A DNA stretch of 64,000 nucleotides from Siphonodentalium dalli (taxonomy: Eukaryota; Mollusca; Scaphopoda; Gadilida; Siphonodentaliidae): assembly GCA_032622095.1 (NCBI GenBank), contig CP136069.1, positions 32,894,194 to 32,958,193 on the forward strand, given 5' to 3'. The notes below the pieces were generated by a model. That model was not told the DNA's origin, did no database searches, and saw only the letters and a program-made list of their open reading frames with translations. Position 1 is the first letter of the stretch, and each line of letters opens with the position of its first letter. Both the position numbers and the translations under genes were made by a program. Of this stretch, positions 1-64,000 are shown in pieces.

Positions 1-1094
1 GCACATAGAGATATATAAAATGTTGTTGTTGCTGTCGTCGTCGTAATCAACAAAGAAACGAAGAAATGAGACGCCCTTTATTAATAAATGAATGGATTAT
101 TTAATTAGCCCGGTGCGGAAATGTACCATGAGTTCCAGGGTGGCGGAGTTTCTATCACTGGGGCCAAAGTGCCATCGCCATAAGCACATTGAGTGAAGAA
201 AATGTCATGCTAGTGGAAGGGGTAACGCTCATGACAATGTCAAAGAACCGATCCGAATAGAGGACTACTCGTCGATGAGTATTAGCGGGGACCATGAGGC
301 AGATATGAGCACAGTCGAATATGACCGAACTGGGACTAAGTATAAGCCCAAGCCACCGCTGAAGTATTGAGAATTAAGCTGAATCCCTAGACTACTCGTC
401 AATGAGCAGGACTGGCGAATGATTGTGTGCCTGCTATCATAAAGTAAACGCTCTTTATAAACGCACATAATTGGTCAGCTAATAACCTATGTAAACGCCC
501 CCACACTATTAGTTTATCTTGAAGACGAATATCAAAGCCGGTTACCTCCAAATTTCACCAACAAAAAACATCGGCGAACCCCGCCGACGAAAAGGGGGCA
601 AGGTGCGATACCGACAAGGACGGTACGGACGAACGGACAGACGGACGGGCGGACAGCCGGAACCCATGCGGACAAACCCCGTAAGTTGTCAAAGCGGCGG
701 GGGACAGTCAAAGGAAATTGAAAAACAAACAATTGCTGATGGGACGGACGGACGGATGGACGGACGGAAGGACGGGCGGCAGACCGAGAACGGAATGCAG
801 GCAACCAGAAGGAGGAGGGCGACTAGAAACCGAGGGGGTGTGACGCCCGCGAAAAATGGGCGTTGATGGAAAGGGGAGAAGCAATACACGGCGGACGAGT
901 GTGCAAGACAAACCGGTCAAGCGGCGACCGTTCATTGGAAAAAGACCAACAAAAAACAAAACAAAACAAGAGCAACGCGAGTGCGTGGCAAAACACGCCC
1001 TTTAGCCATTTCGAATGGTGCTGAACGCAAATAAGATAATACCTTGAGCGGACAGGTATACATATAAACATATAGCTAATGTACAAGGTGTAAG
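1..1094. other. no gene; repeat-rich sequence
   Basis: I see no supported gene here. Two copies of a CTCGTC(A/G)ATGAG motif (about 268 and 392) foreshadow the tandem repeats that start near 1.1 kb, and the stretch 606-785 is GGAC-type simple sequence. Open frames on both strands over 519-959 arise from the purine/pyrimidine bias of the GGAC repeat and show no domain. Confidence 0.6.
606..785. repeat. GGAC/GGAT-rich simple repeat
   Basis: The sequence is dominated by tetranucleotides of the type GGAC, GGAT and GGGC, as in the run around 745-780. The bias keeps several frames open on both strands, giving basic Arg/Gly/Asp-rich or Pro/Ser/Val-rich translations that I do not regard as proteins. 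A related patch lies at 3163-3215. Confidence 0.8.
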
Positions 1095-2720
1095 TCGGAG
1101 GAAATAAAGTAATCACCCGTCAGTGAGAAATACCATATTGGAATATACCTATGGGCGATATCTGTATCAGGGTGAGATGATTCAATCACTCGTTGAAGAG
1201 AAAACCATATCATATAGTATATATTTATAGGTGACGATTGTGTTAGGGACAATTAAAATTAAATGATATCACTCGTCAATGAGAAATACCAAGTTATTAG
1301 GATATATTTATATGTGATGGTTGTAATAGGGTTAAATCAAGTAATCACTCGTAATGAGAGAAAACATATCAACTAAGATATAATAACAGGTGATGATCGC
1401 ATTAGGGTCTATTGAGATTAAATAATGTAATCACTCGTCGATGAGAGATAACATGTAATAATAGTATATTACTAGGTGAAATTTGCATTAGGGGTATTGA
1501 AAGTCCCTTAAGTTTAAATAAAGAGAAGGGATAGAATACGCAAATAATCAGTAACTCTAAAACTTAAATCAAGTGATCACTCGTCAATTACTTCATACGT
1601 GAAAGTGACAAAAAGTTTAATGTAGGCATCTCAGCTACTGCCAGCAAACAACATTGGATAGACCAGTCACACCATGCGCGAAGTAATGGGGATGGCGAAA
1701 GAATGTAAATATGGGTACCGATAGATAAACCATTAATAGTGTAAACACGCGACAAAGAGAAACGTCGAATTATTAAGGATATCATAGGAATGTTGTATTA
1801 GGGGTTCCGAAAATAAATCATGTATGTATTACTAATAAGGATGGGAAATGTATATGAACAGCATGAACATATTAACCAAGTAATCATTGGTGGGTTGATT
1901 TTAAAGGAAAGCGATACAGGAGTTAAATGTAGGCACCTCAGCTAACTACCAACATAAACATGGTATCGATGAGTTATATCAAATATGCAGGTAAGGATCT
2001 TGGCAAAGTCAAGTTATAAGGATATCCATAAATGGTTACTGGTAAATCAAGTAATCATTCGTCGGTGAGGACGAACAAATTATTAAACAGAAAGTGTCGG
2101 TGATAAAATTATAAGGGGATGCAATCGCATCATGTTTGAAATACTAACATGGATGGGAATTATATATACCAGTATAGAGAAAAGTCAACAAAGGGATCAA
2201 TAGAAAATGAGTTACCAAGATACGGTGTGGCTTAAGTAAGATGTAGGTATAATGCGAATACATCCATCGTAATAGATTCTGAAGAAGGCGTGCGTTAAGC
2301 CGGAGGAAAATATGGACATGAGCACCGTAAGCACGGGTGACGACACACATGGATTTAGAGCCATAATAAAGGGAAAACAGTCAGGGGCACGGGCGTAACT
2401 TGACCAGGTGCGAAAGTGAGATTATAACTGGTATACCGTATAACAAATTAAGTTAAATCAGTGAACATTAAATTATCAGGTATTTAAAGTAACATGTAGC
2501 GCAAGTGAGAGGTATATATTGGAGAAAATAAAGTAATCACAGGTCAATGAGAAATACCATATTGGGGTATATAAGCGGGTAATGACTGTATTAGAGTTCA
2601 ATCAAGCAATCACTCGTCAATGAGAAAAGTCATATCACGAAGACTATATAACCAGGTGATAATTGCTAGGGTGATAGAAATTAAATATTGTAATCACCCG
2701 TCAATCAGAAATAAAAATAT
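1095..2720. repeat. degenerate ~75-90 bp tandem repeat family with a CTCGTCAATGAG core
   Basis: A unit with the consensus AATCACTCGTCAATGAG followed by an A/T-rich part and a TAGGTGATGAT-like box recurs at about 1112, 1183, 1265, 1342, 1430, 1571, 2050, 2532, 2606 and 2690. Longer blocks are repeated on top of this: the stretch around 2120-2250, with its ACATGGATGGGAA motif, returns in altered form at about 2760-2897, and partly at 1810-1880. The core nearly reads the same on both strands. It looks like an ageing satellite with higher-order structure. Confidence 0.7.
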
Positions 2721-2924
2721 TAGAAATATCTCAGGTGGTGATAATATTAGGGAATATCAAGCGCATCATGTCGGAATGACGAACATGGATGGGAAATATA
2801 TATATAACCAGTATGGATAAAAGTCAATCAAGGGATCAATAGTAAATGAGTTCACAAGGTATGGTGCGGCTTAAGTTAGATGTCGATATTATGCGGACTT
2901 GGCCGGTATCGGTAGCTGGGAAAC

Positions 2925-3300
2925 ACACAGACCAACCGTGGCGCAGGTAAAATAATCCAAACTGGAGTTATCGGTCGGAAACCAAATTGGGTAACAGGCG
3001 GTCAAATTCTAATTCGAAAAGGGGGGGTGCGGAACGCTGGGAAAATTAATTGGACGGAACCCACAGTCGAACGTGGCCTGTATCCTTAGCTAAGAAAGAC
3101 GCACACCAACTTTGGAGCAGAGCAAATAATCCAAACTGAAGTAATCGGACGGAACCCAAATGGTAACGGACGGATGGACGGACAGACAGACGGACGGATA
3201 GACAGACGGACGGACGAAAGACCCGGCCCAGAGTGGGGGACAAATACTAAGTCGAGGTGCAGATAAATGAATCCAAACTGGGACGGACGGACAGACCGAC
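2925..3300. repeat. short degenerate tandem repeat with AATCCAAACTG motif, plus GGAC patch
   Basis: The motif AATCCAAACTG(A/G)AGT(T/A)ATCGG recurs near 2955 and 3130, with a shorter version near 3272, each in a similar context (ACCAAC..GG.GCAG before, CGGA..CCAAAT after). The 3163-3215 part is GGAC/GACA simple repeat. The 210-codon minus-strand frame over 3090-3722 lies partly on this repeat and shows no recognisable domain. Confidence 0.55.
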
Positions 3301-3839
3301 AACATAAAACGACCTATTGCCAAAAAGGCGTAACATGAAAGGCCGTGGCTGTTACCTGATCGGGAAAAACGCAGCGGACGAGGAGCGAGGTGATTACACA
3401 CACAAAGAGAACGCCGAACAGCAATTAGGACAATGCCGTGGGACAGGTCGACACTCAAAACAAGACCGGCGGGAACCAGACCGTAACCACGGGATAAATA
3501 TTGGAGACGACGGATTAGAAGGCGGTAATGTGAGACAGCGGGCAAGGAGAAAAACAAGGTGGCAATACATGACCTTAAACTGTAGATGATTGGAGATAGT
3601 GGCGAGCAGCGATGGAAGCAGATAGAAAATTTTACGTCCTCGCTCTGTGGACAAAAGTATGGAATGGACGGAAATGACAATATTTTCTGCGCATGCTCGG
3701 AGCGGATAACTCTATTTGGCATGAGTGACCTTAGTTGTCAGTGATGTTGTAGCTCTCGGAAGTCACACTCCGGTGTTCTACGCTTATTGGAGCCCACGCG
3801 ACTTGCCGCTTAATTGAAGACGTTGAGCTTGTATAAATT

Positions 3840-3863
3840 GCCACAAGGGTGATTCCTTGTGGC
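3840..3863. other. short perfect hairpin
   Basis: Nine-base arms GCCACAAGG / CCTTGTGGC flank a six-base loop (GTGATT). It sits immediately left of the point where similarity to the second segmental copy begins (3867). It may mark the breakpoint; no function is claimed. Confidence 0.5.
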
Positions 3864-4863
3864 TTCTTAATTGTCCAATATTGTATGTCAAGTGGAATGG
3901 TGCACAGTCTTCCTAAATTCTCAAAGCAATTGTGTTTAATTGAATTTCATTCTATAATTCCAGTTTGTGAGTTTCTTTTATTGGGGGGGGGATTGTGGGC
4001 GAAGTGACTTCACAAGCATGGAATGGATTGGGACCAAAGAATAATCAGACGATCCTGTTATTACGTCGATCTCTTCCCAGGCATTTTCTCTTCTCACTTA
4101 TCCTTGTACTCCAGTTATCAGCATATTGCTGAAGTCCTCCATCACAATTTATCGCGACGATGAACGAACATGTCGCCTTCAAATAGGAGGAATACGCACG
4201 TATACACATCCTATTTGACAGCGATCCAGTTATCCCGCTGGTTTACCACAAAACGAGAAATCGACGAAGCATGAAATCAAGGCTGTGGTTGCCTCGTTGT
4301 CAGCGATTCAGTCGCTTGCGGTGTGAATATCAAAAATCGCTTTGAACTGCTACGGATGACAGAAAACGGCTGTAAAAATCGCGCGCTCGAGCCCGGTATG
4401 AATTGACCTGACGAGCTGCGGACTGGTCTCAGATTTTACAATTTACGGCAATCTTTTGACGATGGCAGGGGAGCATAACTATGTTATTAGTTACATATAT
4501 CAGCATCTCTTCGCGATTCATGCATTTATTTCTATAAATACGTCATTAGCAAAGACATTTTGGCGAAATTTTAGAAGTTAACTTTAGGAGTTAACTTCGA
4601 TTAAAACGAAAATAACGTCCACTGGCATTACAAAATTAGAACTGCAGACTTGCCGCTTGCCAACTAAACGGGCAAACTATTAAATGCACTGAACAGCAAT
4701 GGTCGGACATTTGTAAGATCATTACAATTCACCAATAAATCTAATGATATACCAATATTGCAACAGTTATCGTACAAGGTATAGTTTAAGATTGGCCGTA
4801 TCTTCAGGTTGCAAACCCGATTTCGCGAAATGAGTTTGTTACTATAAATAGAAAAAGAATAGT

Positions 4864-5158
4864 GATTTCCAAAATTCACGGTAAATAAAATTGTAACAAA
4901 TTAGACAGAGATATTGTGTGAGAATTGGCACCAATGTTCGATATAATATAATAAATAATGAATGTCTTGTCGTTGACTATGCCAAAATAGTGGTCCTCGA
5001 TGAGGAATAGTCCACTCGCCTGCGGCTCGTGGACTATTCCTCCTCGAGGACCACTATTTTGGCATAGTCAACTCCAAGCCATTCATTATCTATATAGTAA
5101 TACCAATCGCTATCTAATCGCGAAACCTGATTAAGTATATTTCGCTATCCAATCGTTT
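4864..5158. repeat. segment Z, inverted and displaced relative to copy 2
   Basis: This 295-bp block is the reverse complement of 59400-59694. In copy 1 it lies right of block Y, in copy 2 left of Y, while Y keeps its orientation. Its centre is a long palindrome (4955-5089). A simple inversion of Y+Z would also flip Y, so at least two events or a copy-and-insert event are needed. In copy 1, Z occupies the place where copy 2 has the lectin exon-bearing block V. Confidence 0.8.
4955..5089. repeat. 135-bp imperfect palindrome (foldback / MITE-like)
   Basis: Two 61-bp arms flank a 13-bp loop and pair at about 57 of 61 positions by eye. The arms start and end with ATAATGAATG / CATTCATTAT. The arm sequence around ACTATGCCAAAATAGTGG is perfectly mirrored. 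The same palindrome, flipped, is at 59469-59603. No transposase is encoded, and target duplications could not be defined. Confidence 0.8.
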
Positions 5159-5240
5159 AATAGGAATACGGTCACAGGCATATGCAGCTATAGATGCACA
5201 GGGTTAGTTCAACCACGTCAAACTTCCCACTAGTATTACT

Positions 5241-5345
5241 CCGATAACCCCTGCCTGCACATGTACGCCGTTAACGCACTATGGGCTTAGGATATATTTA
5301 GACAACGTCATGTAAAGGTTCAAAATAGACTACGACATACTATAT
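5241..5345. repeat. inverted-repeat arm containing an unoccupied copy of the retrotransposon target
   Basis: This stretch is the reverse complement of the sequence that flanks the YR element (about 5424-5470 joined to 13804-13850). It therefore contains the uninterrupted target, read on this strand as GGATATATTTAGACAACGTC. The two arms enclose about 85 bp. The left arm is absent from copy 2, which has only a short unrelated sequence before ACATACTATATC. The pair forms a foldback structure into whose right arm the retrotransposon inserted. Confidence 0.75.
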
Positions 5346-5470
5346 CTTTTAAATGCATAGCACGGACAACTCACCTCTTACTGCGACAGCGATATATGAA
5401 ATACTACATGTATTCTAACGTGTTTGTCACTTTGACGTAGTCTATTTTGAACCTTTACATGACGTTGTTT

Positions 5471-5878
5471 AAATTACCATTGGAACATCGCTCCAAGGGT
5501 TGTATGTCTCCGTCGAGGCACCAGTAATTTTAAAATTCGCGCCGGTGATCTCGATTCTCACAGCGCGAGATTTTGCGAGAAACTACCGCTTCACAACTTC
5601 ACCTGCGAGCTTCCGACAAGAAAGCTGATGCAAGATGGTGCAATACTATCGGTAAATATATATTTCCTTCACAACGTTATAGATTGTTATTAAATCATTA
5701 ACCATCGTAAAGTTTTACGAGTAATTAGTTAGTCTAAATTAACTTCCAGCAAGTTATAGTTTACACTTGCGGAACTATATATTATACTGCGTAGGAATAC
5801 GCTAATTAACAACTGCGCACTTTCTTTCTATCTCCGATCTTCAAGGTGTGCAGTTCGCAAATTAAAAACTCCAAAACT
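5471..5878 (+). repeat. A1 split direct repeat of the YR retrotransposon
   Basis: This 408-bp repeat begins AAATTACCATTGGAACATCG and is matched at 12841-13248 with roughly six differences by eye. It forms the left end of the element. The initial AAAT is the core shared with the target. Confidence 0.92.
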
Positions 5879-5955
5879 GTTCTTGTTTTTCGAGGTAGGT
5901 ACCTACCGCCGAGCTCAAATTATATTCAGAATCTAAGTAAATAGTCCATTTCTTA

Positions 5956-6630
5956 ATGGCTTTTTACGTGCCACACAGGGAGATCCGTGTAGCCGTGGTT
6001 GGGCATTCATTCATTCGTCGCTTGGGTGAACAACTTGGCTACGCGGATCGCCATGGGTCGATTTTCAATGGTCATGATTTCTCGGGGGACCTCAGAATAC
6101 AAGCTTATCTGGGCATCCCGGTCAACATAAGATTTTTCCACAAAGGGGGTGCTCATGTCCCAGATCTGTTGGCATTACAAACAGAATTACGACAATTTTG
6201 ACCACATGCCATTATTTTGCAATGTGGATCCAACGATCTCTGTCGGAGCACCCCCACCTCAGTGGTGTCTGATATTCTCAGCATGTGCACCGTGTTCCGG
6301 AGCATAGCATCAGTAAAAAAGGTTTTAGTGTGTCATGCTATGCCCCGTTTGGCAGTGCGGGGCCATAAATCTATTGAAACTTATAATGGCCACGTTTCAG
6401 ACTTCAACGATCAGCTTAGTTGGGCCTTATCGCAAGCTACAGTGGCTTGGGAAACGTGGCCACATAGGCGTTTTATCGATGAGCCCCTGCATTTTAAATC
6501 GGACGGTGTACATTTATCTGGCCAGTCTCTGGTTTTGTACTTGGCCAGCATCCGGGATGCCATTTCTTATGGAATTGCGGCTTTATCTTGGTTAGCCCCC
6601 CCTTTGATGGCCCCCCTCAGAAATGCGTGA
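5956..6630 (+). pseudogene. SGNH-family hydrolase ORF of the YR retrotransposon, one in-frame TGA
   Basis: SGNH hydrolases are small esterases/lipases. Several Ngaro-group retrotransposons carry one, with unknown role in the life cycle (family knowledge). The frame opens with ATG at 5956 and shows block I at residues 13-18 (AVVGHS, nucleophile Ser), a glycine block (KGGAHV), block III CGSNDL just after 6217 and a terminal DGVHLS block with the Asp-x-x-His pair. All four signature blocks are therefore visible. A single TGA at 6199-6201 divides the otherwise continuous frame between the glycine block and block III; total length would be about 224 codons. It lies 78 bp after repeat A1 and 1.6 kb before Gag, the most 5' gene of the element. 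The TGA may be a recent nonsense mutation; readthrough cannot be excluded. Confidence 0.8.
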
Positions 6631-8212
6631 TCTTTGAAAGTACTCTTGCTTGTGTGATGACACGCAGGCTATTCTGCTTGCTCAATTTTAATTTTATGAG
6701 CTTGGCGGTGGGTGCCATTAGACCATCACCTTCAGCTCCACTGCTTTGCATGTCATTGTAAGTTGCTTGCTTTTCTGCTACTCTACTCAGATGTGCCTAT
6801 TAACGTGTCAAACAATGTTAATTTTGGGAATCTCCCAGCGATCATTATTTACAATTGGGTTCACTATATTTAATTTTAACCAATATTCACCCACCATTAT
6901 AGACCATCACGTTTTATAGGCAGCCATAACCGGATATTTCATTAAGCTCTCATTTGGTTATATTTTCATTTCACATATAATCACTGTTCTTTTGTGGGTC
7001 TGTCATTGCGACCATAACAATAAATACACAAAAAAAAATTCTTGATTAGTTGTGGCACATTTCAACTTTTACTTGTCAGCTTGAAGTTGTTTAGATTTTT
7101 AGACAGTGATTACGTTGTTATTGTTCAGATGAGTGAGCTAATGATTTTTCTCCTTACCGGTGCAGAGTTTGGTTTTGCTGAACTCTGGAGCTTGCTAGCA
7201 GTTTTTAAGGTGCTTAACCTTAAATTAACACAATGACTTCCGGTTCATTACCGGCACAGAGTTTTTGTTTTCGGAGCTTGTTGGCAATTTTACAGTCCCT
7301 AGCATTAAATTAGCACACCTCCTATGGGTTAGAATTGTTTCTCAGGCTCAATTGTTTTTCCTGCTTCGGTGAGATTTTTTACATCAAAGATATATATTAA
7401 AAAAAATATATATATATATATATAATAATAAATTAATTAACCAGCTCATTGTCCTATATGATGGCATCATGAGTGGCTAATTGTTAGCATTTTCCTTATT
7501 ATATATCTTTCCCCAAGACTCACCTCAATAGAAAGACAAGTCACCATAAATGTGGTTGTTTTCGCTACCCATGCATGTCAACATGTGTTTCGCATGTATT
7601 ATACATGACTTTATGCTTGTTTCTGCCCTTTTCAGCAGGTCAGATTGTAGCATTAGTTAATACACCGGTATGCAAGGGTTGCCAACCTTCAGTTGTATTT
7701 CCCTTATTTGAATATAATAACAAACACAAAACAAAAAGGATTTTTTTTTTCATACCGGTCAATTCCGGCATTTAATAATTGGTTAAAATAATGATAATTA
7801 ATTTTGGTCAATAATAATCTATTGTCATTTCAGGCTATACAATGCTGTGGTTTGGCAAACCCCATTTGCTTTATCAATTTCTGACTGGTTTGACATGTCA
7901 GCTGCACCCGCATTTTTACTTGTACATGTACCTGTATGGTGACTAAGCTTGAGCATACTGAATAATCTTTCTTACTCGAAACTAATTGCGTTGTCTCATC
8001 AACATTATGTCTTATGTGTTAGCATAAGGTAGTTCTTTTAATTCAATTGGTAATAGTCAAGGACTTGCACTTGAACATGTAGTTTTTCAACTACACCATT
8101 TTAAGTCACCACACAATGCAGATGTTCTGCCTTGGTATGCTCAAGCTTGGTTTCTTAATCTAAATTGATAACTTCATGCTTTTGACTGTCCTTAATTTTA
8201 CAGTGACTACCG
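6631..8212 (+). other. internal untranslated region of the retrotransposon
   Basis: I see no coding frame with family features between the SGNH ORF and Gag. The sequence is A/T-rich, with a T/A dinucleotide tract near 7400-7435, and repeatedly contains a (T/A)CCGG(T/C) motif. Two short stretches resembling each other (CCGGTGCAGAGTTTGG near 7157 and CCGGCACAGAGTTTTT near 7252) suggest a small internal duplication. It may hold the promoter or packaging sequences; nothing specific was recognised. Confidence 0.5.
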
Positions 8213-8230
8213 GTGACATCAATCCTTATC

Positions 8231-9809
8231 ATGGTGAAACCCAGCAAAACTGCTTCGGATCCTAAACGCAGGGGGCGTCCACCAGCAGCATCTCGGGCGC
8301 AACCACAGCCTACTCATTCAGTTTACTGCCAGCCTCAACCTGGTTTGGCTAGGTCTTCCTCCGTTCCTACCGGTTCATCTCCAGTCAGTACCAGTTCTGC
8401 CAGCTGCATTACGTCACCGTCCATTGGCTCTGCTTCGGCTCCTAATCGCAGAGGCCGCCCACCAGCAGCATCACATCAAGTTCATCATCAGCCTACACAT
8501 CCGATTACCTTCCAGCCTCATTCTGGGTTGTCTTGGACTCCTTCTGTTCCTGTTGGTTTTTCTCCAACCGTATCAGTTCTGCCACCTGTGTTACATCTCC
8601 ATCCAGTGGCTCTCTCCCAGTGTCTTCTGCTGAGCTGTCTTGGACTTCAACAATACCTATGGGTTATACTCATACCAGTTCGAGCTCCGCCACGCTTAGT
8701 ACATCTTCCTGTGGCTCTGTTCCGCTAACTCATACTGTTCCAGCATTACCAGTGACGGTGGTGTCAACATCGCTCGCGGGTGGCATTGGACAGCCTATCA
8801 GTCAGCCTTTTCTTCCATTGCCGGTCTCCGGTCTGACTTTTCCTGCCGCTTCGATTCAGCCTTCAGCCTATCAACAACATTCTTCACCCCCGGGACTTCA
8901 GTTGCCGTTCCCTCCGGAATAGTGCCCAACCAGCATGACTTGTCGATGCCGTGTAATACCTTCATGCCTCATCCGGTCGATGGTCTACATACACTCCCAG
9001 CTTCACCTGGAACCGGCCCGCTGTTCAACTCTGACATTCCTACCAGCATCCACGCTTCTGCGTCCGGTATGCCACTCTTAGACTTTGTGTCTTTAGCATC
9101 ACTTGATGCTCATGTTCCAAACAAATTACGTGCTCAGATTTGGGCTGACGAATTCGTCCCTATGATCTCTCTATTGCCCGACTACGAACACAATCCAACC
9201 GCATTTTCATTTGACATGGGATATCCGGGCGTTCAGGCATTTTTGACGCCTCCAAAACCTCCGAAAACAATTTCAGACATAAATCAGTGGCTTGATGCTT
9301 TTATCGTTTTCACAATTATTTACATTTCACGCCACCCTGAACAAATTACTAAACTACTCAGCTACATGATGCGTATTCGAAAAATGGCTCGTACAGGTTA
9401 TAACTGGTTTGCATATGATCGTCAGTTTCGGCTGATGAGGCAGTTCAACCCAAGTCTCTCATGGGACCATATCCAATGGGAGTTGTATATGCAAACCGCT
9501 CCACGGTTTCCAACTTTTTCAGCCAACAATCCAGAACGAGCAAAGCCACGTTTTCAAAATTCCACCAATCGTGCGCGTCAACCCATTCCGAACGGTTTTT
9601 GTTGGGACTTTCATCGGGGAAAAAATTGCTCCGGATGCAATTTTTCCCATTCCTGCTTTTTCTGCAAACAGCAGCATAGCTTCATTCGATGCCCGCGTCG
9701 AAATAAAAACCGTTCAGGCAATTTCAACACACAACAAAACAATCAGGCCAATCGCGCTGCGGGTCAATCAAAAACTTCCAACGCCAATACGGGTCCGAAT
9801 GTTAAATGA
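8231..9809 (+). pseudogene. Gag-like protein of the YR retrotransposon (frameshifted)
   Basis: Gag would package the element RNA. The frame starts at ATG 8231 (a GTG in frame lies 18 bp upstream). The N-terminal 170 codons are Pro/Ser/Gln-rich and hold two copies of an AT-hook-like motif RRGRPPAAS (around 8266 and 8441), each followed by a QPTH motif, so this part looks internally duplicated. The coding signal then moves to a second frame (8533-8922) and to a third (8922-9809). The last segment contains the conserved core and a Cys/His-rich C-terminus with a C-x8-C-x2-C-x3-H cluster followed by C-x2-C-x3-H-x4-C, resembling a zinc knuckle (roughly 9596-9690). At least two frame changes separate the parts. 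The Gag stop at 9807-9809 overlaps the start of the pol frame. Confidence 0.75.
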
Positions 9810-9810
9810 A

Positions 9811-10807
9811 ATGTTATCGGGTTACAGTCAACGAAAACGTGATTTCTTAATTGACGGATTCACAAATGGTTTCCGATTGGGTGTCAGGGGTGAAATATCG
9901 TCTCGCGAACCAAAAAAATTAGAAATCGGCTTTAGACTTTCCTGAAATAGTTCGTCGCAAACTATCACATGAACTGTTGGTGGGTAGAATTGCAGGGCCT
10001 CCTTTTAACGACCTTATAATCTCTCCAATCAGGGTTGTTCCCAAAAAAACAACCTGGGGAATTTCGTTTAATCCATAATCTGTCCTTTCCCGAGGGCGAC
10101 TCCGTAAATGATCATATACTCCCAGAGTGCAAGTCAGTTTCTTACTCTTCGGTTCAAAATGCTATCGCCATCATTCAGAAGCTTCCAAAAGGCTGCTTCT
10201 GTTCGAAAATTGATGTACTTTCTGCATTTAGGGTTCTCGCATCGCATCCGGACGATTATAGACTCCTAGGTTTCAAATTTGAAGGGAAATATTATTTTGA
10301 CAAATGTATGCCTATTGGGGCTTCTTCAAGCTGTCATAATTTTGAGGCTTTCAGCTCCTCATTGGAGTGGATAGCTCAAAACAAATTAGCTATACGTCAT
10401 TCCGTACACTATTTAGACGATTTTATTCTCCTGCTTCTTCTGAATCCATTTGTGAGGCGTATTTATCATCCTTCTTAACCATGTGTCATAATCTAGGTGT
10501 TCCCATTGCACATGACAAAACTGTGTCACCTACTACATGTATAACATTTTTAGGTATCCAACTGGACACAATTAACGTGTCTGCCTCTCTACCGCGTGAC
10601 AAAGTACAGCTATGCCTTTCAAAAATTGAAGTCTTAATAGGCAGAAACAAAGTGCCGTTACGTGAACTTTTGTCAATTATAGGTCTATTGAATTTCACTT
10701 GTTCTGTCATTCAGCCTGGGAGAGTTTTTCTCCGTCGATTAATCAACCGAACGATTGGAATTAAGAAATTACATCATCGTATTAGAATCACAAACGACGT
10801 CAGGTAG
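9811..10807 (+). pseudogene. reverse transcriptase domain of the YR retrotransposon (three frameshifts)
   Basis: The RT would copy the element RNA into DNA. The first segment (9811-9945) carries the conserved LIDGFTNGFRLG motif. After a frame change near 9935-9950 comes a part ending PIRVVPKK, and a further change at an A7 run (10043-10049) leads to the frame 10035-10478 with KIDVLSAFR (first catalytic Asp) and the YLDDF box (Asp pair). Around 10430 the frame shifts again into 10367-10807, which contains the thumb region (PIAHDKT, FLGIQLDT, GLLNFTCSVI). The final codon of this segment is a TAG at 10805-10807 in the same frame as the following RNase H; the TAG differs by one base from CAG. By family the protein would be one RT-RH polyprotein in a frame overlapping the end of Gag. 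Confidence 0.85.
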
Positions 10808-10810
10808 GAC

Positions 10811-11344
10811 TTGCATATCTGGCTTCTTTTTCTCCGACATTTCAACGGTACGTCTCTTTTTCTAAACCGGCAGTGGGCAACTTCCCGCACACTATCATTC
10901 TATACAGATGCAGCTGCTTCTGTCGGTTTTAGCGTAATTTTTCATAATGAGTTCTTTGCGGCTAAATGGTCTGACCGTGAAAAAACTTTGAATATATCTG
11001 TCCTTGAATTATATCCAATAGTGCTAGGGTTACATATATGGGCACATACTCTAAAAAATAGCTGCCTATTATTTTACTGCGATAATATTGCGGTGGTTTC
11101 TATCATAAACAAGCAAACAACTAAAGATCGTCACTTGTTGCTACTTTTAAGACAGTTGGTCTTGATATGTCTGACACATAATATACTGTTTAAGGCTAGG
11201 CACATCAGTGGTGTTTCTAATGATAAAGCGGACCTTCTGAGCAGAGGCAAATTTAAGCTGTTTAAGCATCTGTTTCCTTCTTTTCAGGAGGTATCTTTCA
11301 GTCTGCCAACCAAGCTCCATCTAGAGAGCTTACTGAGACTTTAA
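10811..11344 (+). CDS. RNase H domain of the YR retrotransposon
   Basis: RNase H degrades the RNA strand of the RNA:DNA hybrid during reverse transcription. The usual acidic residues are visible in order: Asp in FYTDAAAS, Glu in LELYPIV, Asp in YCDNIAV and Asp in SNDKADLLSRG. It is in the same frame as the preceding RT segment and separated from it only by a TAG, so it is probably the C-terminal part of one RT-RH protein. The frame closes with TAA at 11342-11344, while the recombinase frame is already open, giving an overlap in different frames that is common in this group. Confidence 0.85.
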   Translation: MHIWLLFLRHFNGTSLFLNRQWATSRTLSFYTDAAASVGFSVIFHNEFFAAKWSDREKTLNISVLELYPIVLGLHIWAHTLKNSCLLFYCDNIAVVSIINKQTTKDRHLLLLLRQLVLICLTHNILFKARHISGVSNDKADLLSRGKFKLFKHLFPSFQEVSFSLPTKLHLESLLRL

Positions 11345-11364
11345 ATTTTTTACTTTCTCGTTCA

Positions 11365-12402
11365 TTGGCTTCTTCTACACAGAAACAGTACTCAACGGCA
11401 TTGAATCATCTGGTATCATTTGGTCTGGCTACACGCCTTCCGCTACACATTCCATTATCTAGTGATACAATCTGTTTATTCATATCGTATTTGTATCGTA
11501 AGGGTTTAGCAGCTAGTACAATTACCAGTGCTATTTCAGCGGTTGCCTTTGTGCACAAAATAAGAAATGCACCAGACCCAACTCAAGCTTTCATAGTAAA
11601 GAAGATCTTAATGACCATTCGCAGACTACTTCCTGTTTGCGATGTTCGTTTACCTATTACATTAAATATACTTAATAGGCTTCTCTCTGCAGTATCCTTT
11701 TTGGGCATTTCAGTTTTTATGCAGAAACTACTCGCGGCAGTTTTTACTACTGCCTTTTTTGCTATGGCCCGAATCGGTGAGATTTGTCCAAATAATCATG
11801 CTAACAATGACAAAATTTTACAATTGAGCGATTGCAATGCTTCCGCCTCAGACTTTACCTTAATTTTTAGAATATTCAAACACAACAGTGATGGCCGTCC
11901 TCACTTCATTCAGTTATTTTCTCAAACACCATTAAAACCATGCCCAGTTGAAAATTTAAAGGCTTTTTTGTGCATTAGAGGCAATCACCCAGGTCCTCTC
12001 TTTTCTTATCCGGATGGGCAACCTTTGTTGCGACACAAATTTGATAATCTCCTCAAACAGTGTTTAACCATATGTAATCTAAACAGCAAACTCTTTCTGT
12101 CACATAGCTTCCGCATAGGCGTTGCATCATGGGCGGCAGACTTAGGATATTCAGATTCACAGATAAGACGTATGGGTCGTTGGAAATCGAACGCTTTCCT
12201 CCGATACATTCGCCCTTCACCACTATCCCAAAAGCTGAGTTGGTTCTCCTGCATTTCCTCCTTCGTGTTCAGATTACCATTCACAGTGTATCACTTGTAT
12301 ATAATGTTTCTTGTTGATTACGTGATGGCTAATTGTTTTTATATTATACTTTCTCGACTATCCGTCCTCTATAATGTGATATATTTTGTGATTTGGTGCT
12401 GA
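11365..12402 (+). CDS. tyrosine recombinase (integrase) of the YR retrotransposon, intact
   Basis: The YR would insert the circular DNA form into the genome by strand exchange through a covalent phosphotyrosine. The 345-codon ORF contains the complete catalytic set: Arg136 in MARIGEI, His247-x-x-Arg250 in HSFRIG, Trp273 in GRWKSN, and the nucleophile Tyr281 in FLRYIRP. The N-terminal core-binding part (STQKQYSTALNHL) is present too. The listed start at 11365 is a TTG; the frame is open upstream over the end of RNase H (with PSRELTET), so the real start or frameshift junction probably lies near 11285-11340. No interruption is seen, unlike the rest of the element. Confidence 0.9.
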   Translation: MASSTQKQYSTALNHLVSFGLATRLPLHIPLSSDTICLFISYLYRKGLAASTITSAISAVAFVHKIRNAPDPTQAFIVKKILMTIRRLLPVCDVRLPITLNILNRLLSAVSFLGISVFMQKLLAAVFTTAFFAMARIGEICPNNHANNDKILQLSDCNASASDFTLIFRIFKHNSDGRPHFIQLFSQTPLKPCPVENLKAFLCIRGNHPGPLFSYPDGQPLLRHKFDNLLKQCLTICNLNSKLFLSHSFRIGVASWAADLGYSDSQIRRMGRWKSNAFLRYIRPSPLSQKLSWFSCISSFVFRLPFTVYHLYIMFLVDYVMANCFYIILSRLSVLYNVIYFVIWC

Positions 12403-12680
12403 CACACCCAATGGTGTTTATTCAAAGTGTTCATTCAAAGTTTGCAACAGTTTATTTTTCGCATGTATCTTTTTGTTATACATGCTCTTACTATATAGTT
12501 TATTCACGTTATTTAAGCTCAATTTTTTGGTGCTACGTTTATGCATACTGCCTCATTATCATAGCTTTTCTTTCGAGCATGGAACACCCCCCCCCCAGTC
12601 GTGTCTCTTCCGGTTCCAGTGGGTTGAGACTTTGTCAAGCTTATACTGTCTTAAAGAGGGTATTTGCTTGCCAATGTCTC

Positions 12681-12840
12681 GTGGCGTTTTTGAACCCACT
12701 GTTCATATGTTTTTTAACATTTACTTGGCTACCTTTATCTTATTTATTATGTGAACCATATATACATATTTTTTGTTATATAAAGGTAGTCCACATCTGC
12801 AATAGATCTTGATCAACCCTTTACGCCAAGCCGGGGAGAT
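12681..12840 (+). repeat. B1 split direct repeat of the YR retrotransposon
   Basis: This 160-bp repeat begins GTGGCGTTTTTGAACCCACTG and ends GCCGGGGAGAT. It abuts A2 directly. The copy at 13649-13807 differs by a few substitutions and one indel in a T-run. The 278 bp between the recombinase stop and B1 contain no gene; a short C-tract is near 12589. Confidence 0.92.
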
Positions 12841-13248
12841 AAATTACCATTGGAACATCGCTCCAAGGGTTTTATGTCTCCGTCGAGACACCAGTAATTT
12901 TAAAATTCGCGCCGGTGATCTCGAGTCTCACAGCGCAAGATTTTGCGAGAAGCTACCGCTTCACAACTTCACCTGCGAGCTTCCGACAAGAAAGCTGATG
13001 CAAGATGGTGCAATACTATCGGTAAATATATATTTCCTTCACAACGTTATAGATTGTTATTAAATCATTAACCATCGTAAAGTTTTACGAGTAATTAGTT
13101 AGTCTAAATTAACTTCCAGCAAGTTATAGTTTACACTTGCGGAACTATATATTATACTGCGTAGGAATACGCTAATTAACAACTGCGCACTTTCTTTCTA
13201 TCTCCGATCTTCAAGGTGTGCAGTTCGCAAATTAAAAACTCCAAAACT
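12841..13248 (+). repeat. A2 split direct repeat of the YR retrotransposon
   Basis: This is the second copy of the 408-bp left repeat. The B1/A2 junction GGGGAGAT-AAATTACC is the sequence expected when the element circularises end to end, which is how this group is thought to regenerate its complete termini. Confidence 0.92.
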
Positions 13249-13648
13249 TTTTCCCCCACCACCCCTTCGACCACCTTCATTCCATGCTCTTAGATAAGTT
13301 CTTTTTTACAATTACCGATATGTCAATGGGAAAGTTTTCATTGTCAAGGTTCACATGTCTAATCTATAGGTTATCGCATCCACGTAAACCCCAAATGTAC
13401 ATCACGGTTTATATTTGTCTGTCCCTCACGAGCCGTCATTTCTTTCCCATTGTCATACCTAATTTCTCATTTACCGGGTAACTGGTCGGTTTTATGTACT
13501 TAAGTCTCAGACCTTTCCTTCAAACCAGATTTCATCTATTTCTGGTTTCACCTTTGAAACTACTGGTACTGTTACTGGATTTTATCATTATACACTTAAT
13601 TTCACTGCCGACTCGTTATCCGGTTATTTCATTTTCATTTCATTAAAG
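13249..13648 (+). other. A2-B2 spacer of the YR retrotransposon
   Basis: This 400-bp unique sequence lies between the two right-hand repeats. I see no family motif; a short frame at 13284-13481 is not supported. It contains an oligo-C/CA stretch at its start (13252-13262). Confidence 0.6.
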
Positions 13649-13807
13649 TGGCGTTTTTGAACCCACTGTTCATATGTTTTTTAACATTTACTTGGCTAAC
13701 TTTATCTTATTTATTATGTGAACCATATATACATAATTTTTTTTATATAAAGGTAGTCCACATCTGAAATAGATCTTGATCAACCCTTTACGCCAAGCCG
13801 GGGAGAT
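13649..13807 (+). repeat. B2 split direct repeat, right end of the YR retrotransposon
   Basis: Second copy of B1. It ends GGGGAGAT and is followed at once by AAATATATCC, the host sequence also seen uninterrupted at 60782, which fixes the right boundary. Confidence 0.92.
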
Positions 13808-16101
13808 AAATATATCCTAACGGCGTATATATGCAGGCAGGGGTTTGGCTACCGGAGGCAGTTTAAAGTTATAGCTTCATCAATCATTCCATGCCTGGTA
13901 CATGGGTTGAATTTGTTCTTATCATTTGATATTCCAACAATTATTTAATGTGAAAGTTGATGTATGTAGACCAAAAGTATAATATTTCCTGAATTTCGGT
14001 CAAATAATTGGTATGAAATGACAATCATTTGGAAATATCCTTTCGTAGGTAGAGTCGTTCGGAAATTTCCAACATTAGGAAAACTTGAGACATAATAAAC
14101 ACTATTAGAGTATATAGTAACTGTATAGTGTTTATGGTATACCCGTACCGACATATCGGATGTCTTTGATATAAGGTGCCTGTTAGGATACTTTCACAGA
14201 CCTGCGGCTGACACAATTATGCAGCCAATGCATGCGGCTATCGTGTTATACATGTACATGTAGGCGCAACGTTTCAAACCCTACATATATCACTGCATGC
14301 AGTTGCGGCTGAAGCATCCGCATGTCTGTGAAAGCAGCTTTATCCTAACTTATTGGCGCTTGACGACTAAAATACGTATTCAAAGGTACGATTCTCGGGC
14401 TCAGTGGAATAAATCACTTCTTTCTTTCAAGGTTGTGGACATTCCATGTGAGTCATCATCGCGTACTTAGTCTGATGGCCGATTTAAAGTGATGTGAAAC
14501 ACTCCAGTATGGTGATCAACTAGAATTGGAGAATAATCTTGCTACAGGTAGTTATTTTTACAAATATTATATCCAAATTGACAAACACACATCGTCATTC
14601 TTATATATTAATGAGATGCAGTGACTTTCGAGTTTATCACAGATATTTGCGTCCCGAAACGAGAAGTAAATATTTACAATTGAGCGTAGTTCAGACGATG
14701 TTTTCTATGGAGTGGCACGGTCGATTTATTTGCGATCTTCGGCGATATTAATAGAATTTTACATTCGTCTAGTTGGCGCAGTGTACTAACTTATCAGTTA
14801 TCACGCACCCGAACAAGTCCATAGCATCTCATTAAATTCTACATCGAGGATCCTTTTACACATATCAATTAAGAAATGGCCATTTAATAAACATACAAAG
14901 CTTACATAATACATTCCGAAAGAACATTGCCTATGTCCCTCCATGGTGTAGAGACCAGTCCTACCTAACTATCAAGATAAAAAAAAGATTCTCTTTTGAG
15001 AAGGCTTCAACAGCCTGTAAACTATGCCGCACACTTCGGCTATATCCTTCACATTGATGTTACAAGAAAACGATAGTCAGAAACGGTAACCCCCTCAACA
15101 TAATATTATTAGGCATGTTTAAAATATATTGGAGCTTTAACGCAGTGATTGTGAAAAAAATGTGTATATACATGTAGGTAACTGCATTGCAGTTGATTAT
15201 ACATATATGTAATAGTTTGACGTGTATGTCTGTATAGCGTGCGCTTGGTGAAAAGGTGCAAATATGTTTTAAATGGGACACACCAAACTACGGTCATGAT
15301 AATTATGAAATGTTTACACATGCGTATGATATATATTCACAAAGGGTGCATACGTTCCAGTGGGTTGAAAGGTACATTACCAAACATGCAACGGTCATTG
15401 GATTTATACACCAGTAATCACACACCAATTGCCAAAAGAAGTGACGAACGCCTTGACGATTGACACCTTATTATGCCTACGGCCTGCCAGCATGCGGCAA
15501 ATACACTAAACTGTTAGTTTCTCGGTTTTCTTATACGACATTTGAATTGCTTTCGACTGGCATTTATCTTTTCTTTGTTATTTGTTCTAATTTATATTGA
15601 AATAGAGCTCTGAATTGTGGATGGAATTTCATGCAGAATAATAATCAGGCAAACAGTGTCGATCTTCGTCACATTGTTCAAGTACGCAAATACCGAGTAC
15701 GTTTCTAACCAAAATTAGTACATCCAAGTATGCAGCTACCGAGTACGTTTTTAATCACATTTAGTCCATCACCTCCTACGACAGGGCCATGTATGCTTGC
15801 CAAGCTACAACCTAAGACGGTGTAACAAAGAACTAGTAGGGATAAAGAATGAATAAATTATCAGTGTCCATGATGCCATTTATATTATTGTATTAGTCGC
15901 CTGAGGTAATCGTCACTTATTGCAAAACACTCTCTGGATAAAGTTGATAATAAACGTTTTTATCGCTAAATATTATTTCCTCTTTAAGTCATATGCGTCA
16001 ACGGCAGTTATCCCAATACACCCCGTGTCAAATTACTTATGTATGCCAGTTTCCCAACATATATTACGAGCTGATAGTATAGACGCTCTTCATATATCAT
16101 T

Positions 16102-16503
16102 TATTACACGCTTGTTCCCAGAAGTAAAGTGTTATTGCCGTTCCATATTTACAAATCCGTATGGAACGTCCATACGCATCTTGTTGACGTAAAATGACGT
16201 ACATGACGTCCGTCTCAACCATGAAACCGGAACTATAAAATAAAAGCATCATCACACATGACAAAACACGTCATCTACGTGCCTAAATAAACCTTCTAAG
16301 TCTGTATTTTGAATGCACATATCCTAGCACGCGAAGCGTGTAATAAACACAGAACGACACGATGTGTAAATGGGTTTGTCGATACGGCACCCGTGCTGTC
16401 GTGGAAGGATAGAACTCGAGGCGCAAGCACCTCTCGTTCTATCCTTCCGCGACAGAACTCGTGCCGTATCGACAAACCCATTTACACACCGTGTCGTTCT
16501 GTG
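16102..16503. mobile_element. copy-1-specific ~400-bp insertion with nested inverted repeats
   Basis: In copy 2 the sequence ATCATATATG at about 63079 is continuous, whereas copy 1 has about 400 bp between the corresponding bases. The insert starts TTATTACACGCTT, and the inverted form AAGCGTGTAATAA is at 16334-16346, so the first 245 bp have short terminal inverted repeats. The remainder is a 156-bp palindrome. No transposase is encoded and I could not define a target duplication. A deletion from copy 2 is the alternative. Confidence 0.55.
16348..16503. repeat. 156-bp near-perfect palindrome
   Basis: Two arms of about 78 bp pair at roughly 69 positions by eye, beginning CACAGAACGACACG and ending CGTGTCGTTCTGTG. 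The centre GGCGCAAGCACC forms the loop. Open frames on both strands over it are mirror images and not genes. Confidence 0.85.
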
Positions 16504-17440
16504 TATATATTTTAATATAATTTAATATACCCCAGGTCAGTCATCTGAGATCAAACATGTCTTTCCCATGATGTTCCCTTGAGCAGGTGACCCATGTGTA
16601 CCAATTTTCCTACATATCATCTGCACTGGCAAGGAACGCACTTATTGCTAATATATTATGCCTTGTTTAAGTAATCTAAGATCAGAGGCGCTCATGTCAT
16701 GATATTTACCTGACCAGGTGACCACTGTATAAAAATTTTCCTACGTCTAAGCTGACAAGGAACGCTCCTTAATGTCCACATATTAATCCTCGTTTAAGTC
16801 ATCTGAGGCTAAAGGCGTTCGTCTCTTGATATTCACATGGTATTGTGACCCGTGTGTATCAGTGTTCCTGAGCCGATAAGGAACACTCTTTTGTACTAAT
16901 ATATTATAAATAGCTGGGTTACCTGGCGTTAAAGTGATTAAAGTGTTAAAGTGATGTGAGACTCTCCGATCTGGACATTTGGCGGGAATAGAGAATATTC
17001 TTGCTCATAGTGTTACACGTATTGTCATAAATAAAATAAAATATCAAAATTGCATAACAAAACGTCATTTTTATACATGGATTTTAAATAGTGGCTCACC
17101 TTGTCGTAGCGATTGTCATTTTGTGTATTGATTGATTGATTGTTTGTTTATTCCAGCCATTGTTACATGTTACAAGGAAAAATAACATACATCAACATGC
17201 TTATTGTACAATATATGTACACATATATACAAGTGTCCACCCGCGAACAAATTAAACGAGTATTGTGTCGATTACCATCGACAATTGTTTAACGAATTAC
17301 GATATATCGCGAGTAATTCATCCCACAAATAAAGAAGATTTATTTATTACAACTGGGTACTTCAGACGATATTATTCTATAAATTGTACAGTAGACGTGT
17401 TGGAATTATCGCTTGTCTGTATTTTTCAAATATGTTGTAT

Positions 17441-17947
17441 TGGGGTCAATATATGAATATCGCAAAAATAAAATCGAAAATTAGGTTTTACACTGAGATT
17501 TATAAGTCCCATCTCTCATCCGTCCACCACTGAACCGAACGGCGCCATATCATGGAGATGATTATGTATAAGTTTGTTGAATATAGGTGACAACAATATT
17601 TCATCATTTTGCTGTCTTCCACCTTTTCTGCCTTTACACCAACGGCGTCACTTTAGAAAAATTTAACCTCTCACCAATATCTTGCCTAATTTGTTTAGTC
17701 GCCGATTATCACCAAACTTTTATATAATCATCTACCTGATATCAGTAGTCTGGTGGTGTGGCTTAAAGCTGTCAAAATTTGCGCCATCAGGGGATCACTC
17801 GGTAAAAACTATTTGTAGCGACGATTTCCATCAAATTGATACATATTCTTCTCCGTAATACGAGGAATCTAATCGTGTGGTTTAAATAAGCAAAAATTGG
17901 TGCCTTTTATGTGAGAGATGGGGCAATAAATTTGATACTAACTTGTT
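17441..17947. other. intergenic or intronic, no gene seen
   Basis: I see no coding frame with features here. A sentence-like repeat is present: CGCCGAT(T/C)(A/T)(T/C)CACCAA recurs near 17700, 17822 and 17953, with GTGTGG(T/C)TTAAA between, suggesting an old ~120-bp tandem repeat that leads into the following ORF. Confidence 0.4.
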
Positions 17948-18424
17948 TTGTCGCCGATCTCCACCAATAATTTATATATATATATGCAACGCACAATGAG
18001 TCCAACTGTGTGGTTTGAAGATATCAAAAAGAAAGTGGTACCGCTTGAGTCAGGTGTAGGTAAACGGATTCAAATATGTTTAGCGCCAATCAAATCGTGT
18101 GGGTCAAAGATGCCACATTTGGTGCTGATCAGTGAATGTATGTCTGTGTTAATACATTGTATAACGGGGGAACCATCTAGATGGCACCAACGTGGTCCAA
18201 CACAGTTAACTTTTGATCTCTTTCTAAAAAAATACAGACGACTGATAGAATACCAGCATCGATTGAAAACATCCCCCGTACATAATACTGTCATGAAGAA
18301 ATTGGTCCAGCTGACCAAACTCGGATATATTTATAAATGGGCTGCTGAGGAAGCAATGAGCAAATTCAAGAAACTCCTTGAAATAAGTTTAAAGGATCAA
18401 GATTCAGACATTGACGAAGATTAA
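17948..18424 (+). CDS. orphan 158-codon ORF followed by a poly(A) signal
   Basis: I do not recognise this protein. The first Met used is at 17948; a second ATG at 17996 is a plausible alternative because the codons between (rich in Ile/Tyr) come from an A/T repeat. The predicted product is basic, without signal peptide or membrane segment, and ends in an acidic tail (DQDSDIDED). Residues such as KKYRRLIEYQHRL and AMSKFKKLLEISL suggest amphipathic helices. An AATAAA lies 6 bp after the stop (18431-18436), which fits a terminal exon or single-exon gene. It is the only ORF of this length outside the recognisable elements with such a signal. It may be a fragment of an unrecognised mobile element, as upstream sequence is repetitive. 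Confidence 0.45.
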   Translation: MSPISTNNLYIYMQRTMSPTVWFEDIKKKVVPLESGVGKRIQICLAPIKSCGSKMPHLVLISECMSVLIHCITGEPSRWHQRGPTQLTFDLFLKKYRRLIEYQHRLKTSPVHNTVMKKLVQLTKLGYIYKWAAEEAMSKFKKLLEISLKDQDSDIDED

Positions 18425-18861
18425 ATTTCAATAAAATTCATCAAATGTTATTGTTGTCGTTGATATATCTTCATAGTTGGAGAGAGTGTGAGTAGATTAT
18501 TTGGAATTTTAGAGAGAGAAACGATAAGTATTGATCACAGGTACATTACGGGCCCTGTCCAGATGTTTACAACAAAAATACGAACTCATTATTAAAACAC
18601 CATATAAAGTTCGAATAATTTAAGTTTCAAAATTGGTAAATTTGATCTTAATTCGTGAAAAATTTTAAGATTTGAAAATTTAAATTGTTTCCTTTTTTAT
18701 AAAGCTTGAAGAATTTGAAGTTTAAATTTGTTTTTTTTTCTTTAAAATGTAAATAATTGTTTTATTTTGGAAAAATTTGAATTTTATTTCTTTTTTGAAG
18801 TTTAATTTTTTTTTATTTTTATTGTGTTTTATTTTTTTTTTATTTTGGAAATTTTGTTCTG

Positions 18862-19256
18862 TGTCCTTTTAACTTTCACCCACTGCGAGTTCCTCGTGTC
18901 GCTTTAACATTCACCCACTGCGATTGCGCATGTCCCTTAGGTGAATTTACGCACCAAGAGTGCATCGCGTCTCATTAACATTCACATACCGAGATTGTAT
19001 TGTGCCCCTTTAACATTTGCATACAAGATTTCTCGTGTCCCTTTAATATTAACCCACTATGGGTGCCTCGCATCACTTTAGCATTCACACACTGTGAGTG
19101 CATCGTGTCCCTTCAAAAGTCACCCACCGCAAGTGCTTTGTGTCCTTTAACATTCAAACATTGCGAGTGTATAGTCTCCCTTTAACATTCACATACTGAG
19201 AGTGCCTCGTGTCCTTTTGGGATTCACACATTACGAGTGCATTGTCTCCCTTTAAA
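18862..19256. repeat. ~35-bp minisatellite, about 11 copies
   Basis: Degenerate units of the type TGTCCCTTTAACATTCAC(C/A)CACTGCGAGTGC(C/A)TCG follow each other from about 18862 to 19256. Units vary at many positions, so the array is old. The short ORF 19000-19185 lies wholly inside and is not a gene. The preceding 18590-18855 is T/A-rich low-complexity sequence. Confidence 0.8.
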
Positions 19257-20030
19257 GTAATGTGAGGTAATACACCTATTAGGAACATAATTCAGGGCGG
19301 AGGCTCCCAATTTTTCACGGAGGTCATCACGTAATATATCAAACACAACACCCCATAACGTAACACACCTGTTCATCGAGGTCATCACATAATATGCAAC
19401 CCTATTTGGTGTACTGCAGCTTCAAGGGAGGGGTATATTTCGTGACGTCATAAAATGCGTGGATGGATGCCAAACAGGCAGGGTATCATCAATTATTAAG
19501 TTAATTAGAATATACCTGATATTCAATTTGTGTTGGGTTATTTAGTGTTGACTGCAAGATACACATGGCTGATAGGGTGGTTGAACAATGTAGTCAACAT
19601 GAACAGACACATTTAGATGTAACTATATTTTCTTGAAGGTGTATTTACTTCTTCTTTGGTTGTGATAAGGAATCAATACTAATTGGGTTTAACCCCAGTC
19701 GATTCGAGATCGTTTATCCTGACTAAAAGGTGATGATGTGATAGAAATATCTCAAATTCGTGGCAATTCTATTATCTATACACAATTTATTAACATCGTC
19801 CATTAAATTTGATTCGAGCTTAGCAAAAGCTCAGCTCGAATTGAATTTAGTGAAAGCGCGGTTAATAAATTATATATATAATTGCGACTCATTGGAGATC
19901 ATATATGTATATTGTTGTTGTTGTTGTTGTCGTGGTAAGTGCATGTCTGTATATAATCCTACATAATACATCTTTAAAATGGCATTGTGCTTCATTGATG
20001 CCATGATTTAAAGGGAGAATTTAAACTCAC
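19257..20030. other. intron-like sequence, no gene seen
   Basis: This stretch lies directly downstream (minus strand) of the lectin-type first exon at 20031-20277 and is probably its intron. It contains two related GAGGTCATCAC(G/A)TAATAT motifs (about 19320 and 19378) and a TTG trinucleotide run near 19911-19930. Confidence 0.45.
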
Positions 20031-20277
20031 GTTCATTCTCGGAAAACTCGTTCTGTTCAGTGTCTGACAACCAACACGTCTCGTTCTTGAAGGAATGCGA
20101 TTTGCAGGTAGAATCGTGAGAGCACGCCACCGCGCACTCGATCTTCGATCTCTTCGGCACGGATGATCCACTTGCTTGAATTTTGTTGGGTTCGCGATAT
20201 TAGTGACGTTCTACAATATGCCCGAAGATTTTGGTTGCTATGACGAATATAAAGATGAGTCCTAACCGGGCAGCCAT
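20031..20277 (-). pseudogene. first exon of a secreted PAN/Apple-like lectin-family gene, with in-frame TAA
   Basis: Read on the minus strand from ATG 20277, the exon begins with a signal-peptide-like segment (MAARLGLIFIFVIAT) and continues into a cysteine-rich part with IECAVACSHDSTCKSHSF and ETCWLS. This resembles the N-terminal half of PAN/Apple modules, which often precede C-type lectin domains in secreted invertebrate proteins (family knowledge). Codon 26 is TAA (20200-20202) in an otherwise continuous frame. The exon ends GAATGAAC followed by a consensus donor GTGAGT at 20030-20025, phase 1. That phase matches the lectin-domain exon at 60353-60532. The segmental copy carrying this exon lacks that lectin exon, so it is probably a dead paralogue. 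No ORF was called here because the frame is split by the TAA. Confidence 0.65.
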
Positions 20278-22329
20278 ACCTAGAAATATGTAACCTCTAT
20301 GCACAACTATATCGATATATATATATGATTATCACGTCCCGGTATCTTCTTTTTCTTCGTCTTGTTCTATATATCGAACCGCTCTCGAATAGCAACCACG
20401 CTAGACAAATAAATGTGTACAGTGATAAAGTCATTGTTAAATAAGCACAACATCCTCTCTGATGGACCCAAGTGCCGCATCCACAAAATAAGGTTGAGAA
20501 AGTCTGAACACGCTTAACACAAATAAGAAAATCGTTGAGGGGTTTGAACTGGACCGTCTCACATAATATTAGTCTTTTAGCAGCTACATCCTTTGTGTGT
20601 GGAGGGTGTAACACAATCTGTCAATTAGTTTTTGCAGGCTGATAATGTATCTACATACCGGCCTCCTTTTCACAGAATAAGGCTGAAGTAAGAATCGTAA
20701 GATGGTGCTGAGGTCGTCAATTTTTAAACCCCATCATAAATCAGTTCCCCCAACATATGGAAATATAAATGACTTCATGCCACTGTACGAACTGCATTCG
20801 TGGTAAACTAGCCATTGTTATGTATATGTCGGTCTTGTGGAGGCACGGACTCAGCATAAGTGTTCATTGGTTCACAGGCGCTTGATCCATACAATACGCC
20901 TGACGATATAGTTGTATATAGGTACTGTTGAAACGTAAAGCGAGATAATTCATGATTCAGAACGAGTAAACAGATAAAATATTTCAAAAAACTAAATTGA
21001 ATCTTAAGTCGAATCCTTATGAAAATCACACAAGTCAGGTCAGGAACATGCTGAATTCAACTATTATAGGTAAATATGAATATCGTAGTTTTATGATTTC
21101 GTCGCAAGAAACATAACCCAACATAATATTAAAAAATATATATATATATATTAAAAACAGTATCATACTAGCTCGTAACCATGTTTGTTTAAATAATGTA
21201 ACGAAATAACATGTCTCGATAGAGAAAATAAACTAAAAAAGAAATAGAATATATGTGAAGAAGTTTCCTTTGAAATCTGACAATAAAGAAACTTTCCAGA
21301 GGAAATGAGGCCTAGGCCGATTGATGTCACCATAGGTTCAATTTAGGGATGCTGGTCCGCTATGCGGGTTAGTGTCACTAAATTCGCCCTCTGGGAGCCC
21401 CATTCTGCAAATGACAGGCACAATAAACGCAGGCCGTGACCACCAATGATGAAATTAGACACATTTGAACTACCTTAACAGGATAACGCTTAGCTCAGAC
21501 TTTTGAAGTGGTCACGTGCAAAAACAAACGGAAGTGAATGCTACCGGACCTTGCCAATGTCAATATTCGCGTATTGTGTTAGACAATGTTGCGACAAATT
21601 TTCATCCCAAATTAGCGTTGAGTATTGGCCTATACCTACTTGTTAGTGTAGCGTGGGTGAAATGTTTTCCTGCAACTGGATATCTAACAAAACCCGGTAC
21701 GAAGAGTTTGCCGCTATATTTTGCACAAAAGGGTTGGAACTCTTTGTTAAAGATCTGCCATTCTAACAAGAAAAGAAAGCGATGGTGTTTGTGCTTTATA
21801 TAGAGAATACCTACAGTGTTTGTTTGAATACCGAATATACCATGAGTGTCTGGAAAGAAAAATCGAATTTCCACAAACGGCTGCTAGCCGCTAGTGAAAA
21901 TTCGATATTTCTTTCCGGGCACGAAGTTTCGGGTATTAAAACAAAACAGCTGTATGTATTTATTTTATGCGCCTTACTGCTCAATGTTGCTAAATTATGC
22001 GCCATTTTTACGTTTAATAGGACAATACTCGGAAAGAAACAACTGGTTGACCCAGATGGGTTGCAAACCGCTTTCGAAGCCACAATTAGTACCTCATCAG
22101 AAAAACATCGTTCCACTTTATACTGTTTAAAAAATAGACTCAGACATGTCATTGTAATTTCATTTAATGTTACAATTAACAATTAAGATATAAAAATAAA
22201 CAATTTAAGACAATTTAAATGAGCAAATGACTTGAGAAATGTTTTCTCGTTTCGATTTTACCTATTATCGCGATTCTCACAATATTCGAAGGTAAGTCCG
22301 GTTTCGTGACTTATGTTGACTCTTAACTG
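20278..22329. other. no supported gene; imperfect hairpin near 21.9 kb
   Basis: Frames at 21516-21803 and 21782-22186 overlap each other and show no domain. An imperfect inverted repeat of about 50-bp arms (21822-21874 against 21894-21942, sharing GGAAAGAAA.ATCGAATTT) covers part of the second, which suggests non-coding mobile sequence. A/T dinucleotide runs are at 20310-20325 and 21135-21155; the former lies just upstream of the exon on the minus strand and could include its core promoter. Confidence 0.45.
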
Positions 22330-24400
22330 GTGATTGTCCCTTTCCCCGTCCATTGTTTTCATGGCGGTTAGGTTTTTTCCGTTAAATCCCGTTTGGCACC
22401 CTTCCTTGATTTATATGCAGATAAATTTATGGGCTCAGTATATTTGCTCATAGTATTGAGGAATTCTCCTTTTTGGATCCAGAACTTGTTAGATTTATCT
22501 TCATTGAACGATGTGACCATCGCCCATATTTCTTTCAATTTTCCAGCTAGATGAATCGCTGCTGTGATACGGTTTATTTCAATGTTCATCTCAACATCTT
22601 TTCTGTTGTAAAATTCTTCATTGAAAGTAACTTCATGTGGGTTTTGAACCCATGAACTGCGAGTTTAAACCTTATTGCGGTTTGGTTTTCTAGTTCGCCT
22701 TCGATAACAGGTATGAGGAATTTATCTGGAGGTATTGGATCGTCACGATGTATCTAACTTGTGTAGATATCTAAGAATCTGTTGCATCTGAGAGAATTCC
22801 AGTATGTTTGTTTCCGCTCATTAAGTTTGCGTCTCCAGATATTTATAATTTATTTTCGTTTTTTGTAGGGTACTTTCTTATGTGTTATCTCGTTTAATTC
22901 AATTTCCAGTCCAATGGCTTATGCCATTTCGCGTCTGTTTGGTTCTGCTTTCAGTTTTGTAGATATTCCATTGAAGTCACTGCTGGTTTTCACATTCATT
23001 GAGTAGCACGTTATAATAACCTCTTGGATGGTGTTGGGCGTAATATTTAGCTCGTTGACTATTCGTTAGTTAAATAATCGAGGAAGTTTACACATGTGTG
23101 ATTTTCAATAAGTTATGTGGTCTTGTGACCTATATTGGAAAAATATTCATTAATTTTTCAGCGATAGTGTCATGATTTGTAAAATGTATGTTGTTATCAT
23201 GTAGAACAATGGGGTTGCCATCCGTATTTGTGTCTCGATTTTTTTCACCTTTGCGTGTCTGTTCTGTCTCACCATTATTGCTACTATTTCTACACACAGG
23301 AGAAATATATACGGCGACCTTAGGTAACCTTGTCGACAGCCTCTGGATAGCTTAACATTTTGTGAAATGTGTCCAATGAACAGTAAAGAAGAGCTCGAGT
23401 TTCGACAGAGGATTGCAATTGATTTTTTCAGGTCCACTCAAAAATTGAAAAAGTCTAAAAACCTCTCTAACAATTGCCATGATACAGAACCAAATGCCTT
23501 TTCAAAGTCTACGAGGAGCAGGAGTCCCGGTATTTTGCGCTCAATACATTAGTGAAGACCGTAAATTAGTCTAGTATTATCTCCGATGTAACGCCCAGTT
23601 AATAATCCGGTCTGATCATGTTCAATGATGTGGGGCAGTACTCTTTTCAGTCGTTCTGCTACACACGCCGACGCAAGTTTGTAAGGTGTATTCAATAAGG
23701 ATGTTGGCCTCCAGTTGTTCAATAGTTGTCTATTTTTATCCCTTTTTTGAATCAGTATGATGATTCCATGTTCTGTGTTATATAAAGTTCTCCGGAAGAA
23801 AAAGAAGTATTTAGGAATTCAGATATAAAGGACCTATGTCTGACCAGAGGAATTTGTAAAATTCATATGTATATCATGTAGGTCCCGGACATTTTCCGAT
23901 TTTTTTTTAATTTGTCCTCTAAAGTGATTGGGCCCTCGATATTTTTGGCATGAGTATCGGACAAATGTGGATGATTGCCGTTACAAAATGGTTCAGATCT
24001 GTTTCTTCAGTTGGCTTCTCTGAGTAAAAATTCGCATTACAATTACGAGTGTGAGTCATGATGACATTTTGATCTGTTAATATGTGTCCGACTGGTAGAA
24101 GTTTCTTATATGAAGTTCAGTTTGTCTAAATTAAAAAAATATTGAGTTGCCTTTCCCCTTCCTCGATCCACCTGGCACGAGATATAATCATTGCACCGCT
24201 TATTTGTTTTTGGCGAATTTCGCGAAGTTCATATTCAATATTTTCAAGCTCATGCATAAGATTATACTTTGTTTCGTACAAATATATGTGGCATTAACGT
24301 TTCTTTCTTTGCGTTTAATGTATTTTCGTTTTGGATGGTCCCGCGTTGTTGTTTTGATGAGTACTGGATTGTATCCCTCCCCTAATATTCAAAACAACAG
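22330..24400 (-). pseudogene. decayed L1/Tx1-like LINE (ORF2 reverse transcriptase)
   Basis: On the minus strand, from 24250 downwards, disconnected frames spell the conserved order of an L1/Tx1-type ORF2. The pieces are LHELENIEYELREIR-like linker sequence, SRARWIEEGER (about 24190-24155), EFYKFLW-like remnants, then NNWRPTSLLNTPYKLAS and HDQTGLLTGRYIGDN (about 23720-23590). LLLLVDFEKAFGSVSW (about 23530-23480) follows, then SRGCRQG..SPYIFLLCVEI (about 23345-23280). The C-terminal region is represented by frames near 22840-22368 (ERKQTYWNSLR and others). Many stops and frameshifts interrupt it. The YADD box was not found intact. It is a 5'-truncated or heavily eroded copy without detectable function. 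Confidence 0.85.
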
Positions 24401-26602
24401 CATATACAAATAGTTTATTGTTTACACATTTCTTATAAACCCTAATTTAAAGCAGATTTGGTATATCGTGGTGTTTAGAGTTAGTCCACCTGTATCGGGA
24501 TCTTAGTCCTCACGAAGACTGTTCGGTTGTTACCGACCATGATGACCATGTAGCGATTCCAGACATCACTTACCAATTTACGTTTTCTCATTTAGATTTG
24601 GGAAGAATTGTTGAGAGTTCTTTGTTTGTTGACTATATTGTGCTCATGACGTATGTATTACATTGCATCCACGTGCTGATAAACTGTCTCATACATGTAT
24701 AACGGGAATCTTATCGTGTACCGCCCGAAGTAGATAAACCAACAATTGATAGAAAATCTCATTAAAATCAGTCGACGAAAACGCATACCATGCACCGTTA
24801 GAGATCTGTACCTCTTCCCTAAACTTTATATATATATATTTGGGGGTTATAAAATATTAAGTGTGAGTCCGAGAGAACAGTAAACATAAGTATAACTTAG
24901 CAGACATATAAGTGAAATACACTCTAAATCAAATTTAGCTAATTATATATTGTCGATATTTATTTAGATACAAGGGGATTGCCCGTCATATAATGACGGT
25001 ATATAAATGTTCTTTGTTATATTCTAGTGTCCGCGATCATGAACAAATTCTCATTTCTATATTAGAAATGGAATGGTCATGAATATCTTTGTTGTCACTG
25101 GATGCTCGTGGGAATATTTTATTTCACTAAAAACTGCATTTATACACCCACCCCACATATACGCATGCACATACTGAACGAAACAAAATCAGCATATTAC
25201 TTTAAATATTACTATACATACTAATGGAAAAATACTCAATTATGGAGCCTTTATTCAGCGACGGAGAGGGCTTGCATCACATCTTAGTCTTAAAGGGACC
25301 CCGTGGGAGCCTGTATGCAGCATGCAGCCTATTGATCACTTGCTCCTGCACTGCTGCCCATTTGTGGGAACACTTTATTCAATAAAACTGTATTTTCTAC
25401 CAACACCCTCTCCCCAACCCACATAATATTATATGCATGTACATATGGAACGCAACAATCAAGATATTTTACTTTATTACTATATACATACTAACTGAAA
25501 CAGTCTCTATTCGGGAGCCTTATTTGGTGGCGGGTGGGGTGTGGGCTTGCGGCCCATTTTGCGCTTCTGGCGCATTATATGACATTGAACAGCGCGCGCT
25601 TCGCGCACATTTTGATCTTTTAAACAATCGTTTATCAGATTTACACTCAACTGCAAGACATATTAAAAGAGCATTAATTAGCGTCGGTAGTATTGGTTAC
25701 ACTGTATTAGTCCCGGCAGGGAATGTGTTTTTCTAACCGAGTTCCGGCGAATCTTCTGAACGGTACCCAGTGGCGGGAAGTCAGACTGTGTCCAATCGCC
25801 ATCTTCCGGGTATACCGGTATTCCTTCGATGCCACACTCAATGCACAATTTCGTAACAAAGCCAGCATTCTTTACTTATGTTCACACCGAACTGGCAAAT
25901 TAAAATACCATATTAGCACAAAATTTTCAACGATGGTAGAGCGTTCGAGTCTCTACTGTACACCTCACTACATGCAATCCCACGACAAAATCTACATGCC
26001 TTACATATATTGACACTCAACCTGAACTGACAAATTAATTTAGCATCTATATTTGCAACCACGCTTTGGTATATAGACCGCATGAATTTTTATCTACAAT
26101 AGCAAAGCAGGTGTGGGTTTGCGTGCGACTCCACATGACGTAATTTCGATAAACGTCATAAGCCATGCAGTGTCTATACTTGCGTGCAAATACTGCATTT
26201 GGGTACCATGTTAGATCACAGGTTTGCTTCGCCCAATCTGAATAAAATTTGGTGAGTCATTTTTTACCACACAGTATAGGCCGTGGTCAAAATTTGGGCC
26301 AAATTGGACGTATGGTTGAAAAGTTATAAACGCGCCACAAGCGTGATCGACTTACACATACAGTCTAACGCCGTGTGTCAATTGGGGTCTTTTGCATCAA
26401 ACCTACAACTGCTGTACCAACCACCTAGAAAATTCGGAAGTAGATACCGAAGGACAACTAAAGCGTTTTCAGGCAAAAATAAGACCAGTAAGTCAGTCAT
26501 TTAACTTTGTGTTTTTATAATCATAACTGGGTGCAGGTGTGACACATGTGTATGACAAATGGGAAAGTCATATGTAAATAATTGGCATCGCGATTATGTG
26601 CA
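24401..26602. other. no gene seen; contains a diverged ~260-bp tandem repeat
   Basis: The block 25108-25275 returns in altered form at 25366-25540: both run TGGGAA(T/C)A(T/C)TTTATT, then CCCACATA..ATGCATGTACAT, then a GGAGCCTTATT(T/C) end. This implies a period near 260 bp. The frames at 25437-25736 and 25723-26013 overlap the second unit and downstream sequence and show no domain. The rest (24480-25100, 25750-26600) has no recognisable coding or element feature. Confidence 0.5.
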
Positions 26603-26905
26603 TCGCAGTTCAATTGCGCTTCAGTTCAGCGCAAAGTCGCCGTAGTGCAATTGCGCTTGAGCGTGGTGCAATGTAGCCGAACCACAGTGCAATTGCGCTT
26701 GAGTGTAACGCAATTTCGCCGCACCGCAGTACAATTGTGATTGAGTGCATTGCAATGTCGCGGCACCGCATTGCAATTGCGTTTGAGTGCAGCGCAATTT
26801 CGCCGCACCGCAGTGCAATTGCGCTTGGGTGCAGCGCAATTTCGCTGCACAACAGCGCAATTGCGCTTCAGTGCAGCGCAATGTCGTCGCAGATCAGTGC
26901 AATTG
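26603..26905. repeat. 42-bp GCAATTGCGC minisatellite, about 7 copies
   Basis: The unit GCAGCGCAATTTCGCCGCACC followed by GCAGTGCAATTGCGCTTGGGT repeats with a period of 42 bp. Each half contains a near-palindromic GCGCAATT(G/T)CG box. Because 42 is divisible by three and the unit lacks stops, three minus-strand frames and one plus-strand frame remain open across the array, giving 14-residue repeats such as RNCAALKRNCTAVR. Related single units continue less regularly to about 27110. There is no start context or splice signal that supports translation. Confidence 0.85.
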
Positions 26906-27109
26906 CGCAATCGTGACCACTGTGCAATTTTGTCCATCAGTGCAATAGTCCAAGCGTGTGCATTTGATCGCCGAAACCACGCTGGTACTCGTTCGTTGGT
27001 TGGTTACAGTGACCTCGCTGGATCGCTTATGCACAGCGCAATTTTGCTTTATTTCAGCGCAATTTGACTTGAGCAAAGCGCGATTGCACTTGAGTACAAT
27101 TGTTCGTAA

Positions 27110-28574
27110 TTAGTTCAGTAGTCAACTGAGTCTGCGTGCATGGTATGTAGGCGTTGTGAATTATCATACATATAAATAATGATAACCGTTTTCGCAAAAG
27201 ATATACGCGAAAAGAACACAACGCAAACGTGCCTACTTCACAATCAAATTAACCCATTCAAATAACCCAGGGTGTGCCCTTTCTAACGATGCATAGCACG
27301 ATAGCGTGCGTTTTGCCGGTCTTTCGTTATGGCGTTTTGTAATAACCGAGCCTGCCTTTTAGCTGCATTTAATTTCCCTCCAGACAAATTGCTTAACGAA
27401 TATGCCCCTGTTAGGTTGACGCAGATTCAATAGATTCCCGTCTCGCAAAGAATTGGCCGCACATAAATTTCAGCGGCATGTCATTTCGCTCGAGATAACT
27501 GATTGAACCAATCTACCCTAATAAGGCGACGAGCTTCCAGGTTTTGCATCGCGCGAAAGCAATTGGCCGGCTGCTAGCTAATCTGATTCAACATAGGATC
27601 GCAGGGTTTTTATTGAAATGTTTTGTCAGCGAGGTAATTCGATTATATGTCCATCTTAACATGGGTCGACATGGCGGGAGAAGTCGAGATCCTACCTCAA
27701 CCAAATTGGTTGTCAAGTTGATGTGGGGGTTTACATGACCTTGACCCCAAAATAACCTTGACCTTTGTTGAATGACATCTCACTTAAGGGGCTATTTTGC
27801 TATATATGTGTTGCGATGTACGCGCTTATGTCAATATCAAGAGGCCTTGTATAGCTGTCATTGATAAATATACCGGCATCAAGGAGGCTCCTACATAATT
27901 TAGTCTGTATCTGACGAACAGACACATGGGACTACGATATAAACTTAAACTAGACCTCCATAGAGAATAACATAGGAGTTGAGTGAAATTGTGGGTAAAA
28001 TCGCGATTTGGAGATGCGCATGTTAACGGAGCTGTTTATTGAATACAATGTGTTCTGTCCGTGTCATACATACCCGACCCGGTGAACTATACAACGTACG
28101 CCGAAACCTACCATATTTCACATATGAAAGTTTTGTTTCTATTGGCACAATTAGGATCTCGGATACACAATAGTTGATAGGATCATACACCAAAAATGTT
28201 AAAAAACCAGACGAGTTATCCAAAACGGGCTCAACTGGACTTTTCGTTTTCTACCTATAATTTGAGCTCTCGCGAACCCGTTTGAACGCTGTTTACAATG
28301 GGGCTCGCTGGACAAACGGGCTCGAGCCCGATTAGAAGGTTTAAAGTCTGGAATGTAAGCCCCATTGTAGGCGATTGTTAACTCACACACACACACACCC
28401 TGACGACGGGTTATATATATATATATATAGATATAGTTAATTAATGCAGTTAATTTCCCACCATATACCAGTGAAAGACTATATATTTGTATTGGGTTAC
28501 CAATTCAGTCACGGTCTTTTAACTAAATTGTGGCAACTAAATATTTAGCCTAATGAAATTGCTCTCTCGGAAGC
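27110..28574. other. no gene seen
   Basis: I see no supported coding exon. A stretch at 27733-27775 contains TGACCTTGACC twice, matching the GGTCAAGGTCA boxes of the dispersed repeat at 33.4 kb in opposite orientation. A dinucleotide CA/TA tract is at 28383-28435. Confidence 0.45.
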
Positions 28575-30059
28575 ACGTGGCAGTTTTCAACACATGAGAT
28601 TGGTATCTCCCCTTGCCAAAGATCACGAATAATGGCGGACAAATTTGTCAGAAAATATTTAACAGATCTAAGTTATTTTAACCGTACTATCGTTTGTAAT
28701 TCGTAACCAAGCAGGCACGCATTCCTGAAAGTTTCGCGTCATTATTTATGCATATTTCTGGTGTTGTCGGACATTTAGCTTTGGCCTGTCTTCACAAAAT
28801 CACAACTGAAAATCGATATTTTCGATCCAATTTGAACAGTGGTGACAGCTTGTATTGACCTAGTATTAAAGTGGTGGCGTACATAGCACTGCGAATAGTG
28901 CTTAATCAACTGTGCCATTGTGAGTAATGTAAATCTTCGTCACATTTGTCATTGAGTCATGACCAGATGTCAGATAACCAGCCCAAAATGGAAAGCCTGA
29001 TTCGTATGTGTCAGTTATTTACATTAGGCCTGAACAATGATGATGTTTCCGGTAACCTACAACCCATAGTCTAGACATCAGCCCCTACTAATTTTAATAA
29101 CACTGGGAACAAATATAACAAAAGCAATAACCGAAACATAACAAAAATCAAATTTATCGATAGTTGATTGTAGTAAAACTGTGCTGATTAGTCACCGGTC
29201 TGCATTATTTACACTGAAATTTGGGGTTGGCCGGCACCCGTGTGTATACGGGCCAGTTCAAAAACCAGGTTCTTATTAAAATTAATGCCAGGCATATTTA
29301 TCCCTTCCAATAAATACTCACAGTAATGTGCTTATTGTGTTCTGTTATAAATGTACAGTACGTATCATCTGTTTTGCAATGTCAAAAATGTCAAAAAACT
29401 AATTTAATTAATGTTCACTCACCTGACCATACTATTTTTTCCTTCCGTTACTGGATACATCACTATTTGTTTTTAGGCGTGAGTGTGGTTTCGCAACTAA
29501 TGGATAGAGTTACGACTACATTTGCCAGTTCGTAGTTGTTAATACATGTGGGGCCAAAAAGTAATATTGCAACAATGACAACGGTTGTACTTACTGAATA
29601 GAGTAAATTCATGGATAATTGTTCGCAGTGATATTTTCACTATGGTTTATCTACAATGTTCTTATTTTCAGTATTAACAACCCTCCAACGACAATATTTC
29701 GCATATCAAAACAATTGTTGTGTAAAATTACTGTTACGGTCAGAGTGGCATTGTCAATGTCTAATTAGTCCAATAAGATACATTTTTGTATAAAAGGTCA
29801 AATTATTAATAAATATTATAATAATAATATTTAGACTATTTTATTTGAATTTACTTCACGATTAGAAATGTTTGTTGACAAATGACTGTAACAGTTCTGA
29901 TTACATAACGATGGTTTCAATGTGCGTCATTTTGTTATTTGAGAACTATCAATAATTGATATATCGTAGTTATAGTTAATCGAGTTGCACAATTGTATCC
30001 ATCGACATACCACACATAATGGTGAACTACCAACCCCTACAGGGGCGGAGCTCACCTTT

Positions 30060-30146
30060 AGGGCTACAACGATACACATGGTCACGATACGATATGAATC
30101 ACGGTAATGGTCAACGATACGATACATATCACGATACACTAAATTA
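30060..30146. repeat. hAT-type terminal-repeat-like sequence (unit 1)
   Basis: GGGCTACAACGATACAC is followed by several CACGATACGATA-type words. Similar ends (AGGGCTGCAACGAT..GATACGATA) are typical of non-autonomous hAT elements in animals (family knowledge). A related sequence in reverse orientation is at 44550-44656. I found no matching partner end or 8-bp target duplication, so this is probably a fragment. The same sequence recurs at 36200-36286. Confidence 0.4.
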
Positions 30147-31000
30147 GTGTTTCCAAATAAATACAACCTGAACTAGAGGTCAGATTCCATGGAATCAGAT
30201 ATACTTCCATGGTATCCCATCCCATCCCATGTGAGTGTTATGCGTATATGTGTATTCCTCTTCATGCGAATGCATATTGGTGCTTAAAGGATTTATTCGG
30301 TCTAGAAACTACAAAACGCAATCGGAAAGCCCTCCCTGTTGTGATTAAAATGATCCAAGTCCCATTCCGATCGCATAATAAATAACCCGTAAAATAAATA
30401 AATAATACCATCACCGGTATTCGGAGATTTCCGTGACTAAACTACGAGTGACGTACTTGTGGGGAGCAAATTAAAAACACACATTCGGAGCCGGAGTTTA
30501 TTATGCAGACTACGATGACGTAATCGTAAGTCAGTCGATACTAAAATGAGTCGTATGTGCGCGTGTGGTGTACAGATTACGTTACGCTTTGGCCGTTTAT
30601 CTGGAATAGAAGACAATAATTATGTGAATACAGTAATTAATAGCGCCTAGAATGGTTGTTGTTTTTGTAGCCATTAATAACATGCCGGCACGTGTCTGTT
30701 TTGGTGAATAGATGGCAGTATTAGTGCTTTGATTGTCTCGCGTATTCACTCGGTGATTTGTAATCACTCAGCGACTATTCATCAGTGTCATTCGCTAACT
30801 TGTTTGCACTCTAAAATGCCACAAAGTGAATAGAAAGAACATTATCTCTCTGGGCATACTTATATAAGAAGCGCCCAAATTTATATAAACACTGGGCTGA
30901 ATAATGTTAACTCTATTTAGGCGCTTTTGTTTTGTGTTTGTTTGCTGTTTTACTTTCGATATAAATATCCCGAGTATCTGTCATCGCCACATATTCCAAG

Positions 31001-31090
31001 ATGCCTAGTAGATGTAGTGTGTTCAGTTGTGGGCGGGCTAGCGATCCATTATTTAGTACCTCCAAAAAGACAACACAGTGCGTAATTTAG
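31001..31090 (+). pseudogene. THAP-like N-terminal stub (unit 1)
   Basis: A 29-codon frame begins MPSRCSVFSCGRA, the kind of N-terminus seen in THAP zinc-binding domains, where the first Cys pair is spaced by two to four residues. Here it is C-x4-C at residues 5 and 10. The frame ends soon after at TAG, before the second half of the domain. A TATATAAG sequence lies about 150 bp upstream (near 30862). It could be an eroded piece of a THAP-type DNA-binding or P-element-related gene; the match is too short to be certain. Confidence 0.25.
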
Positions 31091-31265
31091 AACGCTCTTT
31101 ATTGTCTACCACTTTTGGGAGACGGAAGCATGGACGCTCTTTATATTTAATTGTCACAATACCACATACAAAATCACCCATGACATATCGAAATAAAGCA
31201 CGTTCATAATTGAGAACGCTCTTTATTGTCTACACCGCGACGAAAACATGGACGCTCTTTATTAG
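31085..31265. repeat. ~120-bp direct repeat with GAACGCTCTTTATTGTCTAC
   Basis: The words GAACGCTCTTTATTGTCTAC and ATGGACGCTCTTTAT occur twice in the same order (31091/31130 and 31213/31249), indicating a short tandem duplication. The same block is in unit 2 at about 37225-37405. Confidence 0.6.
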
Positions 31266-33382
31266 AGGCAATCATTGGAGTTTTGCTATGCTAACAATTC
31301 AAAAAAATCCTCTCTAGAAAGTCAATATGTGCCATCAAAACGTAAAATAAAACGAACAACAAACACAAACTGAAAAACAATGCCAGGCTAGCCTTCAATT
31401 AAAAAAATGTCATTATGCCAAACTGCAGCCTAACTAATAATTTTTGTAGTTTCAACAGTCTGTTGTGTATTCGAGTGAATTATTTTGTTTACTCACTTAT
31501 CGATCTTGACTGGAAGGATTTTAGCAAGCTGTTCACAGTCGTGCACTTCTCCACACAAAATGTTTCGTGTGAAGAAACAGACAGGAACATCATTATGACG
31601 AATATAAGCCATCATGATACATGTACTAGTACAATAACCACCACCTTTTTAATCGCACCCCATTTGTATTTAAAATTATAGCGCACAACGGGATGACACT
31701 AGTGTGTAAACTATCCTCCGAAATTGGTACCATACAACGAAGAATGAAGTACCGGCATATGGCCTAACTTGTATTCTTTCAGAAACAGTTAAATTTGTTT
31801 CGCACGATATTCCGCTCGCTCATTGCATTTCTGCATAAATTAATCTCATTTCAAACAACTTTTATCGCCTCAAAGTGATTTTAGCCATCATTATTCGTTA
31901 TATAATCCAACATTCTAGCAAATCCAGTTCATAATTCAGCACATTCAAACAGTTTTATTCCGTAATCGCTATTTATCGTAAAGGCTTAGGTAATTAACCA
32001 GCGTAATTTATCAACTCGTTACGCGATTGGCGGAATTATTTCAAGCTCCATCCACCGCTGTCATCGGTAAGCGTTGATGCAGATGATCGGTCATGTGACC
32101 GCGTTGTGGTCATGTGATCGCACTCACGTGACTGACTTCGGATATTTCCGCGATTTTTTTAATATCATAATAATAAAAATACTATCTGCTCGATTTTGAA
32201 TTTTCTTGGCGAAATGGGTCTGTTAGACATATATTATTAGTATTATGACGATAAAAAAAATATTTTTTTGACAGACTAATTCCTTTAATGATCCGATGGT
32301 GGACTTGCATTGACATTTCTAAATAATAAATATACTCCAAAGGTGTATGTCATGATGATTAATGACTCTCTAATGCATCATGGTCCTGACCAACTGAGTC
32401 ACCATTCACCCAGCCAATCAGTTAATTTGTATTCAGTAGGGATACATTTTATGGCTAATTATAACCGCTCCCCTGGATGCCCAAATCCTGTTCAACGGTC
32501 ACGAAATTTGGTGTGCCTGATTATACAGTAATCGGCATGTATATATATCAAAAGGGTGCAAATCATATTAATGTAAAATAACTCCGTTATATCGCATTTA
32601 GTGGATAGTACTTTCAGTTTCGGATTCAGAATTGTTTGTTTTAATGGAAGAGGAAAGACCGCTTATCAATTAATTCAGAGCGTCATCGCCACACTATACC
32701 CATTAACTTCTTTGTAATAGAGTTAACAGTAATCAAGATATAACTATATCACAATCGATAATGTCATCTGAGTGCTTGCCCGTCCGTTTTAAAACTAATG
32801 GTGATCGTATATATACTACCAAACACATGCATTGTTCAAAATATAAAACACTAGATTGAGTAGATTCGCGATTTTCCATTGTTTCGCGCTCTCCTCGGGC
32901 AGGTTACTTTCATGGTAGAGCAGTAAAACTTTGGGGGCGTATCTATGGTATATCGTTGTACCTGCTCGTGCATTAGCTTGCTCCTTGATAAACCCGTTTG
33001 AATTTGGCATCAATAATAGTGCGGTTGAATTTGAGTAATATATTTCACCCGTTAACAATGTTACGCGCTACCAGGATTAAACGGTCCACTCTAAAACTTA
33101 TCAATCGTTCGAAAGTTGCACCTGGATACTGCTGACCACGTCAACAAATTTTTTTGTCAAAGTTTGATTTTTTAAGTAATTTTCCACATTTGTTTCCGGT
33201 GGAATTTGCCAAGTCTGAACCCACCCGACGCAAGCACTCCGCTGAGCATACATCTTGGAGACGTACCTACAGTATACCGACGTACATGCTCCTGCATTAA
33301 ACTAGATCTTTATTTACACGTTTGGATTTGGGGCTACAATTAGGTTAGTGATAGACTACTTAAGTATAAATATTTATATTAT

Positions 33383-33800
33383 ACTAGCAGGGTGACCCGA
33401 CTTCGTCCGTGCTGTTTACCCTATTGACAATTTTGAAGGTCAAGGTCAGGTCGGGGTCTCGATTTGACCCGTGTAAAACATGCCCACGACAAAATTACCC
33501 CTAGGTATCAATTTCATCAAAATCCCGTCCAAAGGCGCGATTTGACCTTGAATTGACCATTTTAAAGGTCAAGGTCAGGTCGGGAACACAATTTTACCGG
33601 TCCAAAAACGTACCCATAGGTATCAAATTTCGTGGAAATCCATCCGTTTTACACGATTTGACATTGAATTGACCATTTTTAAAGTCATGGCCAGGTCGAG
33701 GTCAAAAACACTCCCCGGACAAAAGCACCCTATATATCAAATTTCGTCGAAATCCGTCCGGCAGTTTTCCCGGCCATACCTAACAGACAAACAGACAGAA
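33383..33800 (+). repeat. RTE/SINE-like dispersed repeat with GGTCAAGGTCA boxes (unit 1)
   Basis: The repeat starts ACTAGCAGGGTGACCCGACTT and ends in a GACAAACAGACAGA tail. This resembles the ends of invertebrate RTE-related SINEs (family knowledge, low certainty). Inside are three units of about 115-130 bp, each containing (A)AAGGTCAAGGTCAGGTCG or a variant (about 33434, 33564 and 33681), followed by CAAATTTCGT.GAAATCC. The paired AGGTCA half-sites resemble nuclear-receptor response elements, but this is only a sequence resemblance. Unit 2 has the same repeat at 39524-39941. Confidence 0.5.
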
Positions 33801-34270
33801 GTCCCAAAATATGTAGTAGATAGCGTTGTCACGAGTAAACCGATCCATCTGAATATTCGAAAATGGCACTTTAGATGCGCGTGAAAACTACCCATCAGAT
33901 GTACTCGTCAAAATGTTTTTATCTCGATGTTTGAATTTTGCCCCTTTGCGATTTTCGGTGGAATTTACCAAAAGTCTCAACCCACCCCATCTTGCATTCT
34001 CCGCTGGGTAGGTTACTTTTAAAGTATAGCTGTCAAGATTTGGGGGGGGGGCGTGAATAAAATATCCAAATGTACCTGCTTCGGCATTACCTTGCTCTTT
34101 AATTAGCCCTTTTGGATTTGGTGGGAAGAATAGGTGCATTTTCCCGTTCCCCGTATAGCGGAAAGGGGTATATATAGTCACGCATTTCAATCAGTTTGGA
34201 TATAAAGTTAAAATATACACAGTTATATGCCTATATATTTAATACTAATATATTTTCTTATATATTAACA

Positions 34271-34354
34271 GCGTAGTGCGTAGCCGAGTGGTGAGAGCGT
34301 CAAACCCTCAGTTTGTGTTTTATTGCGACGTGAGTTCGAATCCCGTCAAATTAT
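34271..34354 (+). ncRNA. tRNA-like sequence with A and B boxes (unit 1)
   Basis: TAGCCGAGTGG at 34281-34291 matches a Pol III A box and GAGTTCGAATCCC at 34332-34344 a B box. Between them lies a CAAAC..GTTTG stem and a longer variable region, as in Leu/Ser-type tRNAs. T-rich runs follow (from about 34363), which could terminate Pol III. The anticodon loop does not have a clear U33 and the acceptor ends do not pair well, so it is more likely a tRNA pseudogene or the head of a SINE than a functional tRNA. Confidence 0.5.
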
Positions 34355-37140
34355 CTACTATCTTTTATTTTTATTTTTAACATGTTTTGGTGTATTTTAA
34401 TCATCAAATACGAATAATACCAAACTAAAGATAATGTAAAGATGCTTTTTATATTCGATAAATAACTAGAATATAAACGTCGATGTGTTATTGAATCGGA
34501 TATAAAACAATAAACACGTGGGTCGTTTTTCGCATATATAACATGAAGCGCGCTTAATGAACGTTCGGTCCGAAGAATATAATGAGTGATTAACAACAAC
34601 ACACAAAGAGTTTGAACGTAATTGAACAGAAAAGAGCGTTCTCTATAAGTAGATTTCTTTATGGTAGGAATAATGAGCGGTTGTTTCACGTTTGATTTTG
34701 CCAAGACTTAAATGACGTGGCAGTTTTCAACACATGAGATTGGTATCTCCCCTTGCCAAAGATCACGAATAATGGCGGACAAATTTGTCAGAAAATATTT
34801 AACAGATCTAAGTTATTTTAACCGTACTATCGTTTGTAATTCGTAACCAAGCAGGCACGCATTCCTGAAAGTTTCGCGTCATTATTTATGCATATTTCTG
34901 GTGTTGTCGGACATTTAGCTTTGGCCTGTCTTCACAAAATCACAACTGAAAATCGATATTTTCGATCCAATTTGAACAGTGGTGACAGCTTGTATTGACC
35001 TAGTATTAAAGTGGTGGCGTACATAGCACTGCGAATAGTGCTTAATCAACTGTGCCATTGTGAGTAATGTAAATCTTCGTCACATTTGTCATTGAGTCAT
35101 GACCAGATGTCAGATGACCAGCCCAAAATGGAAAGCCTGATTCGTATGTGTCAGTTATTTACATTAGGCCTGAACAATGATGATGTTTCCGGTAACCTAC
35201 AACCCATAGTCTAGACATCAGCCCCTACTAATTTTAATAACACTGGGAACAAATATAACAAAAGCAATAACCGAAACATAACAAAAATCAAATTTATCGA
35301 TAGTTGATTGTAGTAAAACTGTGCTGATTAGTCACCGGTCTGCATTATTTACACTGAAATTTGGGGTTGGCCGGCACCCGTGTGTATACGGGCCAGTTCA
35401 AAAACCAGGTTCTTATTAAAATTAATGCCAGGCATATTTATCCCTTCCAATAAATACTCACAGTAATGTGCTTATTGTGTTCTGTTATACACGTACAGTA
35501 CGTATCATCTGTTTTGCAATGTCAAAAATGTCAAAAAACTAATTTAATTAATGTTCACTCACCTGACCATACTATTTTTTCCTTCCGTTACTGGATACAT
35601 CACTATTTGTTTTTAGGCGTGAGTGTGGTTTCGCAACTAATGGATAGAGTTACGACTACATTTGCCAGTTCGTAGTTGTTAATACATGTGGGGCCAAAAA
35701 GTAATATTGCAACAATGACAACGGTTGTACTTACTGAATAGAGTAAATTCATGGATAATTGTTCGCAGTGATATTTTCACTATGGTTTATCTACAATGTT
35801 CTTATTTTCAGTATTAACAACCCTCCAACGACAATATTTCGCATATCAAAACAATTGTTGTGTAAAATTACTGTTACGGTCAGAGTGGCATTGTCAATGT
35901 CTAATTAGTCCAATAAGATACATTTTTGTATAAAAGGTCAAATTATTAATAAATATTATAATAATAATATTTAGACTATTTTATTTGAATTTACTTCACG
36001 ATTATAAATGTTTGTTGACAAATGACTGTAACAGTTCTGATTACATAACGATGGTTTCAATGTGCGTCATTTTGTTATTTGAGAACTATCAATAATTGAT
36101 ATATCGTAGTTATAGTTAATCGAGTTGCACAATTGTATCCATCGACATACCACACATAATGGTGAACTACCAACCCCTACAGGGGCGGAGCTCACCTTTA
36201 GGGCTACAACGATACACATGGTCACGATACGATATGAATCACGGTAATGGTCAACGATACGATACATATCACGATACACTAAATTAGTGTTTCCAAATAA
36301 ATACAACCTGAACTAGAGGTCAGATTCCATGGAATCAGATATACTTCCATGGTATCCCATCCCATCCCATGTGAGTGTTATGCGTATATGTGTATTCCTC
36401 TTCATGCGAATGCATATTGGTGCTTAAAGGATTTATTCGGTCTAGAAACTACAAAACGCAATCGGAAAGCCCTCCCTGTTGTGATTAAAATGATCCAAGT
36501 CCCATTCCGATCGCATAATAAATAACCCGTAAAATAAATAAATAATACCATCACCGGTATTCGGAGATTTCCGTGACTAAACTACGAGTGACGTACTTGT
36601 GGGGAGCAAATTAAAAACACAGATTCGGAGCCGGAGTTTATTATGCAGACTACGATGACGTAATCGTAAGTCAGTCGATACTAAAATGAGTCGTATGTGC
36701 GCGTGTGGTGTACAGATTACGTTACGCTTTGGCCGTTTATCTGGAATAGAAGACAATAATTATGTGAATACAGTAATTAATAGCGCCTAGAATGGTTGTT
36801 GTTTTTGTAGCCATTAATAACATGCCGGCACGTGTCTGTTTTGGTGAATAGATGGCAGTATTAGTGCTTTGATTGTCTCGCGTATTCACTCGGTGATTTG
36901 TAATCACTCAGCGACTATTCATCAGTGTCATTCGCGAACTTGTTTGCACTCTAAAATGCCACAAAGTGAATAGAAAGAACATTATCTCTCTGGGCATACT
37001 TATATAAGAAGCGCCCAAATTTATATAAACACTGGGCTGAATAATGTTAACTCTATTTAGGCGCTTTTGTTTTGTGTTTGTTTGCTGTTTTACTTTCGAT
37101 ATAAATATCCCGAGTATCTGTCATCGCCACATATTCCAAG

Positions 37141-37230
37141 ATGCCTAGTAGATGTAGTGTGTTCAGTTGTGGGCGGGCTAGCGATCCATTATTTAGTACC
37201 TCCAAAAAGACAACACAGTGCGTAATTTAG
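37141..37230 (+). pseudogene. THAP-like N-terminal stub (unit 2)
   Basis: Identical copy of the 29-codon frame in unit 1, with the same C-x4-C and the same early TAG. Confidence 0.25.
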
Positions 37231-39523
37231 AACGCTCTTTATTGTCTACCACTTTTGGGAGACGGAAGCATGGACGCTCTTTATATTTAATTGTCACAAT
37301 ACCACATACAAAATCACCCATGACATATCGAAATAAAGCACGTTCATAATTGAGAACGCTCTTTATTGTCTACACCGCGACGAAAACATGGACGCTCTTT
37401 ATTAGAGGCAATCATTGGAGTTTTGCTATGCTAACAATTCAAAAAAATCCTCTCTAGAAAGTCAATATGTGCCATCAAAACGTAAAATAAAACGAACAAC
37501 AAACACAAACTGAAAAACAATGCCAGGCTAGCCTTCAATTAAAAAAATGTCATTATGCCAAACTGCAGCCTAACTAATAATTTTTGTAGTTTCAACAGTC
37601 TGTTGTGTATTCGAGTGAATTATTTTGTTTACTCACTTATCGATCTTGACTGGAAGGATTTTAGCAAGCTGTTCACAGTCGTGCACTTCTCCACACAAAA
37701 TGTTTCGTGTGAAGAAACAGACAGGAACATCATTATGACGAATATAAGCCATCATGATACATGTACTAGTACAATAACCACCACCTTTTTAATCGCACCC
37801 CATTTGTATTTAAAATTATAGCGCACAACGGGATGACACTAGTGTGTAAACTATCCTCCGAAATTGGTACCATACAACGAAGAATGAAGTACCGGCATAT
37901 GGCCTAACTTGTATTCTTTCAGAAACAGTTAAATTTGTTTCGCACGATATTCCGCTCGCTCATTGCATTTCTGCATAAATTAATCTCATTTCAAACAACT
38001 TTTATCGCCTCAAAGTGCATTTTAGCCATCATTATTCGTTATATAATCCAACATTCTAGCAAATCCAGTTCATAATTCAGCACATTCAAACAGTTTTATT
38101 CCGTAATCGCTATTTATCGTAAAGGCTTAGGTAATTAACCAGCGTAATTTATCAACTCGTTACGCGATTGGCGGAATTATTTCAAGCTCCATCCACCGCT
38201 GTCATCGGTAAGCGTTGATGCAGATGATCGGTCATGTGACCGCGTTGTGGTCATGTGATCGCACTCACGTGACTGACTTCGGATATTTCCGCGATTTTTT
38301 TAATATCATAATAATAAAAATACTATCTGCTCGATTTTGAATTTTCTTGGCGAAATGGGTCTGTTAGACATATATTATTAGTATTATGACGATAAAAAAA
38401 ATATTTTTTTGACAGACTAATTCCTTTAATGATCCGATGGTGGACTTGCATTGACATTTCTAAATAATAAATATACTCCAAAGGTGTATGTCATGATGAT
38501 TAATGACTCTCTAATGCATCATGGTCCTGACCAACTGAGTCACCATTCACCCAGCCAATCAGTTAATTTGTATTCAGTAGGGATACATTTTATGGCTAAT
38601 TATAACCGCTCCCCTGGATGCCCAAATCCTGTTCAACGGTCACGAAATTTGGTGTGCCTGATTATACAGTAATCGGCATGTATATATATCAAAAGGGTGC
38701 AAATCATATTAATGTAAAATAACTCCGTTATATCGCATTTAGTGGATAGTACTTTCAGTTTCGGATTCAGAATTGTTTGTTTTAATGGAAGAGGAAAGAC
38801 CGCTTATCAATTAATTCAGAGCGTCATCGCCACACTATACCCATTAACTTCTTTGTAATAGAGTTAACAGTAATCAAGATATAACTATATCACAATCGAT
38901 AATGTCATCTGAGTGCTTGCCCGTCCGTTTTAAAACTAATGGTGATCGTATATATACTACCAAACACATGCATTGTTCAAAATATAAAACACTAGATTGA
39001 GTAGATTCGCGATTTTCCATTGTTTCGCGCTCTCCTCGGGCAGGTTACTTTCATGGTAGAGCAGTAAAACTTTGGGGGCGTATCTATGGTATATCGTTGT
39101 ACCTGCTCGTGCATTAGCTTGCTCCTTGATAAACCCGTTTGAATTTGGCATCAATAATAGTGCGGTTGAATTTGAGTAATATATTTCACCCGTTAACAAT
39201 GTTACGCGCTACCAGGATTAAACGGTCCACTCTAAAACTTATCAATCGTTCGAAAGTTGCACCTGGATACTGCTGACCACGTCAACAATTTTTTTTGTCA
39301 AAGTTTGATTTTTTAAGTAATTTTCCACATTTGTTTCCGGTGGAATTTGCCAAGTCTGAACCCACCCGACGCAAGCACTTCGCTGAGCATACATCTTGGA
39401 GACGTACCTACAGTATACCGACGTACATGCTCCTGCATTAAACTAGATCTTTATTTACACGTTTGGATTTGGGGCTACAATTAGGTTAGTGATAGACTAC
39501 TTAAGTATAAATATTTATATTAT

Positions 39524-39941
39524 ACTAGCAGGGTGACCCGACTTCGTCCGTGCTGTTTACCCTATTGACAATTTTGAAGGTCAAGGTCAGGTCGGGGTCT
39601 CGATTTGACCCGTGTAAAACATGCCCACGACAAAATTACCCCTAGGTATCAATTTCATCAAAATCCCGTCCAAAGGCGCGATTTGACCTTGAATTGACCA
39701 TTTTAAAGGTCAAGGTCAGGTCGGGAACACAATTTTACCGGTCCAAAAACGTACCCATAGGTATCAAATTTCGTGGAAATCCATCCGTTTTACACGATTT
39801 GACATTGAATTGACCATTTTTAAAGTCATGGCCAGGTCGAGGTCAAAAACACTCCCCGGACAAAAGCACCCTATATATCAAATTTCGTCGAAATCCGTCC
39901 GGCAGTTTTCCCGGCCATACCTAACAGACAAACAGACAGAA
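39524..39941 (+). repeat. RTE/SINE-like dispersed repeat with GGTCAAGGTCA boxes (unit 2)
   Basis: Copy of the repeat at 33383-33800, with the same three internal sub-units and the same tail. Confidence 0.5.
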
Positions 39942-40415
39942 GTCCCAAAATATGTAGTAGATAGCGTTGTCACGAGTAAACCGATCCATCTGAATATTCG
40001 AAAATGGCACTTTAGATGCGCGTGAAAACTACCCATCAGATGTACTCGTCAAAATGTTTTTATCTCGATGTTTGAATTTTGCCCCTTTGCGATTTTCGGT
40101 GGAATTTACCAAAAGTCTCAACCCACCCCATCTTGCATTCTCCGTTGGGTAGGTTACTTTTAAAGTATAGCTGTCAAGATTTGGGGGGGGGGGGGGCGTG
40201 AATAAAATATCCAAATGTACCTGCTTCGGCATTACCTTGCTCTTTAATTAGCCCTTTTGGATTTGGTGGGAAGAATAGGTGCATTTTCCCGTTCCCCGTA
40301 TAGCGGAAAGGGGTATATATAGTCACGCATTTCAATCAGTTTGGATATAAAGTTAAAATATACACAGTTATATGCCTATATATTTAATACTAATATATTT
40401 TCTTATATATTAACA

Positions 40416-40499
40416 GCGTAGTGCGTAGCCAAGTGGTGAGAGCGTCAAACCTTCAGTTTGTGTTTTATTGCGACGTGAGTTCGAATCCCGTCAAATTAT
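40416..40499 (+). ncRNA. tRNA-like sequence with A and B boxes (unit 2)
   Basis: Copy of the tRNA-like sequence of unit 1 with two changes: the A box is TAGCCAAGTGG and the anticodon-arm region reads AACCTTCAG instead of AACCCTCAG. Two substitutions in 84 bp exceed the rate of the surrounding duplication, so the sequence does not look constrained. Confidence 0.45.
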
Positions 40500-40901
40500 C
40501 TACTATCTTTTATTTTTATTTTTAACATGTTTTGGTGTATTTTAATCATCAAATACGAATAATACCAAACTAAAGATAATGTAAAGATGCTTTTTATATT
40601 CGATAAATAACTAGAATATAAACGTCGATGTGTTATTGAATCGGATATAAAACAATAAACACGTGGGTCGTTTTTCGCATATATAACATGAAGCGCGCTT
40701 AATGAACGTTCGGTCCGAAGAATATAATGAGTGATTAACAACAACACACAAAGAGTTTGAACGTAATTGAACAGAAAAGAGCGTTCTCTATAAGTAGATT
40801 TCTTTATGGTAGGAATAATGAGCGGTTGTTTCACGTTTGATTTTTGACAAGACTTAAATGACGGTGTACGAAACTATAAGTGATGTTTTATTTTGCGAAA
40901 G

Positions 40902-40909
40902 TATAAAAG
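40902..40909 (+). promoter_or_regulatory. TATA box for the signal-peptide exon at 41011
   Basis: TATAAAAG stands in unique sequence about 40 bp after the end of the tandem duplication. A start of transcription near 40930-40935 would leave a 5' untranslated region of about 80 bp before the first ATG. Confidence 0.5.
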
Positions 40910-41010
40910 GAGTCATTTCCAATTCAGCTGACATATACTAACGGAAAGAACTGAATGTCTATCAGCAGTATACTACGGTTTATAACAATATACAAATTGT
41001 TCTTACGAAA

Positions 41011-41086
41011 ATGATGATGTTTGCATGTTTCTATGTGTTTATCGTTGTTATCGCAAATGGAATAATTGGCTATACGTCGTCATTAC
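41011..41086 (+). CDS. putative first coding exon: signal peptide
   Basis: From the first of three consecutive ATGs (41011) the frame reads a strongly hydrophobic N-terminus (MMMFACFYVFIVVIANG) followed by a polar turn (YTSS), the form of a eukaryotic secretory signal. It ends after 25 codons plus one base at a donor-like C-GTTAGT (41087), phase 1, the phase typical of exons feeding extracellular modules. With the TATA box 109 bp upstream, this looks like exon 1 of a secreted-protein gene. I could not identify its next exon in the following repeats, so the product is unknown. Confidence 0.5.
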
Positions 41087-41174
41087 GTTAGTAGAAATAT
41101 ACTCCGTATAACGAAGGCTTGTTTGATCAAATTAATGTAATGTTTGTATTTTGTTTGGTTGTATATGATATGCA

Positions 41175-42661
41175 ATGCTACTTACTGAGATTGCATATTA
41201 TAAATTTCATCTGATTCGGAAAAGAAGAACATTTTGGTTATTGGAAAGAATATGGGCCCATATTCAAACTTTGAGTTCCAAAATCTCCGCCATTTTTTAA
41301 CGGATTTACGATCTGTTTTCAGATTTGTTATTAGCGTGTATGGTAGATGTTATATTCCAAGTTTCATATAATTCGGAGACGAAATAAATTTTGGTACCTC
41401 GGACCACCCCTCCCCTGACCCACAACACTGAACCGACACTGGCAAAATTTGGCACACCGCGTGCTCTCTTCAGACTACACACATTGGCGTATCAGATGAC
41501 ATTCAAAGTTCGACATCTTCGGAGGAGATGTGTTATCAAGCACATGGGCCCAAAATTGCAAAATTTGAGGCCCCCTAACTTTGTCAGTTTTCAATGGAAT
41601 TTCGAAATTCTTTCAGTTTCTAGATCGGGTGGTGTTGTAGATGTTAAATTCCAAGTTTCATCTTATTCCGATAAGAATTAAAAATTGGTACCACGGACCA
41701 CCCCTCCCCATACCCACAATAATGAACAGACACTGGCAAAATTTGGCCCACCGCGTGCACTCTTTCGTCCGCACACGTTGGCGTATCAGTTGACATCCAA
41801 ACTTCGACATCTTCGGAGGAGATGTGGTCACAAGCACATGTCCCAAACTGCAAAACTTTGAGGGCCTGTAACTCTTGCAATTCTTATCGGATTTCAAAAA
41901 TCCTTCTTGGTTTGGGTTTGTTTTCGTTCAGGGAATGCATATACTTAAATAGATGAATATCGATAAAAAAAATATTTTTGAGAAAATTTTGCCCCCACAT
42001 CAGTGTAAAAATATATGTCCGACCCTGTTAAAAATTCTTTTTCGGACTAAACTGAGAACGGTCATCACGGCTATGAAAACCAAATGCAGTTATCTGGAAT
42101 GATACGGGAGAACAACAGAGTACAATACAATATAGGTTCCCCTGTTTATGGGCGGTAACTCTTCAGGGAAAGCGCGGACACAAGTTTTGATGTCCGTGGG
42201 CAGTAGGGCATACCGAGGTGTACATACGGTCCAATTTTCGATGCTCTGCTCCTTATAATTTCCGAGATAATAAAAATGACATTTTTTCATATAAAGGGAG
42301 ATAACTCCACGGGTTAAATGCAGACAATATCCGTTATGAGCCAAAGGCATAGAACTCATTTACCCCAACATACGTACCAAACTTGAGTTTTCTAGTACTA
42401 ATACATTCAGAGATTTGGGCGTTGAAAAATACTGTAGTATAATAATAATAATGAAAAATACTCGAATAAGGGCTATAACTCTGTCTTGAAACAATGGGCC
42501 GAAATCCGGATATCATTATCTTTAGTAGACCTCAGATGCCTATATTCGTTAAAGATTTCGCGGTCCTGCTGCAATTAGTTTCTGAGTATTTTCAAATAAA
42601 CGGAAAACTACCCCAATAGAAAAACAATATACTTCCTTGGTTACACCATGGAAGTATAATA
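41175..42661. repeat. 1.49-kb direct repeat, unit 1, with ~300-bp internal monomers
   Basis: ATGCTACTTACTGAGATTGC (41175) to GGAAGTATAAT (about 42661) is repeated at 42904-44390, offset 1729 bp, with few differences. Inside, a monomer of about 297 bp repeats. GGTACC(T/A)CGGACCACCCCTCCCC begins equivalent parts near 41394 and 41689, and CGACATCTTCGGAGGAGATGTG near 41511 and 41806. A (C/T)(C/T)(A/G)TAACTC(C/T)(G/T) box marks further degenerate monomers. Several frames stay open through the monomers, but the repeat is in both strands and shifts frame between units. Confidence 0.85.
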
Positions 42662-42903
42662 ATAGGGCGAATCATGAACTTAACAATTCGCAGTTTAGGG
42701 ATGGAAAATATGAAGTAAGATGATTGTGTACTGTCCTTAACATTTGTGTGTTGATCTCAAGTGTTTATAATTGACCCCACTCCTGCCTCGAAATTGGGTG
42801 ACGGGAATGGGAAATTGTCACACCAGGCCCAAAATGCAATTTTTGAAGGACCATAACTCCGTGATTTTCCAATGGATTTCAAAATTGTTTTAAGTTTTGT
42901 TAT
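42662..42903. other. spacer between the two 1.49-kb repeats
   Basis: This 242-bp spacer ends with one more degenerate monomer fragment (GACCATAACTCCGTGATTTT near 42850), so the tandem family extends through it. No gene is seen. Confidence 0.6.
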
Positions 42904-44390
42904 ATGCTACTTACTGAGATTGCATATTATAAATTTCATCTGATTCGGAAAAGAAGAACATTTTGGTTATTGGAAAGAATATGGGCCCATATTCAAACTT
43001 TGAGTTCCAAAATCTCCGCCAGTTTTTAACGGATTTACGATCTGTTTTCAGATTTGTTATTAGCGTGTATGGTAGATGTTATATTCCAAGTTTCATATAA
43101 TTCGGAGACGAAATCAATTTTGGTACCTCGGACCACCCCTCCCCTGACCCACAACACTGAACCGACACTGGCAAAATTTGGCACACCGCGTGCTCTCTTC
43201 AGCCTACACACATTGGCGTATCAGATGACATTCAAAGTTCGACATCTTCGGAGGAGATGTGTTATCAAGCACATGGGCCCAAAATTGCAAAATTTGAGGC
43301 CCCCTAACTTTGTCAGTTTTCAATGGAATTTCGAAATTCTTTCAGTTTCTAGATCGGGTGGTGTTGTAGATGTTAAATTCCAAGTTTCATCTTATTCCGA
43401 TAAGAATTACAAATTGGTACCACGGACCACCCCTCCCCATACCCACAATAATGAACAGACACTGGCAAAATTTGGCCCACCGCGTGCACTCTTTCGTCCG
43501 CACACGTTGGCGTATCAGTTGACATCCAAACTTCGACATCTTCGGAGGAGATGTGGTCACAAGCACATGTCCCAAACTGCAAAAATTTGAAGGCCTGTAA
43601 CTCTTGCAATTCTTATCGGATTTCAAAAATCCTTCTTGGTTTGGGTTTGTTTTCGTTCAGGGAATGCATATACTTAAATAGATGAATATCGATAAAAAAA
43701 ATATTTTTGAGAAAATTTTGCCCCCACATCAGTGTAAAATATATGACCGACCCTGTTAAAATTTCTTTTTCGGACTAAACTGAGAACGGTCATCACGGCT
43801 ATGAAAACCAAATGCAGTTGTCTGGAATGATACGGGAGAACAACAGAGTACAATACAATAGAGGTTCCCCTGTTTATGGGCGGTAACTCTTCAGGGAAAG
43901 CGCGGACACAAGTTTTGATGCCAGTGGGCAGTAGGGCATACCGAGGTGTACATACGGTCCAATTTTCGATGCTCTGCTCCTTATAATTTCCGAGATAATA
44001 AAAATGACATTTTTTCATATAAAGGGAGATAACTCCACGGGTTAAATGCGGACAATATCCGTTATGAGCCAAAGGCATAGAACTCATTTACCCCAACATA
44101 CGTACCAAACTTGAGTTTTCTAGTACTAATACATTCAGAGATTTGGGCGTTGAAAAATACTGTAGTATAATAATAATAATGAAAAATAATCGAATAAGGG
44201 CTATAACTCTGTCTTGAAACAATGGGCCGAAATCCGGATATCATTATCTTTAGTAGACCTCAGATGCCTATATTCGTTAAAGATTTCGCGGTCCTGCTGC
44301 AATTAGTTTCTGAGTATTTTCAAATAAACGGAAAACTACCCCAATAGAAAAACAATATACTTCCTTGGTTACACCATGGAAGTATAATTA
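42904..44390. repeat. 1.49-kb direct repeat, unit 2
   Basis: Near-identical second unit. Loss of one stop relative to unit 1 fuses two monomers into a 178-codon frame (43054-43590) whose product repeats LVPRTTPP..HN.E.TLAKFG twice. Because unit 1 is interrupted at the same place and no start, splice or poly(A) signal is evident, I regard the frame as a by-product of the repeat. Confidence 0.85.
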
Positions 44391-47300
44391 TCAGAAACAG
44401 CAAGTTTACAACTGGAGGTACATGTAGAGTTCATTTTAAAATAAATGGAGTTTAATTGTTGGCTAGATGAGTCAAATTTATATGGTATACATGTAAACTT
44501 GAGAGATAATTGAAGGTTTTGATTTTTTTACACTAGCCCATCTTCAGACGATACTTGATTTCCTGTTTTGCGATACACATATGACACGATACGATACGCG
44601 TATTGTTCGAACGTGTATCGCGATACATTGAATTAACCATGAATCGTTGCAGCCCTACTCATCTTTATGTTTGGTGAATTTAACCCCCTGGAGTGTGGCG
44701 CATATGCCCACTGGAAGTGGTTAAATCAGCATACAACAAATTCATACAAATAATGACCCCCGCCCCCGCCCCAAGATGGTACAAATTGTCACCCCTCTTT
44801 GCATGTTGTAAAATAAGCGAGATCACTGAGTTGCCACCATATTGGATTCATTCATCACCCCCCCCCGTTCCGCAGTTTAAGTGATACAGGTCAAAGTTAT
44901 GGAGGTGCATTCCATATGTGGAACTTTGGATATTCATGATTCCATATATGGAATTCAATGAATACTCAAAAGCTCCATTTTCATGTATTTCAAGTATTGA
45001 ATCGTAAATATTCGAACGTTCCATAGGTCAAGCACACCGTGGGATGGGGGATGGATGAATCCAACATGACTGCGACTCACCGATCTCGCTTATTCATCCA
45101 AAACCAGAAACATGTCTTTTTATATATCGCAAGGGCATTTACATGTATAGCATTTAAGAAACAACAAAAACCCTTTAGGTGTATTGTTTTATATCTTTAC
45201 TAAACACTTATTGCATTGTTGTACAAACAAATCAGTTTGATTTAGCTGTTTTGTAGTTTTCTTACTTTTGCATGTGTTAAGAACGGCTATGGTGACCCAA
45301 TAGTTACTCACTTTTGACCCAATATTTAGTAAATTTTAAACCAATATGTAGTCCCTTTTGACCAATATTTAGTCACATTTGACCCAATTTATATAGTCAT
45401 ACATGACTCAATTTTAGTTGAAGGCTATTAAATATTTAGTTAATGTTATAACCCAATTCCATTGGGTTACTCTATGGAACCCCATGATTGGTTACATATT
45501 GCGTTAACTAAATAATTTTTCCAATTAATTGGGTTACAATCAACTAAAGTTGTGTGGGATGAATACGAGGTTACCCAATTTAGATTAAACATTCAGTCAC
45601 CCAATGTTTAGTCAGAAAAATAGTTTAGTTAAAATTGACTACTAAAAATTAGTAAGTCAAGATTTAGTTACCAATTGTTTAGCCGGAGGAGTTTTGACCC
45701 AATAGATTAGTTATCAGTTGACTAAAATTTATTAACGTTTTACATGGATCATACAGACCATGTAATATGTGTCTGCTGACAACCCAATCATTGCGGCTAT
45801 GTTTGACCACAGTGAGAGAGAGCGGTTGACTGGACAAAGTCGTCAGGCGGCTTAAAATAATTGTTCGCGCGATAACCCAAATGTTGGACGTTCTGTTTAA
45901 ATCATTGTCAGTCTTCTCTTGATTGTATACCAGTGATGGTCCCAGGATTTCCCCAATGCAGGGGATATGATCCCCAACATGGGGGCTATATTATCCAGGA
46001 AGCTACCACTACATATTTTCTCGACCGGGGGGGGGGGGCAGGCACACAGCACCATGAGTCCTACCCTATGAAGCCACGAAGCCACTCCTGATTTGTAAAT
46101 ATCGTAGTTGACAGTCATATCTGTCGTGCCTGTTTGCTACGAGTGATTAATCTCATATGCAGCAATTTATGCTATTCATATAATTATGAACATATTATTA
46201 CAGCTTTAAGTTATTCGAAACTTTCGAGAACCAGTCCCCTCCCCAATCATGGATTATAGTCCAAAATGTGATAATTCAAGCTTGTACAGGCTAACATTGT
46301 GACAGTTAGGAACTTGTTCATCCTTCGGCCTGCGAAACATATACTGTTCTGTAAATTCTGGGTTAAAAATGGGGGGGGTGACTTTTTTCTTTCAACGCTG
46401 TACCTGCATTAATTTTTTTGGCGCTGTAATGGATATATGCATGGAAATCCCAATTGAATGTTATCACATGAGCTCGCCCTCAAATTATCCGAGCAATATC
46501 AACAAACTGGTATTGTCTGTCTTAATTTTCCAATGCCTGTTATTCAAGGCATGAGAGCATCATATCGGATTGTTAACATTTGAGCTCAGGCCATGCATAG
46601 TGGTTACAATACACCAAATGATTTGCATAGGCCTCAGTGTTAACAAATCCCGCTGGCCTGTATTCGCAGGAAGGTTTTGACCCTGCACGAGTGTAAAAAA
46701 TTGAAGAACGCCATTTTAGACACAAGCAAATGTACTCAAAGGTACTTGTCAAGGATCTCGCTGCAGTTTGACAAACGTCACACAACCCTTAAAATTGAGA
46801 AAAAAATGACATCGAAAAAAACACCAACCCCTCCCATAAATTATTCGCCAATTTGACAGCCGTAACTGTTCACCATGTGGCTATATTTCATGTTTCTCGT
46901 CGGGAAACACGTTTGTGCATTTTTTCGTGCAATTTTCATCCATCTATCATTGGCCATTCAGCTGCCAGAATTGTTTTTATGCTGATCCTAGCGTGGGGGT
47001 CCCAGGGGAAATCACTCTACTAATTTGTATTTGGTGTATTGTAACCTATAGTCGAGAAACAAATATCCTTATCATTACGACTCGACGTTGTCCGATTAGG
47101 CTAGATCACTTAACATGGAATTCACCATGTATGAGTTAGTTGATTGTCATGTGTATTAATATAGCAGTTCCAAAATGTGGAGCCAGAGAGCCGTTCGGGT
47201 TTTGCTGGACGAGATCCAATTGGGAGTCAGTGTGTAGGACATTAAACACTCATGTATCACAGCCATCCTAAAAGAGCTTCAAACGTCTGCACATTTTATT
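44391..47300. other. no gene seen; ACCCAAT/TTTAGT-rich degenerate repeats at 45.29-45.72 kb
   Basis: The stretch 45290-45720 consists of short irregular words (GACCCAAT..TTTAGT(C/A)A) repeated many times. A hAT-like end fragment is at 44550-44656 (GATACGATA words leading to ATCGTTGCAGCCCT). Poly-C/poly-G runs are near 44860 and 46030. A minus-strand frame at 46573-46785 is Cys-containing but matches nothing I recognise. Confidence 0.45.
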
Positions 47301-47307
47301 TTTATTT

Positions 47308-47488
47308 TGGATGACCCTGTTTCCAAGAAATGACGAGAAACAAATCAAGTACAAAATCGACGGACTCAAATCCACTTTTCGAAATGAACTAAAACTCGTG
47401 AAAAACAGCAACAGATATCAGAAAGGATTTATTCATTTCGGCACCCATGACAAAAGACATGTTTATGACTGGCCTGCAATATCTTGAT
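47308..47488 (+). pseudogene. MADF/Myb-SANT-like domain fragment
   Basis: The plus-strand frame ending with TGA at 47486-47488 spells DEKQIKYKIDGLKSTFRNEL followed by KLVKNS and, 20 residues on, HVYDWPAIS. The pattern K-x-K-I-x-x-L-(K/R)-x-x-(F/Y)-x-x-E-(L)-K-x-x-K-S and a later (V)Y-x-x-W is that of the second half of MADF (Myb/SANT-like) DNA-binding domains, which occur in transcription factors and in Harbinger-type transposon proteins. The first half is not evident upstream, where T-rich sequence begins. The frame is too short for the default ORF threshold and starts without clear Met or acceptor, so it may be an exon or an element fragment. Confidence 0.35.
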
Positions 47489-49245
47489 AACAGTTAGTTT
47501 TATTTTGGCTTATAACTACTCACTGGTCTCGCCTGTTAAAATGGAACGGTCGCGCGCAGGCGATTAATGCTATCAACGATTGGTGTGACCATGTACAATA
47601 CATGGATGTTACATACATACATTACATGCATGTGTGTATCCACCCTAAACGTTATTTAGAGTGTATATATAACAGTGCAGTCCTATAATTTTAATCGTGT
47701 GTGTTTACGAAATGTGCCTTGAGAAGTGAAGATCCATACAAATTGTTGTTGTTGTTGTTGCTGCTGCTGCTGATGGAGTGTCGATGCATATTATGTACAT
47801 ACATGCAGATTCCATGTTTCACTACATCAATATTTTGTATAATATCTACATTTCTTTTTCTCAATATCCATTTATGTACATTGGATCAGAAAATAACACA
47901 TATCGAAGTACGGTGTTATACAGTTAGGTCAAGCCCACGATACATTAAGTATACCAGTGGATATTTAATGAACCATATAATATTCTGATGGATTCCAGAA
48001 TTCACTCATTTTTCAATAACAAAAATTGGTGTTTCACAAAATGAAATATGAACTGCTACCCAACACTTACAATAACATTTTAACGTGACTGGTCCCCGGA
48101 CTATAAACCTTATCATCGCTCTGAATGGACTGGTAGCCGGACTATAAACCTTGGCATTGCTCTGACTTAACTGGTCCCCGGACTATAAACCTTGTCATCG
48201 ATCTGACTTGACTGGTCTCCGGGCTGTAATCCCTGTCATCGCTCTGCATTGTGCGCCGTTATGATCCACATCACCAATCAATATCGTCGAAGTGTTGTAT
48301 TGTGACCTATGTGTGGACCAGCGAATATTATATACATGTTAACATGACCATATTCTGCATCACAGTTAAGTTCCCAACCACAAATAGGGTGAAATGTAAG
48401 TCAGAGATATGGATTCCAGTTTGCACTGATTTTATTTAGAAAAAAAGTTATTTTCCGTCAAAACCTAAGTTCCCATAGATTTTCAATTCTGGATGAGCTT
48501 TCGTATTCCTCCTATATCCGTGCGGGTATTTTGTTGCACAATATACGTCTTGGTGATTGCATCGCGACATTATTTCGTATTGGTGGACTTTTACAGTCGA
48601 TGCTGTTTTAAAGCGTAATACATCACGACGTTTTATTGGCTGTAGAAATACAACACAGCGCTTGATAGCGTCCCATAAATAAGACTAGGAACAGCACGTA
48701 GAATGCACTGAATACCGATAAGCAACTTAGTGACAAACTTGCCCCGATACTCCAAATAAGTTACCCTCCCTTTGCGTTGACCACAATCCCGTGATTGTCA
48801 GAAACTGGACCGGTATCGCTATCGCTGGACAAAGAGACGTTGCAACATGTGCGGGGTTTGGATGAAACGTTTGGCAAACTTTTCAAGAGTTGAACATTTT
48901 AATCCTGACATAACCTTCGCTGGAAATTTCAAACCAAATGTAGGTTAAGTTTGTTCTGATGTTTGCAAAATGACAGGAATAGTCATTTGGTAATGTCTTA
49001 TAAATTTGCCACCAACACAGCCTTTATTGAGATATTTTACAATTTGTTCTTGAATGTTTTATACATATGCATGATGGCATTTCCTCGATTCGCTTTGTTG
49101 ATCCAAACACCGCGTAAATGACAACTTTAGAAAACATAACGATACTTTGGCTTAACCTCAATATTGTGCCACCACGATCATATCAATTCAGTAGGACCCA
49201 CTAGCATGATCGCAAATTAGTTGAACTACCAAATCGTACACACAG
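47489..49245. other. no gene seen apart from a 41-bp minisatellite
   Basis: A TTG/CTG trinucleotide run is at 47744-47773. Otherwise the region downstream of the lectin gene (minus strand) has no recognisable coding sequence. Confidence 0.45.
48086..48248. repeat. ~41-bp minisatellite, four copies
   Basis: Units of the type TGACTGGTCCCCGGACTATA followed by AACCTTGTCATCGCTCTGA repeat four times with small changes. Confidence 0.85.
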
Positions 49246-49251
49246 GTATAA

Positions 49252-49257
49252 TTTATT
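49252..49257 (-). terminator. poly(A) signal of the lectin gene
   Basis: AATAAA on the minus strand lies about 150 bp after the lectin stop codon (49407-49409), a usual distance for a 3' untranslated region. Confidence 0.6.
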
Positions 49258-49406
49258 GAGTATACGTTGGCCCGGTGGCGACAAGATATGAACATTTCCC
49301 GACCTGAAAGAACTTCGTCATGCACATGTCATCGTTCCGTACATGTACTTTCTGTACTTTGCGCCGAATCCCAAATGAACAGTGTACTTGGAATATGAGG
49401 TATCAA

Positions 49407-49633
49407 TTAGCTGATATATTCGCATACAAATCCCGGTTTGTTGTCTGAACACGTTTTGTCACACATGAAAAAGTTAATTCCGCCGCCATACATCTCGAGG
49501 CAAAAGTCTCCTGAACCATCACTTGGCTCACCCGGGGACCAGTTGAAGTATGTAGCGTCAGTGCCGTCTGTGTATTTCCATGAACTTGGTTGATCTTGGC
49601 GTCCGTTGATCCAGACGTCATTCAATGAATAAT
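49407..49633 (-). CDS. C-type lectin domain, C-terminal half (last exon)
   Basis: C-type lectin domains bind sugars or other ligands outside the cell. After a minus-strand acceptor TTTCTTTTAG (AG at 49635-49634) the exon reads YSLNDVWINGR, then YFNWSPGEPSDGSGDFCLEM, CDKTC and GFVCEYIS before the stop. These are the WIGL-like, WxPGEP, Cys-pair and terminal Cys elements of the domain in the correct order. The EPN/QPD selectivity motif reads EPS, so sugar preference and calcium binding are uncertain. The exon starts with two bases of a split codon (phase 1) that fits exactly to exon 60353-60532. Stop and poly(A) signal follow. The two overlapping frames in this place are the real one and its out-of-frame shadow. 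Confidence 0.88.
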
Positions 49634-50271
49634 CTAAAAGAAAATATTAATGCTGATTGATCAGGCGATGTAAACTTACAGTAAGTTATCCTGTTCTGCA
49701 TATTATAAAAGTTGTGGTTACCCTATTGTTTTCATTGTGGCCGCTTTCGGGACACACCATGCCAGTGTTCTACTATCGTTTGTAAGTTTTCACTACGTGT
49801 TCTCGTGTAGCCACCGAAGGTTGGAGTTGGACGAACATTTTCTCTTGCCAAAATTTTGGCCAAATGAAATTTTCTTTTGACAAATTAAAAGATTAACAAA
49901 ATATTTGCCAAATTTAATTGCGCGTATAATTTTGGAAAAATTACGTGTTTTTTTATCTTTGTTAAAAACTAACCACAGACACAGGTAAAATGAACTACTA
50001 GAAAAGCAAGTTATTATTATTAATAAATATCAAGTAGGAATAAATATCTAAGGGACATCTGCCTGGAAACTATTTTAATTTTGCTACACAGTCATCAATC
50101 ATACCTATTATTTCGCATTGTATTACTGCTGAAATCAACGAGCCATAAGTTAATCCGTCGTCATTCACAATCGGCTGATTAACATATTGTCTTATACTCG
50201 CTGGTAATTTAACGCTCACATCATAAATATGTGCTATATAATGTCGCCATTAATATGCATTGTTACAACAA
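49634..50271 (-). other. lectin intron, no gene seen
   Basis: This is intron sequence immediately before the last exon. TTGCCAAA words recur (49848-49910) and resemble the TTGCCAAATTT words at 52350-52410, possibly ends of one old element. Confidence 0.4.
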
Positions 50272-50640
50272 GAAAACCATAGTCAGAAATGGTAACGCCC
50301 TCAAGATCATATTATTTTCGATATATACAATATAACAACTTTAATTTGGCGATTGTGAAAAATATGTATATAGGTTACGCCTATGTAGTTGATTATATGT
50401 GATACTTTTTTTCTAATTTCATTTGAAATAGTGGTCCGAGTAGCGCATCAAATAGCATGTAGAATAATAATCGGGCAAACATTTGCGATCTTCGTAACAT
50501 GGTTCAAGTACGAGCACGTTTCTAATCACATTTAGTATCCAATTACGCAAATACAGAGTATGTTTTAATCACATTTAGTCCACCACCTCCTGCGACAGGG
50601 TCAGATATACTTGCCAATATACACCCTATGATGGCGTAAT
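50272..50640. repeat. diverged third copy of the segmental-duplication sequence
   Basis: Words such as ACAAGAAAACCATAGTCAGAAA, GATTGTGAAAAA.ATGT, TTGATTATA.(T/A)G, CACATTTAGTCCA(C/T)CACCTCC and GCGACAGGG occur in the same order as at 15060-15830 and 62044-62810, with many substitutions and deletions. It is an older relative of copies 1 and 2. Confidence 0.7.
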
Positions 50641-50689
50641 GCTGATCTAAGAATGACCTCAGGTAATGCACTCCTCATAAAGGATTAAT

Positions 50690-51200
50690 TAAAATACATG
50701 TATGGTTCCATGAGGGTGAATTAAAATATGGTCACACCCAGAGAGGGTTAATTGAAATATGGTCCGATGAGGGTAAATTAAAATATGGTTACATCACGGT
50801 TAAATAAAATATGGTCCCATGAGGGTTAATTAAGATATCGTCCAATGAAGGTTAATAAAGAATATGGTCCCATGATGGTTAATTAAAATTGTACCTTGAT
50901 TGTTAATTAAAATATCGTCCCATGAGGGTTAATACAAATATGGACCAGGGGGGGGGGGGGGTAATTGAAATATGGTTCCAATATTAAGGTCAGTTAAAAT
51001 CTGGTAACGTGACTTAATTAAATAATACATATATGGTCCCGTTATGAGGTATGAGGGTTAATTAAAATTAAAATATGGTGTCACCAGTGTTAATTCAACT
51101 ACGGTCCCACTGGGGTGAATACACTATTAAAATATGGTCCAATGAGGACTAGTCATAATATGCCCCCTCCCCCATGAGTATAAATTAAAACATGGTCACA
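50690..51200. repeat. ~33-36-bp minisatellite (GAGGGTTAATTAAAATATGGTCCCAT)
   Basis: More than ten degenerate units of GGGTTAATTAAAATATGG followed by TCCCATGA run through the segment. Interruptions include a G-tract near 50947. It lies in the lectin intron. Confidence 0.8.
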
Positions 51201-54200
51201 GGAAGGGGGGGAATTTCTGAACATTATTCAATTAATATAGCATTCAGATATATTCTCGGTACACATAAATCAAAATGATGTTTAGAATTAGACCACATTT
51301 TATGTTAAACAACGAATGTGAAGGATTGGTGTTGGAACTTTTCTTAATAACATCTATATTCATAGCTCCGACATATTCCGCATACAAACAACTGAAAAGT
51401 CAATATTACAAACAACACGAAGTAGTAACCACCCCAATTCATTTAAAATATAACAGGCCGATATGTGTCGCGTATAACTAAATGAAAAAGTTCACTAAAC
51501 GATATTAAATACCATGTTAAACACCAATATAAAACAAACATATCAGATTCATGTTCGAATTAAAGTTCTTATACAATCGTCAAATCCCCGTGCAGTATAA
51601 TAGGAGATAGCATTCCGATCGATGTATGTCACGTGAAAATAAACGAACAATGTTCAAAAAACAATGCAACAAAGCAGGTTAAAGATCAATAGAAACACAC
51701 AACGCGCAGCGCGCTAATTGCCAACGCGCGAGTTCCCGTTAGAATTAACCGCCTTGCACTTTTTGGCATCCGAATAACAATTGAAATTGAAATTACCAAC
51801 TACCCATTTTACCGGACTCGGCCTCCGGGTCGCAGTTCGACTTTTAATCCGTCCCAAACATTTCCATTTCTATAAATAAAACCCCCAGTGCCCATAGGAT
51901 ACCAAGAATCTGTACATTAGTATACACGCGGAGCGCGAAATTACTATATGCGTCCATAATCCAAACGGACAAAGGGGGGATTAACTGTCAAAACAAATTA
52001 ATAATTATCTTTTGCGTATCTACATTGATATCATTTTGCAAAGTACTTATAACAGCCTCAGTGAGAAATTTACAGAACATCGCTTTTTCTGACTCACATT
52101 TTAACCACGGTCGATTAGCTGTTTAATGAGTTTGATTATGGTAGGAAGATGGGATTACCATTTTGTGAAAACTAATGAAGATTACATATAACTGTCGACA
52201 TAACACTACTGACCGCGCTACATGTAAATTGATATATATCTTGTTTGAATTTTCCGTTGTATTGTCTGTAATTCGGCACACGTGCACACGAATAAACCAC
52301 GTTCGATGATGTGTTATGACCAGATAGTTCACATCCTATAATTAAAAACACACTTGCCAAATTTTTTGCCAAATGAAAACATGTTTTGCCATTGGCAAAT
52401 TTGGCAAGCGGCAACAGGAATCATGTGGCCACCTCTTTATACTTATTCAAATGATGTTATAGTGTTTCGAGGATATTCCCCCTGTACTGAATGAAGAGAT
52501 GTCAGTCTCAAGGCGGTATTGAAGCCAGGGTATACTCGTTACGATGAGGGCACTGTGTCTACAATTCTTGGTATGGGGTTACATGAAGCACAAAGCAGTA
52601 CTTCACATGCGTTTCTAATTTTTTTGTCTACTCTCATAACGGTTTTGCAGCTTTTAATTGGTCACTAACTACGCCAGTTAACACACGGACTCGACAGCTG
52701 AGGGGGATGTTTTGTCTATTACCAGCACCAAGCATTACGTCAGTTTCAGCCAATCACAACATCTATCAACAACGAGATGCAGCCATTCGGGCGATTGTCG
52801 GAATGTCTATACAGTTGTAGATTCGCCACATAGCTAAACACTAGCGCTATCAACATTCTGTCACATCGAAAATTTCACATAGAGTTATAGATTACGACAA
52901 ATAATTAAACTCTAATTGCATTCACACAGAGTCCATAATTTACCAATAATACCCATCAAAGAGAACAGAAGTACGTATTTCCAATAATTTCAACAGTTAA
53001 CACCAGTTTGGAGTGGGCTGATATACAGAATATTTATGTCATTCGTTAATAGTGGAGTGTACTGGAGATTTTATCACGACAGACCGGACAAAAGTGCCAT
53101 CTGTTGATATTTTGTACATATGACTTTGCGCTTCAATTTTATTCCAGGCGTTTTTTAGATGTGCCACTAAGTCAATTTGATTCAAATTATAGTGAGAACA
53201 TGTTATTATGTGTATACGCATTTAATTATATTTGTGATGTTAAGTTATAATAACCCATTAATAGGGCAAAATTTGATTTCCTCGTCCAAAATGGCGCAAA
53301 AATGGCAGCGGGTGTGGTAAATTACAAATATATTCTAGATAAATTTCTGCTGTTTGGAATTGGTTGAGAATTGTGACTTTATTTTGTATTGTTCATATTA
53401 ATAGATCATTGGAGCAATGAAATGTGCCATTCATGATATCCCATGCCCTCCGATCGCTCAAAAATTTGCTTTTACACAACTGGGAATAGAATTTCACAAA
53501 AAATCACCATTTGGGGTTCTAGTCATACTAATTAATATTCAATGGAACCAAACTGTTCACTATGGCTCAAACAGCATTGAATATTAACATGTATGATGTA
53601 CATTGGCTAAGTGTTATTGCAATTGTAGCCACTGACAGAACCATAATTATGGGAGTTTTCTGTCACAAATTTGTCATCAAAATCGCCAAAAATCAGTTTT
53701 TATGTTTGGACACCTTTTTCAAGTAAGATAGAACTATCGTTTGTAACATAGGTGTCTATTGTTCTGATATGTCTCAAGTACATCACACAGATGTGTTTTA
53801 AGACCCAATTATTCAAGATGGTTTGCAACAATGTTTGGTAACAAATTTAGATTTTTCGCATATATCCCGAACACAATTCTCTGCTGTTCCGAAACGGTTG
53901 CAAATTGTGATTCACTTTTTATTAAACACATTATTGAATTAACTGACAATTTTTTTTTATATTATGGTTGTCCCAGTACGTTATGATGGTTGTCCCAGTA
54001 CGCTATGAGGAATGACCAATTCATTTTAAAGGATGCAGTATGGAATTTTGCTTAAAACTTCTTGTGGGATTCTGTCCATATTTTAGAACGGAGCTGGTCA
54101 GAACTTTGAAACTGAACTGAGATGGGCCATACTATTATCTACAGTAGCCCAATAACATAACAATTATGGCCAATTGCCATCAAAATTGATTGAATAATGC

Positions 54201-54548
54201 CAGGAATATCGTCCCGTCAATTGTGCATATAAAACGCCATCACGGTGGAGAACTGTCTGACATTACATCTTTATCGATTAACATCATTGAGTTATTTTGG
54301 AAAGCAATAGCCACAAAAGGTTCACATGTACAACCCACCCATGGCGACAGTCACTCCATGTATACATAAACACCAAATAAATGACCATGTAGCAACTCGC
54401 TGTATACACTTATACATCACCCATTGACATACAGCCACATGTGTGTATATACCCGTACACCCCACACAATCAGATTATGTTATGAATTAGATTTTCAAAA
54501 AACTAAATAATTTAAATTTATATAGGTAGTAAAAACCCACAACCCAAT
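51201..54548. other. lectin intron, no gene seen
   Basis: I find no coding exon on either strand. A 20-bp word ATGGTTGTCCCAGTACG(T/C)TATG is doubled near 53965-54010. GC-rich palindromic words (CGCGCAGCGCGC near 51705; ACGCGGAGCGCG near 51930) may be remains of foldback elements. Confidence 0.45.
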
Positions 54549-54730
54549 ACCGCCACCCATAGTATCTTATGCGCCGCAGGCGCTCGTATATAGGTAGTAC
54601 CCACCCACCATCCCATCCCGCCACCCATAGTATATTATGCGCCACAGGCGCTCGTATATAGGTAGTACCCACCCACCATCCCATCCCGCCACCCATAGTA
54701 TCTTATGCGCCGCAGGCGCTCGTATATAGG
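54549..54730 (+). repeat. 68-bp tandem monomers at the 5' end of a LINE
   Basis: CCGCCACCCATAGTAT.TTATG followed by CGCC(G/A)CAGGCGCTCGTATAT and AGGTAGTACCCACCCACC repeats with a period of 68 bp, about 2.7 copies (starts near 54551, 54619 and 54687). Each monomer contains the palindromic box GCGCCGCAGGCGC. The last monomer runs directly into the LINE coding region, in the manner of promoter monomers at the 5' end of some LINEs. Confidence 0.7.
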
Positions 54731-54739
54731 TAAAATCAT

Positions 54740-55540
54740 TTTATCTTCCGAAAATAAACTAATTTATGACACAAATATACGTATACAGTGTCCATCGCAC
54801 GTTTGTGATTTAGTGGTATTAGATAGATTCCTATTTATTTTCAGATGTCAGATATTATTTTATATTAATCGAGATTACGAATTTATAATTCCGACATTAT
54901 TCATTGATATCCCGCGAAATGAGTCTGTTCAACTTACTCGCCAAACTAGCGGGTGTGGAGGTATTGCATTCTATTTTCGTAAAAATATAAGCGCTTTGTC
55001 AAAAAAATTCAAATGATTGGGGAGTTAGCCATATTTCTGGGCGAATTATTCAAGTTGAATGGTCAGTCAATAGTGCGTGTGTCCTGCTACTTAACTCCAA
55101 TTAATTCTAGTTACTGGGAATCAAGAGAAATAGTTGAAAATATATTTGGTGAAATTGAAACGAGTCTTTTTGAATATCAGAGCGACGATCTTATTATTGT
55201 AGGCGGTGATTTGAATGCCAGAACCTAACGTAGGCTGGACGACGTTGCAGGGGACAATGATAAACACATACCACTGCCGGATAGCTATATGATAGATACA
55301 TCACTCTTTTGGTAACCAGTTACTGTCATTTGGCATTAAAACCGAGATCCGAATTTTGAACGGTCGTATCATTGGTGACAATGTAGGACATTTTACCAGT
55401 TACCAATACAACGGAGCTAGCGTGGTTGATTATACTCGTCTTTGACGGATATATTTCTGATGTCAATTGTTTTTGTGTTAAGTTACTCAGCGAATATTCT
55501 GATCATTGTCAACTGGTTGCACATTTCTATTATGGCAGAA
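54740..55540 (+). pseudogene. LINE endonuclease domain (frameshifted)
   Basis: The endonuclease nicks target DNA to prime reverse transcription. Pieces in three frames show SGCGGIAFYFRKN (about 54935-54990), SCYLTPINSSYWE (about 55080-55120), IIVGGDLNART (55192-55224, the GDFNAR box), GHFTSYQYNGASVVDYTR (about 55388-55440) and SEYSDHCQL (about 55486-55515, the catalytic SDH box). Their order is the normal one. Breaks occur near 55013, 55227 and 55445. The N-terminal E-containing boxes are not clear. Confidence 0.8.
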
Positions 55541-55923
55541 AAGCAATCGGCGAAAATAAACGAAAACATGAATTTACTAAGCAGAGATTCAAAATTAAAT
55601 GGACAGAAGAAAGCAAACAAAGGGCAATTTCCTCTGTTAAACATCCAGAAATTCAGAAGCAAATAACATATTTAAAAATGAAATTCTATGGAAATGATGA
55701 TAATGGCGTTTTGATTGCGGCGTATGATTTTATGTTTGTAATTGAAGCGATAAATTTAACGCATGTAAGGTTATTCAAATTAATAAAATAAAACATAAAC
55801 GTAACATAATGTGGTTTGATGATGGTTGTAAATATCTTAAAATGACTTAAACAGAGCTATTCGCGATATGAGAAGTAATCAGTACGAGAGTCTGTTTGTG
55901 AAATAAGAGGAAAGTGAAGGGAA

Positions 55924-57577
55924 GTGAAGTTTAAGCAGAAACAGTATTATCAAAACTTGCATAATGAACTTGAGAAAATCGAGTTTGCTGATCCAAAAAG
56001 TTACTGGGATACTATAGGGAAATTGAAACACAATAAAACGCAATTTAATGATTTAGACCCAGACAAGTCGTTTGATTTTTTCAACAAGCTTTATTCTCCA
56101 GATTCAATCGTGAGCATACAAAATTATGTTCCCCAAAACAACAGTGCTCTAAAATATCGCATAAATAATTCCCCGTTCACCGAGGAAGATATTATCACAG
56201 CAATCCGGGAGTTGAAAAATGGAAAAGCAAAAGGACTGAATACCGTGTCAAATGAACTTATCAAAACAATAGGTCTGCTATTAATAGACGAAATACTATT
56301 TAATCACATACTTTGTTCGGGTACTATCCGAATGATTCGAGTAGATCGGTGCTTAGTTTAATTTACAAGAAAGGTGATCGAAATGACCCAAATAACTATA
56401 GGGCTATTGCAGTAAGTTCAGCGGTAGGGAAATTGTATGTCAAAATTATCAATAGACGGCTTACGAAGTTTTTATTTGAAAACGAAATAATAAGTGATAA
56501 TCAGTTTGGTTTTTGTGAAGGAAAGAGTGCAACAGATAGTGCATTTGTGTTTAAAACAATCGTGGACAAATACAACAATGCCACAAAGCCTCTGTACGTG
56601 GCCTTTATATATTTAAGAAAAGCGTTTGACTCTGTTAATATGTCGCTTTTAAAGCTCAAAATGGAAAAAAAAGAGGCATATCTGGACAAATATTTGACCT
56701 CATTAGATCAATGTATAAGCATAAGCATAAGATTAGGGCCCACATGTATCTATATAGTAGGCGTACTACAAGAGTTCACTTTATCCCCAAACCTATTTAA
56801 AATTTTCGAGGATATTAAGACTATATTTTACGACAATTGTGAAGACATCACTCTTCCAAATTACAAACCAAACCATCTGCTATTTGCTGACGATATGGCT
56901 CTGGTGTCGGAAAGCCAGGTGTGCTTACAGGGATGTCTTGACAAGCTTGATAATATACTTATCAGGACAAATTAAGACATAACGTGGAGATAACTAAATG
57001 TGTTGTTTTCGGATCTAAGTATCTCACTAACTCTCCAGTATTCAATATAAATAGTAGTCATGTTGAGAACTTTAAAGATTATACATATCTGGGAATAACA
57101 TTTTCTGATGATGGGAAGTTTTCCAAAGCACAAGGGGTTCTTTTTCAAAAAGGTAAGAAAGCTATCTACTCACTTTTGAATGCATTCAGGGCAACATCAT
57201 TTCCTTCAGTGAATATCTTGTTGAAATTATTCGACAGATTGATCAAACCAATCATATTATACGGATGTGACGTATCAGGATGTGGTACATCACGGAGTAA
57301 CCAATATATATTGAGTTGCGAAAAGTTACACATTACTTATTGTAAGCATGTATTGAGAGTAGGCAAGAACGCTCCAAATCATGCAGTAAGAGCAGAGCTC
57401 TGTATATATCCATGTTGCGTCGAGATATTATGCAGAATGGCTAATTATGGTGCAAAATTATCAACTGTATCTAATAACAACCTAATGGCATCAGCCGTCT
57501 CTGAACATGTGAAGAGGAAAGCCAAATTCAACTGTTTATTCACGAATTTGGCTGTAAAAATATACAAGTTCCATTAA
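55924..57577 (+). pseudogene. LINE reverse transcriptase and thumb (frameshifted)
   Basis: The RT copies the element RNA at the nicked target. Frame 55924-56361 holds FTEEDIITAIRELKNGKAKG, typical of the region before the fingers. Frame 56313-56975 holds SLIYKKGDRNDPNNYRAI, DNQFGFCEGKSATDS, LRKAFDSVN and the catalytic FADDMALVS. In the first catalytic box the usual Asp before the KAFDSV motif reads Tyr-Leu (AFIYLRKAFD). Frame 56984-57577 holds KCVVFGSK, YLGITFSDDGKF and LIKPIILYGCDV of the thumb. The breaks lie near 56330 and 56978. Confidence 0.88.
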
Positions 57578-58497
57578 ATAACAAAACATATAGTATCATT
57601 AGAAATCCCAAGTGTAAGCTTCAGGAAGAACATATGAAAGAATTCAAAAGATCTATATTTGATGACTCTAAACGAGATGGCCATAAAATAAACTCAGAAC
57701 ATATAGATTGTTTAAAAATGACTATGTCTTAGAGACTTAATTAACAAACACAACATATCTAAAAGATAGGATTAGTTTTACAAAAATCCGTACTAGTGAT
57801 CACAAACTCGCTATTGAAAAAGGTATACACCATCAGCCTATACTTAAGGAGGGGAAGAGACTGTGCCTTAAATTCAGGACGGTTCTGATATAGAAAATAA
57901 GTATCATTTCATTATGGAATGTCCATACTATTGCGATTTCAGAAAAGAACTTGTCCAACAATTTTACAAGTATGTCAAACGATAAAAAATTTAATGTTAG
58001 AATGAAAAATGATTATCCTGAAATAAGAAGCAAAATCAGCAACCTGGTCCGACACTTCTTTGATAACCGGTCTGAATGAATGAATATTATGCTTACCATC
58101 ACACATTAAAATACATGTAGCTAGACATGGCATGTTCACATGCAATTGTTTGTTAATTATTGTTTTATTATGAATTGTATTGTTAGCATAAATCGTATCA
58201 TACAATGTATATGGACATTTTAATCCGAAATTGCTAAATATATACATGTAAGAGTTTTTCAACTCATTTAATTGTCCAATATTGTATGTCAAGTGGAATG
58301 GTGCACGGTCTTCCTAAATTCTCAAAGCAATTGTGTTCAATTGAATTTCATTCTATAGTTCCAGTTTGTGAATTTCTTTTATTGGGGGTGGGAATTGTGG
58401 GCGAAGTGACTTCACAGACATGGAATGGATTAGGACCAAAGAATAATCAGACGATCCTGTTATTACGTCGATCTTATCCCAGGCATTTTCTCTTCTC

Positions 58498-58595
58498 ACT
58501 TATCCCACAGGTCCCTGGCACAATAGACCCCAAACACCCAAAGACATGTCTTTGGGTGTTTGGGGTCTATTGTGCCAGGGACCTGTGACTTATCC
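58498..58595. mobile_element. 82-bp perfectly palindromic mini-element with 8-bp target duplication
   Basis: The bases 58506-58587 form a perfect palindrome with 41-bp arms and no loop, starting CACAGGTCCCTGGCACAATA. It is flanked by ACTTATCC at 58498-58505 and again at 58588-58595. Copy 1 has a single ACTTATCC at the corresponding place (about 4096-4103), so this is an insertion with an 8-bp target duplication. Eight-base duplications are made by hAT-type transposases (family knowledge), which would have acted in trans. Confidence 0.88.
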
Positions 58596-59468
58596 TTGCA
58601 CTCCAGTTATCAGCATATTGCTGAAGTCCTCCATCACAATTTATCGCGACGACGAACGAATATGTCGCCTTCAAATAGGAGAAATACGCACGCATACATA
58701 TCCTATTTGAGAGCGACCCAGTTATCCCGCTGGTTTACCACAAAGCCAGAAATCGACGAAGCATGAAATCAAGGCTGTTGTTGCCTCGTTGTCAGCGATT
58801 CAGTCGCTTACGGTGTTAATATAAAAATCGCTTTGAACTGCTACGGACGACAGAAAACGGCTGTAAAAATCGCGCGCTCGAGCCCGGTATGAATTGACCT
58901 GACGAGCTGAGGACTAGTATCGCTGTGTTTACTCCGATACGCTAATCACTCATCTGGGAATGTGGACACAATGGGTGTTACAATCTACTGTATTGAAAAG
59001 TCTTGGTGATTTTACTTGTGGTAATCGCACGTAGTGGTGCATTCTGTGACTCCATTTGGAAGATGCAGTTTTTTTTATTTCGAAGGCAAACCAAGCTGCT
59101 GCATGGGTATTCGCAAATCCAAATAATTAAATTAATGATAGAGCTTGTTTTTTCTCTCTATGGTTTTAGCCTGCAGATGTGTGCAAATGAACCAGACACA
59201 CTGACGTCTTATCTTGCCATAATTATCTGGTTATTGAGATTTTCTTGTCCCCACTTTTAATATACACTGAGATGGTGTTGAGATGCCCAATGTTTTCAGC
59301 TTCCCAGCCGGGAATTAAAATAATTGATGCCATTTATAATAAACTGTACATGCATTGTTGTTTTTTCAAGTGAGATAATCCATTAACAACAATATTTGTA
59401 AACGATTGGATAGCGAAATTTACTTAATCAGGTTTCGCGATTAGATAGCGATTGGTATTACTATATAG

Positions 59469-59603
59469 ATAATGAATGGCTTGGAGTTGACTATGCCAAA
59501 ATGGTGGTAATTGAGTAGGAATAGTCCACGAGCCGCAGGCGAGTGGACTATTCCTCCTCGAGGACCACTATTTTGGCATAGTCAACGACAAGACATTCAT
59601 TAT
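59469..59603. repeat. 135-bp palindrome in the inverted Z segment (copy 2)
   Basis: This is the flipped counterpart of 4955-5089, with the same arm ends and a loop GAGCCGCAGGCGA. A few extra mismatches are present in the left arm (GGTAATTGAGTAGG in place of GGTCCTCGATGAGG). Confidence 0.8.
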
Positions 59604-60352
59604 TTATTAAATTATATCGAACATTGGTGCCAATTATCACACAATGTCTCTGTCTGATTTGTTACAATTTTATTTACCGTGAATTTTGGAAATCGGTCTC
59701 AGATTTTACAATTTACGGCAATCTTTTGACGATGGCAGAGGAGTATACCTATGTTATTAGTTACATCTATCAGCATCTCTTCGCGATTCATGCGTTTATT
59801 TCTATAAATACGTCATTAGCAAAGACATTTTGGCGAAATTTTAGAAGTTAACTTTAGGAGTTAACTTCGATTAAAACGGAAATAACGTCCACTGGCATTA
59901 CAAAATTAGAACTGCAGACTTGCCGCTTGCCAAATAAACGGACAGACTATTAAATGCACTGAGTAGCAATGGTCGGATATTTGTTAGATCATTACAATTC
60001 ACCAATAAATCTAATGATATACCAAAATTGCAACAGTTATCGTACAAGGTTTAGTTTAAGATTGAGCGTATCTTCAGGCGGCAACCCGATTTCGCGAAAT
60101 GAGTTTGTTACTATAAATAGAAAAAGAATAGTAGGCATGTAGGAATCCTACTGGGGTACTATCGTAAAATAGTATAGCAGTGCGCAGCCAATCAGAATGC
60201 GAGAAAGTCACGTGAGATTTAATATATCGCAATAACATGTGGCACGCGAGGTTGGGAACGAGGCTAGGATTATTGATGAGATAACTGAGACGTTTGAAGA
60301 ATTGTTTTTAATGAATACTTGGTCTAATTAGCCGGTCTAAGTGATAACCAAC

Positions 60353-60532
60353 CTGCCACCAATCTTGATCTGACCATTTCCCATATTTCCACACTCCGTA
60401 TCCGGATCAGGATCCCGTTGTGCTCCTCACATGCTGCGGCGGCTCCATCGTAGACTCTATTGCCGTCAACGACCACCAAATAACACACTTCGGTTCCATT
60501 GTCATATGTGTATTCAGCTGGACAGTCTATAG
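60353..60532 (-). CDS. C-type lectin domain, N-terminal half (exon)
   Basis: After the minus-strand acceptor TGTTATAG (AG at 60534-60533), the exon reads IDCPAEYTYDNGTEVCY, then AAAACEEHNGILIRIRSVEIW and RSRLVA. These are the N-terminal Cys pair, the first domain helix with its conserved Cys, and the GG.L..I.S.E strand of C-type lectin domains. It ends at a donor CAG-GTTGGT (60352-60347). Its length of 180 bp has phase 1 at both borders, and the split codon joins cleanly with the exon 49407-49633. There is no ATG inside, so a simple ORF search misses it. The exon is absent from copy 1. VRSRLVA before the junction is shorter than in many lectins but acceptable. Confidence 0.82.
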
Positions 60533-63500
60533 CTATAACAAATAATACAATAACATGACTGATGTAGGAAAACGGTCACAGGCATATGCAGCTATAGATA
60601 CACAGGGTTAGTTCAACCACGTCAAACTTCCCATTTCATGCATCGACATACTATATCTTTTAAATGCATAGCACGGACAACTCACCTCTTACTGCGAAAG
60701 CGATATATGAAATACTACATGTATACTAACGTGTTTGTCACTTTGACGTAGTCTCTTTTGAACCTTTACATGACGTTGTCTAAATATATCCTAAGCACAT
60801 AGTGCGTTAATGGCGTATATATGCAGGCAGGGATTTGGCTACCGGAGGCAGTTTAAAGTTATAGCTTCATCAATCATTTCATGCCTGGTGCCTGGGTTGA
60901 ATTTGTTCTTATCATTTGATATTCCAACAATGTTTTAATGTGAAAGTTGATGTTTGTAGACCAAAAGTCGAATATTTCCTGAATTTCGGTCAAATAATTG
61001 GAATGAAATGACAATCATTTGGAAATATCCTTTCGTAGGTAGAGTCGTTTGGAAATTTCCAACATTAGGACAACTTGAGACATAATAAACGCTATTATAT
61101 AGTAACTGTATAGTGTTTATGGTATACCCGTACCGACATATCGGATGTCTTTGATATAAGGTGCCTGTTAGGATGCTTTCACAGACCTGCGGCTGACACA
61201 ATCATGCAGCCAATGCATGCGGCTATCGTGTTAAACATGTACATGTAGGCGCAACGTTTCAACCCCTACATATATCACTGCATGCGGTTGCCGCTGAAGC
61301 ATCCGCATGTCTGTGATAGCAGCTTTATCCTAACATATTGGCGCTTGACGACTAAAATACGTATTCAAAGGTACGATTATCGGGCTCAGTGGAGTAAATC
61401 ACTTCTTTCTTTCAAGGTTGTGGACATTCAATGTGAGTCATCATCGCGTACTTAGTCTGAGGGCCGATTTAAAGTGATGTTAAACACTCCAGTATGGTGA
61501 TCAACTAGAATTGGAGAATAATCTTGCTACAGGTAGTTATTTTTACAATATTATATCCAAATTGACAAACACACACCGTCATTCTTATATAATGAGATGC
61601 AGTGACTTTCGATGGCGAAATCGTTTTCTTAGTTTATCACCGATATTTGCGTCTTGAAACGAGAAGTAAATATTTACAATTGAGCGTAGTTCAGACGATG
61701 TTTTCTATGGAGTGGCATGGTCGATTTATTTGCGATCTTCGGCGATATTAATAGAATTTTACATTCGTCTAGTTGGCATAGTGTACTAACTTATCAGTTA
61801 TCACACACCCGGAAAAGTCCATTACATCTCATTAAATGCTACATCGAGGATCCTGTTACACATACCAATTAAGAAATGGCCATTTAATAAACAAACAAAG
61901 CTTACATAATACATTCCGAAAGAACATTGCCTATGTCCCTCCATGGCGTAGAGACCAGTCCTATATAAAAAGCTTCTCTTCTGGGGACTTCAACAGCCTG
62001 TAAACTATGCTAGCACACTTCGGCTTTTTCCTTCACATTGATGTTACAAGAAAACGATAGTCAGAAACGGTAACCCCAGCAACATCATATTATTAGGCAT
62101 GTTTAAAATATATTGGAGCTTTAACGCAGTGATTGTGAAAAAATGTGTATATACATGTAGGTAACTGCATTGCAGTTGATTATACATATATGTAATAGTT
62201 TGTGTATGTCTGTGTAGTGTGCGCTTGGTGAAAAGGTGCAAATATGTTTTAAATGGGACGCGCCAAACTACGGTCATGATAATTATGAAATGTTTACACA
62301 TACGTATGATATGTATTCACAAAGGGCGCATACGTTCCAGTGGGTTGAAAGGTACATCGCCAAACATGCGACGGTCATTGCATTTATACACCAATAACCA
62401 CACTCCAATTGCCAAAAAAGTGACGAACGCCTTGACGATTGACACCTTATTATGCCTACGGCCTGCCAGCATGCGGCAAATACACTAAACTGTTAGTTTC
62501 TCGGTTTTCTTATACGACATTTGAATTGCTTTCGACTGGCATTTATCTTTTCTTTGTCATTTGTTCTAATTTATATTGAAATAGAGCTCTGAATTGCGGA
62601 TGGAATTTCATGCAGAATAATAATCAGGCAAAAAGTGTCGATCTTCGTCACATTGTTCAAGTACGCAAATACCGAGTACGTTTCTAACCAAATTTAGTAC
62701 ATCCAAGTACTCGGCTATCGAGTACGTTTTTAATCACATTTAGTCCATCACCTCCTACGACAGGGCCATATATTCTTGCCAGCATACACCATACGAGGGT
62801 GTAACACAGAACTAGTAGGGATAAAGAATGAATAAATTATCAGTGTCCATGATGCCATTTATATTATTTTATTAGTCGCCTGAGGTAAACGTCACCTAGT
62901 GCAAAACACTCTCCGGATAAAGTTCATAATAAACGTTCTTTATAGCTAAATATTATTTCCTCTTTATGTCATATGATGTCAACGGCACTTATCCCAAGAC
63001 ACCCCGTGTCAAATTACTTATGTATGCCAGTTTCCCAACATACATTATGCGCTGATAGTATAGACGCTCTTCATAGATCATATATGTTAATATAATTTAA
63101 TATATCCCCGGTCAGTCATCTGAGATCAACGACATCTTTCTCGTTGTGTTCCCTTGACCAGGTGACCCATGTGTACCAATGTTCCTACATATCATCTAAG
63201 CTGGCAAAGAACGCACTTATTGCTAATATATTATACCTTGTTTAAGTAATCTAAGATCAGAGGCACCCATGCCATGATATTTACCTGACCAGGTGACCAC
63301 TGTATACCAATTTTTCTACATATCGTCTAAGCTGACTAGGAACGCTCCTTAATGCTCACATATTAATCCTAGTTCAAGTCATCTGAGGTTAAAGGCGCTC
63401 GTCTCTTGATATTCACATGGTCTTATGACCCGTGTCTATTAATGATCCTGAACCGATAAGGAACACTCTTTTGTACTTATATATTATAAATAGCTGGGTT

Positions 63501-64000
63501 ACCCGGCGTTAAAGTGATTAAAGTGTTAACGTGATGTGAGACTCTCCGATGTGGACAGTTGGCGGGAATAGAGTAAATTCTTACTCAAAGTGTTACACGT
63601 ATTGTCATAAAATAAATTAAATATCCAAATTGCATCACAAAACGTCATTCTTATACATGGATTTTAAACAGTGGCTCACCTTGTTGTATCGATTGTCATT
63701 TTGTTTATTGATTGATTGCTTGTTTATTCCAGCCATTATTACATGTTACAAGGAAAAATAACATACATCAACATGCTTATTGTACAAGATATGTACACAT
63801 ATAATGTATACAAGTGTCCACCCGCGAACAAATTAACCATCGACAATTGCTTAACGATATGCGATATATCGCGAGTAATTCATCCCACAAATAAAGTAGA
63901 TTATTTATTACAACTGGGTACTTCAGGCGATATTATTCTATAAATTGTACAGTAGACGTGGTTGGAATTGTCGCTTGTCTGTTTTTTCAAATATGTTGTA

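Follow-up and report, generated by a model that had tools for sequence, protein, structure and literature searches.

The closest described system is Ngaro, whose elements, according to the accessible text of PMC8547959, display split direct repeats in the order A1-ORFs-B1A2B2, encode reverse transcriptase (RT), RNase H and a tyrosine recombinase (YR), and also occur as solo A-B copies; the split direct repeats, the three activities and the solo A-B copies recur in the element described here. A methyltransferase is absent from Ngaro in the portion of PMC4157794 available, and an SGNH domain is reported for Xenopus Ngaro-like elements (PMC9210276, in the part accessible). What distinguishes the present element is that its crossover could be placed to one base, whereas no base-level map of the Ngaro crossover was found in the literature searched, available to us in part, so that a prior description may exist. 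For DIRS1-like elements, the accessible sections of PMC3266345 propose a circle-junction model in which no target duplication is produced and a 3-bp junction recombines with an identical genomic sequence. The circle-junction model and the lack of target duplication constitute a likeness to our element, but the repeats of DIRS1 are inverted and accompanied by internal complementary regions, and its model requires an identical 3-bp target.

Two prokaryotic systems are also instructive. To integrate a circle, the tyrosine recombinase of Tn916/Tn1549 requires no more than one base pair of homology, the crossover region being a heteroduplex of 5–7 nt that becomes homoduplex after transfer (PMC5871717, in its available part). 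Circle integration by a tyrosine recombinase and the one-bp homology would be common to the element considered here; unlike the latter, however, Tn916/Tn1549 is a bacterial DNA element with a crossover region of 5–7 nt and no fixed point. In integron cassettes (attC x attI), one strand is exchanged at one crossover point with AAC microhomology, followed by replicative resolution (PMC4792948, in the text accessible). The single crossover point with one-strand exchange resolved by replication would represent the likeness, whereas attC is a folded single-stranded substrate, of which no sign was seen here.

The features found in the window, i.e., the whole stretch of 64,000 nucleotides analysed, are the following.

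5470..13811, plus strand: Ngaro-type element including both copies of the core (p1–p5 = TAAAT, at 5470–5474 and 13807–13811); net insert 8337 bp
5470..5881, plus strand: direct repeat A1, left end; 98.5% identity to 12840–13251
6202..6630, plus strand: SGNH/GDSL hydrolase-like ORF, a weak match (Pfam Lipase_GDSL, E=0.015, under the curated cut-off)
8207..9809, plus strand: ORFs in gag position, proline/serine-rich and then with a Cys/His-rich end (by eye); putative gag, from position
10020..10807, plus strand: reverse transcriptase-like region over two frames, YLDD by eye (first piece: Pfam RVT_1, E=7.8e-6, under the curated cut-off)
10808..11344, plus strand: RNase H-like region (Pfam RVT_3, E=0.0036; RT_RNaseH, E=0.0088; both under cut-off)
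11326..12258, plus strand: tyrosine recombinase (PHROG integrase phrog_1, E=5.3e-8; R, HSFR, GRW and Y motif residues by eye)
12681..12844, plus strand: direct repeat B1, sharing the internal TAAAT junction (12840–12844) with A2; 97.6% identity to B2
12840..13251, plus strand: direct repeat A2; 98.5% identity to A1
13648..13811, plus strand: direct repeat B2, right end; 97.6% identity to B1
60772..60791, plus strand: empty target site, in duplication copy 2; core TAAAT at 60781–60785
5246..5337, minus strand: other arm of a fold-back host repeat, with an intact second copy of the target (5290–5309, minus strand)

The assignment of the element to the Ngaro-type retrotransposons, which had been suggested in an earlier note on this DNA, is supported by the A1-ORFs-B1A2B2 layout and by the YR, RT and RNase H similarities. 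The recombinase ORF has weaker matches to Cre (E=0.025) and to Pfam Phage_int_SAM_1 (E=0.019, under cut-off), while a structure predicted without alignment (mean pLDDT 37) was left unused. The window copy is broken, its RT being split between two frames; the second RT piece had no Pfam match, nor did the gag-position ORFs at E 0.001, and no Pfam match to a methyltransferase domain was seen in the seven ORF pieces scanned, a subset of the ORFs of this broken copy. The terminal repeats are direct, and not inverted with internal complementary regions as in DIRS1-like elements. A Crypton, having a YR without RT, is ruled out by the RT similarity, and an LTR retrotransposon with a DDE integrase and a short target duplication by the tyrosine recombinase and the paired ends.

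In copy 1 of the duplication the net insert of 8337 bp lies between TAAAT at 5470–5474 and TAAAT at 13807–13811; the left junction reads GACGTTGTTTAAAT (5461–5474) and the host sequence restarts at 13807 with TAAATATATCC, whereas copy 2 contains a single unbroken GACGTTGTCTAAATATATCC. The splitting of a target by an element of ~8.34 kb and the uninterrupted target in copy 2, both already described in the earlier note, are thus borne out, the latter after a shift of one base (60772–60791 instead of 60773–60792), and no remnant of the element, which had been named as refuting evidence, was seen on inspection of this empty site. The statement that no bases are lost holds at the junction but not for the flank, copy 1 lacking with respect to copy 2 the 16 bp GCACATAGTGCGTTAA located 9 bp past the right core; furthermore, one substitution separates the two copies immediately outside the core (GTTGTT vs GTTGTC). 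As to the reading of this pair as direct evidence for recombinase-style integration, it is sustained when other copies are considered together with the pair, but the pair by itself is insufficient. Indeed, since both target and element read TAAAT, it offers zero informative positions and is, to judge from its bases, compatible with a core of one to five bases and equally with a target duplication of 4–5 bp.

A further observation, absent from the earlier note, is that the 20-mer GACGTTGTCTAAATATATCC recurs in inverted orientation at 5290–5309, the window target forming one of the two arms of a fold-back repeat and 5246–5337 the other.

Other copies were sought by searching the element's own genome with each of its ends, which yielded 33 clusters comprising 40 matches to A and 43 to B. 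Because only part of the candidates were scored (40 of 78 in the A search, 40 of 87 in the B search) and exact-pattern searches, with 46 matches each, were then added, the copy numbers are minimum values, and the sample is biased toward copies near the window copy. Before counting, cl22 (flanks equal to those of cl19) and L041 (flank equal to that of L040) were removed, and the internal B1A2 matches L004, L006, L019, L025, L030, L037, L043 and L044 were scored as internal junctions and not as ends, leaving 31 left and 30 right ends, among which 25 pairs could be formed. The right ends of cl19, cl21, cl23, cl25 and cl32 were not found in the wide stretches searched, those of cl19 and cl25 being located afterwards ~0.95 kb from the left end. 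Left ends without a partner are those of cl21, cl23 and cl32 plus C1_163, C1_1718 and C5_2015, while five right ends (cl0, cl3, cl5, cl10 and cl27) have no left end.

Of 25 internal B1/A2 junctions, read from 24 copies, 24 are TAAAT, the exception being cl18 (TGAAT). The ends of the element, on the other hand, vary in a position-specific manner, p1–p3 mostly on the left and p5 on the right only. At the 31 left ends p1 is T in 21, A in 5, C in 3 and G in 2, p2 is A in 24, G in 4 and T in 3, and p3 is A in 24, T in 6 and C in 1, while p4 is A in 30 and G in 1 and p5 is always T, it being understood that AT at p4–p5 was required by the pattern from which six of these ends derive (C1_163, C1_1718, cl7, cl8, cl13 and C5_2015). 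At the 30 right ends p1 is always T, a base required by the pattern that was the source of three of them (cl19, cl25 and C7_113), p2 is A in 29 and G in 1, p3 is A in 28 and C and T in 1 each, p4 is always A, and p5 is T in 17, A in 11 and G in 2. A survey for AAAT at both ends of other copies, as proposed in the earlier note, therefore finds A at p4 in nearly all, with p1–p3 varying on the left and p5 on the right. If p4 is taken as A, the inferred target is AAAT in seven of 25 pairs and TAAAT in three; as a rule, the “AAAT core” fails, since 18 of 25 targets are not AAAT and A4 alone is common to the ten known pre-insertion sites discussed below.

When the 25 pairs are compared with TAA at p1–p3, the deviation is confined to the left end in 13, to the right end in one, affects both in two and neither in nine; likewise, p5 is other than T at ten right ends and at no left end. 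The bias in direction (13 vs 1, p=0.0018) was scored on the very data in which the asymmetry had first been noticed, and among the 13 one-way pairs cl25 and C7_113 have right ends obtained with the T-at-p1 pattern; leaving these two out gives a ratio of 11:1. The doubly deviant pairs are cl19, ambiguous in direction with TAT at both ends in a (TA)n tract, and cl31, which its empty sites assign to the common class. The lone reversed pair is cl20 (right end TACAA), whose C was taken, without proof, as a mutation because the nearest paralogue, moderately similar (84% identity), reads TAAAA.

More direct is the evidence of the ten insertions whose pre-insertion sequence is readable (the window copy, cl2, cl12, cl26, C7_113, cl31, cl20, cl4, cl8 and cl18). 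The site was TAAAT in the window, TATAT for cl2 (five paralogues readable of seven near-full-length ones fetched out of 83 match rows), TGAAT for cl12 (5/5 fetched, from nine full-length matches) and AGAAT for cl26 (5/5 fetched, from 40 matches). For C7_113 it was TATAT in nine and TACAT, with C at p3, in one of ten paralogues fetched from 40 matches; that all ten have A at p4 suggests that the G at p4 of its left end is a later change. The cl31 site, ATTAA in 7/7 matches, has only A4 in common with the element core. Insertion cl20 lies inside a LINE, for which 13 of 20 non-self-flank rows were fetched, the closest paralogue giving TAAAA. Both cl4 and cl8 are inside tandem arrays, the units of which provide the empty site; in the cl4 array, five of six complete, uninterrupted units read TAAAA and the sixth CAAAA, with one more TAAAA unit truncated where the stretch ends. 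Finally, cl18 is a self-insertion into another copy of the element.

A is present at p4 in all ten sites, and the positions at which target and element differ, and which are therefore informative, number 13 and are spread over nine of the ten. The left end follows the target at p1–p3 and the element at p5 in 13/13 of these positions, while the right end follows the element at p1–p3 and the target at p5 in 12/13, the exception being p2 of the cl31 right end, a G matching neither. An eleventh case is cl13, whose paralogues (78–79% identity, 3/3) have T at p4 while both its ends have A; A4 may thus not be universal, or may have been converted to the base of the element. The case against an obligatory A4 comes chiefly from this poorly supported site.

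With respect to flanking composition, the targets display a preference for TAAA(T/A)A over p1–p6, with per-position p values from 0.002 to 5e-14, that at p4 being scored on right ends, where the base may be the element's own; outside p1–p6, p12 (p=0.0003) and p8 (p=0.014) deviate among 46 positions tested, uncorrected. As the window target is in a fold-back repeat and the flanks of cl2 look like inverted repeats, hairpin or cruciform targeting was also considered, and it was rejected, the folding of 25 joined targets, predicted over 100 bases with RNA parameters, not being above that of 1500 controls taken from the window at similar GC (p=0.54).

These data are very probably explained by integration of a circle by the tyrosine recombinase at a fixed base, A4, without net duplication or loss and with the match in the rest of the core reflecting a preference. 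A cDNA circle would form, its joint being a B/A junction (GAGA-TAAAT-TACC) presumably copied from the internal B1A2 junction, and the recombinase would join it to chromosomal sites similar to TAAA(T/A)A. By sequence comparison, the exchange falls at A4: the left product carries target bases through p3 and element bases from p5 on, the right product element bases through p3 and target bases from p5 on; not a single base is duplicated or lost, and matching in the remainder of the core is preferred but not required. Since mixed cores resolve nearly always one way, either the overlap between the nicks would be at most one base, or one strand exchange would be inherited and the other resolved by replication.

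In the classical exchange by tyrosine recombinases several bases separate the two nicks, and mismatches within this overlap lead to a heteroduplex and hence to two descendant classes, with the crossover at either edge. That such a two-strand exchange takes place here over an overlap of 3–5 bp, the core heteroduplex being then segregated or repaired, is conceivable but rather doubtful: the similarity between the preferred TAAA and the core of the circle, and the 3-bp model published for DIRS1 (PMC3266345, in the sections accessible), speak in its favor, but identity is evidently not needed, given that 22 of 25 targets are not TAAAT (p4 taken as A), and random segregation should yield approximately equal directions instead of the observed 13:1. 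A strand-biased mismatch repair could rescue this pathway.

A different possibility, which concerns the window pair, is that copy 2 once had the element and lost it by excision. Tyrosine recombinases are capable of precise excision. Yet A1/A2 and B1/B2 differ at 10/576 bases (1.7%) and the duplicated host copies at 239/4454 aligned bases (5.4%, a value to which a palindromic block aligned at 85% contributes), which makes the duplication look like the older event and copy 2, in all probability, a genuine empty site that never carried the element; furthermore, empty paralogues or array units exist for nine other insertions as well, and excision is accordingly very improbable. Least tenable of all is a DDE-type or LTR-like integrase generating a 4–5 bp target duplication, with which the window pair alone (TAAAT at either end of the insert and a single time in the empty site) is perfectly compatible, but against which stand the identity of left and right 5-mers in just 4/25 pairs, the only ones consistent with a 5-bp duplication, and of 4-mers in 8/25, the near-invariance between insertions of left p4–p5 and right p1–p2, which for this reason belong to the element, and the nature of the recombinase ORF, a tyrosine recombinase. 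The 25 pairs and the ten pre-insertion sites reveal no target-site duplication, and the survey of other copies suggested as a refutation test in the earlier note thus turns out in favor of its view.

The one-sided resolution attributed here to a fixed crossover may be general beyond this element, because Table 3 of the DIRS1 overview (PMC3266345, in its available part), compiled for a purpose other than end asymmetry, contains by our own count ten of 28 elements with unlike start and end trinucleotides, and, among the eight having a 3-bp junction and unlike ends, the triplet matching the junction is at the start in seven and at the end in one (AcasDIRS1).

The element itself belongs to a known kind, Ngaro, and it is the fixed crossover that is the part worth following. 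Where the DIRS1 overview, in the text accessible to us, describes integration by a model in which the 3 bp of the core are identical (PMC3266345), ten known pre-insertion sites, nine of them with informative mismatches, allow the crossover to be placed to one base, and the question of how the strands are exchanged can now be decided by the sequence data of other families or by a simple recombination assay. We tentatively envisage that integration of Ngaro, and perhaps of the entire DIRS order, could proceed by one inherited strand exchange that is placed at one base and, like that of integron cassettes, is resolved through replication, the identity of one base pair being enough, as for Tn1549; if true, this would represent an exception, borne by a eukaryotic retrotransposon, to the two-strand pathway of tyrosine recombinases.

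Copies of ~0.95 kb in which the split direct repeats A and B of the Ngaro-type element stand as A-B, a length insufficient for the ORFs, were located by A/B end searches and exact patterns in G000, the genome from which the window comes:

C5:260646402-260647342, short A-B copy
C3:276598512-276599452, short A-B copy
C8:154376652-154377620, short A-B copy
C3:194809446-194810409, short A-B copy

These copies resemble solo LTRs, and isolated AB repeats are also on record, in PMC8547959, for the Cafeteria Ngaros. An A-B-A-B copy of ~1.9 kb (match cluster cl29, G000 C9:74916317 onward), again too short for the ORFs, originated either by deletion or as a short-circle dimer.

The right end, B2, carries extra B pieces at G000 C4:2764651-2765024 and C8:166310255-166310511, and their spacing of ~110 bp suggests tandem growth within the B repeat at these loci. 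At match cluster cl15 (G000 C5:94452322-94454685) another B end is found 2.2 kb downstream; since the right flanks of its two B ends (L040 and L041) are identical across the printed bases, a local duplication probably spanned the right junction.

The window itself contains a ~6.1 kb tandem duplication (28575-40863; 99.7% identity), and its host DNA holds repeats of fold-back or palindromic type:

window 5246-5474 and 13808-13845, fold-back or palindromic host repeat
window 58506-58587, fold-back or palindromic host repeat
window 4951-5093, fold-back or palindromic host repeat
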